Assembly (NCBI GenBank): GCA_017562135.1
Contig: QEYB01001210.1
Coordinates: 1 to 64,000 of the forward strand
Direction: 5' to 3'
DNA: 64,000 nt
Source of the DNA: Dipylidium caninum
Lineage: Eukaryota; Platyhelminthes; Cestoda; Cyclophyllidea; Dipylidiidae
Part shown: piece by piece, positions 1 through 64,000 of the stretch
Position numbering within the stretch: the first letter of the stretch is position 1
Layout: every line of letters starts with the position of its first letter
Translations under genes and position numbers: made by a program
Notes under the pieces: generated by a model
Told to the model about the DNA's origin: nothing
The model's input: only the letters and a program-made list of their open reading frames with translations
Database searches by the model: none

Positions 1-399
1 AAGCGAAGGGAATCATGATGTCGAGTGTGGGAGGTTGAGGGGAATAGGATAGAGGCCGTCCGCCCTGCGCCTGGTCGTCCGCGATAGGCAATCGGAATTC
101 ACTCAGAGGTGATGCGAGGTTCATTGGCTCGCTTGAATGCACCTAGGGATTTAGCCGACCCCAGGTCAAACCTATGGTGCACTGGGAAATACGTGGATGT
201 TAGTGTTGAAGAAGGCGAAGCGAGGGAATCAGTGATTGATTCGAGTGTGGGAGGTTGAGCGGAATAGTATAGAGGCCGTCTCGCCGCGTGTCAAAGCATT
301 GTCTTCGATAGGCACTCGGATTCATGAGGTTGATTGCGAGGTTGCTTGCTCGTTGATGCACTTGGTGCAGGAAACGTGATGTGTGGTGGTTGAAGAAGG

Positions 400-575
400 G
401 GGGTGGCGTTGGACGGAGGAGGAGAAACAGGCGCTCTGTCAAGTTGGGGTGGGGGCGTTGAGGGGAGCTGGAAAGTGACGAGGGAAGGGGGGAGGATGGC
501 GGGGAGGCAGGGTGGTGGGGGTAAGATGATGGTCGGGACTGGGGATGTGGGGATGATTGAGGAGTAGAACGAGGG
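400..575. other. G-rich insertion inside the satellite
   Basis: About 170 bp that do not match the satellite unit interrupt the array: GGAGGAGGAGAAACAGGCGC and then runs of three to six G (GGGGTGGGGGC, GGGGGGAGG, GGGGAGGCAGGG). The satellite resumes at about 575 with a diverged unit. The G runs could form quadruplexes on the plus strand. It may be a real insertion or a misassembly at the noisy window edge. Confidence 0.5.
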
Positions 576-1465
576 AATTAATGATGAATTGTTCGAGTGT
601 GTAGGTTGAGGGGAATAAGAGAGCCGTCCGCCGCGTGTGCAAAGCATAGTCTTCGATAGGCAACTCGGATTCATGGGTGATTGCGAGGTTGCTTGGCTCG
701 CTTTGATGCACTTGTGCATTGGGAATACGTGGATGCTGTGTGTTGAAGGAAGGGAAGCGAGTGAATCAGTTGATGAATTTCGATGGGCAGCGTTGAGGGA
801 ATAGGATAGAGGCCGGTCCCCGTGTGCCAAAGATGGTCTTCGATAGGCACTCGGATTCATGAGGTTTGATTGCGAGGTTGCTTTGGCTTCGCTTGATTGC
901 CTTGGTGCATGGAAATACTGGGATGTGTAGTGTTGAAGAAGGCGAAGCGAGGAAATTCATGATGAATTCGAGTGTGGAGTTGAGCGGAATAGGATAGAGG
1001 CCGTCCGCCGCGTTGTGCAAAGCATTGTCTTGCGATAGGCACTCGGATTCATGAGGTGATTGCCGAGGTTGCTTGGCTCGCTTGATGCACTTTTGGTGCA
1101 TGGGGAATACGTGGATGTGTTGGTGTTGAAGAAGGGGGAAGCGAGGGAATCAGCTGATTGAATTCGAGTGTGGGAGGTTGAGCGGAATAAGGATAGAGGC
1201 CGTCCGCCGCGTGTGCAGCATTGTCTTCGATAGGCACTCGGATTTTCATGAGGTGATTGCGAGGTTGCTTGGCTCGCTTGATGCACTTGTCATGGGAATG
1301 TGTTGTGTGTTGGAAAGAAGGAGAACGAGGGAATGCAGTGAGAAATGAGTGCGGAAGGTGGGGAAGGTTAGCGAGAGTAGAGAGGCCGTCCGCCGCGTGT
1401 GAGCATAGTCTTCGATAGGTCCGCGAAGGTTGCGCGTCGTGCTTGGTGCAAGCATTGGTGTGAAG

Positions 1466-1532
1466 AAGGGAACAAAAACAAACAACTTAATGACAAGTAA
1501 AATGTGATAAAACACCAAAGTGGAATAGTCTT
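1466..1532. other. A-rich non-satellite insertion in the array
   Basis: About 65 bp of A-rich sequence (AACAAAAACAAACAACTTAA and following) replaces part of a satellite unit in the degenerate left part of the array. It has no counterpart in the other units and no coding potential. Confidence 0.5.
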
Positions 1533-4500
1533 GATGCGATCAGGCGTGGTGGCAGGTTGAGCGAAATAGGATAGGGCCGTCCGCCGCCAAAGCATTGTTC
1601 TCATGACTCGGTCGATGATTGCGAGGTTGCTTGGCTCGCAACCTTGGTTGCTTGATGTGTTGGTGTTGAAGAAGGGGAAGCGAGGGCGTGATGAAAAGTG
1701 TGGGAGGTTGAGGGAATTGTGAAGATGGAGGCCCGGTCCGCCGCGTGTGCAAAGCATTTGTCTTCGATTAGGCACTCGGATTCATGCGAGGTGATTGCGA
1801 GGTTGCTTGGGCTTGAGCACTTGGTGCATGGGAATACGTGGATGTGTGGGTGAAAAGGGGGAATGGGAATTTAACATGATGTGGGATGTGTGGTGTCGGA
1901 ATGAAGAAGGGTGAAGCGAAAGAGGTTGCTTGGCTCGCTTGATCACTTGTTGAGTGTGGGAGGTTGAGGGGAAATAGGATAGAGGCGTCCCGCCGCGTGT
2001 GCAAGCATATGTCTTCGATAGGCACTCGGATTCATGAGGTGATTGCGAGGTTGCTTGCTTCGCTTGATGCACTTGGTGCATGGGAATACGTGGATGTGTG
2101 AGTGTTGAAGAAGGGTGAAGCGAGGGCAGGATGAATTTCGAGTGTGGGAGGTTGAGGGGAATAGGATAGAGGCCGTCCGCCGCGTGTGCAAAAGCATTGT
2201 CTTCGATAGGCACTCGGATTCATGAGGTGATTGCGAGGTTGCTTGGGCTCGCTTGATGCACTTGGTGCCATGGGAAATACGTGGATGTGTGGTGTTGAAG
2301 AAGGGGGAGTGAGCGAGGAATCAGTGATGAAATTCGAGTGTGGGAGGTTGAGGGGAATAGGATAGAGGCCGTCCGCCGCGTGTGCAAAGCATTGTCTTCG
2401 ATAGGCACTCGGATTCATGAGGTGATTGCGAGGTTGTTGGCTCGCTTGATGCACTTGGTGCATGGAATACGCGTGGATGTGTGGTGTTGAAGAAGGGGGG
2501 TGAAGCGAGGGAATCAGTGATGAATTCGAGTGTGGGAGGTTGAGGGGAATAGGATAGAGGCCGTCCGCCGCGTGTGCAAAGCATTGTCTTCGATAGGCAC
2601 TCGGATTCATGAGGTGATTGCGAGGTTGCTTGGCTCGCTTTGATGCACTTGGTGCATGGGAAAATATCGTGGATAGGTGTGGTGTTGAAGAAGGGGGAAG
2701 CGAGAATCAGTGATGAATTCGAGTGTGGGAGGTTGAGGGGAATAGGATAGAGGCCGTCCGCCGCGTGTGCAAAGCATTGTCTTCGATAGGCACTCGGATT
2801 CATGGAGGTGATTGCGAGGTTGCTTGGCTCGCTTGATGCACTTGGTGCATGGAAATGCGTGGGGGGGAATCATGTGTGTAGGTGTTTGAAGATAAGGGTG
2901 AAGTGATGGAGAAATCAGTGATAGAATCGAGTGTGTGGGAGGTTGAGGGGAATAGGATAGAGGCCGTCCCGCCGCGTGTGCAAAGCATTGTCTTCGATAG
3001 GCACTCGGATTCATGAGGTGATTGCGAGGTTGCTTGGCTCGCTTGATGCACTTGGTGCATGGGAAATGCGTGGATGTGTGGTGTTTGAAGAAGGGGTGAA
3101 GCGAGGGAGGCAGTGATGAATTTCGGAGTGTGGGAGGTTTGAGGGGAATAGGATAGAGGCCGTCCGCCGCGTGTGCAAAGCATTGTCTTCGATAGGCACT
3201 CGGATTCCATGAGGTGATTGCGAGGTTGCTTGGCTCGCGTTTGAATGCACTTGGTGCATGGGAAATACGTGGATGTGTGGTGTTGAAGAAGGGTGAAGTG
3301 AGGAATCAGTGATGAATTCGAGTGTGGGAGGTTGAGGGGAATAGGATAGAGGCCGTCCGCCGCGTGTGCAAAGCATTGTCTTCGATAGGCACTCGGATTC
3401 ATGAGGTGATTGCGAGGTTGCTTGGCTCGCTTGATGCACTTGGTGCATGGGAATACGTGGATGTGTGGTGTTGAAGAAGGGTGAAGTGAGGCGAGGAATC
3501 AGTGATGAATTCGAGTGTGGGAGGTTGAAGGGGAATAGGATAGAGGCCGTCCGCCGCGTGTGCAAAGCATTGTCTTCGATAGGCACTCGGATTCATGAGG
3601 TGATTGCGAGGTTGCTTGGCTCGCTTGATGCACTTGGTGCATGGAAATACGTGGATGTGTAGTGTTGAAGAAGGGGGTGAAGCGAGGAATTCAGTGAGAA
3701 TTCGATGTGGGAGGTTGAGGGGAATAGGATAGAGGCCGTCCGCCCGTGTGCAAGCATTGTCTTCGATAGGCACTCGGATTCATGAGGTGATTGCGAGGTT
3801 GCTTGGCTCGCTTGATGCACTTGGTGCATGGGAAATACGTGGATGTGTGGTGTTGAAGAAGGGTGAAGTGAGGGAATCAGTGATGAATTCGAGTGTGGGA
3901 GGTTGAGGGGAATAGGATAGAGGCCGTCCGCCGCGTGTGCAAAGCATTGTCTTCGATAGGCACTCGGATTCATGAGGTGATTGCGAGGTTTGCTTGGCTC
4001 GCTTTGATGCACTTGGTGTATGGAAATGCGTGGATGTGTGGTGTTGAAGAAGGGTGAAGCGAGGGATGGGCAGTGATGAATTCGAGTGTGGGAGGTTGAG
4101 GGGAATAGGATAGAGGCCGTCCGCCGCGTGTGCAAAGCATTGTCTTCGATAGGCACTCGGATTCATGAGGTGATTGCGAGGTTGCTTGGCTCGCTTTGAT
4201 GCACTTGGTGCATGGAAATAGCGTGGATGTGTGGTGTTGAAGAAGGGTGAAGTGAGGGAGGAATCAGTGATGAATTCGGGTGTGGGAGGTTGAGGGGAAT
4301 AGGATAGAGGCCGTCCGCCGCGTGTGCAAAGCATTGTCTTCGATAGGCACTCGGATTCATGAGGTGATTGCGAGGTTGCTTGGCTCGCTTGATGCACTTG
4401 GTGCATGGGAAATGCGTGGATGTGTGGTGTTGAAGAAGGGTGAAGTGAGGGATCAGTGATGAATTCGAGTGTGGGAGGTTGAGGGGAATAGGATAGAGGC

Positions 4501-7500
4501 CGTCGCCGCGTGTGCAAAGCATTGTCTTCGATAGGCACTCGGATTCATGAGGTGATTGCGAGGTTTGCTTGGGCTCGCTTGATGCACTTGGTGCATGGGA
4601 ATACGTGGATGTGTGGTGTTGAAGAAGGGGAAGCGAGGGGAATCAGTGATGAATTCGAAGTGTGGGAGGTTGAGGGGAATAGGATAGAGGCCGTCCGCCG
4701 CGTGTGCAAAGCATTGTCTTCGATAGGCACTCGGATTCATGAGGTGATTGCGAGGTTGCTTGGCTCGATTGAATGCACTTGTGCATGCATGGGAATACGT
4801 GGAGTGTGTGTGTTGAAGAAGGGGAAGCGAGGAATCAGTGATGAATTCGGTGTGGGAGGTTGAGGGAATAGGATAGAGGCCGTCCGCCGCGTGTGCAAAG
4901 CATTGTCTTCGATAGGCACTCGGATTCATGAGGTGATTGCGAGGTTGCTTGGCTCGCTTGATGCACTTGGTGCATGGAAAATGCGGGTTGGATGTGTGAG
5001 GTGTTGAAGAAGGGTGTTGAAGTGATGGAGGCAGTGATGAATTCGAGTGTGGGAGGTTGAGGGGAATAGGATAGAGGCCGTCCGCCGCGTGCTGCAAAGC
5101 ATTGTCTTCGATAGGCACTCGGATTCATGAGGTGATTGCGAGGTTGCTTGGCTCGCTTGATGCACTTGGTGCATGGGAATACGTGGATGTGTGGTGTTGA
5201 AGAAGGGCGAAGGTGAGGGAGGCAGTGATGAATTCGGGGTGTGGGAGGTTGAGGGAATAGGATAGAGGCCGTCCGCCGCGTGTGCAAAGCATTGTCTTCG
5301 ATAGGCACTCGGATTCATGAGGTGATTGCGAGGTTGCTTGGCTCGCTTGATGCACTTGTGCAATCGTGGATTGTGAAGAAGGTATGCGAATTCGAGGTTG
5401 AGGGAATAGGATAGAGGCCGTCCGCCGCGTGTGCAAAAGCATTGTCTTCGATAGGCACTCGGATTCATTGAGGTGATTGCGAGGTTGCTTGGCTCGCTTG
5501 ATGCACTTGGTGCATGGGAAAATACGTGGATGTGTGGTGTTGAAGAAGGGGAAGCGAGGGAGGTCAGTGATGAATTCGAGTGTGGAGGTTGAGGGGAATA
5601 GGATAGAGGCCGTCCGCCGCGTGTGCAAAGCATTGTCTTCGATAGGCACTCGGATTCATGAGGTGATTGCGAGGTTGCTTGGCTCGTTTGATGCACTTGG
5701 TGCATGGAAATACGTGGATGTGTGGTGTTGAAGAAGGGTGAAGCGAGGGATCAGTGATGAATTCGAGTGTGGGAGGTTGAGGGGAATAGGATAGAGGCCG
5801 TCCGCCGCGTGTGCAAAGCATTGTCTTCGATAGGGCACTCGGATTCATGAGGTGATTGCGAGGTTGCTTGGCTCGTTTGAATGCACTTGGTGCATGGAAT
5901 ACGTGGATGTGTGGTGTTGAAGAAGGGTGAAGCGAGGGAGGCAGTGATGAATTCGGTGTGGGAGGTTGAGGGGAATAGGATAGAGGCCGTCCGCCGCGTG
6001 TGCAAAGCATTGTCTTCGATAGGCACTCGGATTCATGAGGTGATTGCGAGGTTGCTTGGCTCGCTTGATGCACTTGGTGCATGGATAATACGTGGATGTG
6101 TGGTGTTGAAGAAGGGTGAAGTGAGGGAGGAGCAGTGATGAATTCGGGTGTGGGAGGTTGAGGGAATAGGATAGAGGCCGTCCGCCGCGTGTGCAAAGCA
6201 TTGTCTTCGATAGGCACTCGGATTCATGAGGTGATTGCGAGGTTGCTTGGCTCGCTTGATGCATTGGTGCATGGAATACGTGGATGTGTGGTGTTGAAGA
6301 AGGGTGAAGCGAGGGATCAGTGATGAATTCGGAGTGTGGGAGGTTGAGGGGAATAGGATAGAGGCCGTCCGCCGCGTGTGCAAAGCATTGTCTTCGATAG
6401 GCACTCGGATTCATGAGGTGATTGCGAGGTTGCTTGGCTCGCTTGATGCACTTGGTGCATGGGAAATACGTGGATGTGTGGTGTTGAAGAAGGGTGGGAG
6501 GGAGGCAGTGATGAATTCGAGTGTGGGAGGTTGAGGGGAATAGGATAGAGGCCGTCCGCCGCGTGTGCAAAGCATAGGTCTTCGATAGGCACTCGGATTC
6601 ATGAGGTGATTGCGAGGTTGCTTGGCTCGCTTGATGCACTTGGTGCATGGAAACGTGGATGGATGTGGGTGAAGAGGGGAAGTCAGTGATGAATTCGAGT
6701 GTGGGAGGTTGAGGGGAATAGGATAGGAGGCCGTCCGCCGCGTGTGCAAAGCATTTGTCTTCGATAGGCACTCGGATTCAATGAGGTGATTGCTAGAGTT
6801 GCTTGCTCGCTTGATGCACTTGGTGCATGGGAATACGGTGGATGTGTGGTGTTGAAGAAGGGGAAGCGAGGGAATCAGTGATGAATTCGGAGTGTGGGAG
6901 GTTGAGGGGAATAGGATAGAGGCCGTCCGCCGCGTGTGCAAAGCATTGTCTTCGATAGGCACTCGGATTCATGAGGTGATTGCGAGGTTGCATGGCTCGC
7001 TTGATGCACTTGGTGCATGGAATACGTGGATGTGTGGTGTTGAAGAAGGGGAAGCGAGGGAATGCAGTGATGAATTCGGTGTGGGAGGTTGAGGGGAATA
7101 GGATAGAGGCCGTCCGCCGCGTGTGCAAAGCATTGTCTTCGATAGGCACTCGGATTCATGAGGTGATTGCGAGGTTGCTTGGCTCGCTTGAATGCACTTG
7201 GTGCATGGGAATACGTGGATGTGTGGTGTTTGAAGAAGGGGAAGCGAGGGAGGCAGTGATGAATTCGGGTGTGGGAGGTTGAGGGGAATAGGATAGAGGC
7301 CGTCCGCCGCGTGTGCAAAGCATTGTCTTCGATAGGCACTCGGATTCATGAGGTGATTGCGAGGTTGCTTGCTCGCTTGATGCACTTGGTGCATGGAAAT
7401 ACGTGGATGTGTGGTGTTGAAGAAGGGTGAAGTGAGGAGGAATCAGTGATGAATTCGGGTGTGGGAGGTTGAGGGGAATAGGATAGAGGCCGTCCGCCGC

Positions 7501-8634
7501 GTGTGCAAAGCATTGTCTTCGATAGGCACTCGGATTCATGAGGTGATTGCGAGGTTGCTTGGCTCGCTTGATGCACTTGGTGCATGGAAATGCGTGGATG
7601 TGTGGTGTTGAAGAAAGGGTGAAGTGAGGAGGGCAGTGATGAATTCGGTGTGGGAGGTTGAGGGGAATAGGATAGAGGCCGTCCGCCGCGTGTGCAAAGC
7701 ATTGTCTTCGATAGGCACTCGGAATTCATGAGGTGATTGCGAGGTTGCTTGGCTCGCTTGATGCACTTGGTGTGGGGAAATGCGTGGATGTGTGGTGTTG
7801 AAGAAGGGTGAAGTGAGGGAGGCAGTGATGAATTCGGGTGTGGGAGGTTGAGGGGAATAGGATAGAGGCCGTCCGCCGCGTGTGCAAAGCATTGTCTTCG
7901 ATAGGCACTCGGATTCATGAGGTGATTGCGAGGTTGCTTGGCTCGTTTGATGCACTTGGTGCATGGAAAATACGTGGATGTGTGGTGTTGAAGAAGGGGT
8001 GAAGTGAGGGAGGCAGTGATGAATTCGGGTGTGGGCGGTTGAGGGGAATAGGATAGAGGCCGTCCGCCGCGTGTGCAAGCATTGTCTTCGATAGGCACTC
8101 GGATTCATGAGGTGATTGCGAGGTTGCTTGGCTCGCTTGATGCACTTGGTGCATGGGAAATACGTGGATGTGTGGTGTTGAAAGAAGGGTGAAGTGAGGG
8201 AGGCAGTGATGAATTCGGGTGTGGGAGGTTGAGGGGAATAGGATAGAGGCCGTCCGCCGCGTGTGCAAAGCATTGTCTTCGATAGGCACTCGGATTCATG
8301 AGGTGATTGCGAGGTTGCTTGCTCGCTTGATGCACTTGGTGTATGGAAATACGTGGATGTGTGGTGTTGAAGAAGGGTGAAGTGAGGGAGGCAGTGATGA
8401 ATTCGGGTGTGGGAGGTTGAGGGGAATAGGATAGAGGCCCGTCCGCCGCGTGTGCAAAGCATTGTCTTCGATAGGCACTCGGATTCATGAGGTGATTGCG
8501 AGGGTTGCTTGGCTCGCTTGGTGCACTTGGTGCATGGAAATACGTGGATGTGTGGTGTTGAAGAAGGGTGAAGTGAGGGAGTCAGTGATGAATTCGAATG
8601 TGGGAGGTTGAGGGGAATAGGAATAGGAGGTCAG

Positions 8635-11449
8635 GACGGTACGAGGATTTGGACGGAGAGGAAGAAGGAATGCGAGTGGGGGAGAAGAAGAGGCGGAATC
8701 GAGAATTAATCACGAAATAATAACTGTCGGAGTTAGAATGTGGAACAAAACATAATCTGAATCCACGTAATCAAGAGACACGGGAGCAGAATGAGAGGAT
8801 GAATTACAAATGGGGGGCATTGCCACGGGAAGAACAGTCTGGGGAAGATGACTCTAAGTCGGCTAAAGAAACACTCCAACGCATCCGTGAGTGTTCACTT
8901 CGTCTTTTGGTCAACGTAGTCATTCTGAGGAGTGTGGTGCAATGGTGTATCAGTGATTTTTGACTGAAGAGAATGTGTCTCCCGTAAACAGTTGTCAAAC
9001 CGAATGCGTTGCAAAGAGGAGATGCTGCCGGCGTAACCATCCACAGCACCATCTGCCATCGGCAGCACTCCTTTGCCCGTGACGCAGTTAATAGGGCCCA
9101 TGTATTGCTTCTGGACATTTTGAAATGTCGCCCACCTGGATCGGAGTTTTCGTGGGCATGTGACACGCACTAACACACCGCATGTGTCCTCTCACGTCGT
9201 CTCGTCGTCTGGCCAGTCAGTGCTGTATGGATGGCATGGCTGAACTGAAACGAGGGAAAAACAGATGGTCTTCCTTCTTTCGTCTCATGGTCGCTTCCTA
9301 TGCCAAATGCGACATAGTTTACGTCGATTTTGAAGGGGCTACCTTCCACTCCAACATTTGTACCTACTCTTCCGTCTGTCTCACTGCGTATCTGCCACAC
9401 TGCCGCCCTTCAATTATCAGCCTCGCAACATGTTTCTTCTTCCCCCCCCCACCCCCCTGCCATCGCCCCCACCTAAGTCGACTCGATGTAGGGATTGTCA
9501 CTTCTACCTGCCCCCAGTTCCTCACTTTAACACGTCCACACACTGATTTAAGTGCCTGCCTCTCGGAAAGTGCAACTCACCATCCTGCGTGAATCAGTGC
9601 CCCATCTCGCCTATTAAACTTTCTATCCCAAGCCTCCTTAGCACGCCTCAGTGCTCTCATCGCAGCACCTGTTACGGAATTCTACATGCTCAGTGGAATC
9701 GCAACCAAGTGGCTGCGACTACAAAAGTTGTTTCGTTCCAAGTCGATGCCCACATCTCCGCTACACACCTTCCGCCCGACCACCAACCACCAACTTGGGA
9801 AATCCTCCCCGCTTACCCTTCACCCTAATTTACGACAACCTGATGTGGCAATTGGGCGTAAGAGAAATGAGACTTCACTGAGGATGAGGATACCCGATTC
9901 AAGTAAGCGAGCACAAGCGTGAAGCAAACGTGAATGCATTCCATCTCATTGGAAGATGATGAATGCCGACCAGGTGGCAGTGATCAGCGAATGCGGCAGA
10001 TGTATTGTGGAAATGAGAGAAAAGGAATGAGAGGGATGGGGATGCCATGGCGGAGAAAAGTGGTGAATAGAAAAATCATAGCTCCTCGGAGCGACAGTTC
10101 AGGGGACGGTTATTCTGACATGAATCCGAAGAAACCTTTGATGCGTATTTGTTATCGAAGCGAGGGTAGGTCGACGAGCACCGCATTCACCATCAGACTT
10201 AATGGGCGCAACTTTTTCCCCAGCATTCTCCAGATGCTACACGTCAGCGTTGCCTCGTGCTCCCTTGCCTGCTTCTTGATTTGTCGATCCTCTTTCTTCG
10301 ACGCAATCGGATGCCCTTTTCAGTTAGACTGTTTAGTCAAATTAGCCAGTATGGTTGTTTGTCCAGTTAAGACGCATAGAGGAGTTGCTGAGGGACGAAG
10401 GAATTGGAGACTCTTAACAGCAATGTCAGCTGCATTGTGATTTGACCCAATTGCTTTTCTTCGTTTTCACATTTCCTCCTTCTCCTCCTTAATCGAGTCT
10501 TTGGACGCGCTTGATTAAGCAACTGCGTGCAGGCAGGTGACAATCGCTACACCGAGTAGATTTGGATGGAGACGATGGGAAAGGCCTTTGTTCGGCATCA
10601 GGTCAGAAGGCGAAGCACATTCCGAGTGTGATTATCGAAGGCAGGCGGCAAGACGGTGACGCAGTGAGACAGGCGAAATAATAGGTGCAAACAAAGGAGC
10701 CCCTTCAAAATCGACACAAAATGTGTTTTACTTCCAATTCCATTCCAATTGAATGGAAGGCGGCCTCGAGTTGATGAACGAAAAGCGATCTATTTTTCCT
10801 CTATTCAATCAAGTCAACCACGCTGAACTGACAGCAGCCAGACGTGGTGCCCACACGACCCGAGGCGCGAGGCCACAAGCTATGCTATTAGTGCGTGCCC
10901 AATGACCACGAAACGCCCAATCTACATAGGAGACATTTCATGGCCATAGCAACTGCGTTATTGGCGCATGAGTGCTGCCCAGATGGGGTTGTACAGCGGT
11001 GGGAAAAACGGCGATAGCCTTTCTCTGTCTCTGCCTTTAACATCTTGTTGCCCCGCATCCTGCCCTTCAAGCTCAATGGGTGGTGCTTCAAGTGGACCAG
11101 GCTCACGGTGAATGCGCACCTGCTCCGAGGCAAGAAGCTTCGGTGCGGTGGAGGTAGCGAAAGCCACTCTTCACATCACCGTAATCATAACCTCTGTCAT
11201 TTGACTTTGTGATTCAGGTGAATCCCGCTCTGTGTCAGAATCGAGGGGCTCTCCGCAGAATAAGAGGAGGAGTCAGACAGGTAGGGCGATGTCAGAATTC
11301 GAAGAAAAAACGAGCCTCCTGCACCTATTTTTGCTGTGGCTTGGCTAGCAAAGACATGCGGAAGAGTTCCTAGCGATGAAAGGGAAGAGAAATGGGAGAC
11401 TGCGGAAAACACGATTAAATCCCAATACAGTACATAATATGATTCCATA
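8635..11449. other. Gene-free stretch right of the satellite
   Basis: Begins with about 70 bp of purine-rich sequence. It holds a C/T tract (9437-9460) and several open frames without ATG-supported or family-like content. The longest ATG-led frame, 9934-10440 plus (168 codons), resembles no family I know and has no signal peptide or recognisable domain. I see no gene that I would defend. Confidence 0.5.
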
Positions 11450-12146
11450 CCACGTCAGTCGACTTTGCTGTTTAGAGTCGTAAGTCTTGAACCTAAGCGC
11501 GGAGTAAAAAAATTGAGACAATGGGTGCACTGCGGAAAACAGCTTGGGGGCTTGTGGACGATTAACGTATGGAGAGTGGGACGAGGGTGGTGCTGAAAGT
11601 CGATGAAGGCGAATTTGCTGTTCGAGATTTCACTTCACGCCGTCTGTGCAGAGAAAGTCTGTGATTACATTCCTTCACGGTTGTTGCCCTCAATGAAGTC
11701 TTGTTGTTGTTACGTCAGTGATGCAGAGGGAAATCGTTACTCCTGCTCGAGGCAGTAACAGTCGAAGCATTGAATAAAAACTGAACCTTGACTGCATTTG
11801 CCTTCTTCCACAGATTCCTCTACAAACATTCTTTCGCATCACTAAGCACAGCTTGCATCAAGAAGGAGGGAAATTGAGAGTACCGTTTGCAGCGCCTACT
11901 TGGTCGGATTTGAGGGAAGTCTCGTGACGGCGTCTTAAATAAGCGTAAACATCCGTCAACTTCTTTTGACCGCAACTCAATTGCCGAGCTCTATTCACGG
12001 CTGAGATCTTCTTTAAATTGAAATTTCGCTCACCAATCACTATATGGGCGATGATCAAAGCGGTTCTCAGAATCTTGTCAATCTCTCCAGCGGCAGGTGG
12101 ACAAAGCTTGTGCCACATAAAAGACGCAGAATGACGTTATGTCTCG
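11450..12146 (-). repeat. Interspersed repeat R2, copy 1 (inverted)
   Basis: The reverse complement matches 42722-43530 over almost its whole length. Shared blocks on the minus strand include GTCGAGACATAACGTCATTC, TGCGGTCAAAAGAAG, a TATTTAAG box (plus 11934-11941), GACTTCCCTCAAATCCGACC, TGCCTCGAGCAG and TCCACAAGCCCCCAAGCTGT. No terminal inverted repeats or target-site duplications are obvious. The ATG-led frame 12044-12550 on the plus strand starts inside this repeat on its antisense side and is probably not a gene. Confidence 0.85.
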
Positions 12147-13774
12147 ACACCTTGGTGGATGCACAGGTAGGGTTAAAATGGGACTTAGATAGGAAAAAAT
12201 TATTTCCAGCACAACATTACACCGTTTGCCTTGATTGCTGCGGCGAAAGTGACTCTTATCAGTTATATCAGTCGGTAGAAGAAAGAGCATTCGTGCGAGT
12301 AAAGAAGGTCCATTTAAATGAAAGGCTGAAGAAAGGCCATGAAGTGAAGCCTCCTGTTACGAGATGCTTATGGCTGTTTATAGAAAGGTTTTACAGTCTG
12401 AGGGTGTGCGGGGACGGAAGAGTGGTCAACTTTTCTCCTAACATGAATATTCGCCTTGGCAAGGAAGGCAGTGTGCAGGTGGAGACGAGGAGGAACTCAG
12501 AAGGGATGCGACACGGCCAAACGAAGACAGTCAACTCCTTTCATCGATGACTGCACCACCCGCCAATTGAACAGCACCTACTTCACCTCGTGCCGAAGTC
12601 GTTATTTACGTCAACACCTACATCCGCCTTCGCGATGCTGTCGCCATCCAACGGCATCTCCTACGCCTTCCCAGCTAACCATTCCCACCTTCCACATTAG
12701 ACTCATTTAGCCATGCTTATTGTTCACTTAGCTGCTTGCTACTCAGTCCTTTCACTTGCTTGATCAATCGCTTTAGACGTGAAATTGATATGTGAACAGA
12801 TTGTCGCAATGCTTATTTTGAATCTGTCAAAAGAGGACTTTGTTGGGGTATGCGAGCCACCCATTTTTCGATAGTCTTCTCCTGCGTGAATAATAGCTTT
12901 CTGGGTGGTCGCGAGGCTTCATGTAGCTTCTGTTAATTTCACCTCTGATATGGTGTAGGCTTTACAACGCACGAGATTATGAGGATTAACGAGGTTATCG
13001 AAATCGCCGAGAGATTTTCCTCCTGGTTTGCAGAAGAGGCTTCTACTTTTTCCAGGTAGAAGTGACATTTTATGCCCGTCGATCAAGAGAGTTCGACTCG
13101 CTCGAGGCAGAAACAAGCACTCCCCATTACTAGAAGATACAACTTTGAAAACGATAATCAACAATTTCTAATTAAAGCGCTTCAATTGTCCACGGGTATT
13201 GATTTCCACTTGCCCCTTCTTTACCGACGGCATTGAAGTAATTTCAACAAACATTGAATTCTCCACTTCCTCCCTGTTATTCATAAACAGATGAATGCGA
13301 AGTGGCGTTGACTGCATATTACTCTATGACAGAGAATGTGCATACTCGGCTGCAAGACTAAAGGGAAGAAACATCTACTCGCCTCTAAGTGATTTTTTGC
13401 AGTTGTACGATTTTACCACAAGCCTATCGCGCAATAGAAGGGCTTTTGAAGCCGGTACATGTCCTCGGCACCGTCTTCCACCTACACAACTCCAAAATCA
13501 TCACACAAGTCGTTCCTTACTACTACTACTACTACTTCATTTCCCTTTCAACCAGATGATTTTCGTCTAATGAAGATCAAGTGAAATAGGTGCTAATAAA
13601 TGTGTCATGACTTCGTGCTTCCACCTGCCTAACCGTGATGTGGAAGTGGGAATGTATTTAACAGTGCATTAGGAGTTAGACACTTTGTATCCTCGGACCC
13701 CACTGTTACACCTTAGCGGTTGAAGGTGCGGAAAGTGGCAAGAAGGCAGGAGTTGAACAGTTAGTTGCATTCAT
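12147..13774. other. Gene-free stretch
   Basis: No gene recognised on either strand. It holds a short (TAC)n run at about 13517-13536. The sequence just before 13775 grades into repeat R1. Confidence 0.45.
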
Positions 13775-16500
13775 CGTTGCATTTGTCGATGTATTTAAAG
13801 AATGCCACGACGCACCCAGCGACCCCTGGCCAACAACTTGCACCTTCCAAAGAACTGCATTCACTGCTCTCACAAACTGACATCACAGCGACAACGGCCA
13901 AAGCTTTCTGCTCTGCACAACTTCATAAAGGTGGCTAGTGCTATTTTTTGCGAATTTTGCACACGCCCAACGGCTTCCTACACTCAAGTGTCTCCTTTCA
14001 CTCCAACTCGCCTCCCTTTCATTTCGCCCCATCGCGCCCCTCTGCCACCCTCATCGACAGTTTTGCTGGTAGATGATGGACCAAACTCTGACCTGTCCAC
14101 TGTCCCCTTGACATTCTAACTGAACTCCCCTTGGCCAGAGAGGGGTGTTCACGGTTGGCTGTGTCTTCCAGTTGGAGGCGTGCGCTAAATAATGAGGCTA
14201 CTGGGATGAAGTGGAAGAAAGAAGGCCAGTCACATGGAAACATCCGATGGGGGTTCCTCTTCGACACGGTGGTTTTGTCACCGCAAAGTTGCTTTGGTGT
14301 CCGCGCACTACGCCTTTTGCAGGAGGCAGTCTTGTCATGGCCGTCAACCAGGCACCTAGGCTTCGCGGTCTCGTGAAGCCTAGGTAGGAAACTTGATGAG
14401 AGGAAGGGAAAATGGTGGGGATCTGGGGCGTTCTACATACCGGTGTAATCGGGGTGGAGTAAAGGCCATTTACGTGTTGATGAAGGCAACTGAGTGCTGC
14501 AATTGTGAATAAATCGGCAAATTAATCCAATCAGTTGAACCCATCGACCTACCCATTCACGTGCATACCACTCTGTCGACCCCCTTGTCTTGCCTGAAGA
14601 CGTACTGACATTGTCGGGACAGAGTTGACATTGGGAGCGCAATACGCATGGACAGCATTCGTCATCTCTTTGACTGCATTGCTGAGTTGACGCTTAAGTG
14701 GAAAACCTGATTACCTCGGGAAGACGTCTCACTTCAGCCTAACAAACCGTCTCAGAGGCGTTCTCCCTGGTAAGGGACGATTGGACGAGCGATGTGGACT
14801 CCTCTGTCTGGCGTGGAGGACTGAACGCTGCCCAGCAATGCCAGCCAATGCGAACTGGCAGGAGTGACTACTTACAGGTGGGCGCTGGCGAGTGTCGTGT
14901 GGGAAGTTTGGTAAAGAAGGCGAACCGCCTTGGTGGGGTGGGGATAAAAGCGAGGAGGATGGCGGCCAGGAGACAAGCCACACACCGACGATAGACTCCT
15001 CCTCTGCTTATCAAGCTGGTACACGCTCCCTCCGTCGGCCTTCCCCAAGTCAATCAAACTGTATCTGTTTTGCTCGCTCACAGTGTTTACAATTTCATGT
15101 GGGCGTGACAAACAGTCTTGTCTGTGCTCATGAGTCAGCACTTGAGAAAGGGCGAAGCGAGTAGAGGAGTGTATGGTGTTTCGTAGAGTGGGATGAGAAG
15201 GAGGGAAATCTAAGAATAACGGTTGTCGTATCACGTGAAGATTTACTAAAATTGCTTGGTGAAAGCGCAGTTGGAAATGGTTCGAAAAATTTAAAGCAGA
15301 GGGTTCCGACCCTTTTGATTAACCTCGTTCTGTGCAACCGTCTTTGACTAACGACGATTTTGTTTAGACCATGTAAAGAGCAAGATCCTCTGCCCCAACA
15401 TCGGAGATCGTAGAAAACCTTAATCTAGTCAGAGAATCAGGGTGCCACATGAATAAATTGCTCGCTAAGGACGTAATCGAGCCCTCGTTCAAGCGGATGA
15501 TAACATGGAGTGAAAGTTGATTGCCTACTGAAAAATTACATATCAAAGAGCACATTGGGGACCAGGAGAAGGTAGCCCTTATACCTCTACAACCAAATTT
15601 ACCTCCGAATAAGGGAATATTGCGGTGTGTATGGTGGGGCACTCAAGGACTAATGGATTATGAAGAAGTATTGCCAGAAATTGGATGATTTCGTCATAGC
15701 AGTTGAAAAAAGAGGTCGACAATGTTCAAGAGGGAGAGCATCGTACTGAGTGAGAATAATGAGGAGCCAAATGCTACTTTCGGGACTCGTCAAAAATTTG
15801 AGAACGAGGCCGAGAGATTCGCCGACTTGCAACCATTTGAATATCATTTTTTCTTGTCCTCACAAATTTCATATGGCAGAGAAGAGTACGGAAATAAATA
15901 AGCTATTTAACAAGGACTGGTTGAACTTTTCACATTAATAAATGCAACGTTTTCAAAAATGGAGTATATAACTTGCTCTTAGGTCTACAAAGAGTCAGTT
16001 GTACATTACATAGTTGTTGGTGAGGAAAAATACAATTTGTTTTATGTCCAAACAGAGTTAAACTGTCCGACAAACCTCAGCCTGCTCCTCCTCCCCTTGC
16101 CACCTCTTCATCTCAGAACTTACGTCTTCATATCGCGCACCTCGCATCATCAGCTTCTCCGCTCACTTTCTCACTTTATTCGCACTCAAACGAGGTGGAG
16201 CCGTGGATGAGGGTGAGACGACTTGAGATACGGGCAGAATCCAGACTACTTTTTCCTCACCACAACTCCGTCCCCGTAGCTTGCGCGACTCAGGCAGTAG
16301 GAGCTTTGGAGGAGCGCATTCGCTCCACGGCATCCAGTAGAAGCGAATCGTCCCCATTTCCTCTCTTCCGTAAAAATGACCAGAGAACGTGGAGAAGTTT
16401 CCCATTCTATACCTTCAAACCCTTTCATCTCGCTTTCTTTTCCATATGTTGTTTTGCGACGGAATAAAGAAGACAACTCGTGGAATTCTTCCAATTTATT
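13775..16500 (+). repeat. Long interspersed repeat R1, copy 1
   Basis: Collinear with 37305-40560. Shared blocks along its length: AAAGCTTTCTGCT / AAGCTTTCTGCTTTGC near 13905 and 37425; GATGATGGACCA... / GGTGATGGACCA... near 14075 and 37590; AAGACGTCTCACTTCAGC near 14723 and 38212; GAGTGTCGTGTGGGAAG near 14890 and 38991; ATGGTGTTTCGTAGAGT near 15173 and 39276; GAGCAAGATCCTCTGCC near 15379 and 39493; AATAATGAGGAGCCA near 15755 and 39924; TCGCACTCAAACGAG near 16180 and 40380. Copy 2 carries about 610 bp extra (38345-38955). No coding domain is conserved between the copies, so it looks non-autonomous or very old. Confidence 0.85.
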
Positions 16501-16639
16501 GTTACATTTGACTGGTGGAAAGAATAGCTCGGGTGTCATTATTTCCCAGATTAATTGCCTCAGTGTATTTCGTCTCAGAATTCTACACATTTGTGCACTT
16601 AATAGGCGGGGGTTGTTCAGACAGAGTGGTGGGGACCAC

Positions 16640-17560
16640 GAGGGGCGTGTGGGAAACAAATGCGCAATTAAGGTGAAGTGCAAAAAGAAAGCCAACCATC
16701 TTGGTGGGGCGGAGATGAGGGACGAAGGCGTTCATGAGACAATCCACATTCACCGACAATAAAACTACCTTCTGATAATCCTGCATTGCGCACTCTTCGC
16801 GAGCTGTTTGTAGGCAGCCCACCAAACTTGATCACCGCCTATTCGATCGCTCACGCTACCTTGTGGACGAGTATCGCATTGCAAAAATGCAAACTGCGGG
16901 TGGGTCATGGCGTGTCCAAACCCCCACGAGATCGACCATGCAAATTGTCTCGAGCAAAAGTTGTCCTCAATGGCAGGTTTGCATGTGAGAATTGTTAGTT
17001 TTCGTCCCAATCCAATGCACACCGCCCTGTCTCTGTTCTTTCGGCTAGCATAGTACTTTTGTTGTTGCTTTGATCCGACAATCTGCTTCTTCAAGTCTCG
17101 CTCCAACGAAACATCAGCTCTTATTTACCTAACGCCACTCCTTCGCTCTGCTATCTCTCAGACCTCAGGCCGAAAACCGAGTTGACAGTCTGGGTCAGGC
17201 AGGGGAGCGAAAGTAGCATCTGCGGATACCGAGGTGTGAGGAGAGAGGAGTGAGGCGAGAGAGCTGGAAACGCAACTGAAGTGGGCCATTGAGCGGTGGC
17301 CACGCCTCTGAATTGGTGACGAGTACCTGTCTGTCTCTCTACCCTGTCCGTTCTAAGGAATGAGTGACATTTTTCGACAGATTTGACGGAGAGTAGGCAA
17401 TACGCGTGGACATCATTTGCCACCTCTTTGGGCGTCTCCTTCAGCCAAAAAGGCTGTCTCATATGCGTTCACAATAGGGAAGAATGAGTGACCAGGTAGC
17501 GTGGACTCTTCTTCCTTTTGTCTTGGGAGTGATGGAACACGGCGGAGTGAATGTGAGCAG
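16640..17560 (+). repeat. R1 fragments, rearranged
   Basis: 16660-16790 matches 38985-39130 (GAGATGAGGG..., ACAATCCACATTCACCGACA). 17290-17560 matches 38060-38310 and 14590-14800 (ACAGATTTGACGGAGAGTAG, TATGCGTTCACAATAGGGAA). The order of the two pieces is swapped relative to the full copies, so this is a rearranged fragment pair rather than a third collinear copy. Confidence 0.65.
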
Positions 17561-18355
17561 GAAAGTCCCAACTAAAGGAAATGCGGGTGAAAACACGACA
17601 GGCTACCGTCCAGAGGCAAGTGGAAGAGAAAGTAATTGTTAAGGGAGAGGTAGTAAAAACGTGTGCTGCGACACGAAATCATTTGCAACAGTCACATACT
17701 TGGACCAAAAATGCCCCGGATTCATGCTGAACTCCAAATGCTTCTCTTGTGAGCGTTAAGTTCCTTCGGTCAGAGACTTCGGTGGAGGAAGAAGAGGAGA
17801 ACAGGGGAAGGAATTTGGCGATAGCGATTGCTCAAGAGTGGGGGAGTGATTGACGGCATCTGGCTATATGGATGTCGAGCAAAATGATGGTTTATGCGAA
17901 ACGAGTTAGAGGCTTTCCTCAAAGCTTAAAAACCGCCATTGCATCAATGCTTCCTGACACAGGCGCCGTACCTCCTCAAGATCAAAGCTCCATGGGAAGT
18001 ACGTTTTCTTAAAAGATATATCATCACCCGTCCATATGTACCAGCAGCCCTTTGAATGTCGCAATCTTCCAAGTCTACCCAAAGGCGGTCTACTCTGTGG
18101 AGCAGCAAGAGGACGCGAGTGAGTAATGTCTGAAGCGATATGTATAGTCTTCTGCCAACACTCTCTCGAATCACTCCACGGTGTGTTGGGTACACTGGGC
18201 AGGAAATCAGAAGTGTGAGCTCACTTCGGTGAAGAGATTAACAACTTTCGAAGTGAATTGCAGTAGGGTGTAAATGATCTCAGTAACATACTGACTATCG
18301 CCTATGTGGTGAGTGCTAAGCGAAGTTTCAATCAGGAAGACTTGTTCTGTGAATA
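17561..18355. other. Gene-free stretch
   Basis: No gene, RNA or repeat recognised; only short frames on both strands. Confidence 0.4.
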
Positions 18356-18359
18356 GATC

Positions 18360-18640
18360 TCATCAGCTGACATCCTGTCACAGTTGACCAATGAGCCATG
18401 ATGCGACTGGACCACTCAAAGTTGACGACTGGTATCCGCTCCCCAGTGCCTTCTCGGGTGGACAGCTTGAGCTGCAGTCAGAAGGACTAACTGATTTTTG
18501 TGCCTATTTAAGGCTCTACACGGGACTTCTCAAACCGACCACGTAGGCGCTGCAAGCCGCGCTTTCGATTTCGTCCTGTCTAGCTGCAATCTGTGCTCGG
18601 TGGTGTGAAAATGCTGTCTGCGGAGCAATCCCTGAGAGAA
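18360..18640 (+). repeat. Interspersed repeat R2, copy 2
   Basis: Matches 42880-43140 and 40586-40850: TTGACCAATGAGCC, CGACTGGACCACTC, GGACAGCTTGAGCTGCAGTC, the box TATTTAAGG at 18505-18513, CGGGACTTCTC, CGACCACGTAGGCGCTGCAA and TTGCTGCAATCTGYGCT-like sequence. The match fades after about 18640, so this is a 5' part of the family. Confidence 0.8.
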
Positions 18641-18740
18641 GCCATGTCGCCCATTTGCAAATGCTTGTGTACCAGTATAGAGAAGCTAGAGGAGATGCAG
18701 TGTACTGCTTCGTAAATGTCCTTGTCCCATCGCATTCCTA

Positions 18741-19984
18741 ATCATTTGAAGCACTCACCAGTAATTTCAACTTTCCACACGCCTTCTAGTCGGCGAGACT
18801 TCGTTTTGACACACGAGAATTAGGTAACCTTCCTCACCATTCGGCAGGAGATTTAAGTGCACAGTCGTGAAGGTGTGGACAGAAATGACCTTCTCCTCAC
18901 TGTCGCAAGACGAGGTCATGGAGCTCGAGAAGTAAAATAAATGTCGAGGTTTGTTCTGCCTGCACAGCCTCGTCATCATGCTCCTTTATCTCACCAGAGC
19001 TATAGAACACGAAACTGTTCGTGAACTTTAGTCTAGACCAGATAGGCACTGGTCATCTAGGCGGTTGGAACACTTTCTGAGGCTGCACAGCGTTCGTGGT
19101 GGTGGTGGTGGTGGTTTTGGTGCAGACAAGATTCAGTAAGAGTCTCCCCTTCCGAGAAAAGGAGATATGAAGTTGGAAACTAAAAGGCAGGTGTTTTTGT
19201 TTAAGCAGTCTTCAGATGGAACTTAGATGGATGCATTGTGACGTCCACCGGCTCATAGTGATGAAGAGGAGTAGGAAGAAAAATTGAGGACGACCACTGT
19301 GGAATTCGCTCCACCACACCAACGCTGTTGCTTTGACACCAACTTTACCGCATAACAATGCAGAACGACGTTTTGGGTTTTGAGTTATTAAAGGCATCTC
19401 CATCAAGTCGACGAACCGTTTTAATGCTTTTCCATTATTCTGGTCGTCCTCTTTTCCCTTCCTGCGTCTCCAACACTTTTACCCAATCACATCAGAAATT
19501 CTTCGACACTCAAAAGAAAGAGTTGTAGGGCGCATGTGAATTGCTCAGTTGTACCTCTTATAACGCATGTGAGCTAAGCTGACGGCACTAATCTCCCACT
19601 CGGTAAGCAACGGCCACCGCCTCGCCGGCCCAGCACAGGTTGAAGGCGGCGGCCTTCGGCGTGTAAATTGTTTGAAGATTGGACCCATCCCGGCAGCTTC
19701 ACCAACTCGGTCAATTACTGCTGCCGCGTCTAATTGCCAGACATATGGGTAATGAGAAAATCCTCAGCTCACCGAGGACCACCAAAATTAGGCGGTTATA
19801 TTTAATCGTTCACCAAAAATGAAATTATATTTGGATGCCCACCCACACGTAACTTCAGTAAATCAAACTAAATTTACGTGTGCAGCACGTGTGCGTGCCT
19901 GCACAGTCCTACCTACAGGGTTGGCTAGTAATTGAGGGCAGATGTTAAGAATGAAAACCCAAACAACTTCTAATCAAGATACTG
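18741..19984. other. Gene-free stretch with a GGT microsatellite
   Basis: Contains (GGT)n at 19096-19115. No gene recognised. The minus strand between 19600 and 19990 lies where a paralogue of the 20764-20973 gene would be expected from the flanking duplication, but no signal-peptide frame is present. Confidence 0.45.
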
Positions 19985-20000
19985 ACACCCCTCCTCTCCC

Positions 20001-20007
20001 TTTTATA
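20001..20007 (-). promoter_or_regulatory. Orphan TATA-like box, minus strand
   Basis: Minus-strand TATAAAA in the context CTTTTATACTCC (plus), identical over 12 bases to the box upstream of the small secreted-peptide gene at 20764-20973. No matching coding frame follows it on the minus strand, so it is either a decayed promoter or a chance match within a duplicated flank. Confidence 0.45.
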
Positions 20008-20029
20008 CTCCACTCTATCAGTCTTATGA

Positions 20030-20490
20030 CACGCCAAATTCCGACCACTTTGAAGCTCTAATGAGGTTTTCGGGACAATCTTCGAATGGCTTGAGTTGAA
20101 AAATCAGATGACTATTTCCACCCGTACATTACCTACTTTTGCAAGGGGAGATTCCTTATGCCAGTTCAAACTCGACCAACTTGTTTTCCAACTTGTGCTA
20201 CTTAATTCGGAATGAGTAAAATAAAATGTTTTGTTCTTGATGTTATTAAGGAATTAAACGTAGGGGAAAAGTGTGCCACCATCAAAAGCGGTTCCTCATC
20301 GTCCAAGGAAATAAAATCAAGAGGATTCATATTGCACCTCCTCTCGTCTCACTTTGTGACGAGGGTCCGATTAAGCTCCTGCTCAGTAGATTTTCGTGCT
20401 CCAAGAGTTTGTATCGCTGTCAGGAGCATCTTCCGGCAAGCTGGCGTAGCAGGCGCATTAGTGCAGCGCGACAGGTTTTTGACACGCAGT
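20030..20490 (+). repeat. Local duplication, copy A (5' flank)
   Basis: Matches 21190-21610 on the same strand: ACCACTTTGAAGCTC / ACCACTTTAAAGTCC, AATGAGGTTTTCGGGAC / GGTGAGGTTTTCAGGAC, CGTCTCACTTTGTGACGAG / GGCTCACTTTGTGACGAG, TTTTCGTGCTCCAAGAG / TTTTCATGCTCCATGCG and TTGTATCGCTG in both. It lies upstream, in minus-strand terms, of the TATA box at 20001. An ATG-led plus-strand frame 20212-20805 (197 codons) runs through it. The corresponding frame in copy B (21438-21641) keeps related residues such as SHFVTR and VCIA/ACIA, so weak coding on the plus strand cannot be excluded. Confidence 0.75.
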
Positions 20491-20763
20491 ATATACGCCG
20501 AATATCAGCGAGCGGATTTCGAGGATGTAGACCGATGGAACCCTGTTCGAGTTGACCACCTCGAAGTCCCTCCACCTCCACCTCTACCTCTACCGACTCT
20601 TCCTAGAGCTCGTCCACCGCCATTACCCAGCCCAGAACAGAAATCCTCATTTCCCACCGTTTTGACACAGTTGGCCAGTGTGAGAGCAAGCAATTTATTG
20701 GCGGTACCCCTGAAATCTACGTGTTATAGACCGCCCCAAATCGAAGGGGAAGGATGCACGAGT

Positions 20764-20973
20764 TCAATGAAGCTCCTCCAACAGCTTGGGAATTTGTTCT
20801 ATTAGAGGGCTGTCGGCACAGATCTCTCTGAATCTGGGGTACTTTGCCATGGCCGAGAGCATGTCCATCTCCAAATCCGTGCACTCGGGGTGAGCTGCTT
20901 GAGCAACCGGCGTCAAGGACTCCTGATTGGCCATGACCAAGGCGACGCAGATGAGAATGCTTAAGGGCTGCAT
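20764..20973 (-). CDS. Small secreted peptide, 69 residues, AgB-like in outline
   Basis: A complete ATG-to-TGA frame on the minus strand. Residues 1-15 (MQPLSILICVALVMA) form a clear signal peptide; the mature part is about 50 residues, acidic and predicted helical, with two cysteines (in PECTD and EICAD) that could pair. The tail ADSPLIEQIPKLLEEL has the amphipathic spacing of the small helix-rich lipid-binding antigen B family of tapeworms (DPL...LLKELEE). That likeness is short and the cysteines are not typical of the family, so the family call is only a suggestion. It looks intronless, whereas antigen B genes usually have one intron. A TATA box lies about 45 bases upstream (21017-21023), which supports the start. 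The flanking DNA is duplicated, hinting at a gene family. Role, if real: a protein released to the host-parasite interface. Confidence 0.6.
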   Translation of the reverse strand: MQPLSILICVALVMANQESLTPVAQAAHPECTDLEMDMLSAMAKYPRFREICADSPLIEQIPKLLEELH

Positions 20974-21016
20974 TGTCGTGTGATTGGTAATGAGAGACTC
21001 ACGCCTCTGTTCCCTC

Positions 21017-21023
21017 TTTTATA
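21017..21023 (-). promoter_or_regulatory. TATA box of the small secreted-peptide gene
   Basis: Minus-strand TATAAAA in GGGGAGTATAAAAGAGGG, with its near edge 44 bases from the ATG at 20973. This leaves a 5' leader of roughly 15-20 bases if transcription starts about 28 bases downstream. Confidence 0.6.
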
Positions 21024-21189
21024 CTCCCCTTTGGGCGGTCCAACGAACAATTACATTTGAGGATGAATTGGTCTCTCGAGGTTGGTCCATATTCATTCGA
21101 GTAGAGCTCTGAGAGGTTATCTACTAATTGTTTGTCATAAGAAAGACTGGAATGTTTGATATTTTCCCTTGCCAGTCATTGCTGTCCTA

Positions 21190-21610
21190 GGGACACCCAA
21201 TTCTTACCACTTTAAAGTCCTGGTGAGGTTTTCAGGACTGTGTGCTACTGGTTTGGGTAAAATACCAATGACTCTATTTCTAACCTCGCACATTACCTCC
21301 TGCCGCAAGAACAGATTCTGTCCTGCAGCACTAACTCAATTCACCTGTTTTCTGGTGTTTGCTACTGAATAGGAAACGATTAGCATAAAATGACCATCAG
21401 ATGCCGCGAAAAATTTCAACCGGTTACTTAACGCTAAATGGAGGCAAAGCCAAGCAAACCCAAATTTTACGTCTTGTCGGCTCACTTTGTGACGAGGGGT
21501 CCGGTAAACACCTGTTTAGCAAATTTTCATGCTCCATGCGCTTGTATCGCTGACAGGCGCCTCTTTCAGCAAGTTAACCTGGTAGGCGCAGCAATGCAGC
21601 CAGATGCTTT
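21190..21610 (+). repeat. Local duplication, copy B (5' flank)
   Basis: Second copy of the segment at 20030-20490, here upstream (minus strand) of the intact secreted-peptide gene. Relative to copy A it has about 130 extra bases between the TATA box and the conserved part. The duplication period is about 1.1 kb. Confidence 0.75.
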
Positions 21611-21649
21611 GTTGTTGTTGTACGGTAGAAATCTTATATAACATCAAGC

Positions 21650-22350
21650 TTGGTCCTCTTGAAATCACTCAACGCTGAAATCACTGGACGAAGACCCTGC
21701 GACGTCTTGGGGAATGAATGTGCACGCGATTCCTTCGACTCTCCCGACGAACATATGGAAGAAAGGGTTGGCGACAGAAGAGCATGTCTCTCTGGTACAG
21801 CATGGGGGCGACAGGCTGATGGACCTCATGAAGCCACATTTCTCCTTATTTAACCTGTCACATGAGTGTCATAACGGCAGTTGCCAGGGCAATGATTAAA
21901 ACTGCCTCATCGCTTTCATTGAACGTCAACCGTTATAACACTGTCGCTATAAATTATACCGGCTACCGAGTCTGTCTTGTCCACTTCCAAGTTGTTTAAT
22001 GGAGTATTTCTGTAGGCAGATTAGTCGATTAAAATGAAGTAAAAACTTCTGAATATGACTTGGAATTACTGCCTACGTGGATGATATATGGCCTGTCACC
22101 GGTGTGTACCGAAATGTAATAACTCCTCGATTCGACTAAAAAGGTAACATGGTGTTCCCATGTTGACAGTATGGCCACCTGATAGGTAAGTTGCATGCAT
22201 TAAAAAGCCGTCTTTGGAGAAAATTCATGTGATTTAAGCTACTTCACTAAGTGAATAAATCTTGGGGCTTTTTCTCAGGATGTCTGAATATCCATGAAGT
22301 TTCCTATGAGATGTCTTAATTTGCGATTGTCTTCCCCATACTAGAGGACA
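21650..22350. other. Gene-free stretch
   Basis: No gene recognised. AT-rich around 21900-22320, with AATAAAT at 22252 about 100 bases before the next peptide frame and CCCCATACTAG (possible 3' splice site) at about 22334-22345. Confidence 0.4.
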
Positions 22351-22470
22351 ATGACCTTCCGACTATCTCTTCTTTGTCTTCTGACCGTCGCGGTGCACAC
22401 GGCCAGGGCCGAGTCACTCTACGACATGCAGAAGGAGAAGGATAATGAGGAGGAGGAGGAGGAGTACTAG
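22351..22470 (+). CDS. Short acidic secreted peptide or first exon, 39 residues
   Basis: An ATG-to-TAG frame. The first 20 residues (MTFRLSLLCLLTVAVHTARA) are a textbook signal peptide with an AxA-type cleavage site. The remainder, ESLYDMQKEKDNEEEEEEY, is almost wholly charged and ends in six Glu encoded by a GAG run. After the stop the same frame continues as SEDEADASGPGNQQQ before two more stops, which suggests a longer acidic protein that has been truncated, or a first exon whose true 5' splice site I cannot place. Another frame from 22445 runs 77 codons but starts inside the GAG run and looks like a shadow. Cestode gene tracts are rich in small secreted genes of this shape. No family recognised. 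Confidence 0.45.
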   Translation: MTFRLSLLCLLTVAVHTARAESLYDMQKEKDNEEEEEEY

Positions 22471-23865
22471 GAGGAAGAAGAATAAAGTGAAGACGAGGCG
22501 GATGCGAGTGGACCAGGGAATCAGCAGCAAACGAGGATTTCCAACTAGAATATCCTTAAATTTATGCCCTGGGAGCCAAGTACGAAAGTGTAGGAGTCTG
22601 GAGAAACGCATCTTCTTGCTTCTGATCCAATACCTCGGCCTAATGGACGCCCGCGAAGCCAGTCTAGAGAAGTTATGAGGACTGAAGGCTGGGTTATCGA
22701 GACCTCCCCACCAGTTATAGATCTGTTTCCCGCTTCACGTATTTAGCGCCTTTTCTCCCCGCAGGTCATCTTTCAGCTGCCATCCCTGTTCACCAGTAAA
22801 TTTGACCTGGGAAAAAACTGTGTCCATCTGCTCACCGAGGCAAGGTTTTTTTGGCGTCATAATGAGGGTGCTAAACTCTTCACGCACAGAGTCGTTTGCA
22901 TTGTCCGCAGCACGGCGGATAGCGCTGTTAGCACCTCGGATACCGCGACTGTCTCACAGTTCCAGTGAGGGGGAAATTGACCGTCACACCCAAAGCCGAT
23001 TTTACGCTAAAATAGGCTAACGTGTGGTGGTGACAGGTGGCTGCACTCATGTCACCGTTCGAATAGGCAATCCTGAATTACGCTCGGCATGACCAAGAGA
23101 TGAGGCCAAAACCGAGACCATGCGATTGGACAAAATGGCCACAAGTGAGCGATTCCCAGGAATAGAGTAGAAGAAGTTTTCACTGGTGGAATCGGCAGCC
23201 GCAGAAACCGCGGGTGTCATTCATAGGGTTTGTGCTTTTCCTAGTGGGCTGAGATGGAGAGATTTCCTCCTCGTCCAAATTTCGCCCCAGAGAATAACAG
23301 TCCCTGCAGAGGAGGCGGTTGAACGTGAGGCGATGCAGGTAAAAGAAGTAAAGGACTATGGGATAAACGCGAACAATGAGCAGATTAAATTGCCTCAACG
23401 CAAAAGTTTCATTCTCATAAATTCATCTTCGGTAAAATATCCACGTCAGAAACCAAAACAACAGGCATAAGGCCGCGGTCGTGTACAGGAATGCTTAAAT
23501 TTTCCCTGGATCTGAAGGAAATTCAACGTGAGCACGTTATTTTTGTATTCACTACTTAACAAATAAGAGTGGTTTTACCGAACGCGCACAAGATTCTTCT
23601 CGGGACTATTTGTAGTCCTTTCAACATCCACTCACTTGCTGTTAAATACGACTGCAGATGACACCCTTTTGTCTGGTGGTCAAAGCTCACGTGAGAGATT
23701 CTCTTCCTCGGACACTTGGCCTTGAAATGCACATTTCAGAGCCCATTCCTTGTTACACTTTGTACTAATTGCCCAAAGGCAATTGTAATCAAAACGACTA
23801 AGCGACATCTTCACTCATGGGTGGTGGATGAAGCTGCGATCGGGCCACTGTCGCAAGCCAGGAAA
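22471..23865. other. Gene-free stretch
   Basis: Nothing I can defend as a gene. Frames at 22802-23020 and 23186-23470 are open, but the latter begins at GTG rather than ATG and neither shows a recognisable domain. Confidence 0.4.
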
Positions 23866-23869
23866 GGAG

Positions 23870-24240
23870 GCTACCTTTCCGCTGGTAGCGTGTGAAAATG
23901 GTAAATCGCTGGGACGAAGTATGGCAAAGAAGGCGAACCACATAAAAATATTTGGTGTGGTGTTCCTCTTCCATATGTTCGAAACACGTTGGGGATTTTG
24001 CTTGTCTCAAGATCACCCTGTTGTCTGCGTATAATACATGGCTTGAAGTCTATGCATTCAGCAGGAATCTCCTTCATAGCTGCATTCTCTAATTGACAGC
24101 AGGCAATTGCTCGTTTTCCCTTCAGATCCGGGGAACATCTCCATTGTGTCCTTTCTGCCTGCTCCACTCTGCCATTACGCACGTGAGGCGACCGCATTCC
24201 CGGCAATGTCCAACTCCTATTCATGTCTTCAGACTTGCAA
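23870..24240 (-). repeat. Interspersed repeat R4, copy 1 (inverted to copy 2)
   Basis: The plus strand here matches the reverse complement of 54930-55310: GAAGGCGAACCACATAAAAA versus GAAGGCGAGCCACGTGGCGA, then ATTTGGTGTGGTGTTCCTCT versus ATTTGGTGCGGCGTCCCTCT, CAAGATCACC, TATGCATTCAGCAGGA and GCCTGCTCCACTCTGCCATT with ACGCACGTGAGGCGA. The start also resembles short pieces of R1 near 14195 and 37690. Confidence 0.75.
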
Positions 24241-25685
24241 GCACTTCAGGCATTGCAACATGAATGGGAGGGCGAAGTAGCCGGTTAATGCGCCAATGTC
24301 CTCTTTCAGCTGTCAGTTCTTCCCCGGTAAAACTAAAGAAAGGAAAGAAAGAGCTTCCCCACTCTACTTTGTTTTAACACCAACTACGTCATACTCTCCA
24401 CCCTTTCCATCCCTCGTCCACACTGGACAACTTCTCTTCTCCACACCATCACAATTGTCCGATATATCACACTTTGGAAAGCCTCTTGACAATATTGCTT
24501 TGTTCACGCAGATACCTTCCTCTTCTTAACTACTCATTGCAGCCTCAAATGCCTCCTCCTCCTCCTCTCTCCTTGTCAACTCGCACTAAGATCAACTCAT
24601 ATGGGACGAGCCAATTTCCTCTTTTGGCGGCCTCATCTTTCCCGATGAGAACAAAAGAAGAGATAAGGATGCATCGCTAGGAGGCTTCAATGTGATCTTC
24701 GGGTAGGCAAGAGAACAGACTTTCTAGCACTTCACCCACCATCTCTTTTTAAAATTTTGATCAGTTAGCTCCAGGCTAAAGCAGGTTCATATTAGCATCT
24801 ACGTTATAAATGACTCGGTCTGGCCACCATTATGCCAATTCGCCCGATATGTCAAGTATTAGAATGGCAGTTGAGGAAAGTGCTTTCGTCTCCACGATGC
24901 CATCCGTAACGCTAATATTCACCTCAACCATGCCATTTCAATCAAATATTTATTTCGATAGCCAGAAGTCCACTTTAACGCTTTTTGCCCACGAGACATT
25001 CGTTCCGGTTTAGTCACTACCAATCCTCACAAGTTTCCGCACTTTCGAAAGTCTTTTAAAGACAATGCTTTGTCCACGCTGCTACTTGCCTGTCTCTCAG
25101 CTATTTACTTCTACCTTCAACGCTCTTTCATCATTGTCTCCAATTCCAGTCATCATCTCTTCCCCAAAATATACTAAATAACCCACATACACACATCACG
25201 TACAGACATACATCACGCCTAGGAGGATAATGAGAATTTCCACATTCTAAATGAACCCCACTGCCAACTAACAAATGCCAACCTAATTATACCAATGTCA
25301 CAATTGGCAACTTGAGTAGCGTTTTCGTGGAATATCAGTTCGCTGGAGACGGTGTAGAGACGAAGGCTGTTGATCACTGATGCTATGGAGAACTTGAATT
25401 TTGCCTAGCCGTAGACATCGCTAACACACTAACCTATCTGTCTGCTTTCTGTCCGCCCTGTCTACGCAGTAGATTCAGAGACGTGCTCCAGTGATAGACG
25501 CGGTGTGCGGTCAAGGCCGTGCAACTAGAGGCAGCTTTCGAGGATTCCACATTTTCGGTTTGTCGCCTGTAATCTTTAACAACCAACCAACATCGAATCT
25601 CTGGCTGTAACAAGGCACCCGATGATGATGATGGTGGCGTGCAGAAAAAAAATGGTTCTGACACGATTCTCTCGCCACTCGAGCT
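24241..25685. other. Gene-free stretch
   Basis: C/T-rich around 24360-24600 (short CTC/CCT runs) and AT-rich around 24740-25020. A GATGATGATGATGG run sits at 25621. No gene recognised. Confidence 0.4.
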
Positions 25686-25689
25686 CCCT

Positions 25690-25985
25690 AGGTTGGAAGA
25701 AATGCTTAAAAAACAGGTAGAATTTCATTCACAGTGTTTCGTAAAAACAGATTTTCTGATGGGACATAGAGAAGATGGTTCGAAAAATTTGAAGCAGGTC
25801 ATTCCGATCCTTCTAACGAGTTGCATTTTGTGCAACTGTCTTTGATTGACGACGATGTTGTTTAGAATACGTTGGAGCAAGCTTCCTTTCGCCAACATCT
25901 TGGATCGTTGAAAGGTTCAATTTAGCTCACAAACCCCTTCAAACCATGTTCAGGAGATAGAAGGAATGCCAAATAAATGAACTTG
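25690..25985 (+). repeat. R1 fragment
   Basis: Matches 15240-15420 and 39340-39560: GTGTTTCGTAAAAACAG, GATGGGACATAGAGAAGATG, TTCGAAAAATTTGAAGCAGG, GTGCAACTGTCTTTGATTG, ACGACGATGTTGTTTAGA and GGATCGTTGAAAGG. A partial copy of the 3' half of R1. Confidence 0.8.
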
Positions 25986-26059
25986 CGGTGTCGTCTCAGG
26001 AACACCTCAGCTCGTTGGAGACGAAATCAAATCCTCCTTCCACCGGATGATAACACAGG

Positions 26060-26310
26060 GCGTGGGGGATGGGGAGAGGTGAGGCGGGACAAGGCAAGGA
26101 GAGAAGGAAGGAAGGAAATGAGAGGGAAGGCAAGGCAAGGCAAGGTGGAGCAAGGCAAGAGAGGGTGGTTAGCTTGTGTGCTGTCATGACGGGCGACATG
26201 GAAGGGACAGGCTGTCGAAAAAGTTGTGGGCTGGGCTCTAGTTGTGGTCGTGTCCGAGGTTAGGGATAGGGTTGGGGATGGGGTTTTGGTTGCGGTTGGG
26301 GCCAATTGCT
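26060..26310 (+). other. Purine- and G-rich low-complexity block
   Basis: 26080-26165 is a run of GGAAGG and GGCAAG variants. 26225-26305 is G-rich, including GGTTAGGGATAGGGTTGGGG. That contains one TTAGGG and two related steps, but it is not a telomere tract. Potential to form quadruplexes; no coding evidence. Confidence 0.6.
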
Positions 26311-29300
26311 TTCGTTCGGGGCTCTCACAAATGGTGCTCCTCACTTGATGCAATTCATTGAGCGGATACACGAGAGTGTACTTAGTGACTGCTGACTCGG
26401 CTTGATGAAAGAGGTTGTGTCGAAGCACCTCGTGGGCGCAAGGTTAAAGGATGATGCATGATAAAGCACTACAGCCGCATGACGATTCAGTATGAAGGTG
26501 TGTCATATCCTCCTTCTCATTCACTCACCCATATTTCGCCCAAGATAATAGCTTTCAGCGGACCGATATGAAAGCTGTTGTCCCCTTTGGCATCGTGCGT
26601 TTGGGCGCTGAAGCTAATTTATCTCTGGGGTGTTGGCTTCAGCTTTAGTCTAAAAAATTCCATTTCTCAGGCCTGCTTTTTCCTTTCTAGCAATTTGAGT
26701 CCACCAGTTGCACACTCGCGATTTTCTTTCACCAATAAAATGAAAGGATAGGGGGTGGTGCAGTAGGTCGTGTCGTTGTGAGAGATGGCTTACCTCCGTA
26801 TTTGTTACGATAGGGAGGCCGCTCCTACGAAACCTAGAATGCGTCAGCCGAGGTATTTTTAATTGCGCCCGTAATGAGAGTGATTTCGGTGAGAATCGTT
26901 GCGTATCCTCATGATCCATATGCATTTGTTGGTGTAACTATCACACAATGAGTATTTGTTTGGGAAACCTTCTAGAGTAGTGAATTTTCGTGGTCATCTG
27001 TGTAGGGTGTTTACATCCGCCGCACTCGCGAACGCAAATTGCTTCGGCGTCTGACTTTGCTCCTATGGGTTTCATAGAGTCGGGCTAAGATTGATGTACA
27101 GTCGTAGGGTAGAGGTGGAAGGAGGACCTCGTGCTCACTTCAGGGATATTGTGATGATATTTCCTAGGGGGGGACTAACCATTTAATCCTCCGGCCACTT
27201 TGGGCCTTGCAAAAGTACGAAACATCACCCGATGGGAGAATGCAAACGTCGTAGATATTCGACGTAAAGGCATCTGTTACGGATCCGACTTCCACCAGCT
27301 GCTGTTAAGCGGCATAGGCCAATTGTGCCCTTTTGTAGCGAAGCTCTTATTTCTCTGATAAATGCTGCTGCGGTGGTTGGGCACCCGTAGCTGATACGCT
27401 GTTCACTGAAAAATTTGTTCGTTTTCGAAGTTGCACAGGCTTATAACCAAATGGTTCTTTCTGTGTTGTCAGAACCAATTTCTGGTCTTCATGAGCGGAA
27501 GCTCAACGGTCTCATCGGGACTCTCAGTTAGTTGTGTTTGCGGGGATCACTTCTTATAGGTCAAGATTGCTGGGATTAAAAGAACTCGGGATCCGGCACA
27601 GCCACTTTAAAAAGGCGATGATTGCACCTAATAGAGCTAATGATTAACAGACTTACGCGCCTTTCGACATTGCAAAAGGCGGCTCTGATAATATTTCTGA
27701 CCGAGACAAATTGAGCTTCACTATGGTTTGTCATCACTTGGAGTAATCGCCCTTACAAATGGCAACGGCAATGTGGGCGAAAATTCGTGCCACCTGATTA
27801 ACTTTAACAGTATTCCTCCCAATGTGGCATCCGCCAACATTGCTCATGCCATAGAGGGCATCTGACTCTTTTTCTGGAGAAAGTTTCACTTCTCAGGACT
27901 TACAATCGGCCTCCACCTTGAAGTAACGAGGTGACATAAGCCCCGAGTTTAGTGAGAAATGTAGGATTGTAAAGTTGACAACCTAAGCTGTTCACTCTTC
28001 ATTTATTGCGTTCATGGTATTTCATATACCTTGTCGTCCCGATAATATTAATAGAGCCTGATAAAAATGCGGAACGCAAAGAGACTGATCTGGAATGTGC
28101 ACTACAGTGTGGAGTAGGCATATTCGAAAGCATCAGTGAAACCAGCATTGAATAATGGCGATTGAGGTGCTAATTGCATTATTTTAATGTATTCTTCGCC
28201 CATAAGCGAAATGTGCTCACGGAACGAATGTTGCTGTGACGGAGTGGTGGTTGGTTTCGGTCTAGGACTTGGGTGCCACGAGACCTGTGGAAAGGGCTGT
28301 CCGAGGTCGCAACATCCCCGCTCGGCCCCAGTTGGAGGCGCGAGGTTCGCATTCACCAAGAACAAACCATTAGAAGAGTGGCGGTGTGGGCGTCCCTAAA
28401 GTTTTAGCATTCGGACAGACCAACTGCGGGTTAGCGATGGCAACTTTGACTAGGGAGGTGTGGGGCGAGACGTCCGGCATGTGAACTGACATCGGTATGA
28501 TATGAGCACTTACTGGTGTATTTATGTGTTCGTGCCTTTCATTTCTGGAGTGGGGTTGCAGATTCCAGATTGATTACTTTGTGAACAATCCCGGCGTGAG
28601 ATTGGCCTAAAATGGATACTGTCCTGTCCTGTGGAAGCCGTGGAGTCATTCCAATGTTCGAGCGCATAGATCTGACGTGATATGGTGTCGGTGGGCAATG
28701 AATGCTCTCATACCAAAACTTTCAGTCAATTTCGTAGCGGAAAACCCGATTGATTTTTACGAATTTGTTTTTTTATGCCGACAATAGTGCACGATACGGA
28801 ATATCCAAGGCCTCGAAGGGTGTTTACGGGTCAAGGTAAGTACCGAAGCGATATGGGCTCCCGAACTAGTCGGCATAACCCGCAAACGAGTAAAAATGCA
28901 GATTAGGCGAGGACCAGCGTCTTTCGGAAATGCTTATAACGCGAGATGACCCAGCAAGGACAAGTGGCCAACCGGAGAAGAACTTATTCCTGCTAAACCA
29001 AATGTTTGTGCATAAATTAACACTATATAGCAACCAACAGGAAGAGCAGATCAGTTTGATGAAAAGGTCCTGCATGCAAAGTAGTAGATTCGATGCGCAG
29101 ACTATCGAGAGAGACAAGGGTGGCAAGTCACTAGTCAAGGGCAAGACGAGATCAGCATGTCGGTTTAGTAGCCTGTGAATCGCGGGCATTGCATGTTGTC
29201 GTACGAATTGTGGGTGTTAGTACATGGCGGCCATGCTTGGGCACCTCACCGCCGAGGGCGTAGAGATTGCGGGCAACGCAACATGCGCATCATACCGCCC

Positions 29301-29800
29301 CATTAACAACTGACCATTCGTAACGACGAGGTTTTGAACAAGTTGATGACTGTGTGCCCATCGTCCAATTTGGTCATAGGCTCGACATTCAAGTTGTGTT
29401 CTTTTGCCATGAACACCAAGAGCTTACCGCTGGTAAAAAATATGCTTTTCAAGGAGTCGCAACTGGCTGACTATTGCTCATCGCCCTTCTTGTACACATT
29501 GTAGGCTCGGACTCCGTTAACTGCAGCCTTTCTACCTTGTAAGGGGATTCGAGTTAGAACGCCCATCGTGCACATTCCCAGCTCAACGTTCCAAAACTGA
29601 AACCCAGTCGAAGCTTAACACGAGAAACTCCAGGCTTTACATTATCAACTCACTCCCCTAGCTAACAGCTGGCAACGAAAAAACGGCATTACGCGCCCCC
29701 AATAAAGACCAAACAACGCACGACCCTGGATGGGGTCAATGGACGTTTTCGTTATTTGAGGAAGAGCGGTAGAGCAAGAGGTCGGGAGCAATCGCTGACC
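26311..29800. other. Gene-free stretch
   Basis: No gene, RNA or known repeat recognised. A minus-strand frame 28102-28365 ends in a plausible-looking tail (FNAGFTDAFEYAYSTL) but has no ATG, no domain and no defined splice sites. Confidence 0.4.
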
Positions 29801-29807
29801 ACAGGAG

Positions 29808-30176
29808 CTATTTAGAACCCGTTTACTTGGTAACGGTCTTGGTGCCCTCCGACACGGCGTGCTTCGCAAGTTCACCCAGCAAAAGTAGACGGACAGCTGT
29901 TTGGATCTCTCTGCTCGTAATCGTTGATTTCTTATTGTAGTGGGCCAGTCGATTCGATTCCGCGGCAATAAGCTCGAAAATATCGTTGACAAAGGAATTC
30001 ATGATCGACATTGCTTTGGAGGAGATCCCCGTGTCAGGATGAACTTGGCGCAAAACCTTGTAGATATAAATGGCATAACTCTCCTTCCGTCTCCTCTTCT
30101 CTGTCTTGTCCGTTTTCGGCACCTTCACTTTGGAAGCCTTCTTCGCAGCCTAACCAGACACTACCTTCGGAGCCAT
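29808..30176 (-). pseudogene. Histone H2B pseudogene
   Basis: The minus-strand frame from ATG (30176) encodes MAPKVVSG, then a stop (TAG at 30152-30150) exactly where flatworm H2B has Lys, then AAKKASKVK and the whole histone fold. Conserved H2B blocks are intact: [54 protein letters not shown] and [14 protein letters not shown] second stop (TAA, 29825-29823) replaces the Tyr after AVTK/TVTK, and the last codons TGSK with the original stop (29810-29808) are still readable after it. Two normally invariant residues are changed: Arg to Leu in FERIA, and Pro to Leu in LLLPGE. Full length would be about 122 residues, as expected. A TATA box survives upstream, so this is a decayed genomic copy rather than a retrocopy. 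No histone 3' stem-loop is visible. Confidence 0.93.
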
Positions 30177-30205
30177 GGTAATGGCGTCCTGTAACTACCA
30201 TGGGG

Positions 30206-30213
30206 ATTTATAT
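30206..30213 (-). promoter_or_regulatory. TATA box of the H2B pseudogene
   Basis: Minus-strand ATATAAAT, 30 bases upstream of the ATG at 30176. A promoter remnant that fits a duplicated, not reverse-transcribed, histone gene. Confidence 0.6.
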
Positions 30214-32655
30214 GTGAACCGACGAAAAAAGCAGATGAAATCGCATAGCTGATGGGCTCAGGGAAGCCAGCCATTCAGTGTAGAGATGCGACAAAATACC
30301 GCGCTCTTAATGGGTAGAATAGCCGAGACCACATTGACTCGCAAAGTAGCGAAAGGTATTAATAATCCAATAGCCGTTACGATTTCAAGAGTTGAAACAA
30401 GCCGAAGATAGATGTAAATAAAACACAAAATAAGCACAAAACGCAAAAAATAAAATTAAAAACATTTTACTAATGAAAAAGCCGAAAAAGCGTAGCGAAA
30501 GCAATAAACATAACTAAAGTAAATCGAAAGCTTTCAAAGATTAAAGAATAAATCACCGAAAAACTATTAGTTATCGAGAAACGAAGAGACACCATCGCCA
30601 GCATCCCTTTGCAAACACAAGCCACTGAGAATAATATATCTACGGAGAAAAAAGCATGAGGCCGTTTGGTCACCGGCCATTCCCTCTCTGTCACCATCTT
30701 CGTAGAACTCGATACTCGTTCCCAACGCCCGAGTTGGGACATTTCCGATGAGGCGAGAGGTCATAATCTGTGACTGTCAGTGACTCGATTCTGAGCAATA
30801 CCAGCACATTGCTATCGGCTGTGGCATAATCGCAGTGATCCAACGACCACGGAGTCAAAACAGCCTACTCCTCGAGGCCAGTGCCAGAAGGACGAAACAG
30901 AGATGGAATGTTCGCAGTGACGTGCTGTTTGGCGCCTTAATTACCGAGACTGCCTGAGGCAACACACTCGGACGCTAGACACCGATCAAGCCCATCCCGC
31001 CTGACTCTCTCCCCGCCTGTTACCGCGAACACGCGAGTTCAAGTCTTTGAGCAGCGGCAACCTGCCGCACACCTCTCCACCTCATGCACTATACAGTGAT
31101 GACTCGAAAGTCCATTGTACACGTACCGGGTAATGTCAAGGACCACGGCGGATTCGGCGACCGAGACACCCGCGTCTCTCCTCTCGGCCGATTTTGAGCA
31201 ACGTTAAGGCGATCTTGACGGTGCCTTTGATTATGGCACCCTTCCTCAGTAAACAGGCCCTCTCCGCAGGGGTCACACCCGCCATCAACTGGTCCATTTC
31301 GCCTCCCGCGCCACCATAAACTGCACCCGGGGTCGCAGAGTCGTCAATTACTCTGCTGGAAAGAATCATTTAGGACGACTTCTGGCCCAACTCCCGTGTA
31401 TAACCAGGATTCTTCCCTGACTCGACCACATCATCGAATGCCCATTTGTGCGTGTGTGAGTGAATCCGAAGTCGAGTTTGAGCTCGAGCTCTTACCACAC
31501 GCCGACTCTCTATGTTCCCGCATGGGATCGGGAGGACTAACTCGTCGTTCTGAATGAAAAAGGACAACTCAACGTCGCCACGACAAAAGGAGCACGAGTG
31601 ACAATTTGGAAGCAGAGCACTTACCAGCACACACTCTACCCCTTCGCTTTTGGCGCCTCGGCAGGGCCATTGTGTCATGGCAGTCTGATTGGAGCCGTTC
31701 TTGCAGCACAGAAGAACCTGAGAGCCTTCCATAACCTCACAGGAAAACCGGTGAACCCTTGATTCAAGGTATAAGAAATACCTACGAAAACCACACACAA
31801 CCAAGCCTCACCCTCAACGATACCCTCAATTGTGAGGTCTGTCCAGAGAGCAAAACTACCGATTGTTCGCAGGTCGAAGTCATCACCGCCTGCCTCCAAT
31901 GTCACACCATGCTCCCGCGCTGCGCATTGCTATACCGCTCTACTTGCCTCAAGGAAAGCATCTCACCTCACTTCACCTCACCTCACCTCATCTCACGTAG
32001 CTTCTTCCCTCACTCGGTGCTCATACCCACGCACCACCCACCTTCCTAAGGATAGGCATCTGACAGAGCTCGTCTGCACACCAAGCTCCTAATCTCCTCC
32101 CGACTGAGGGTCCTACACATCTACGGAATGAGAGACCCCCATCTCCACGACAACTACGTGTAATGAGCAGCCTATTTGTAGCGTTTTGAGGAAAGCCCAT
32201 CAAGGCGCTAATTCTACCATTAGCTTAAAATTAGCTTGAAAAGTCAGCGTGATAGTAAACTGGTTGCCTCTTTGCTCCACCATCGACAAGTAAGGGAGTT
32301 GGTGAGGACATTCGAGGGTAGAGAGCCTTCAAGTGTCCTGGGCATTGGACACATCCACGAAGATGTGCAGAGTCGAAAGCAACAGTCCTGAGGTTAGAAG
32401 GCATGGACGATGTCGCATTGAAGGAAGTTTGAGGGAGAAATGGGTCCAGCGAGTTTGGGAATGATAGGTGCGCCGGGGCACTTTCCAAATGCATAAATCG
32501 TGTGCCAGAATCCACTTGGTTGTAGCGCAGTTCCCGCTAGCATGGTTCTATAAACAGTGCGATTACTGGGAAACAAGTCGAGATGGCTGCTTGAGATGCC
32601 CCATGGACGGTGCACGGAGCAGGACGAGAGTCTCACTTTCACTGAAGTCTATCGT
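30214..32655. other. Gene-free stretch
   Basis: AT-rich at 30410-30560 and GC-rich with overlapping open frames on both strands at 31130-31910; the longest is minus 31370-31804, 144 codons, with no recognisable domain. A (CACCT)n-like run sits at 31968-31996. No gene recognised. Confidence 0.4.
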
Positions 32656-33600
32656 TGTCTGTTTCCTAAAGAGGCAGATGCAGTAGATGACGTGGCAGTG
32701 TAAGAGGTGGAAAGTGTTTCACTTGTTGCACTCAACGGAACAGGAAGCAGAGTAGGGCCGAAATCGCCAGTATATGGCAAAAGTAGGTTTCGTGATACCG
32801 ACGACGGCAATATTTTTCCTAAGTCATTTTGCGACGCCAGAGTCCATAAATAGACTCTTTTGTTGCGTGAAAGAGGCATTAGTGAATTGTCTCATCTAAC
32901 CACTTCTTATTTCGCTCCCTTCCCTGCCACAGCAACTCACATTCACACTAATGTAATATCGAAAGTAGTCTTTCCGATGACACTCTTTTGCAGGGTAATC
33001 TCCTCATTCCCTCCTGGCTTCGGACTCGGCATTTATGTACACTGAATAGAGGCAAGAGAGATTTGACAGATTGGCGGGACACTGGTGGGGGCGGTGAGTA
33101 GAGTGTGAGAATGTAAAGAGAAGGTGAGCCACATTGCTGAGGTGGGGACAATAGACGCATTCTCTGCTGAGGAATCTCTTCCGCGTTTCCAAGTGAACTT
33201 CTTCACCTATGGTCGCAGTGTTTAACGCTCCATGGGGACGTGACGTAAGTTCTGCAAGGCTGAATGCCAAATGCTCATGTGCCGTGTTTTGTTTGAAGTT
33301 CTTCACTTCGTCTCCGATGCCTGCCTGGTGCATTTTCTCCCTTTCGGTTGTATGCTCTGTCCTCTCTTAGACAAGATGACGTCGTGGATGAAAGACCAAT
33401 GGGAGGCGAGAAGTGCATCACGTCAGACTGCTCTTTCCCCACGACGATCACCTTAAATCATCGGTTGCACGATTCGTCCAGTAGGCTCATCCAAGACCCG
33501 CACCTTCTCCACAGCATCCGGTGAAAGCGAATTGCTCCCGCTGAGTTCTTCAGCGGAATAGAATCCTCACTCCCTCTTGGCTTCGCTCTCACGCATTTAT
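32656..33600 (+). repeat. R1 fragments
   Basis: 32660-33050 matches the segment at 38460-38960 that is extra in R1 copy 2 (AACAGGAAGCAGAGTAGGGC versus AACAGGAGGCGGAGTAGAGC; TTTTGCGACGCCAGAG versus TTTGCGACGTCACGG). 33000-33180 matches 38900-39110 (GAGCCACATTGCTGAGGTGG; ATTCTCTGCT). 33470-33550 resembles 16290-16370 (CACAGCATCCGGTGAAAGCG). Between and around these the sequence is unrelated. Confidence 0.65.
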
Positions 33601-35279
33601 GACATGAGGAGACGCAGGGCCGACCGGATGGAACTCGTGCCTCTCAACAACCCATTTCTCTTCAACTTCCCCCCGCATCCTTGATGCTGCACAGCATTAA
33701 TTGCCAACGTTCAGACTTGTCACCTCATCCAACCAGCATTCCCACCCATCCGACGATGGAGAAGTGAAAGTAGTTGGCGGCTATTCTCAACGTCGCCTCT
33801 TTTCCGCATGACCGATGAATTTTTCGTCGTGCTCTCTAACTCATCACAGTCTCACCCACCAATCCGCACACCGTCATCCCCCTAGATTGGTCTGTCTCAC
33901 GATTCTGACCGTTATTGTCTATAAAAGTGAACTGGTGGAGGAGTGAGACAACGGATTGATTGTGGTGGGGAGACTGTCACTAGAATGATGGTAAAGGAGG
34001 AGGAAGTCAGGCCGACAGAATTCCATTTCTCGAGGGTAGCCGAGGGATGAACAGAAGCACGAGGTGGATGTGGAGAGATATTCGTCATAGGAGGAGGAAG
34101 CAGGTGACTTGGAACGTGGAGAAGGACGAGATTTCGTGAGAGGTTCGTGGAATGAAATGTGTTAATGCCGACTGTGCAAAGATTGGGCAATTTGTTCTCA
34201 GCTGCCTCCTAACTGGTATGGGAAGGATATTCATTTTCGAAGGGAAATCTAAAATTGGAAACTTCAGAAGCTTTCGCTTCGTTTTTCTTAGCCATCAACA
34301 AGCAGACAACGGGCTGGTTACAGCTTTACTTATTATGTAGGAGAGTGTTGGAGCAGCATTAATGTGCAGAAAGCGACTTTGCGTTTGCAGAAGTCGTTCA
34401 TTATGTTGAGAATCGGACACCTCCGGTGATCGGGGGAAATAGGCTTGCAAGGATAGGAATAAACAATGTGGAGGAGGGGAAGGAAGGGTTGGGAGTGAGG
34501 CATTTTCGTTGATTTGGGCTAAGGAATGCACCACGTAGGAACCTAAATTGGCACTTCACGCGTCCCACTCATTCGCCGATTCATTGGTGGCGGTGACATA
34601 AGAGGCGAGGTGGGAAGAGGGAAGAGGGAGGGAAGTGGGTAGAGTTTAGGTGGCAATTGGGGTATCTCGGCGATTGTGCAAGATATAGTGGAAGCTAGCA
34701 CGGTGTCGTAAATTCTCATGCTACTCCTCACATTTCTTCACCTTGGCAAAACAGTTAAATAGCAAATCTCATTCACTGCGTGTCAGTGCCCTCTTCAATC
34801 GCAGTGTCCCCACTCTCGAGCACATTTGCTTTCTCGAGGCTTATCCTTTTTCCCATTCCCCTGGCAGCCGCTTTTACACTTTGGCGTTCCTTACGTTGGC
34901 CACGATTCACGTCACTTTTCCTAAAACAGTGGGTTTTGTGTTTACATAAATAGCGGGAGATTTGTTACTGATTTGTCAAATAATGCAGTGTCACTAACCT
35001 CAGTAGTAAAGACATTAGTTAGTTGAATACTGGCAAGTCCAAAGGTTAAGAAATAACAATAGAGGTAGCTCGTTATCTGCAAAGAATAACGAAAGCATCT
35101 ACTTGACTGTCACACTATTAATTAACATTCAGACTTACCACTTCAACTAACTAATGTCCTTACGGGTTGAAAAATTGAGGAGTGGAAGGAGTTAGTGCCT
35201 ACCGTCAAAGTCGCCTCTATTCATCACGCCTGATGGACCCGCCACTTTGCTCTGCGCATATCATATTTTCACTCATTTC
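33601..35279. other. Gene-free stretch
   Basis: No gene recognised. Purine-rich at 34595-34645. Only short frames on either strand. Confidence 0.4.
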
Positions 35280-35280
35280 C

Positions 35281-35304
35281 ACACACACACACACACACAC
35301 ACAC
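35281..35304. repeat. (AC)n microsatellite
   Basis: Twelve uninterrupted AC dinucleotides following CC and followed by GTACATG. Confidence 0.95.
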
Positions 35305-35559
35305 GTACATGAGAGGAAGATGTAGTTCAGAAATATAATTAAATCTGATACAATATGGCTTATAAAAAAAACTGAGTCGGAGATCTACTATCCTGTAATA
35401 CCGAGATCCCATTCTGTTCCCTCATGTAAATCTTATTCGCTTGTAGCTTTACGTCGTCTCAGCTTATGATTTTGCCGAAATATCTTCTTCACCTTCCCAC
35501 GTCGGATTGGCTATTTCAGAAAGTGCTCCCTAGACCAAGGTCATTTCAACGTGTCTTTG

Positions 35560-35960
35560 GGATTGCCCCAGGAACTTTTGGTTGAAAATGGTGAGTTTTT
35601 CGGCACTCATGGTGATCCTCTTCGACTACCTCAACGTGTAAGGCTTTAATGAAGGAGGCAATCACCGATGCATCTGCGTACGATGAAGTAGGTTTTTTAA
35701 AGACTTTCCTGAACCTTACCCTAAGGGCGAATCATTTCCTCCACACCCACTTAAAGTCCCTCAAGTCTCTGTTAACCCTATTGAAAACGTTTTCTATTCC
35801 TATCAAGGCATAGGTCTTTTTGTTATACTTGCCTAATTGCCCATGATACGAAGCAATGTTAGCACTTTCATCAAAGATACCATAACATTGTTCTGTAGCC
35901 AACTCCCCAGGCGTCTTGGAATACTCAATTCTCCCTGGTAGATACACCATCATTTAGCTA
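35560..35960 (-). pseudogene. Non-LTR retrotransposon reverse transcriptase relic
   Basis: The minus-strand frame reads YLPGRIEYSKTP, then KKTYALIGIENVFNRVNRDL, a stop, then YADASVIASF. In order and spacing this matches the fingers/palm start of non-LTR reverse transcriptases: the PGR motif, the K-x-Y-x-x-F/L-x-D-x-x-x-A-F-D-R-V-x-R motif with its first catalytic aspartate, and the downstream YADAS-type stretch seen in several invertebrate elements. Here the catalytic Asp is Gly (ALIGIE) and the AFDRV motif has become VFNRV, with an in-frame stop between blocks, so it is dead. No endonuclease domain, YADD motif or 3' tail was found nearby. The clade cannot be told from this fragment. Confidence 0.5.
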
Positions 35961-37304
35961 CTTATTGGTTGTGTCTGTATGACGTGGCATTTGATACGAA
36001 CATTCATCCCGATTGCCCAAATTTGTGCTAGGACACGTGTGACTGGCTGCCAAGAGGAGTGGCCAAAGAGTGACACCTCTTCGAACCGCCATTTCCCACT
36101 AGCAGCACTTGGGCCAGAATGTTCCTAAACAGACACGCCGAAGGACTGTAAAATCTATTATGTGAAAGTACATTGCCCGAGGAACACTGTTAGATAAGAA
36201 TGGGAATAGTGAGTTTTGCCCAAAGTCATCTCAATTTCCTGAATGGCCTTGCTAATGTAGCAAATAATTCTTTATCTCCATTGACGCCATCCTGTTGGTT
36301 TAGCTGCTTCTTCGTCAGAGACGATACTTCTACTTTCCTCCTCTTCATCCACCTTAGGCGACAATTCCATCACGTTTCCCTCCTCCTCCTTCTCCTCTGC
36401 ATCCGCGGACGCATCGCCCACCTCCTGCTTCGCCTATCTGTTCAGTGTCAGGCGAAAGAGGAGGAAGAGTCCACGTTACTCGTCCAACCATCCTTCCCCA
36501 TTGTTAACGCATCTGAAACAGCTTCTTGAGCCTTACTGAGTGGTCACCTCTTCTCCGGAAAGAAATCTCAAGTCAGTCCTCCAAGTACCTGTCTCACTAG
36601 AGGCTTAGCCCACCCGCCCTCGAACCGGTGACTCCAACATTCCACACGGTGCCTTATCAGTCACGCCTTCATTTCGCCGCTCCTTAGTCCTGCTGCACGA
36701 GAGTGAAGCCGTCCCTCTGCCTATTCGGCTGGGAAGATGTGTCCACGCGGCAGTCAGCTATTGTCGGTGCCCTTCGTCTCTTGTATGTACGAGGTTTGGA
36801 TTACATTCCTGCAAATATTTCACCAAAACCGACAAAATGGTCCGCTTGGTAGAAAATGGACAAAGTCAAGAAAGTGTGAGCAGAAATATCCTGATTTTGC
36901 ACTATCATTAGAAAAGCTCAGTGAGCTCAAAGTGGGAATCGAATGTCTTTCAGATTTGTTGCTTCGGTATAGCCTCGCCATCATCCATGATTGCCTCGCT
37001 CGAGCCTGAGGACCCATGCTTGCCGGAGGTGGTCTGAGCACCCGACGTAGGTGTTTCATGCCCATCCCACAAAGACATTTGCCAGACTCGTTTTTCTGTA
37101 TATTATATTATTTGGGTGGTTATTGCACATCGCCACGAATGATTTGACTGCCTAAAACTCCCACTTCACCATGAGGAGAAAAGAGCTACTGAGTGAAAAT
37201 GAGGAAAAGGCTGAAGTGGATTTTATGGAAAGAAGCCCCATTGTAAAGAGCAGGCCAGATGAAAATAAAATTCCGATCGTGGGAAGAAGAATATGCGGGG
37301 GACG
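35961..37304. other. Gene-free stretch
   Basis: Two ATG-led plus frames, 36200-36529 (109 codons, Leu-rich) and 36737-37009 (90 codons), have no recognisable domain or splice context. Nothing firm. Confidence 0.4.
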
Positions 37305-40300
37305 GCATGTGTCGGTTTATTCGAAGAATGCTATGGTGCGCCCACTTACCCCACACAAACAACTTACACCTTCCATCGAACTGCATTCACTACCCCTCAA
37401 CCTTCCATTACCGTGACAACTGCCAAGCTTTCTGCTTTGCAAAACTTCATGGAGGTGGCCAACGCTAAGCCAACTTGACGAATTTTGCACACACCAAATC
37501 GTTTCCTACACTCAAGTTTTTCCTTTCTCTGCAATTCGCCTTCCTTTCATCCCTTCCACCTCCATCCTCATCGACCGTTTTGCTAGTCGGTGATGGACCA
37601 GGCACTGACTTGTCCACTGTCTCCTTGACCTTTTAACTCAACTCTCCTTGGACGGAGAGGTGGCCACGTTTGGATGAGACTGCTGAGACGAAGTGTGGGA
37701 AAGAAGGCGAGCCACATGGAAGAATCTGTTTCAAACTTCCTCTTCTGCACACCTGATTTGAGTGGTGATTTTGTCATCGCAAAGTCGTCTGGTGTCCGCG
37801 CAGAGGACAGTCTCGTCATGAATTTCAAACAGGTACTTCGGCTGCATGGTGGAAAACGTGATGAGATGTGGGAAAGAGGACGAGACCTGGGGCAGTACGC
37901 GTATCGGTGCAAGCGGAACGGAGTAAAGGACATTCCCTCGTTGATGAAGGCAAATGAGGCCACAGACGCTGAGACATGATGATTGCTGCTATTGTGGAGA
38001 ACTTTGTGACTTATTTCAGGCAATAGGGCCCGACGACCTACTCATCCACCTGCCTGCCAGTTTGCCTGCCCACTTGTCTGTCCTGAGGGCTTAATTACTT
38101 TGTTGAGACAGAGTTGACAGAGAGAAAACTATATGCCTGGACAACATTAGTCACCTCCTTGACTCTATTTTCTCAGGTGAAGTGTAAGTGGACGAAGTAA
38201 TTGCTTCGAGAAGACGTCTCACTTCAGCTCAACAAACCGTCTCAGAAGCGTTCACAATGGGAAAGGATGATTGGACGAGTGAGGTGGACTGGTCCGCCTG
38301 AAGAGGAGCAGTGAACGTTGCCCAACCGTGGCCGCCCATGTGGAATTGCCTCCATACAATTAACTAGCAGAGGGGGCGCCGATCAGGTCGAAGAACTCCC
38401 ACCTTGACAACCTCACTGGCTCAGAATACGTGTATCGTGGCTCTATGTGGCTTGCCTGTTCAGGAAGCAAAGGCGCAGATGATTAAACAGTGCAAAAAGT
38501 GGAGCCTATGGAACAGGAGGCGGAGTAGAGCAGGACTCGTCAGTGGAACGGGGAAGTAGGCTTCATGACACTGGCGAAGGCCATGTGAGTCGGGGCGTGT
38601 TGATGTAGGCTGGACGGCGTCGCTTCCACAAAAAGGGTCAGTAGTGAAGTATTTCCCATTCCAACTTTTTATCATCATTCCCCTCGTCCCTTTTCCCATA
38701 AGTGAATTTGCGACGTCACGGTTTACTTATGAATTCTTTCTCTTCTTGCTCCCCCGCAGCAGCAAGTGCTTAGAGGTGGAAGACGTGGCAAAATGAAACT
38801 CCGCTACAAACACTCCTCTTTGCATTATTCAATTTACAATCACATCTCAGTTCAACGTAAAATCGTTTAAAATGGAATTTTTGCACTTGGGCTTGCTTAC
38901 TCCTTCCCGACTTTGGACTCTACACATTTGTGCAACAAATAGGCGAAAGTGCGAACTCGGAAGATCGGCCAGACACAGGTGGGCGGCGGCGAGTGTCGTG
39001 TGGGAAGTTGGTAAAGAAGGCGAACCTCATTGGTAGGGTGAGGATAAAAGAGAGGGAGATGGCGGCCAGGAAACAATCCACATTCACCGATGATAGACTC
39101 ATTCTCTGCTCATTAAACTGTTAGGCGCTCCCTCCATCGGCCTTTCTCTAGTCGACCAAATGGATATGTTTTGTTACTCGCATTTTTTACAATTTCATGT
39201 AGGGTGACAAAACAGTCTTGTCTGTGCTCATGAGTAGGCACGTGAGAAAGGGAGAAGCAAGGAGTGTAGTGGCATGGTGTTTCGTAGAGTAAGGTGAGAA
39301 GGAAGGAAATCTAAGACTGTCGGTTGTAGCATCACGTAACAATTTTTTAAAAGTGTTTCGTGAAAAGCATAGTTCCTGATTGGACATAGGGAAGATGGTT
39401 TGCCAAATTTGAAGCAGGTGGTTCCCACCCTTTTGATAAGCTGCGTTCTGTGCAACCGTCTTTGATTGGCGACGGTCTTGTTTAGATCATGTAGGAGCAA
39501 GATCCTCTGCCGTCAACATCGGAGATCGTCGAAAGCCTTAATTTAGTCAGCGAACTAGTGCGAAAGATGGGTGGAGCGCCACATGAATAAACTGCTTGCT
39601 AAGAAACGTAATCGAGCCCTCCTTCAACCGTATGATAATATGGAGTGAATGTTGACTGCCTACTGAAAAATTCTATGTCAAAGTGCACATTGTGGGTCGG
39701 AAGAACGTAACCCTTTTGCCTTTACAACAAATTTAATTCCGAATAAGAGAATATTGAGGTGTGTATGGCGGGTCACTCAAGGACTAACGGATCATGACCC
39801 TTTGAAAGCGAACGAGAAGGCCCAACTGAAGAAGCATTGTCAGAATGTGGATGATTTTGTGAGAGGAGTCCAAAAAAGAGATTGACAATGTTTCAAGAGG
39901 GAGGGCATCGTATTGCATGAGGATAATGAGGAGCCACATGCTGCTTTGGGGACTCTTCAAAAGAGTAGAGAACGAGGTTAAAACATCTTGCCACGCCCAG
40001 CATATTCTCGGACTTGACACCTTTTGAATATCACTTTCTTATCTTCACAAAATGTTAAAGGGAAGAAGAGTACAGAAATGAAGAAGTTATTTAACAAGAA
40101 CTGGTTCGACTGTTCGCATTAACAGATGGAACATGTACAAAAATTGAGAGTACAAATTGCTCTTAGGTTGACAGAAGCTCAATTTTAATTAAAATAATTG
40201 ATGGCGAGGAAAGAATATAATTTGTTTTTTTTTTTCTCAAACACAATGAAAACTTTCTGATAAACCTCAGCCTCCTCCTCCTCCCTCCCTTGACACCTTT

Positions 40301-40560
40301 TCGTCCCAGAACTTATGTTCGCATATCGCGCACTTCGGACTATCAACTTCTCTCCACTCACTTCCTCCTCTCCGCTCTGTTCGCACTCAAACGAGATGGC
40401 ATCGTGGTCGAAGGGGAGACGACTTTCAAGTCTGTGCGTTCAGTGGGAGACAAGACGTCCTCGCCATGATTCCATCCCTCATAGCTTGCGCGACTCATGC
40501 AGTAAGAGCTTTCGAGGTTCGCATTTGTTCCACGCATCTGATGGAAGCTAATGGTTTAAA
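37305..40560 (+). repeat. Long interspersed repeat R1, copy 2
   Basis: The longest R1 copy, collinear with 13775-16500. It has an extra internal segment (about 38345-38955) that copy 1 lacks but that recurs at 32660-33050, so the longer form is probably ancestral. A T-run (40209-40217) lies within the 3' part. It is followed directly by an R2 copy. Confidence 0.85.
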
Positions 40561-40585
40561 GAAGACGTCAGCCTTGAACAAAAGC

Positions 40586-40850
40586 CAGTCATGGTTGACC
40601 AGTGAGCTCGTAGACCACTGGACTACTCACAATTGACGACTAATCTCCTCTCTTTACACTCTCAAGTGCCTGCTCGTCTGAACATTTGCACTGTAATCGA
40701 AAGAAAGCGACCGACGTTGGGGCCTATTTAAGGCTCTGCCACGGTGCTTCCCTTAGATCCAACCGAATAGGCCCTACAAGTGGCACTTCCCATTCCGTCC
40801 TTTCTTACTGCACTCGGTACTGAGTGGTATGGAAATGCTGGCTGAAGAGG
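40586..40850 (+). repeat. Interspersed repeat R2, copy 3
   Basis: Matches the R2 copies at 18360 and 42880: GTTGACCAGTGAGC, CACTGGACTACTCACAATTG, the box TATTTAAGG at 40725-40733, CCACGGTGCTTCC, CCAACCGAATAGGCCCTACAA and GGAAATGC. It abuts R1 copy 2 on its left. Confidence 0.75.
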
Positions 40851-41727
40851 AGTTGGTCGAAGAAGCCGAATGGAATGTGGAGCAGCCATACTTTCGTGCT
40901 CCTTAGTACCCCCTCTCTTGCCTGGAAGACTAACTGTCTTGACACCATCAAATTCTTCTTTCAGCCCAGCGCTCGATTGTTCCATCACCTTGATGACGAG
41001 AGAATACTACGAAACTCATCGTTGTCAGGCTTTCCAGCTTGGTAGTATTCATTTTCTAATTTAGCCATGTTGGTAGCTTATTAATTCGGGGCAGAAATGG
41101 AAGAGTATGTGACTTCCACATTGGATTTCGGGCCGAATGTGCTACTGAAGAAGGCGAGCAGGACAAAGTAGACTGCGTCCAACATTAGTGAATTGCAAGC
41201 TTACAGTCACCCCATTGTTTCTACTTGTTTGAGCTTTAACGGAACGAAATTGAAGATGTCCGTGCCCGTTTAATCATCCAATTCGCCTATTGCCTCAGTA
41301 TTCACCTAAATATCTGTAGCGATGTCGCGCACTTCGCAACAAAATACTGCACCCGTGAAGATTGCCCATGTAGAAGCCTTCGTCATCGATGACGTGATAT
41401 GCTCAAACGTAAGTGTCGAATGTTTAGCCAGGGTTCACGTGGAATGCAGTGCATGACGCCCTTGAGATCGCAAGCACTATGAAAAGCTTACCTTCCCCAC
41501 AGATCGTGAACAGGAGGAGAGGCACCCACTCAGCCTTTGAAGCTGTTTGTCTGTCGATCAAAAGAATGTTAGCCTGTTAGCAACAGCTGCATCCATCCAT
41601 TCTCAATGTGACTTTAGGATACACTGAAAAACCACATTCTCCATGTTGGTCCACACGACTAAAGTAGGTCGAAACACTCCGAAATCTGTTGAAATTGAGC
41701 GACATGGGGAAAACAAGCTGAGATGAA
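40851..41727. other. Gene-free stretch
   Basis: No gene or repeat recognised on either strand. Confidence 0.4.
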
Positions 41728-41894
41728 TCAGCAAGAGGTACAGATCGGGCGTGAGAGAAATGTGTAAAGCAGGTGCCCGAACAAAAGTGAGCTAAGGAGT
41801 ACGAAGTCAGCGTGGTGCCATTGTTTGAGTATGGAAGAAAGACGAGGTGTATTGTGGAATATAGGTGGGATGATAAAGATAGTGACGTTGTCGT

Positions 41895-41955
41895 GTATGA
41901 CAGGTTGAGCTGAATAGGAGAGAGGCGGTGCGGAGTGTGAGCAAAGCATTGAGGA
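41895..41955 (+). repeat. Isolated satellite remnant
   Basis: GGTTGAGCTGAATAGGAGAG followed by AGGCGGTGCGGAGTGTGAGC and AAAGCATTGA aligns without gaps to the unit of the 1-8634 array (GGTTGAGGGGAATAGGATAG, AGGCCGTCCGCCGCGTGTGC, AAAGCATTGT), about four bases in five identical. Flanking sequence from about 41770 shows only weak likeness. It is a single diverged unit 33 kb from the array. Confidence 0.75.
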
Positions 41956-41959
41956 TCGC

Positions 41960-42721
41960 TGCGCTTGCATTCTTTAACTAAATTATCTCCTCCCTAGCAC
42001 TATATGATTTTGATGGTGGAAGGCAGTGTTCTCAGGGGATATTCACCAAATGCTCACTCATGTCACAAGGTAGTTGGAGTTTTAGTTTATATTTCTGACC
42101 AATCTCTCAATACACGACGGCTTCGTGGTATCACCTTGACCATATCACGCTGATGAATTTCATTGATCGTACGGTGCTCGCACGATTAACGTCAAGTCAA
42201 GCCAACATCTGTACAAAAAATCCGCAGTGGGACTCCTATTTGGCCACCCTGGGGAAATGTCTGAGATGACATCAGTCAATTCCGTCCACACACACGCCAG
42301 CCTGTGAGACAGCTAAATTCTCCGTGTAGGATGCCTTGTGGATTTCCTTGTACCCCTTGGACTCATCCATTTCCTGAATCACGCCGTTAATGAAGTGTCA
42401 TTTGCGTAAAAATATTTGCGAAATTTGCAACGCTGAAGGCGAATTGCTGGAAACAACCCTTTCTTCCACACATTCATTAATCACCTTATTCTCGCTCAAG
42501 TGGGTCAATTCATCGGTTTTCATGAGGCAAATGTGGGGACGGAAGGAATTTGGTCGAGAGTGCCGGCTGGCAGAATGAATAAGAGTCAGGTTCGCCGCAG
42601 TAATCATGGCAACCGAAGTATTTTGAGCAGCGTAATGATAACCTACAAGCAAGTGTTGTGATAAAATTACTTTTTTCTAGCTAAGTCCCGTCTAAGCACC
42701 ATCTTGTATTTTTTGCCGGAG
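41960..42721. other. Gene-free stretch
   Basis: No gene recognised; short open frames only. Confidence 0.4.
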
Positions 42722-43530
42722 TTTCGAGACACAACGTCGTTCTGCGTCTTTTTTGCATGACATAAGCTTTGTCCGCCTGCCAGTAGAGAGATCACCAAGT
42801 TTCTAAGACCTGCACCTAATATCGCTCATATAGTGAGTTATGAGCAGAGTTTCAGTCTAGGGAAAATGTCAAACGTGGGTGAAATTCATCAACTGACATT
42901 GAGTCAAAATTCACCAATGAGCCTTGAGGCGACTGGACCACTCGAAGATGACGACTGATTTTCATTCTCGAGTGTCGCCTCGCGTGGACAGTTTGAGCTG
43001 CGGTCAAAAGAAGCTAACAAACATTTGCGCATATTTAAGGCACCGCCACGGGACTTCCTTCCAATCCGACCAAGTCGGCGCTGCAAATAACATTTTCAAT
43101 AGTGTCATTTCTTGCTGCAATCTGCGCTTGCTGGTGCGGGAATGCGGTCTGCCAAGCAACCTACAGATGAAGCCATTGTTTGTGTGTCAGTGTAAAGAAT
43201 CCAGCGTAATTGAAATGTGGAATTGTCCCTCCATACTTCAACTGTTGCTGCCTCGAGCAGAAGTGGTGATTTACCTCTGCATCACCGACGTTGCGACAGC
43301 AAGGCTTCAGTGAGGGAAACAACCACCAAGGAATGTCACCACAGACATTCTCTGCACAGGCTGCGTGAAGTGAAACATCTTGCAGCCAAATCCCCTAATC
43401 TCCTCGCCCTTAATCGTCCGCAAGCCCCCAAGCTGTTTTCTCCAGTAGGCCCATTGTCTCGACTTTTCTACTCCATGCTGAGAGTGGGGATTTAACACTC
43501 TAAAAAACTGAGTCAACGCACATGGTGCAG
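42722..43530 (+). repeat. Interspersed repeat R2, copy 4 (longest)
   Basis: The fullest R2 copy. It carries, in order, TTCGAGACACAACGTCGTTC, ACATAAGCTTTGTCCGCCTG, TTCACCAATGAGCC, TGCGGTCAAAAGAAG, TATTTAAGG (43032-43040), CCACGGGACTTCC, AATCCGACCAAGTCGGCGCT, TGCCTCGAGCAG, ACATTCTCTGCACAGGC, CGTCCGCAAGCCCCCAAGCT and CCCATTGTCTCGACTTTTCT. The inverted copy at 11450-12146 shares all of these. No long conserved reading frame. Confidence 0.85.
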
Positions 43531-44030
43531 ATTGCCATTATGCACTGTAACGAGATTTGATTGTGTTCGCAATGGTTATTCTTCATTTTCTCACTTCCTT
43601 CCACCTACTGCTTCACCGTCCTCCCTGCTCCTTGGCGAGGGCCTTGACGCTGATCTACTTGAAACACAGGATGAAGATAATGTGAAGTGACTTCTGCGGA
43701 ATCGGCCATAGCGAAAATTCCTACTCAACTCGACTCGCTGTAGCCATTGTCACCTACCTAATCACCTCATCGTGAAAGTTCCCTGACAACTGTCGATGCA
43801 GTTTAACCAAGCGCAGACGGATGGCGACACGTGATAGACCATTTCGACGAGAGGAATATACCTCCAGCGAAGAAACGCAGCACAAAAGAACAACAAAGCA
43901 ATTATTAGAGGAAGTAGAAGGTTCAAAATTAGAATAAGATGCCCAAGCGGATGCAAACCAGTTAATTACGTGCCTTGAGCATGAGGGTACACAAGAGACA
44001 GGACGAGGTGATGCAGCTCGAAATGAACAA
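43531..44030. other. Gene-free stretch
   Basis: No gene recognised. GAGACAGGACGAGGTGATGCAG at its end could act as a 3' splice site for the frame that follows. Confidence 0.35.
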
Positions 44031-44193
44031 CTTGTCATCGCCCAACACCCACAATACATTCAGTGCAAGGACAGTCACTTGTAGCCAAAACGCCAGCTCA
44101 CACGAATACTTCATTTGTTATGACTTCGGAGTTGGTGTACGAGTTGAAGAGACCACAAGCTACTGGGTTGTTCGGCGAGAAGTTCTCGATTAA
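44015..44193 (+). pseudogene. Possible relic of the ectodomain glycoprotein family
   Basis: The open frame after a possible splice acceptor (GTGATGCAG, ending at about 44017) encodes about 58 residues. It contains LSSPNTHNTFSARTVTCS, then SSHEYFICYD, then GVRVEETTSYWVV, and ends in TAA overlapping an AATAAA. The order of short motifs echoes unit 1 of the 47.5 kb gene: SGPINSTFSINCS (exon 2), CSNEYFQCSY (exon 3), TGVIRQNMTWIVF (exon 4). In that gene these are on three exons; here they are continuous and the first half of the exon-3 segment is missing. The likeness is by eye and short, so this is a suggestion only. It could be an unrelated frame. Confidence 0.25.
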
Positions 44194-44199
44194 TAAAAG

Positions 44200-47060
44200 A
44201 CAGCCTCAATCGTAAAAGGGACTCGTGTCACCATTCCCTCCTACCTCTGGCCACTAAAAATTTATCGCTTAATAGCCTAACCGATTTAGAGTTGCACTAC
44301 ATGATAAAGTTTCGTACCTGCCACTGTACTGAAATGAAAACCGTAACAAGGATTTGTTTCAATAGTCCGTCAACTGTTAGCAAGGGCAAAGGGACACATC
44401 TGCTTTCCCGCTTCGCTGTCATGCGAGAGTGCATTTACGGCTCGCATATTCGGATATCCGAGGTGGCAGGGTGATAAGGCGATGATGAAGTTACTGAGTG
44501 AACTGCATACCACCTCGGTCCAACTACGTCGACATTTTGATGGCTAAGCAATGGGAAGACATCGAAGTAAATCACGTGAGATGCACTTAGGGATGATGTG
44601 CATTAGGTGACAGAACATATTTTCAATGGAATATCAGTACAAATGCACGCCAATGCTCATTCTCATCATCCGCTCACTTAGTTTCAAATATCGGGTGCAT
44701 AATCGCAACAATTAGTTCAGTCGTAAAGTTAAACAACATCAACACGCCTCTTGGCATTGTCACCTTCTATTGCCTACACTCTTGCCACTACTGAGTTGAC
44801 TCTGCTACTCTTATGAAATATAGGGGCTGCACACGCTGCCAAAATCTGTTACGCGTCTATCTCGAGTCAGGCACCCGCCGAAATAGCGCTCGAGGTTTGA
44901 TTCCCCGTTGCAAGTGCATTCCTGTATGAGAGCGCAATTGGAAATCAGGCGATGACTTCTGTTCTTCCAAGTGATCCGCAAACCATTTGGCTTATACGTG
45001 TGATAATGCCTTCATTTCATTTCCGTTGCGACCGCGACACTTTCTGCCGTGCTTAACTGCGACTGCATCTCCATTTCATCCATCCTCTCCAAAGCGTCAA
45101 ATCTCTACACACTTTCTTGGCTCTCATTATCCGTTTCACCCTGCATTTGCGACAGGTACCCACACATTTAGTAGTATTGTTTGAAGTGTATGCAAGGAGG
45201 AAGGAATAAACTAAATACTGTTTCCAAGGTTTCTGAATCAACATCTGCTAACTTACATCGCTGTCATGGGAGAGTGCATCCCTTAGCGTAGTAATGTATC
45301 AACGACGGGGGGGGCGATGCTTCCATACTTCCATGCTTCCACTCAACACTGGTCCCTATTCCAGTCGCCAAGTAGATGAAATAGGATTGCCAGTCAGATG
45401 AATGAAATACTAAACCCTTCGACGTTTCAATCCCACTTTCTGGGATTCTAAGGAGTCCAAATGATGGTCTGACATGTTAAGCGCAAACGAGTTAAGAAAT
45501 GTGTCAGACACCGAAGTGCTGTCTACCCCCCCACACGTACTTACGTAGGTGCAAAGGCATATCGTGTGGAATGGGTTTGATTTGGGTCGCAATATGCCAC
45601 GATGAGGGCACCATTATGCGTGAGGGTGTGTGTGGAACTCTCACTTGTTATCCCACGAATGAATTGAAGTCTCGATAAAGATATAGTACTCTAATGTATT
45701 CCTTTCTCGTGCAATGTCTGCCTGCGTCTATGAAATAGACGATTGCAACCATCAAGGTGCTTGTGTAGTCTGGAAGCCATCAGGATTCTAGAACCTAATC
45801 ATACACTCATCTCACCCCAACTCAACTCTCTCACTTTACATACACCCAGCACACATCAACGGGAAGCTGTAACAGCATCATGCCATCGATAGGCCGTCGC
45901 TATTTCGACAGGCTGGAAATGCGCACACGAATAATTTCCACAGAGGTCACTTCCTATCTTGAGTGCTTATTGATGCCAGTGTCCCTGGTACACATCCGCT
46001 TGCCTTACTCTATCACCGCAAATTTCCCTTTATCATATCTAAGTACCTCGACTAACACCACTCAAGTAAGAGTGCCGCGCTATTCTGTGAGGCAACGGGT
46101 GTGCATGTTGCCACAAGTGGTTATGTGTCTCTCAAATCATGCACTGTCGCAAGAGCCAAATGTTAATCATCAACCCGCCCACTGATGCTATGAGGTCATA
46201 AATGCACTCGCGCGTGCCAGCTTTGTAAGGAGGCAGATGGTAACATCTTGGATCTAGATACACCCCGTAGCCCATTTTAAACATACTTTATTAGTCAACC
46301 GTCACTTAAATGCCGTGGTGAGTTTGCCATTTTCTGTCGTCGTCGTCTTATCTGAGGCTAATTAGACTTGGTGATGACGAAATTGTTGTGAGAGAATGAA
46401 ATGGACGAATGTGTAAAATTGATCAAGCCCAACATTTATAGCCTGAAAGATGCGAACTGTCCATTTATGACGTGATACGGCTACGGCATCCCGTAGGTGT
46501 GTGGTGGGTTTTTTATGTGAATGAAGTCACCGCTAGGTATGGGTCACACTCCAGAGGTCTGTCAGGAGAGCGAAGCAGACGACGGCGGTCGTTGTCAATT
46601 TGAACGACGCATGCTCGTAGTAAGCTTGTATGAACTACGGGTCGGAAAGAGGATGTGAGCTGTAGGAGACGAGAGATACAATCCTGCTGCGGCTTCTTCT
46701 CTCCGAGGGCATGCTTATGACAGTCGAAAAATGTGGAAACTGAAGTTTCTTGCGTTGTAAGAAAAGAAGCAACGTCAACTGTTGGAAAAGATTCTTGTAC
46801 CCGACTCATCCCATTCACTGACTTTATGAGGAGTTGTGGGGTCAGGGAAAAAAGCATTGAAACTGGGAGCGCTGACGCGAGTGACGAAGACCATAGAGGC
46901 CGACCCGACCGCACATGCAACAATTTTTACTCTGAAATATGAGCTAAAGCACCGATTCTGGGTTGGTTTTAGCGAGCAAATAATTTTCGAGATTTTCAAT
47001 GCGGAAAGTGAGCCATGGTGTCATCACACCCTCTCCCAATCATCCTCCGCTTCCCCTTCA
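44200..47060. other. Gene-free stretch, possibly intron or upstream of the Cys-rich exon
   Basis: No gene recognised. If the exon at 47062-47196 is real, its 5' exons should lie here, but I find no convincing signal-peptide exon. 46836-47005 plus is open and ends at a possible donor (GAAA/GTGAGC), only 56 bases before the Cys-rich exon. Confidence 0.35.
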
Positions 47061-47061
47061 G

Positions 47062-47196
47062 GCGATATACGACGAATGGACATTTAGTTACAATTACACC
47101 ATGAACTGGTGCTGCAAATGCCAATCACACCGCAATGTGTGCAGCAGCGACGCCTTAACCGAATGTCAATCTCTCCATATCGTGGAGTGCTGCTGA
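47062..47196 (+). CDS. Cysteine-rich terminal exon of an unidentified gene
   Basis: A strong acceptor (CCGCTTCCCCTTCAG) precedes a frame of 44 codons ending in TGA. The peptide runs AIYDEWTFSYNYTMNW, CCKC, QSHRNVC, SSDALTEC, QSLHIVECC. It has seven cysteines, one possible N-glycosylation site (NYT) and two Cys-Cys pairs, and ends on CC. This suggests the C-terminus of a secreted, disulphide-bonded protein. The upstream exons are not identified. It sits 340 bases before the signal-peptide exon of the next gene on the same strand, so it is a separate gene. I do not recognise the family. Confidence 0.35.
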   Translation, partial: AIYDEWTFSYNYTMNWCCKCQSHRNVCSSDALTECQSLHIVECC

Positions 47197-47490
47197 AAGT
47201 GAAGACGTCTTACAAAATAGGTCATCGCGCATATCGGAGGAGAGAGCGTCTCAGCTTCCTCGTTCGTGCGGCAGCAGAGAGTTAGACAATAAGACTGGGT
47301 GAGAAATGGGAGCATGAAGTTAGTCCACACTACAAGCAACTAGAATGCAGTAAGTAAACCGTGTAGACTGATTGACGTGTCAGAACGCCATATGAATGAA
47401 TGCGTGCACTCCATGACGAAGGATGCAGAGCGGAGCAATGTCGAGTTAAATAGCCACTGAGAAGGCACCTGTTGACCTACTTCAGACCGG

Positions 47491-47497
47491 ATAAATA
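47491..47497 (+). promoter_or_regulatory. Probable TATA box of the two-domain glycoprotein gene
   Basis: ATAAATA, 44 bases upstream of the ATG at 47535. This would place the transcript start near 47520, giving a very short 5' leader. Confidence 0.4.
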
Positions 47498-47534
47498 GAA
47501 AGCAAACGTGACAAAGGCCTCAACTGCACGGCAA

Positions 47535-50500
47535 ATGGTGGGAAAAGCAGCCTTCCTCTTCTTCGCGTACATCTGCGTACACATAAGTAAGTGTTGCCTT
47601 CGGTCCTTTATACAACACTCGACGCATTCACTTAACACCTCTCTAAGAACCATAAATCCCATTGTCACACCTCTAAGTCACTTGATTTTGCATTGCATTG
47701 ATGGCATTCGATGGCAGTGTGGGTAAACTAAGCAGACTTACCTTCATCGCGCGCTTGAGGGGAACAACGTCAGGCCAGACTGAAACCAACTTACACGGGA
47801 GGAATTTTCACTTGGGTAGTGGGGCGAGACAACTGGCATTTAAAAGGTTCGAGCAGAAGTAGGAGGCGGCGGGGGAGGGGGAGCGGCGAAATCAGTTGTC
47901 GAACACCGTGTGATTGCGAGCAATGTCGGTGACGTGTTTGCTACGCTCTCTATGCAGACACACAGTTTGCAGTGCTTGCAAATAAAAGCAGAATCGTGAG
48001 TGGCCCAATCAACAGTACGTTCTCGATCAATTGCTCACTGCCCGGCGAATACGACGTAAGTTGACTTCTCCCCATCACGGTATCCTTGGCTTTCATCAGT
48101 GTCATGCCCTTTTCGCTTCCTCAACTAGGAAGTTTGCGTAAACATCGTGCCCGAGTTACCTGACTGCTTTATAATAGCAAACGACCAATGTTCCAACGAA
48201 TATTTCCAATGTTCCTACACTCAGAGTGAGTTCTAGTGCATTCATCTCTTACACGAACACTCACCACCGACGCCACCAACACCAAATCGCCTCTCTACTC
48301 TTCCACATACTTAAAAATTTCTTCTTGCTCCCTTAGTCTCAAGTTCTCACGCAGAAGTGCAGATGACCGGCGTTATTCGTCAAAATATGACCTGGATAGT
48401 CTTCTATCCAAAGCGATCATCTAAAATTCACATGTCCATTGCTGTATTTCCTGATGGGGTGTGGAGCCCCTCGGTTACTGGTGAGTCGTTATGCGTGCAA
48501 CTTCACCAATCCACATGTTTGACATGTCTCAGGCAATTAAGAGTCTTTCTCACTTGCCTTTCAAGGCCTCGTTATGAATCCGCATCAGTCCCTCTTCATT
48601 GACGCGAAGGATAAGGACATGGTGACAGTCATGTGTGACTACCACAAAGCCACTAAGTGGGTGAGTCCATCTCATAGTCTGCCTCATCTATCTGGATGGG
48701 TCTGGACAGACTTGCGACTTAAACCCTGCTCCGCACATCTCTTGCCCCCACAACTTACAAATGTAATAAATGCTTTCGTATATACCTAGATAGGCATGGT
48801 GGTGGGCACCGATTCATCGGACGTTTACACGGTTGGAGGTGGTATCGTTGAAAACAATGTCGCCAAATATCCGCAAATAGTCAGCGTCAGTAAGATAAAT
48901 AAAATGAATCGTCGATATTTGATGTTAGTGCAATGCTATTTGAATGACTACTCAAATTCGTATTGGCCTTTCTTTTTGGAGGAAACAGTACAGACGAGAA
49001 CTTTGTGAATTTCACAATAAAATTGAGGAGGACAAGCCCTGTCGACTACCTCGGATGCCTGTATGAAGACTTCGACGTGGAAGGAGCGGTATTCAAGATA
49101 GACTGGGACAGATCAGACTGGACTACGGGAACGGGGAATCATTCGTTCTCAGTGGAACCACACGGCCACTCTTTCTCTACCATATCAGCTGACGATTGTG
49201 AGTGGTTGAAATGCAAAGTGCTTGCATCACACCTCTCCTCCCAACATGTTCAAATCTGATTTTATTTTCTTACCTACCTCAAGCGACTCATACTACCGCG
49301 GTGTCTGAGGCAGGAAATCTGCAGTTTTTAGGTGGATGTGGTGATGGCGAGTTTGGGTTGTACTCTAACACAGCCACCGTCGCAAATTGGGACCATTTTA
49401 GACGCTAATCGCACAGCTGCAAGTGAAAGAAGTGAAGCCAGAATCGTTAGTGGCCCAATAAATAGCACCTTCTCCTATCACCTTCACCCTACCAGGCGAA
49501 TATGTGGTAGGGTGACACTTCACACAGGTTTCCGTGGATTTCAAGGTTGACATTTATTTTTGTTTTCACATATAGAGAGTATGTGTGGACATCTTGTCCG
49601 GCGAATCTCAATGCAACGAAATAAGTGACGACAATTGTTCCACCGAATATTTTGACTGCTCCTACACTCAGTGTGCGTTTTATTTCACTTCCCAACCTAC
49701 ATGCCATACACACGCTCCACTGACTTGCTAACACTTTTTACCTCCTGCTGCTTCCTCAGTCTCTGTTCGCCACGCAGAGGTACAGATACCGGCTTTATTC
49801 GTCCAAATATATCGTGGATTGTCTTCTACTCCAACAGCTATTTCCGAATTCCCATTCCCATTGCTGTATTTCCTAATGGAGTGTGGCGATCCTCGGGCTT
49901 TGGTGAGTATTCATGGGTGTAACCTCATTACTTCAGCTATTTATTTTGTCACAAACAACTAACCGCCTTCCGCATTTGCCTTCTAAGGCCTCGTTATGCA
50001 TCCGAATGAGACTCTCTTCATTGCCGCAATGAATAAGGAAACGGTGACAGTCACATGCAGATACCATATTAAGACTGAGTGGGTGAGTGTACCATGCTGT
50101 CTGCCTCGCCTATAACGGGCCTCCAGATACCTCCAAATTCATCTGTAATTCCCTAATTTTTGCCTCCACACCTTAAGTATAATAATTTTCTTTGCGTCTG
50201 CTTAGATGGAGATGGTGATAGGCACCAGTTCATCCGGGTTTTACAATGTTTGGGATGGTACTATTTTCAACGATACGTATATCTATCCCGAACTAGTCGG
50301 AATCAGTAAGCTAAACCGGGGTCATCGTTGGCCCCGATGATTAGGCATGTCTACTCTAACAGCGGCCTTTCTATTCGCAATGCAGGGAACAGTACGGACG
50401 AAAATTTCGTGAATTACACGATAGAAGTGAAGAGGAGAGAAGCTGTTGATTACCTTGGATGCTTGTATGGTTTATATGAAAGAACTGGTGCCGTCTTCAA

Positions 50501-52095
50501 AATAGATTGGGGTAAGTCAAGCCACCGGTGATTTTGGTCGCATAGATTACACAGCTCCACTTCCAACATTCCTAACGTCTTAGTAACTTGACGACTTAAA
50601 TGCTGCTCACCGCTTTTCGTCAATGGAAACCTGGTCTCGCAGGGTTCCCCCGACCTCAGTTTTTGCCACTCACCCCCTTCCCACCACTTACTGCACCCAA
50701 ATGCCAATGGTCTCAGCCATCACCAATAGTGATGAAATGATGGAAATCAACTACAACTGAATCCGCATTTAAGCCACCCATTCCAAGTGCGTAATTCCTC
50801 TTCTTGCTGTCTTAGGCGAAAATGTCCCTCAATTCTCTTACTCCTCCTCCTCTTCCCCCCCTGCCTCTGTCTTCGCTAGTGCACTTCCTGACAATCGTGA
50901 GTTGTTTGAAACTCCTACGTTCATGAATCGTACCTCCTCAACTTTCTCTTTCTATCATCCTACCTAGCTCAAACGACTTCGACTGGGCCGAGTGTGACAA
51001 CAGGTAAATGGGAATTTATTCATTGATGGTAATGATGACGACCATTTTCATCATAAAGCTTCGCTACCGAATTGTCTACTTCCCTACCCGAATAACGTTT
51101 TAACTGCCGCTTAGTGTAGTCACCACATCGTCAGGTCAGATATACCCCCCTCAACATTTGCCAATTATGTCTTCACATCACCTACAACCCCTCAATCGTA
51201 ACTCTCCCCAATTCTTGACAACAGTGGTGAAACAATGAAAAGCAGCTCAACGGCATCTCCATTGTACCTAGCCCCTCCAACTGCGTAATATCTCTTCTCG
51301 CTGTCTTAGATGACGCGACCTCTCTATTGAAACAGCCACTTAGGATTTTTGAGTCCATGGAATTTAGGGTGAATTAAATAGCGTAAGTGTTTTGTAAGAC
51401 CTCAATAAGCAAAAATGTGAAGCTTCGTAGATGTATACTCCTCAGAGTGAATGCTATGCGAGGATCAAGTTGGGTAGTGGGCTTGTGCACAGGTAATACG
51501 TCTCCGCTGCAACGTGACGTTGACAAACGTGTTCGTAATGTCGTCAGAACAATGCGTTTCTAGGCGGACAACTTCGCATTTCCACTGCGAGAGTCTCATT
51601 ATACTGGGTGCCGTCAGTTAACAGGCCTTGCCGATGTTAGAGCCGAAAGAGCTGGGCCACTAAATCATCCATCTCAAATTCGTTCACACACAATTAACAA
51701 TACGGTCTTGGACGATTTTAGACGACACAGGCACAACTTATTTGTGCAACCATCTCTCTAACTGTGTTTCATCAGATCCACTCTCCTCTGAACTCCTTCC
51801 GCCTTCCATAAACCAGACGACTTCCGGTTGTGCAATCAGTAAAACCGGTGAGTACGTGTCTATTTCCTCTGTATTAATTCAATACCTCACGTGTCTATCA
51901 CTCTGACTGACCTTAATGTCTATTGGTCATTCCTTTGTGCTGCCAATCAGTTTACCCGATTGTTTCCTTTCAGCCTCTTTTCTCCTCATTCTGGCATGCC
52001 TGTTGATGTGTAAGTGGTTCTTCCTATTTTCCCCTCCGAGGTAGTTCGTAATGCTAACACTTCCTGCCCCTTAACTTCAAACAGTCTTCATCTAA
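47535..52095 (+). CDS. Two-domain GPI-anchored surface glycoprotein (GP50-like candidate)
   Basis: Exon model, all introns GT-AG: 47535-47586, 47973-48055, 48129-48225, 48337-48480, 48566-48660, 48790-48889, 48982-49197, 49417-49511, 49576-49672, 49786-49902, 49988-50082, 50206-50305, 50386-50511, 50816-50896, 50968-51003, 51120-51134, 51776-51847, 51974-52009, 52085-52095. These join in frame to 555 codons plus TAA. Exon 1 is a signal peptide (MVGKAAFLFFAYICVHI). Exons 2-7 and 8-13 are two copies of one ectodomain: SGPINST, four Cys around EYFxCSYTQ, TxWIVFY and IAVFPxGVW, MVTVMC / TVTVTC, and NSTDENFVNxTI then VDYLGCLY and AVFKIDW. Each copy has seven Cys and several N-glycosylation sites. 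Small phase-1 exons then encode a Ser/Thr/Pro stalk. The last residues, ASFLLILACLLMFFI, are hydrophobic with no cytoplasmic tail after SGCAISKTG, as in a GPI-anchor signal. Known tapeworm GP50 antigens are GPI-anchored glycoproteins of about one such domain; the family name here is my inference. The exact use of the 15-base exon and the exon 7/8 junction are uncertain. Confidence 0.72.
47973..49313 (+). repeat. Intragenic duplication, ectodomain unit 1
   Basis: Six exons of unit 1 plus its following introns. Exon lengths are 83, 97, 144, 95, 100 and 216 bases. Introns as well as exons align to unit 2, showing duplication at DNA level. The unit ends near 49313 in a degenerate version of the 36-base stalk exon: the position equivalent to the donor after ACAACAG is GAAATC instead of GTAAAT, and the aligned acceptor TAG has become TAC. 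The stalk exon of unit 1 therefore seems lost. Confidence 0.85.
49417..51003 (+). repeat. Intragenic duplication, ectodomain unit 2
   Basis: Exon lengths are 95, 97, 117, 95, 100 and 126, then stalk exons of 81 and 36. Four of the six are identical in length to unit 1 or differ only by exon splitting. In unit 1 the last exon reads on for 90 bases where unit 2 has a donor after KIDWG and a separate 81-base exon. Unit 2 has no signal-peptide exon of its own, and unit 1 has no anchor exon, so the two most simply form one gene. Confidence 0.85.
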
Positions 52096-54429
52096 TCTTG
52101 ACACATCGTCTGGTCTAGGGGTTGTGTCAATGGAGACTACGTTCGTTAGAAGTTCGTTGTTGTTAACATCGTCAACTATCGCCCTCTTCTTTTCACAAAC
52201 TCTCACGCTCTTTTGTGAGGTGTTCTGTTGTGTGATGTCAAATGGAGTAGTTAGAGGATAAGGCCATGGCCTTTCAACTAATTACATGGGCCCCCTTATT
52301 CAAACCAAGTGAAGATTGATTATTACTTTGTTGCCCCAGTAACAGGGGGTAGTAGCCTCTCCTGTAGAACTCCAGATCTGTGGAGGTGTTTGCATTCGAG
52401 ACTAACTACTTAGAACTGGAGGAGAGGAGGTTACTATTCCGATGTCCTCGCAACTTTAATTAGTTTCATAACAGATGTTATTCAGTGATGGCAAACCTCT
52501 TCGTTAAACCTACGCAATTCTGCTGTTGTTGCTATTTGAGAGAGTAAGGGGACGATTCGGTGTTGGAGTTGTCGATGATGAAAGGTACGACCTTTAACCG
52601 AGGAATGTAGAGCAATAATTGAAATTGAAATATTGAAATATTCGGTGGAACATTCGACCTCTCTTATTAACCTGCAGTGAGGCTTTTCAGACGATATGTT
52701 TACACAAAGTCGTTAGTGAAAGCAACGAAAACTCGCTGACGCCACTCTCCAACATACGTCGTATTTGCCCGGAAGTGAAAAATTGATCAAGGATATGTTG
52801 TTGATCTTGGCCGCCTGCGACACTGCTATCATTTGTATTAACTGTCAATTGAACACCTTAAATGCAGTGGTTTTGGCAATCGTCTTCTTCCCCATTTTCC
52901 ATTTTTACCAGAAATTCCCACATCGTCCGGTCTACCTTCTTCTTCGTCTACCTCCCTCCGTTTCCTCTACATGCTCCCCCTCACGTTTCTGGCATACAGG
53001 ATGGCGATTGCCTGTGGATATTATCCCGGCAACACCAAACACCGCCGCCAGCTGTTGATTTCGCAAAACTAACCTCGAACAGCGCCTTTTTTGGTGTCTT
53101 ACCAAGCCATTATTTCTACTCAACGGAGACAATTTTCATGAAGACTTTCAATAGGCATCTGAGATGCCCTCGTCGAGACATAGGAGGATAAATGGCTTGT
53201 GATCGAGACGATGGACCAATGCCCGAGAATAATTGCCTTTGGTTATTCACCTCCCCTCAATTCAGTGGGTAGAAGTTGCACCTTGCCAGTAAGATGCGCG
53301 TGATAGTTGTAGCGAGGATAGTGAATCAGTGAGTCTGTACATGTACCTGTGAGTTTTGCAACCTACAGTCAAGGATGCTTGAATAAACCAGGGATGAGAG
53401 ACTGTGAACAAAAATATTACGTGGGCAGTTGACTGGCTTGACCTACCCCAATCTATCTTTTAGACCGCGCTTTGACTTTCATAAGAGCCATATAAGCAAC
53501 CGAGGTAATCAACAGGTGCTTTTCTCCTCACTTCTATTGTGAAATTCATAAATTTTGCATCCGCACTTTTTCTTTCAAATAGAGCATCCAAAATGAGTTA
53601 GTGCAGTTATTCATATGGAAGGGTCCAAGAATCATGTGTCAGCAATACCTTCGATTTGGCTTACTGATGGCAACTATTTCCAGATAGAGGGATGTAGAGT
53701 CGGCAGATGAATGATTCCAAAAGCGATAAACTTTGGGTGCACGAGTGTCCAACACTACCTCAATCTGGGCAAAATTCAAAAATTTTTATTGCATATTTCA
53801 GACATAGAGACAAAAGATGTAGCAATTACTGTGAAGTTGCAGGGCTGGCGAGATTTAGCTAGATAAATACGCCACACTACCTCGTACACTCACCCTCTCA
53901 GTCGTAAGGTGGCATCTGCACGTGACTGTCACCGTTCCTTTATTTTAAGGGTCGATGAAGAGAGAGTAGTTTGGATCCCTAACGAGGCGGCATGACAAAT
54001 AAATGGAGTGATGAGTTTGTACCTGAGCTCGTGGCTGAGTTCTAAGATATGTAACCCCGGGGCGTGTCTGTGCATTTCTCAATTCGCAATAATTCCGAAA
54101 ATGCCATTCGACGCCGTGATCAACGACCACGTTAAGGTAGATGGCTGGAGGATGTTCAACGTTGAGCATTCCGCTATTGGAGTCGAACATGAAACGCATT
54201 ACCCGAAAATATCCTTTTACACTCATGCGAAGATTTCAGTTTATCCCAAAATATGACAGGCAACAAAACGTCCACAATTTATCTCTCCGTAGCAGATGAA
54301 GTGGAGGTGAAGGAAGGCAGGCGTGTGCCAGATGCGAATGCTGGGATAATGGATGATTTATGAAAATGTTTAGAGAACCGTGTTAAAGTTTTGGGTTGGG
54401 CATACAAAATACGTCGTCGGAGATGGTGC
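52096..54429. other. Gene-free stretch
   Basis: No gene recognised after the end of the glycoprotein gene. A plus frame at 52765-53058 contains a hydrophobic stretch (AVVLAIVFFPIF) but no supported start or splice sites. Confidence 0.4.
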
Positions 54430-54485
54430 TTGTCTTGTCTATTGCCTTCTGACTGGAGGTCCGTCACAAATGCCTGACATGTTGA
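54430..54485 (+). repeat. Short repeat, copy 1
   Basis: GGAGATGGTGCTTGTCTTGT and GCCTTCTGACTGGAGGTCCG, then TCACAAATGCCTGACATG, match 55355-55410 (AAGATGGTGCTGGTGTCGTC, ACCGTCTTCTGACCGGCGAT, TCGCAAATGCCTGACGCG) on the same strand. Confidence 0.7.
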
Positions 54486-54929
54486 CCCTCTATACCTAAT
54501 TTCCCATTTTCGTAAAGGGCGTTGTTAATGGAGGGGCAGGTGACCCAAAACAACCGGAAATATAGAACTGAGAGCGGATTATTGGGAATTTCACGAAAAG
54601 GCACGGCAGGAGGTACTGAAGATTTATGCTGCGGAGAAAAAGAGAGGTCGATTTACGAGTGGGTAATCTCCAACTCATAACTCGTACCATGAAGGTTTCA
54701 AATTTCATAAAGCTGACGACTCTACTCTCGGCGGCCTGCGTGGGCGTTGGGCTTGAAAGGCGGGCGAGGAAGTGGCTGTGCCGTGTCCCGGACCCATCCG
54801 CCAACCAAGAAAAAGTACTCTGATTAACTTTCGTCGGTTGTATGCTCACTCATGTAACCTCTCAAGGCAGGATCGCTTATCACCCTATGCAATCTCGAGG
54901 ACCTTTTTTGCCCAGGTGGAGGATGTGGC

Positions 54930-55310
54930 AGTGGACACAGTGGAACGCGAAATATGTAATGCGCATTCTGCAAGAATGTGATCGCCTCACGTGCGTAATG
55001 GCGGAGTGGAGCAGGCGGAAGACACAATCTGGAGATGTTCCTCGTGTCTGAAGGAAGGGTGAGCAAACGTCTCCTGTCACTCAGATAATTAAGCTATGAA
55101 AAAGAATCCTACTGAATGCATAACGACCTCAAACCACACATTATACAGAAGGTAACAAGGTGATCTTGCGATGAGCAAATCTCCCACCTGCTTCGAACTC
55201 GTCGAAGAGGGACGCCGCACCAAATTTCGCCACGTGGCTCGCCTTCAATGCTCTCCTTCATCTGAGGGATCTCACGTTTTCACATCACCCAGTGCGTGTT
55301 AAAGTATTGG
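54930..55310 (+). repeat. Interspersed repeat R4, copy 2
   Basis: Inverted relative to 23870-24240 (details there). Together with the short repeat on each side, this 54.4-55.4 kb stretch is a mosaic of repeat pieces. The ATG-led frame 54689-54823 starts like a signal peptide (MKVSNFIKLTTLLSAACVGVG) but is only 44 codons long and lies beside the repeat; I do not call it a gene. Confidence 0.75.
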
Positions 55311-55354
55311 CCTGACCATGCAATGCAAGAATGTAATGCATATCATTCTACAAG

Positions 55355-55410
55355 ATGGTGCTGGTGTCGTCTACCGTCTTCTGACCGGCGATCCGTCGCA
55401 AATGCCTGAC
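55355..55410 (+). repeat. Short repeat, copy 2
   Basis: Second copy of 54430-54485, 0.9 kb downstream in the same orientation. Confidence 0.7.
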
Positions 55411-57088
55411 GCGAAGTGGATCGGCAGGTGGATCCTCACAGCCTGACGATCCATTCTCCCAACACCGCTCAGACATCAAATGTAAGAACAATGATTTGAT
55501 TAAGTTTTTGTGATGTAACCACTCAGAAGGACCCCTTATAGCCCAACCTTGTAGTTTCGGAGAATCTCTCAGAGTCGCCAGTAAGAATATATCCCAATCG
55601 AGGCAAAATTCTTGCTCATCACTTTCGAAGACCTCTCGGCCGCGTGGACGATCTGGCATTAAGCATAATGGAACGCTCAGAGCCGAAGTGCGGAAATGCA
55701 CGCTGCAATGAGTGCTTTCATTTTGGAGCATTGACATTGCAATCCAAACATTTCTTCAAGTGATGTTGAGAATTTAGCAATTTCGAGCTCCAAGGAGGCC
55801 CTTCACACTCACCATTTCCGCAAGGAGGATACACGAGACTGTTTGTGACACCTTAAGCGCGTAGGTGCACTCACCAGATGAATTAGGTACTTCTCGAGGA
55901 CAAAAAATGGCACACAGACTTCGTTCACTTGCCCTTCGGGATTCTCTCACTTCACGCCAGGGACTATTCGACTCTGACAGATTTCGGGTCGGTTAGGCAA
56001 CCAATCTGATTGATGATGCAGAGCCATGTAACTCGTTCGCTGCCCATGTCAGTGCCTCGGTAGGCAAAAATTTGGCTTTTTGCGGTGAGAAGGTACTCTT
56101 TGCGCCCTATTCCCTCGCATTTAGCTAAACCCACTCCTCTCGGTTACGAGCAATGTGCTAACTCCCTTATTCCCACTGAACACGGATGAGTTAAAGAGAG
56201 CAGTCGAAGGCAATGACACCCGCACAACCGCCGACGGTTATGCTTACTGTTCTCTCCCCATCAACTTCCTGACCACATTAGGCTCGACGACTGAATCAGT
56301 TAAAATCCCGTGCTTCAAACAAGAACGAAACTTGAACCGCTTGACACCCATTAAGCCTGAAAGCCGCCTTCACCAGTTGAGACCATATGAAGACCTCCGA
56401 CGACAAGCAACGCCGCGGTACTTGACACATCCATCTCCCTAGGGAGCCTCAACTCAAGCTTGTCATGATGATGGCGACATTTCATATAGCTTTTCCGCCT
56501 CTATTTAGCATTCCTCCGATGGCAGCTTGGGAAATCAATGGCTCTCTGTCGCTGTTTTGATTTATGTATTGTCGTTGTCGTTATAGGTGAGTAAACTCAC
56601 CTCTTAGACAGTGGTGAATGGAACGGTTGATGGTTTCAATCAGGGTGCGTGAAAGGCAAATGGAGGCGGGAGTTTGGCGAGAACACAAGAGAATTTTGCA
56701 TATCATTTCTCTGTGGGCCTGATAACGAAATAAAGCCAGTCCACAATGATTTAGGAGGAAGTTCTAGGTGAACATATCGGCGTATCATGATTTGCATCGT
56801 CAAAGAAGAGAAGTAACTCTGCTCTGCTCTAGACTACAATTCGGTAAAAATGGCGGGCTGTAGAAGAAGATGTTTGAGTATAGAAAGCAGTTGTGAGACA
56901 AGTATTGGAGGACTGCACAGTTGTGCAAAGCTGAAAGCAAAGTTTGGTAGAGAAGAAGGAGTTACCAGTGCTAGGGGCGTGGAGGGTTCGAAGCCAGTCT
57001 GAAATAGGACGAGATGAAATCATAAAACACAACATCTTAAGGAAACATTTCAGAAACGGAGATTGAAATTCAACATATGTGAAGAGGT
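55411..57088. other. Gene-free stretch
   Basis: No gene recognised. Open frames on both strands are short and start without ATG or context. Confidence 0.4.
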
Positions 57089-57667
57089 CGCCACTTGGCA
57101 AAGCTCAGTAGTCTGACCAGTTATTTGAACTGGCCGACTCGTTCATTGAAACGCCTCCACCTTCACTTCATCTCCACCTTGCCTTCGCTTTCGCTATCGC
57201 CTTCGCCTCTGCGGTCAACCCACGGTTCTGCTTCTGCATCTGCATCTGCCAATACCTTCACGCAGTCTAATCCAACCTTTGTCTGTCAATTTGGTTGCTC
57301 TCAGTCTCGTCACACATTTGGCTCTACCACGTTATGTATCCACAGATACACTAAGCCAATTCACTTTTCTCTCCCACTCACCATTAGTCCATTCTCTCTC
57401 CTCCAATACCTTTTGCAAAGCGCACATCTGTGCTGCTTCAAAGGCCGCCTCCACATCATTACTCTCTCCTCGATATCATCAGGTAAGAGTGAATAGACGG
57501 TTTCCTTCCCTCTAGTCGCCTTCATTCCTTCATTCTTCCCTTCCCCCCTTGTCTCTTCTGTTAGTTGGCCCGCAAATCCCCCTCGTCCGCATTGTTTAGA
57601 GTCCTCCTTCGCTCCTCCTTCTTCTTCTATCAATGCTTCTGGTTATCCTCAAACTCCTACTTTGAGC
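57089..57667 (+). repeat. Inverted repeat, left arm
   Basis: Matches the reverse complement of 61461-62070 end to end: CGCCACTTGGCAAAGCTCA, TCTGCTTCTGCATCTGCATC, CGCAGTCTAATCC, GTCACACATTTGGCT, CCTTTTGCAAAGCGCACATC, CCTCGATATCATCAGGTAAG, AGTGAATAGAC, TTCATTCCTTCATTCTTCCC and ATCAATGCTTCTGGTTATCC. A CAG/GTRAGAG splice-donor-like site is conserved in both arms. The 133-codon frame at 57095-57496 is not conserved as protein in the other arm. Confidence 0.9.
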
Positions 57668-57702
57668 ACTTTTGCGCGTTGCGGAAAAAGGAGGCCACTT
57701 TA

Positions 57703-57942
57703 CTAGTTCAGTCTCATATGATATAATTTGTTGGGCAGTAGGGTTTGTATGAGGAATTGCAAAATGGCTGCTAGCAGCTTATACGTGGACTTGAAACCCG
57801 AATGTTTGCCTTGGTAAGAAAAGACTTTGTAATAGTTTGGAGTGTCTTTGCTCGGAAGATGGACTTTCACAGCCTCGACGGGTGCTGCGTTATGTCGTAT
57901 CGGACCGAAGAGGCCGTCAACTAAATCCCTGAGGACAGACAA
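57703..57942 (-). pseudogene. Unidentified coding-like fragment
   Basis: An open minus-strand frame of 79 codons (SVLRDLVDGLFGP, APVEAVKVHLPSKDT, FKSTYKLLAAILQF, ending LYHMRLN and a stop) with protein-like composition. Its 5' part overlaps the direct repeat that starts near 57864. The second repeat copy, on the minus strand near 60180, keeps only HPLEAVK from it. It may be a piece of the element carried between the inverted arms. Family not recognised. Confidence 0.25.
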
Positions 57943-58420
57943 TTTGGTATAAGATGTGTTGCTAGCCTGTGTTAAGTTCTATTTTGTAGAGGATGTGACG
58001 TAGCTTATGTGGTGCAAAGAGTGTTTTCACCATGATGTGACATCCGCCTTTGGGCTGGCATCTTGTAAAATTCCTCTGCTTTTTTCACATGGCTTCATTA
58101 GATGTGGACAATTTTTTGGTACACGCGCTTCCTTCTAATCGAATTATCTGAAAATGATAAGAGTTGAGTATATGAAAGCATTACACGTGTGGTGAGCGAG
58201 CTCATGCAAGTTAGTCTTAACATTTCATTTTGAAAAATAGGATTTTTACGTGTGTGTGTTTTTGTGGGTGTGTATGTGTGTAGGTAGATAAGTAGGAGTT
58301 ACGGTGTATCCCGAGGCGTAACCGCCGAGGACGATAGTTAATGCTGCCTCGATGTAAGAATCAAGTTATTTATCCATATTGGGGCATAGTTTTTGAATAA
58401 AATTCATCCTTATTACTTTG
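57864..58420 (+). repeat. Direct repeat, left copy (possible terminal repeat)
   Basis: Matches 60165-60670: CTTTCACAGCCTCGACGGGT, AAGATGTGTTGCTAGCC, GATGTGACATCCGCCTTTGG, AGATGTGGACAATTTTT, TCGAATTATCTGAAAATGAT, GTGTGGTGAGCGAGC, CATGCAAGTTAGTCTTAACA, GGTAGATAAGTAGGAGTTAC and GACGATAGTTAATGCTGCC. It has a 47-base insertion near 57895-57945 relative to the right copy. Confidence 0.9.
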
Positions 58421-60164
58421 AATTATTTCAAACTGGTGTATTTTACAACGCCATGCCTTGAGGAGGTAGGATTTGAGCGCCTTTACTAGAGTGATGCAAA
58501 GGACCTCGTTTGCACGTACTGGCATCGAAGATCCTTCCCCTTTTCTTGATGTATCCACCTTAAGAATGGCTGATGATGAGGTGAGGCTGTTAGAGAGGTG
58601 ATATCTTGAGTGGAAATTGTATATATATTATGACCGCTGGTAGTAATGACTGGCAAGAGATATCTCATCTAATCCACACTAAGGTTACATTTTGCTATTG
58701 AAATCATTATTCCATGAATGGCAGACTGTGAAATAAGAGGCATGTGGCATCCTTGTCTATGAGAGTAGATAAGCATTTCCATATAAGGGGATATTAGCTG
58801 TGCTGATTACGCTTTCTTAGGCGTATGTAGGGGATGTGGCAGAGTTCAGAGGCTTCAATCTTCGTAGGAGTGGATAGTTGTTGTTGAGGTATGGGCTTGT
58901 GCATGTGTTATCATCTGTATTCCCCGAGTGGTTGGGGCTTGTGCGAAGAGGTGAGCGAGGCCACTGACCTGTGGGCGGTTATCCTGACTTTTCGGCAGTG
59001 CTATTTGACTGTGGAGACTCATAAATGTGAGCGTTTTGTTGTCAGCAGTTTTCTGGTCACTGTGTGGTTTACTGGGAGTGAGGGAAGGCGACGTGCCCAG
59101 TTAGTGGAGGGAGTTAATGTGCAGTGGGAGTGTGGGTGGGTGGGTGGATTTGCTTTGGCAGTGGTGTATGCTGCCTGATTGAGTGAGTGAGTGGATGGGT
59201 GAGTGAGTGAGCGAGGGAGGGAGCGACTTTTAGGTTGATTTGAAGGTTTAGTTGTTTTACAAGCGTTAACGAAATATGCCCTTTATAGGCGTATTAATAT
59301 ACCTGCGTCTCCGTCTCTGTCTGCGTGTCTATCTTCACATGGAACGCCTTGTGATGACACATAATCAAGTGAGTTCCTCACATTGGTGGCTTGCAGCGTC
59401 GAGATTTGACGACGGTTTGATCTTGGTGGAAGATTAACAGCCTTACGGAGGAGAATGAACAAAAGTGGAGCACATGAACGAAAGCTTAGACAATAAACTA
59501 ACTCCCAGACCATGTAACTCCCGAAACAGTAAATAAAACATTTCTGTACTACTTACTATAATTAGAGTACTATGGGGGTCATGAAATAAAAAAATAACAC
59601 TCTACAGATAAGGAAAGCCAATAATTGGAGTATGCGAAAACAATCGCACATACCCCAGATTAAAAATACAACTGATTCATATGGTTAATCGTTGGAAACC
59701 TGACTGCAATACGCTGCATCAGACCAAGAAATTATCAGAATCATTTCCTTCTATATCCTTCTTTATACATATTATTTTTTCAAACACGAAAGGGTCTTCC
59801 ATATAATCGAAAAAGTCGCCAAATTGACCTTTCACCCTAGCTCCTGGCATTTGGTGTGTCCTTTTGAAAACCAAAGAACGTCGTTTCAGGGGGATACTTA
59901 AACCTCGCACATGCTAACATACTGTGTGTTGTCTGATCAGTGTCATCAGCAAAGTTAGGTTTCGACTTTATTCGAGCAGAAGCCCGGTAAATGCGACAAT
60001 AAGGAAAGCATGTACGTAGGTTCATATAATGCGGCATTTCAATGGGTTGCCAATAGACGAAGAAATAAGTCTGCATGAAAAACTCGAGGCATTGCACCAT
60101 GATATGATATTCGAGAATGACAGGAAACGCAAAAACGTAGGATACATTGACGGAAGGTGGCTTT
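58421..60164. other. Sequence between the direct repeats
   Basis: About 1.7 kb without a recognisable polyprotein. It includes a GTGA-rich microsatellite (59179-59223) and an open minus frame at 59719-59910. A plus frame from the ATG at 60029 (MRHFNGLPIDEEISLHEKL, then NDRKRKNVGYIDG) has protein-like composition and runs into the right repeat. If the flanking repeats are terminal repeats, this would be the internal part of a non-autonomous element. Confidence 0.35.
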
Positions 60165-60670
60165 CACAGCCTCGAGTGGGTGCTGCCATAAGATGTGTTG
60201 CCAGCCTGTCTTGAGTTCTCTCTTGTAGAGGATTTGACGTAGCTTTATTTGATGCAAAGAGTGTTCCCACTAAGATGTGACATCCGCCTTTGGTTGGCAT
60301 CTCTTTAAATCGTTCTGCTCTTGCGGATATGGCTTTCATTGGATGTGGACAATTTGGTTTGACAAATGCTCCTCCCTTCTAGTCGAATTATCTGAAATGA
60401 TAAGAGTTGAGTAGAGGAGCACCACAAGTGTGGTGAGCGAGCACATGCAAGTTGGTCTTAACATTTCATTCCGGAAGCAGTGTTTTTTACGGGCGTGTGT
60501 CTGGTGTGTGTGGGTAGGTAAGTAGGAGTTGCCGGTGTAGCCCCGAGACCTAACCGCGAAGGACGATAGTTGATGCTGCCCCCGATGTAAGAACAAGTCG
60601 TCTATCTATCTATCTATTTTGGGACATATTTTTGACTAACACCATTATTATTGCATTGCTCTATTTTTGC
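60165..60670 (+). repeat. Direct repeat, right copy (possible terminal repeat)
   Basis: Same orientation as 57864-58420, about 2.3 kb downstream. It ends in a short (TATC)n run (60601-60617) where the left copy has TTATTTATCCATATT. The copies are diverged by many substitutions, so if this is an element it is old. Confidence 0.9.
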
Positions 60671-61045
60671 ACCTCGTGAGTGCGTCCAACCTGCTGTTGA
60701 TGAAGCTGGAGTACTCCACTTCCTTTATTCTGGAGATGAAGAAGAAGTGGCTACAGGATGTGCGAGAAAGGGGATGTGACATAGGCGAGTAGAAGGTAGC
60801 CACTTTCCAGGCGAAAGGTGCGAAGCAGGTGGTCGCAGTCTTTCGGTATGTGACACGTGAAAAGGGACTTGGAAAAGCGAGCGACATTTGCCATGAGGGT
60901 GGGAGCGAGATGCAATCAGAAGATAGAGGAGACGAGGGAGTCACTTGCCCATGGTCGCCGTAGGCTCTAATGGCTCGCCTGCAGGCTACGGTTGAAATGG
61001 GTGCTGACTCTCACCTTTTCTCCTCCCGCAGCAGGGAACAAGGTG
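60671..61045. other. Gene-free stretch
   Basis: No gene recognised. Confidence 0.4.
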
Positions 61046-61110
61046 ACAGGACAGGCAGGCAGGCGCATGCAGGCAGGCAGGCAGGCAGGAGGCAGGCAGG
61101 CAGGCAGGCC
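61046..61110. repeat. (CAGG)n microsatellite
   Basis: Imperfect array of CAGG units with interruptions (GCATGCAGG, GGAGG). Confidence 0.95.
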
Positions 61111-61460
61111 AATGGGAAGAGGCTTGACTGACGTGGAGGTGATTTTGACCTTTGTGCTGCCCATATGACATAAAAAAAGAGAGAATGCGAGGCGAGTGAC
61201 GCGATGCACACACGGCGAGTGGGCGTGTCTGTGAGGTTATTGGAGAGAAGGAGAAGTGCTCTGCGTTGTATGACCTCTCACTTGACCATAGTATTGTGGA
61301 CAGACAGACTGCACTTATCCGCACCAACAATGAGAAGAAGAGTGAGGAGAAGCGCAAATCAGTGGTTAGGGCAAACGCGGCCTCGCCTTAGTCTCATGTG
61401 TGAGGAAAGTGCTCGCGATGTGGAGTGGTAATGCCAGAGTCGACTTGTTACAAGATGATG

Positions 61461-62070
61461 GCTCAAAGGAGGAGTCTGAGGATAACCAGAAGCATTGATA
61501 GGAGAAAAGAGAGAAGAAGAAGAAGAAGAAAAAAGGAGAAGGAGAAGGACACGAATGATGCGGGACGAGGGGGATTGTGGGTCAAATAAGGGAATAGACA
61601 AAGGAAAAGGAAGGGAAGGGTGGAAAGGGGGGAGGGGAGGGGAGGGAAGAATGAAGGAATGAGGGCAAATAGAGGGCGAGGAAATGGTCTATTCACTCTC
61701 ACCTGAATTGATATCGAGGGCGAATAATAAGGTTGACAGGCGGGCCTTCAGTGACTTGAATCAGTAGAGATGTGCACTTTGCAAAAGGTGCTGCAGGAGA
61801 GAGAATGGGCTAATGGTGAGTGGCGAGAGAAGTAGATTGGGCTTAGTTGATTTATGGAGTTATCGCAGTTGTAGCCAAATGTGTGACGAGAGCAGGAGCA
61901 AACCAAATTGGTAGAAGAAGGTCGGGATTAGACTGCGCGAAGATATTGGCAGATACAGATGCAGAAGCAGAAGCGAAGGGAAGACGAAGGCGAAAACCAA
62001 GGTGAGGGCGTTTCCATGAACGGGTCGGCAGTTCGGGTAGCGGTTAGACTAGTGAGCTTGCCAAGTGGCG
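61461..62070 (-). repeat. Inverted repeat, right arm
   Basis: Reverse-complement partner of 57089-57667, with landmarks given there. The stretch 61500-61640 is purine-rich (GAA, GGA and GGGGA runs), where the left arm is pyrimidine-rich on the plus strand. Confidence 0.9.
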
Positions 62071-62301
62071 GCCTCAATCGCATAGGTTGAAGTCAGCCAG
62101 AAGTGCCAACAGACTGCGGTGCCCATTACCGCCCCACGAGAGTATGGCCTACGCTGCTGCCGAAAGCAGGCACTACATACTCGGGTACCTGACGCTTTAA
62201 TTTAACCCTCACAAACTAACTGTCTGAAGCGAGTCCACTCACGAAGTGATGCCAAACCGCGGCATGCAGAAATTACTGACGCGGCCATTATCGATTGCAA
62301 G

Positions 62302-63106
62302 TTGCGGTATCGATTAAATTTGAATTTGTTGACGCCTTTCCTCGCACACAAAGTCACTTTGCGAAAATTGACCTTGTTTTCCTCTGCTTGCTTGCTTTCT
62401 TGCCAACCGAATGAAGGGCGGTGGAAGTCGCTTCGTCACATCGGTCTTCGGACGAATGTGGCGACACTCTCGGGCACTTCGGAGTCGACTGCAGTCTCCG
62501 AAAGCAGACTGCGCGAGTGGACGGCAGTTGACGGTAAGCACTCTTCTCGGTAAGTTGCCTCGAGTGCCGGTCGTTTGCTCGGCTTATGTCATTCTCCCGT
62601 CTCATGGCTATTGCAGTGACGAAATCAGTCGCTCAGGTCGACGAGTTTACCTCCAGCGTCATGGTCAACAATCTGTTGAATATGGCGTTGAGAGGCGTGG
62701 CAGCATCATGTCATGCGTGCCACCGATACCTGAGGCTGAGCCGTGGGAGTGCAACCCCTGTCTTCGTGACGAAGAGGAAAAGTGGTCAGTCGTTCTCTCC
62801 ACTAACTCTTTATCAGTCCACCAACAGGGCCTAACCTCGTCAATCCTCCACAATGCCTCTAGGCCGTTTGTGGCCATTCAACTTGCCTCCAACGGCGTCA
62901 TGCTCTATTCAAATGCCGCCTTTTACGCCTTACCCACTATCCTCGAAGTGGATGAGGAGGACGAAGTAGTGAGGAGAGGGGTTGAAGTAGAAGGAAAAGT
63001 GGAAGTGGCGTGGGTGGGAAGTGGAGGCGTAGTGGAGGCGGAGGCGGAGGCGGAGGTGAAGCCAGAGAAGACGAAGTGTCAGCACAAGTGGAAAATGAGA
63101 GCGTGA
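62302..63106 (+). CDS. Weak gene candidate, two competing readings
   Basis: Reading 1: an exon ending at 62533 (REWTAVDG region, donor G/GTAAGC), an 83-base intron, acceptor CTATTGCAG, and an exon from 62617 (TKSVAQVDEFTSS, NNLLNMALRGVAASCHACH) to a stop at 62834. The phases join, the intron is of flatworm size and both splice sites are good, but there is no ATG in the first exon, so its start must lie upstream. Reading 2: an intronless ATG-led frame 62411-63106 of 231 codons with CVPPIPEAEPWECNPC and an acidic EAEAEAEVK tail that is encoded by purine-rich low-complexity DNA. I recognise neither. At most one is real. Confidence 0.2.
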
Positions 63107-63289
63107 TGGCCCAGGAATTGGGAGGAAAGGTGAGACCGAGTCAGAGTCAAGGAGTCAGAGTACAGAGGTCAGAGTCAATGGCTTTGGGCTTTGGCCTCGC
63201 TCGGCTTTGGCTTTGGCTTTGGTCCTTTTGCAGGAGTGAAGACAGACAGTGACGAGTGGAGGGTGGAAGCGCAAGAGGCGGTTGGAAGT

Positions 63290-63990
63290 TAGTGGTAGAA
63301 ACGGAGACAAGACATGAGACGGAGACGTGAGAACGGAGACGGAGACGGAGCCAGATGTGAGAATGGAAGTTGAGAGAGGGTGAAAGAAAAGGTGGAAAAT
63401 TACAGAAGCGGGAGTAGAGTGAAGTGAGGTGGAAGTGGAGGCTGGAGGTGGAGACAGATAAAGAGAAGAGAAAGAACGGAGGCGGAGGCGGAGGCGGACT
63501 TGGGCGGACGGAAGCGGAGACGGGGACCGGGGACGGAGCAAGAGAATGGAAGCGGATTCGGCGACAGGGGACGGGACGAGGACGAGGGCGGAGACGGAAG
63601 AGGAAGCAGAAAATGGAAGCAGAAATGGAAGCGGACATGGAAAGCGAATTGCCGAGACGAAGGGCGCGGACGGGACGGACGAAATGGAGGAAGACGATTG
63701 TGAGAGAGGGCGAGAGGAAAAAGCTGAAGAAGGAATAAAGCAATGAGAGAATTTATTTTCAGAGGCAGAATAGCCGAAAGTGAAAGCATGAAATCAAGGG
63801 AAGGAGAAGCAGAAGGAGAGGAAGTGGAAGAAGAGGGAGAAGGAGAGGGGGAGAGGGGCGAGAGAGAAGAGGTCGAATCGCATTTGGAGAGAAGGGCAAA
63901 AAGTGAGGACCTCAAGCGGCCCATGGAGAATTGGTGTATGATGCGGTGGGAGTCGGGGGAGGAAGAAGATGTGAAGACATTGCACGGGAA
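63290..63990 (+). other. Purine-rich low-complexity block
   Basis: Plus strand dominated by GGAGACGGA, GGAGGCGGA, GAAGCGGA and GAGAAG variants. The long frames on both strands here (for example minus 63147-63743) are Ser/Pro/Arg-rich translations of this bias and are not genes. Confidence 0.8.
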
Positions 63991-64000
63991 GAGGAGTGAG

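Follow-up and report, generated by a model that had tools for sequence, protein, structure and literature searches.

The locus between positions 47,535 and 52,095 of the window, the 64,000-nucleotide stretch of the Dipylidium caninum genome analysed here, raises the question of whether two successive ectodomain units between one set of terminal exons belong to a single protein. An exon-profile scan gave one signal-type exon, two six-exon units and one stalk/anchor set, in that order, as the preliminary description had proposed. Its two proposed absences were also borne out, as the scan found neither a second signal exon between the units nor an anchor exon after unit 1. The gene model has 18 exons, where about 19 had been counted, and every splice site in it is GT-AG. 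The full two-unit plan is present in nine loci and part of it in five others. The features are as follows ("scan" denotes the exon-profile scan).

47336..47534, + strand, upstream block common to one-unit and two-unit copies (alignments of 11 diverged loci start at 47332-47348)
47535..47586, + strand, exon 1, signal-type, from ATG to donor GT (profile match 79 bits)
47958..48055, + strand, unit 1 exon 2, bearing an extra first cysteine (scan)
48129..48225, + strand, unit 1 exon 3 (scan)
48337..48480, + strand, unit 1 exon 4, site of the switch from unit 1 to unit 2 in single-unit relatives (scan)
48566..48660, + strand, unit 1 exon 5 (scan)
48790..48889, + strand, unit 1 exon 6 (scan)
48982..49197, + strand, unit 1 exon 7 (scan)
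49284..49506, + strand, fused joint exon: stalk-like exon 8 without donor GT, about 100 source-less bases, then unit 2 exon 2
49576..49672, + strand, unit 2 exon 3 (scan)
49760..49902, + strand, unit 2 exon 4, one base shorter than in copy C688, frame broken in the window
49988..50082, + strand, unit 2 exon 5 (scan)
50206..50305, + strand, unit 2 exon 6 (scan)
50386..50511, + strand, unit 2 exon 7 (scan)
50816..50896, + strand, stalk exon, Ser/Pro-rich
50968..51003, + strand, exon 8, stalk, Ser/Thr-rich (scan)
51776..51847, + strand, exon 9, stalk, with a Cys close to the presumed anchor site (scan)
51974..52009, + strand, exon 10, C-terminal hydrophobic segment, GPI-signal-like (scan; hydropathy of the C688 counterpart)
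52085..52095, + strand, exon 11, final residues and stop (acceptor and stop both altered in C688 and C814)
52633..53988, - strand, inverted relic of a related gene, broken, with exons 5, 6, 7, then 2, 3 (scan)

The upstream block is likely to be a 5' leader with a putative promoter. The signal-type exon 1 is found in 12 of the 13 other aligned copies, with one additional base in C474; most of the exon is missing from C823. The number of cysteines, given earlier as seven per ectodomain, is correct for unit 1 only: unit 2 has six in the window lineage, where the first one is absent, and eight in C688. The C688 model contains fifteen N-glycosylation sequons. Judged by hydropathy only, its N-terminus peaks at 1.89 against an interior maximum of 1.68, and its C-terminus, in a copy that has lost the last splice, is hydrophobic (peak 2.61) after a stretch of small residues.

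The way in which the two units are connected differs from the earlier proposal, in which 49197 was joined to an exon starting at 49417. AGs that keep the frame of that junction precede both 49402 and 49417 in the window, but both acceptors are missing in C477, C508, C688 and C814, and a junction at either was rejected; the open exon starts at 49284. From this position the joint exon forms a single open block of 221 bases in 10 of the 13 other copies, and the window exon (49284-49506) is two bases longer. The stalk-like exon runs directly into the first exon of unit 2 with no donor between them, and in most copies the resulting exon carries a cysteine of its own. The role of exon 8 is unsure, because its donor is also non-GT in the single-unit loci C12 and C727. 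The idea that the joint is an exonised intron was discarded, as similarity to the exon-8 region is limited to its start (score 31, against 26 for the best of 200 shuffles), and a search for the source of the following 100 or so bases found none. The joint DNA is present at 14 places in the genome, all 14 candidates having been scored, and each place is a locus that has both units or portions of both; this is more than chance would give.

The alignment of the two units, at 66.6% across 1,094 columns, is likewise beyond chance, and in C688 they share 54% protein identity. The gene had been described as internally duplicated. In the tree, unit 1 and unit 2 form two separate clades, and the arrangement is therefore better described as a fusion of diverged paralogues than as a recent internal duplication.

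Copy C688 is open as assembled through both units and the stalk, 581 codons without a stop, and 16 of its 17 introns are GT-AG. Its last acceptor and its stop codon have been lost, so its C-terminus must differ from the model, and none of the full-length copies is intact to the modelled stop. Somewhere in the assembled sequence the frame is broken in eight of the nine full-length copies, including that of the window; the joint exon itself is interrupted in the window copy, C297, C477 and C342. With conserved splice sites, the window frame breaks because its joint exon exceeds that of the ten open copies by two bases and because exon 4 of unit 2 has one base fewer than its C688 counterpart; the exon phases do not join in frame throughout as had been claimed. 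A permissive choice of AG and GT gives an open path through the window gene, but part of unit 2 is then out of its relatives' frame. Most of the breaks appear to be recent or to be errors, since C396 and its 99% twin C327 differ by 7 coding substitutions and 7 small coding indels, whereas C396 and C688 differ by 141 and 3, respectively. Assembly error or recent decay is thus indicated as the cause of the breaks in the eight copies. The assembly contains several near-identical contigs and many small indels. Genes with three units were considered for C212, C474 and C544, in which a third unit seemed to be present, and were rejected; stalk or anchor exons were not found in the stretch taken around each of these loci, and the apparent third unit of C212 is preceded by a degenerate start region of its own.

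The effect of selection was estimated from dN/dS. Between C688 and C327 the ratio was 0.34 for unit 1, 0.29 for the joint exon and 0.37 for unit 2; at most 0.55% of 2,000 bootstraps reached 1 in any part, and the off-frame controls gave 0.75-1.28. Between C327 and C544 the three ratios were 0.51, 0.47 and 0.49, and 0.9-2.4% of the bootstraps gave 1 or more. As the joint is borne by both members of each pair, this selection has acted since the fusion. No constraint was apparent on the joint exon between C688 and C544 (1.06; off-frame 0.47 and 0.97) or between C688 and C477 (1.95, from about 7 changes only), and the ratio for unit 2 against C297, 0.46, was barely below its off-frame values of 0.61 and 0.71. 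Purifying selection on unit 1, the joint exon and unit 2 is thus indicated by the comparison of C688 with C327, the other comparisons being weaker.

We consider it probable that the 14 copies constitute a subfamily in which each gene encodes or formerly encoded a single glycoprotein, secreted and membrane-anchored, with a tandem pair of ectodomains. The exon order, the common joint, the one copy open through both units and the stalk, and the constraint on both units and (between two lineages) on the joint exon all point to such a product. In a fusion that most likely happened once, a gene of the unit 1 type would have been joined to another, diverged paralogue (unit 2), with loss of the anchor exons of the first gene and the signal exon of the second. 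The donor-less stalk-like exon at the joint would be translated continuously with the first exon of unit 2, so that a linker of about 50 residues results. If the gene is transcribed as one mRNA, its single signal peptide would direct the chain into the secretory pathway, its single C-terminal hydrophobic signal would anchor it, most likely by GPI, and the two ectodomains would be displayed on one stalk, presumably exposed to the host. The single fused product that had been proposed is thus supported at the level of the family, with C688 open and purifying selection between C688 and C327; this support does not extend to the window copy, a member of the subfamily whose frame is interrupted as assembled.

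Other products have to be weighed against this one. The window copy and its near twins may have decayed, or may encode a short, anchorless secreted protein that comprises the signal, the whole of unit 1 and a portion of the joint exon and stops short of unit 2; by arithmetic from the exon lengths, the assembled window frame closes about 308 residues in, within the joint exon. Breaks in eight of the nine full-length copies would agree with either outcome, as would the GP50-type proteins without an anchor that are reported in the excerpts available from PMC5634658 and PMC4836691. We regard this as unlikely. The joint exon is open in C327 and C192, near-identical to the window copy, though both break elsewhere; unit 2 is constrained between lineages; and the small indels between C396 and C327 are about as frequent in coding DNA (7 in 1,819 sites) as in noncoding DNA (7 in 2,734 sites), as sequencing error would give. 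It seems very improbable that there are two transcripts, one closed after unit 1 by a retained intron or by early polyadenylation and the other a downstream cistron for unit 2, expressed, for example, via spliced-leader trans-splicing. Flatworms do use such splicing, according to the available part of PMC12582326, and the intron between exon 7 and the joint exon would allow an alternative end for unit 1, but no signal exon or start block belonging to unit 2 was found, and in 10 of 13 other copies the frame that unit 1 sets continues open through the joint exon. That two tandem genes were merged in assembly, one having lost its anchor exons in the process and the other its signal exon, has been largely refuted already and is hardly credible. 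Near-identical contigs and small indels are what would make such an artefact conceivable; against it, 14 contigs carry this joint at 81-100% identity, and one misassembly would not recur with an identical open exon of 221 bases.

The preliminary description had allowed for relatives with one unit, and the loci taken include six close single-unit loci, found by the exon-profile scan, and three outgroup loci, each showing a single unit within 5 kb; the exon set is incomplete in two of the three. Among the six, only C12 and C727 have units open through exons 2-7. All six are hybrids, unit 1-like on the left and unit 2-like on the right, and they change over within exon 4 at almost the same point. 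A single clade of single-unit loci was rejected: three blocks were analysed with 200 bootstrap trees each, and no tree recovered it. The disagreement of the three blocks on C508 and on C303/C456 is a sign of exchange.

These hybrids bear on the origin of the gene and leave its proposed product unaffected. It is possible, though we lean against it, that no two genes were fused and that an ancestral single-unit gene instead took up an entire unit, in register, within its exon 4. The common place of the switch in all six relatives and the single unit of each outgroup locus would fit such an insertion, as would the position of C727 and C816 outside all two-unit rows in both half-gene trees. It is opposed by C12/C472, which group with lineage C in both halves (left 94/94, right 89/98), and by C303/C456, which are placed next to lineages A and B (86/85) and together with A (90/92). 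As these single-unit loci lie among two-unit lineages, collapse of two-unit genes fits better than insertion, with moderate support: longer blocks move some loci, and paralogues exchanging sequence might also produce this pattern. The first cysteine of unit 1 and the cysteine of the new linker are both present in five, and both absent from two, of the seven two-unit loci readable at both positions. A more speculative and rather doubtful scheme is one of switching between one-headed and two-headed forms, in which a single fusion was copied at least 14 times, in-register exchange at exon 4 repeatedly made single-unit hybrids, and the two-headed form gained this cysteine pair, which may form a fusion-specific disulfide fixing the two heads.

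GP50 of T. solium was reportedly described by Hancock in 2004. Membership of the GP50 family is plausible here from plan, length and taxon. GP50 is a GPI-anchored diagnostic glycoprotein of Taenia and its relatives, with 298 residues for TmGP50 in the excerpts available from PMC5131396, and the likeness would lie in one putative signal peptide, a putative C-terminal anchor signal and N-glycosylation sites; the single-unit relatives found here have about 285-315 residues (285 in C12, counted up to the end of exon 10, and about 315 in C727, whose frame changes close to the end). Heavy duplication is another likeness, as GP50 is described in the part of PMC5036155 consulted as a tapeworm family of this kind, and at least 194 exon-level matches in the present genome indicate an expanded multigene family in a tapeworm of taeniid type. 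GP50 has one ectodomain and about 300 residues, whereas the present gene has two units, a joint exon with its own cysteine in most copies, and 581 codons in C688. The family also varies in its anchor: the accessible text of PMC5634658 reports a truncated T. solium form without the GPI site, which is one shortened unit as against two here, and that of PMC4836691 reports an anchor in only one of six highly expressed GP50s of E. multilocularis. No two-unit GP50 was among the matches listed for GP50 terms in the full-text literature, a search covering few subscription papers, or in the GP50 text consulted. By analogy of description and not of sequence, the TGM family of the nematode Heligmosomoides polygyrus is also a parasite multigene family shaped by exon modularity, as outlined in the available part of PMC10516467.

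GP50-type proteins are used in the diagnosis of larval tapeworm infection and their exact biological roles are open, according to the same portion of PMC5036155. If a two-ectodomain version has been kept under selection, the counting of the family and the choice of antigens would change, and a functional model would have to account for reach, for bivalent binding or for a new epitope where the units join. Through the exon 4 switch that the relatives have in common, the number of units becomes a trait of the family that can be measured.

With an early C688 junction model as query, a protein search gave no relative at E<=0.001 among 7,997 scored candidates, and the olfactomedin domain PF02191 scored 14.8 bits against a gathering threshold of 23.9; one of seven single units matched this domain, at E 0.051. 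No Pfam family scored above the cut-off for the gene product or for single units, and no relative of the unit profile was found in the PDB. Two primer patterns from a GP50 paper gave matches at chance level only, the best match of one search lying in an unrelated place. The TPI exon of the genome had its best PDB match in 6oog, presumably the Taenia solium entry, at 180.6 bits, the next match scoring 142.4.

The assembly (106.3 Mb, 920 contigs) was searched, and exon profiles, based on as many as 13 copies, were scanned over 21 loci, each named here by its contig (the window is C396). In the PDB, a triosephosphate isomerase exon of this assembly is matched best by 6oog, the Taenia solium enzyme (180.6 bits, against 142.4 for the runner-up), which makes a taeniid-type tapeworm likely. 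Exon 1 is signal-type, exons 2-7 form the ectodomain unit and exons 8-10 the stalk and anchor. The order 1-(2-7)-(2-7)-8-9-10 was found in nine loci: C396, C327, C192, C297, C477, C508, C688, C342 and C814. The plan put forward in the preliminary description, ie one signal exon, two six-exon ectodomain copies and one stalk and anchor, is thus confirmed in the window and in eight other loci; there it had been taken to encode a single fused, GP50-like protein. One-unit family members, a possibility that it raised, were also found among the fetched loci: the order 1-(2-7)-8-9-10 is seen in six (C303, C456, C12, C727, C472 and C816), and three outgroup loci have a single unit within 5 kb (C469, plus C657 and C735, whose exon sets are incomplete). 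Exons 8-10 were not found within the fetched stretches of C474, C212 and C544, though two units are present. C470 is cut short, parts within C823 are deleted, and C338 reaches the end of its own contig. An additional unit lies downstream of the two-unit gene in C474, C212 and C544 (loci L017, L018 and L019), preceded in C212 by a degenerate start.

The window gene model has GT-AG at every splice site. It contains a joint exon between the units which the preliminary description missed, having placed an intron from 49197 to 49417. That intron is untenable: the frame-keeping AGs before 49402 and 49417 are both missing in C477, C508, C688 and C814. The joint is a single exon, running from an acceptor before 49284 to a donor after 49506. 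As assembled, ten of the 13 other copies (C327, C192, C508, C688, C814, C474, C212, C544, C470 and C823) carry it with 221 bases and an open, common frame, and it is broken in the remaining three, C297, C477 and C342; the window exon has two extra bases, which break its frame. Joint DNA has 14 matches genome-wide, at 81-100% identity (all 14 candidates scored), and these coincide with the 14 loci that contain two units, whole or in part. At the family level there is a fair to good case for a subfamily, 14 copies in all, of genes predicted to encode tapeworm surface proteins with two ectodomains. The start of the joint exon is similar to exon 8 and its preceding intron (score 31, compared with 26 or less in 200 shuffles). 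No GT follows the exon-8-like stretch in the window or the 13 aligned copies, and a source for the roughly 100 bases after it was looked for and not found.

The gene had been taken for an internal duplication. A midpoint-rooted tree built on exons 3-7 separates the 15 first-unit rows (including C338, of unknown unit number) from the 13 second-unit rows, each set forming a clade (support 100/100 and 97/100, respectively), and the two units of C688 share 54% protein identity. The gene is therefore better described as a fusion of diverged paralogues. Compared with the window, the six single-unit loci match at 80-86% in the 5' block and 82-92% in the unit-2 block of exons 4-7, and at just 66-72% in the unit-1 block. 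All 18 comparisons (six loci, three references) place the switch from unit-1-like to unit-2-like sequence within exon 4, somewhere from about base 19 to base 51. In half-gene trees C12/C472 group with lineage C on both sides (left 94/94, right 89/98). C303/C456 are placed next to lineages A and B in the left-half tree (86/85) and with A in the right-half tree (90/92); C727/C816 fall outside the A, B and C groupings on both sides. Longer blocks including introns agree in part with these trees: C303/C456 group with C823 and C470 in the left block (100/99), and the 3' block joins C508 to C472 and C12. None of three blocks yields a clade defined by unit number; their strong branches require at least 3, 2 and 2 changes. 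The simplest reading is one fusion, after which several lineages collapsed to single-unit hybrids at a favoured place. Alternatively, a gene with one unit may have received a single insertion, after which paralogues exchanged sequence.

Eight of the nine full-length two-unit copies are broken somewhere as assembled. The window copy is one of these and is not intact as assembled; its frame breaks a second time within unit 2 exon 4. In C688 an open frame of 581 codons spans the two units and the stalk, and 16 of the 17 introns are GT-AG. At the last intron of C688 and C814 the final-exon acceptor is AT, and the stop codon is altered as well, so that the true C-terminus of C688 is uncertain; read-through into that intron would give a different protein end in both. 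Among near twins of the window copy, small indels differ from copy to copy. Between C396 and C327 there are 7 coding substitutions and 7 small coding indels, compared with 12 and 7 in noncoding DNA; for C396 and C688 the coding counts are 141 and 3. These counts fit assembly error or very recent decay, with no preference between the two, and not long-standing loss. Exons 2-7 are not open throughout in four of the six single-unit loci. The two-unit copy C342 (L015) has 37 small coding indels relative to the window, and its adjoining 3' part is 98% identical; it looks like a poorly corrected contig.

dN/dS was calculated with gap-touched codons excluded, using 2,000 bootstraps and two wrong frames as controls. 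Between C688 and C327, which each carry the joint, the ratio was 0.34 for unit 1, 0.29 for the joint exon and 0.37 for unit 2 (bootstrap share at or above 1: 0.0005, 0.0055 and 0.0035, respectively), with 0.75-1.28 in the wrong frames and little constraint on the stalk (0.96). The corresponding values were 0.37, 0.29 and 0.46 for C688 and C297, the last slightly below the off-frame 0.61 and 0.71, and 0.51, 0.47 and 0.49 for C327 and C544. For C688 and C544 they were 0.43, 1.06 and 0.47, ie the joint exon is unconstrained in this pair; between C688 and C477 it gave 1.95, on about 7 changes.

Seven cysteines had been counted in each unit. This holds for unit 1; unit 2 has six in the window lineage and eight in C688. 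The extra cysteine of unit 1 exon 2 is missing in the single-unit loci C12, C472 and C727 and in all three outgroups. Seven two-unit loci could be read both there and at the cysteine in the new part of the linker, the other seven being dropped with one or both places out of frame. Five carry both cysteines (C327, C508, C688, C470, and C823 despite a stop earlier in its exon 2) and two carry neither (C212 and C544). Because they are present or absent together, our guess is that they may form a fusion-specific disulfide.

TmGP50 is described as having 298 residues and a 16-residue signal (PMC5131396), compared with 285 up to exon 10 in the single-unit relative C12 and about 315 in C727, whose frame is changed near the end. 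No Pfam family scored above its cut-off (the best, olfactomedin, gave 14.8 against 23.9 bits), PDB sequence searches returned nothing below E 0.12, and none of 7,997 candidates scored from a large protein collection reached E 0.001, some of these queries being an earlier junction model of C688. Since these searches gave no relative, the gene is called GP50-like and is not filed as a GP50 member. For the two-unit genes, expression and anchoring are predictions from sequence, and GP50 identity is putative.

The surroundings of the gene in the window include:
570-8622, large tandem array with a unit of about 190 bases
38000-41000, multi-copy flank with at least 71 genome matches
52633-53988, minus strand, inverted, stop-interrupted relic of a related gene (exons 5, 6, 7, then 2, 3; exon-profile scan)
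58500-61500, multi-copy flank with at least 123 genome matches

The array is possibly a satellite close to a chromosome end. The flank at 38000-41000 has a second, partial copy at 14545-16351. On the upstream side the window is colinear with C327, C297, C477 and C192, which marks these contigs as either recent segmental duplicates or haplotypes left unmerged. Inverted exon matches comparable to the relic lie behind C327, C192, C477, C688, C342 and C814. In C469 exon-level family matches are scattered over 50-136 kb, apparently a large cluster of divergent genes; the one locus examined there (L034) has one unit.
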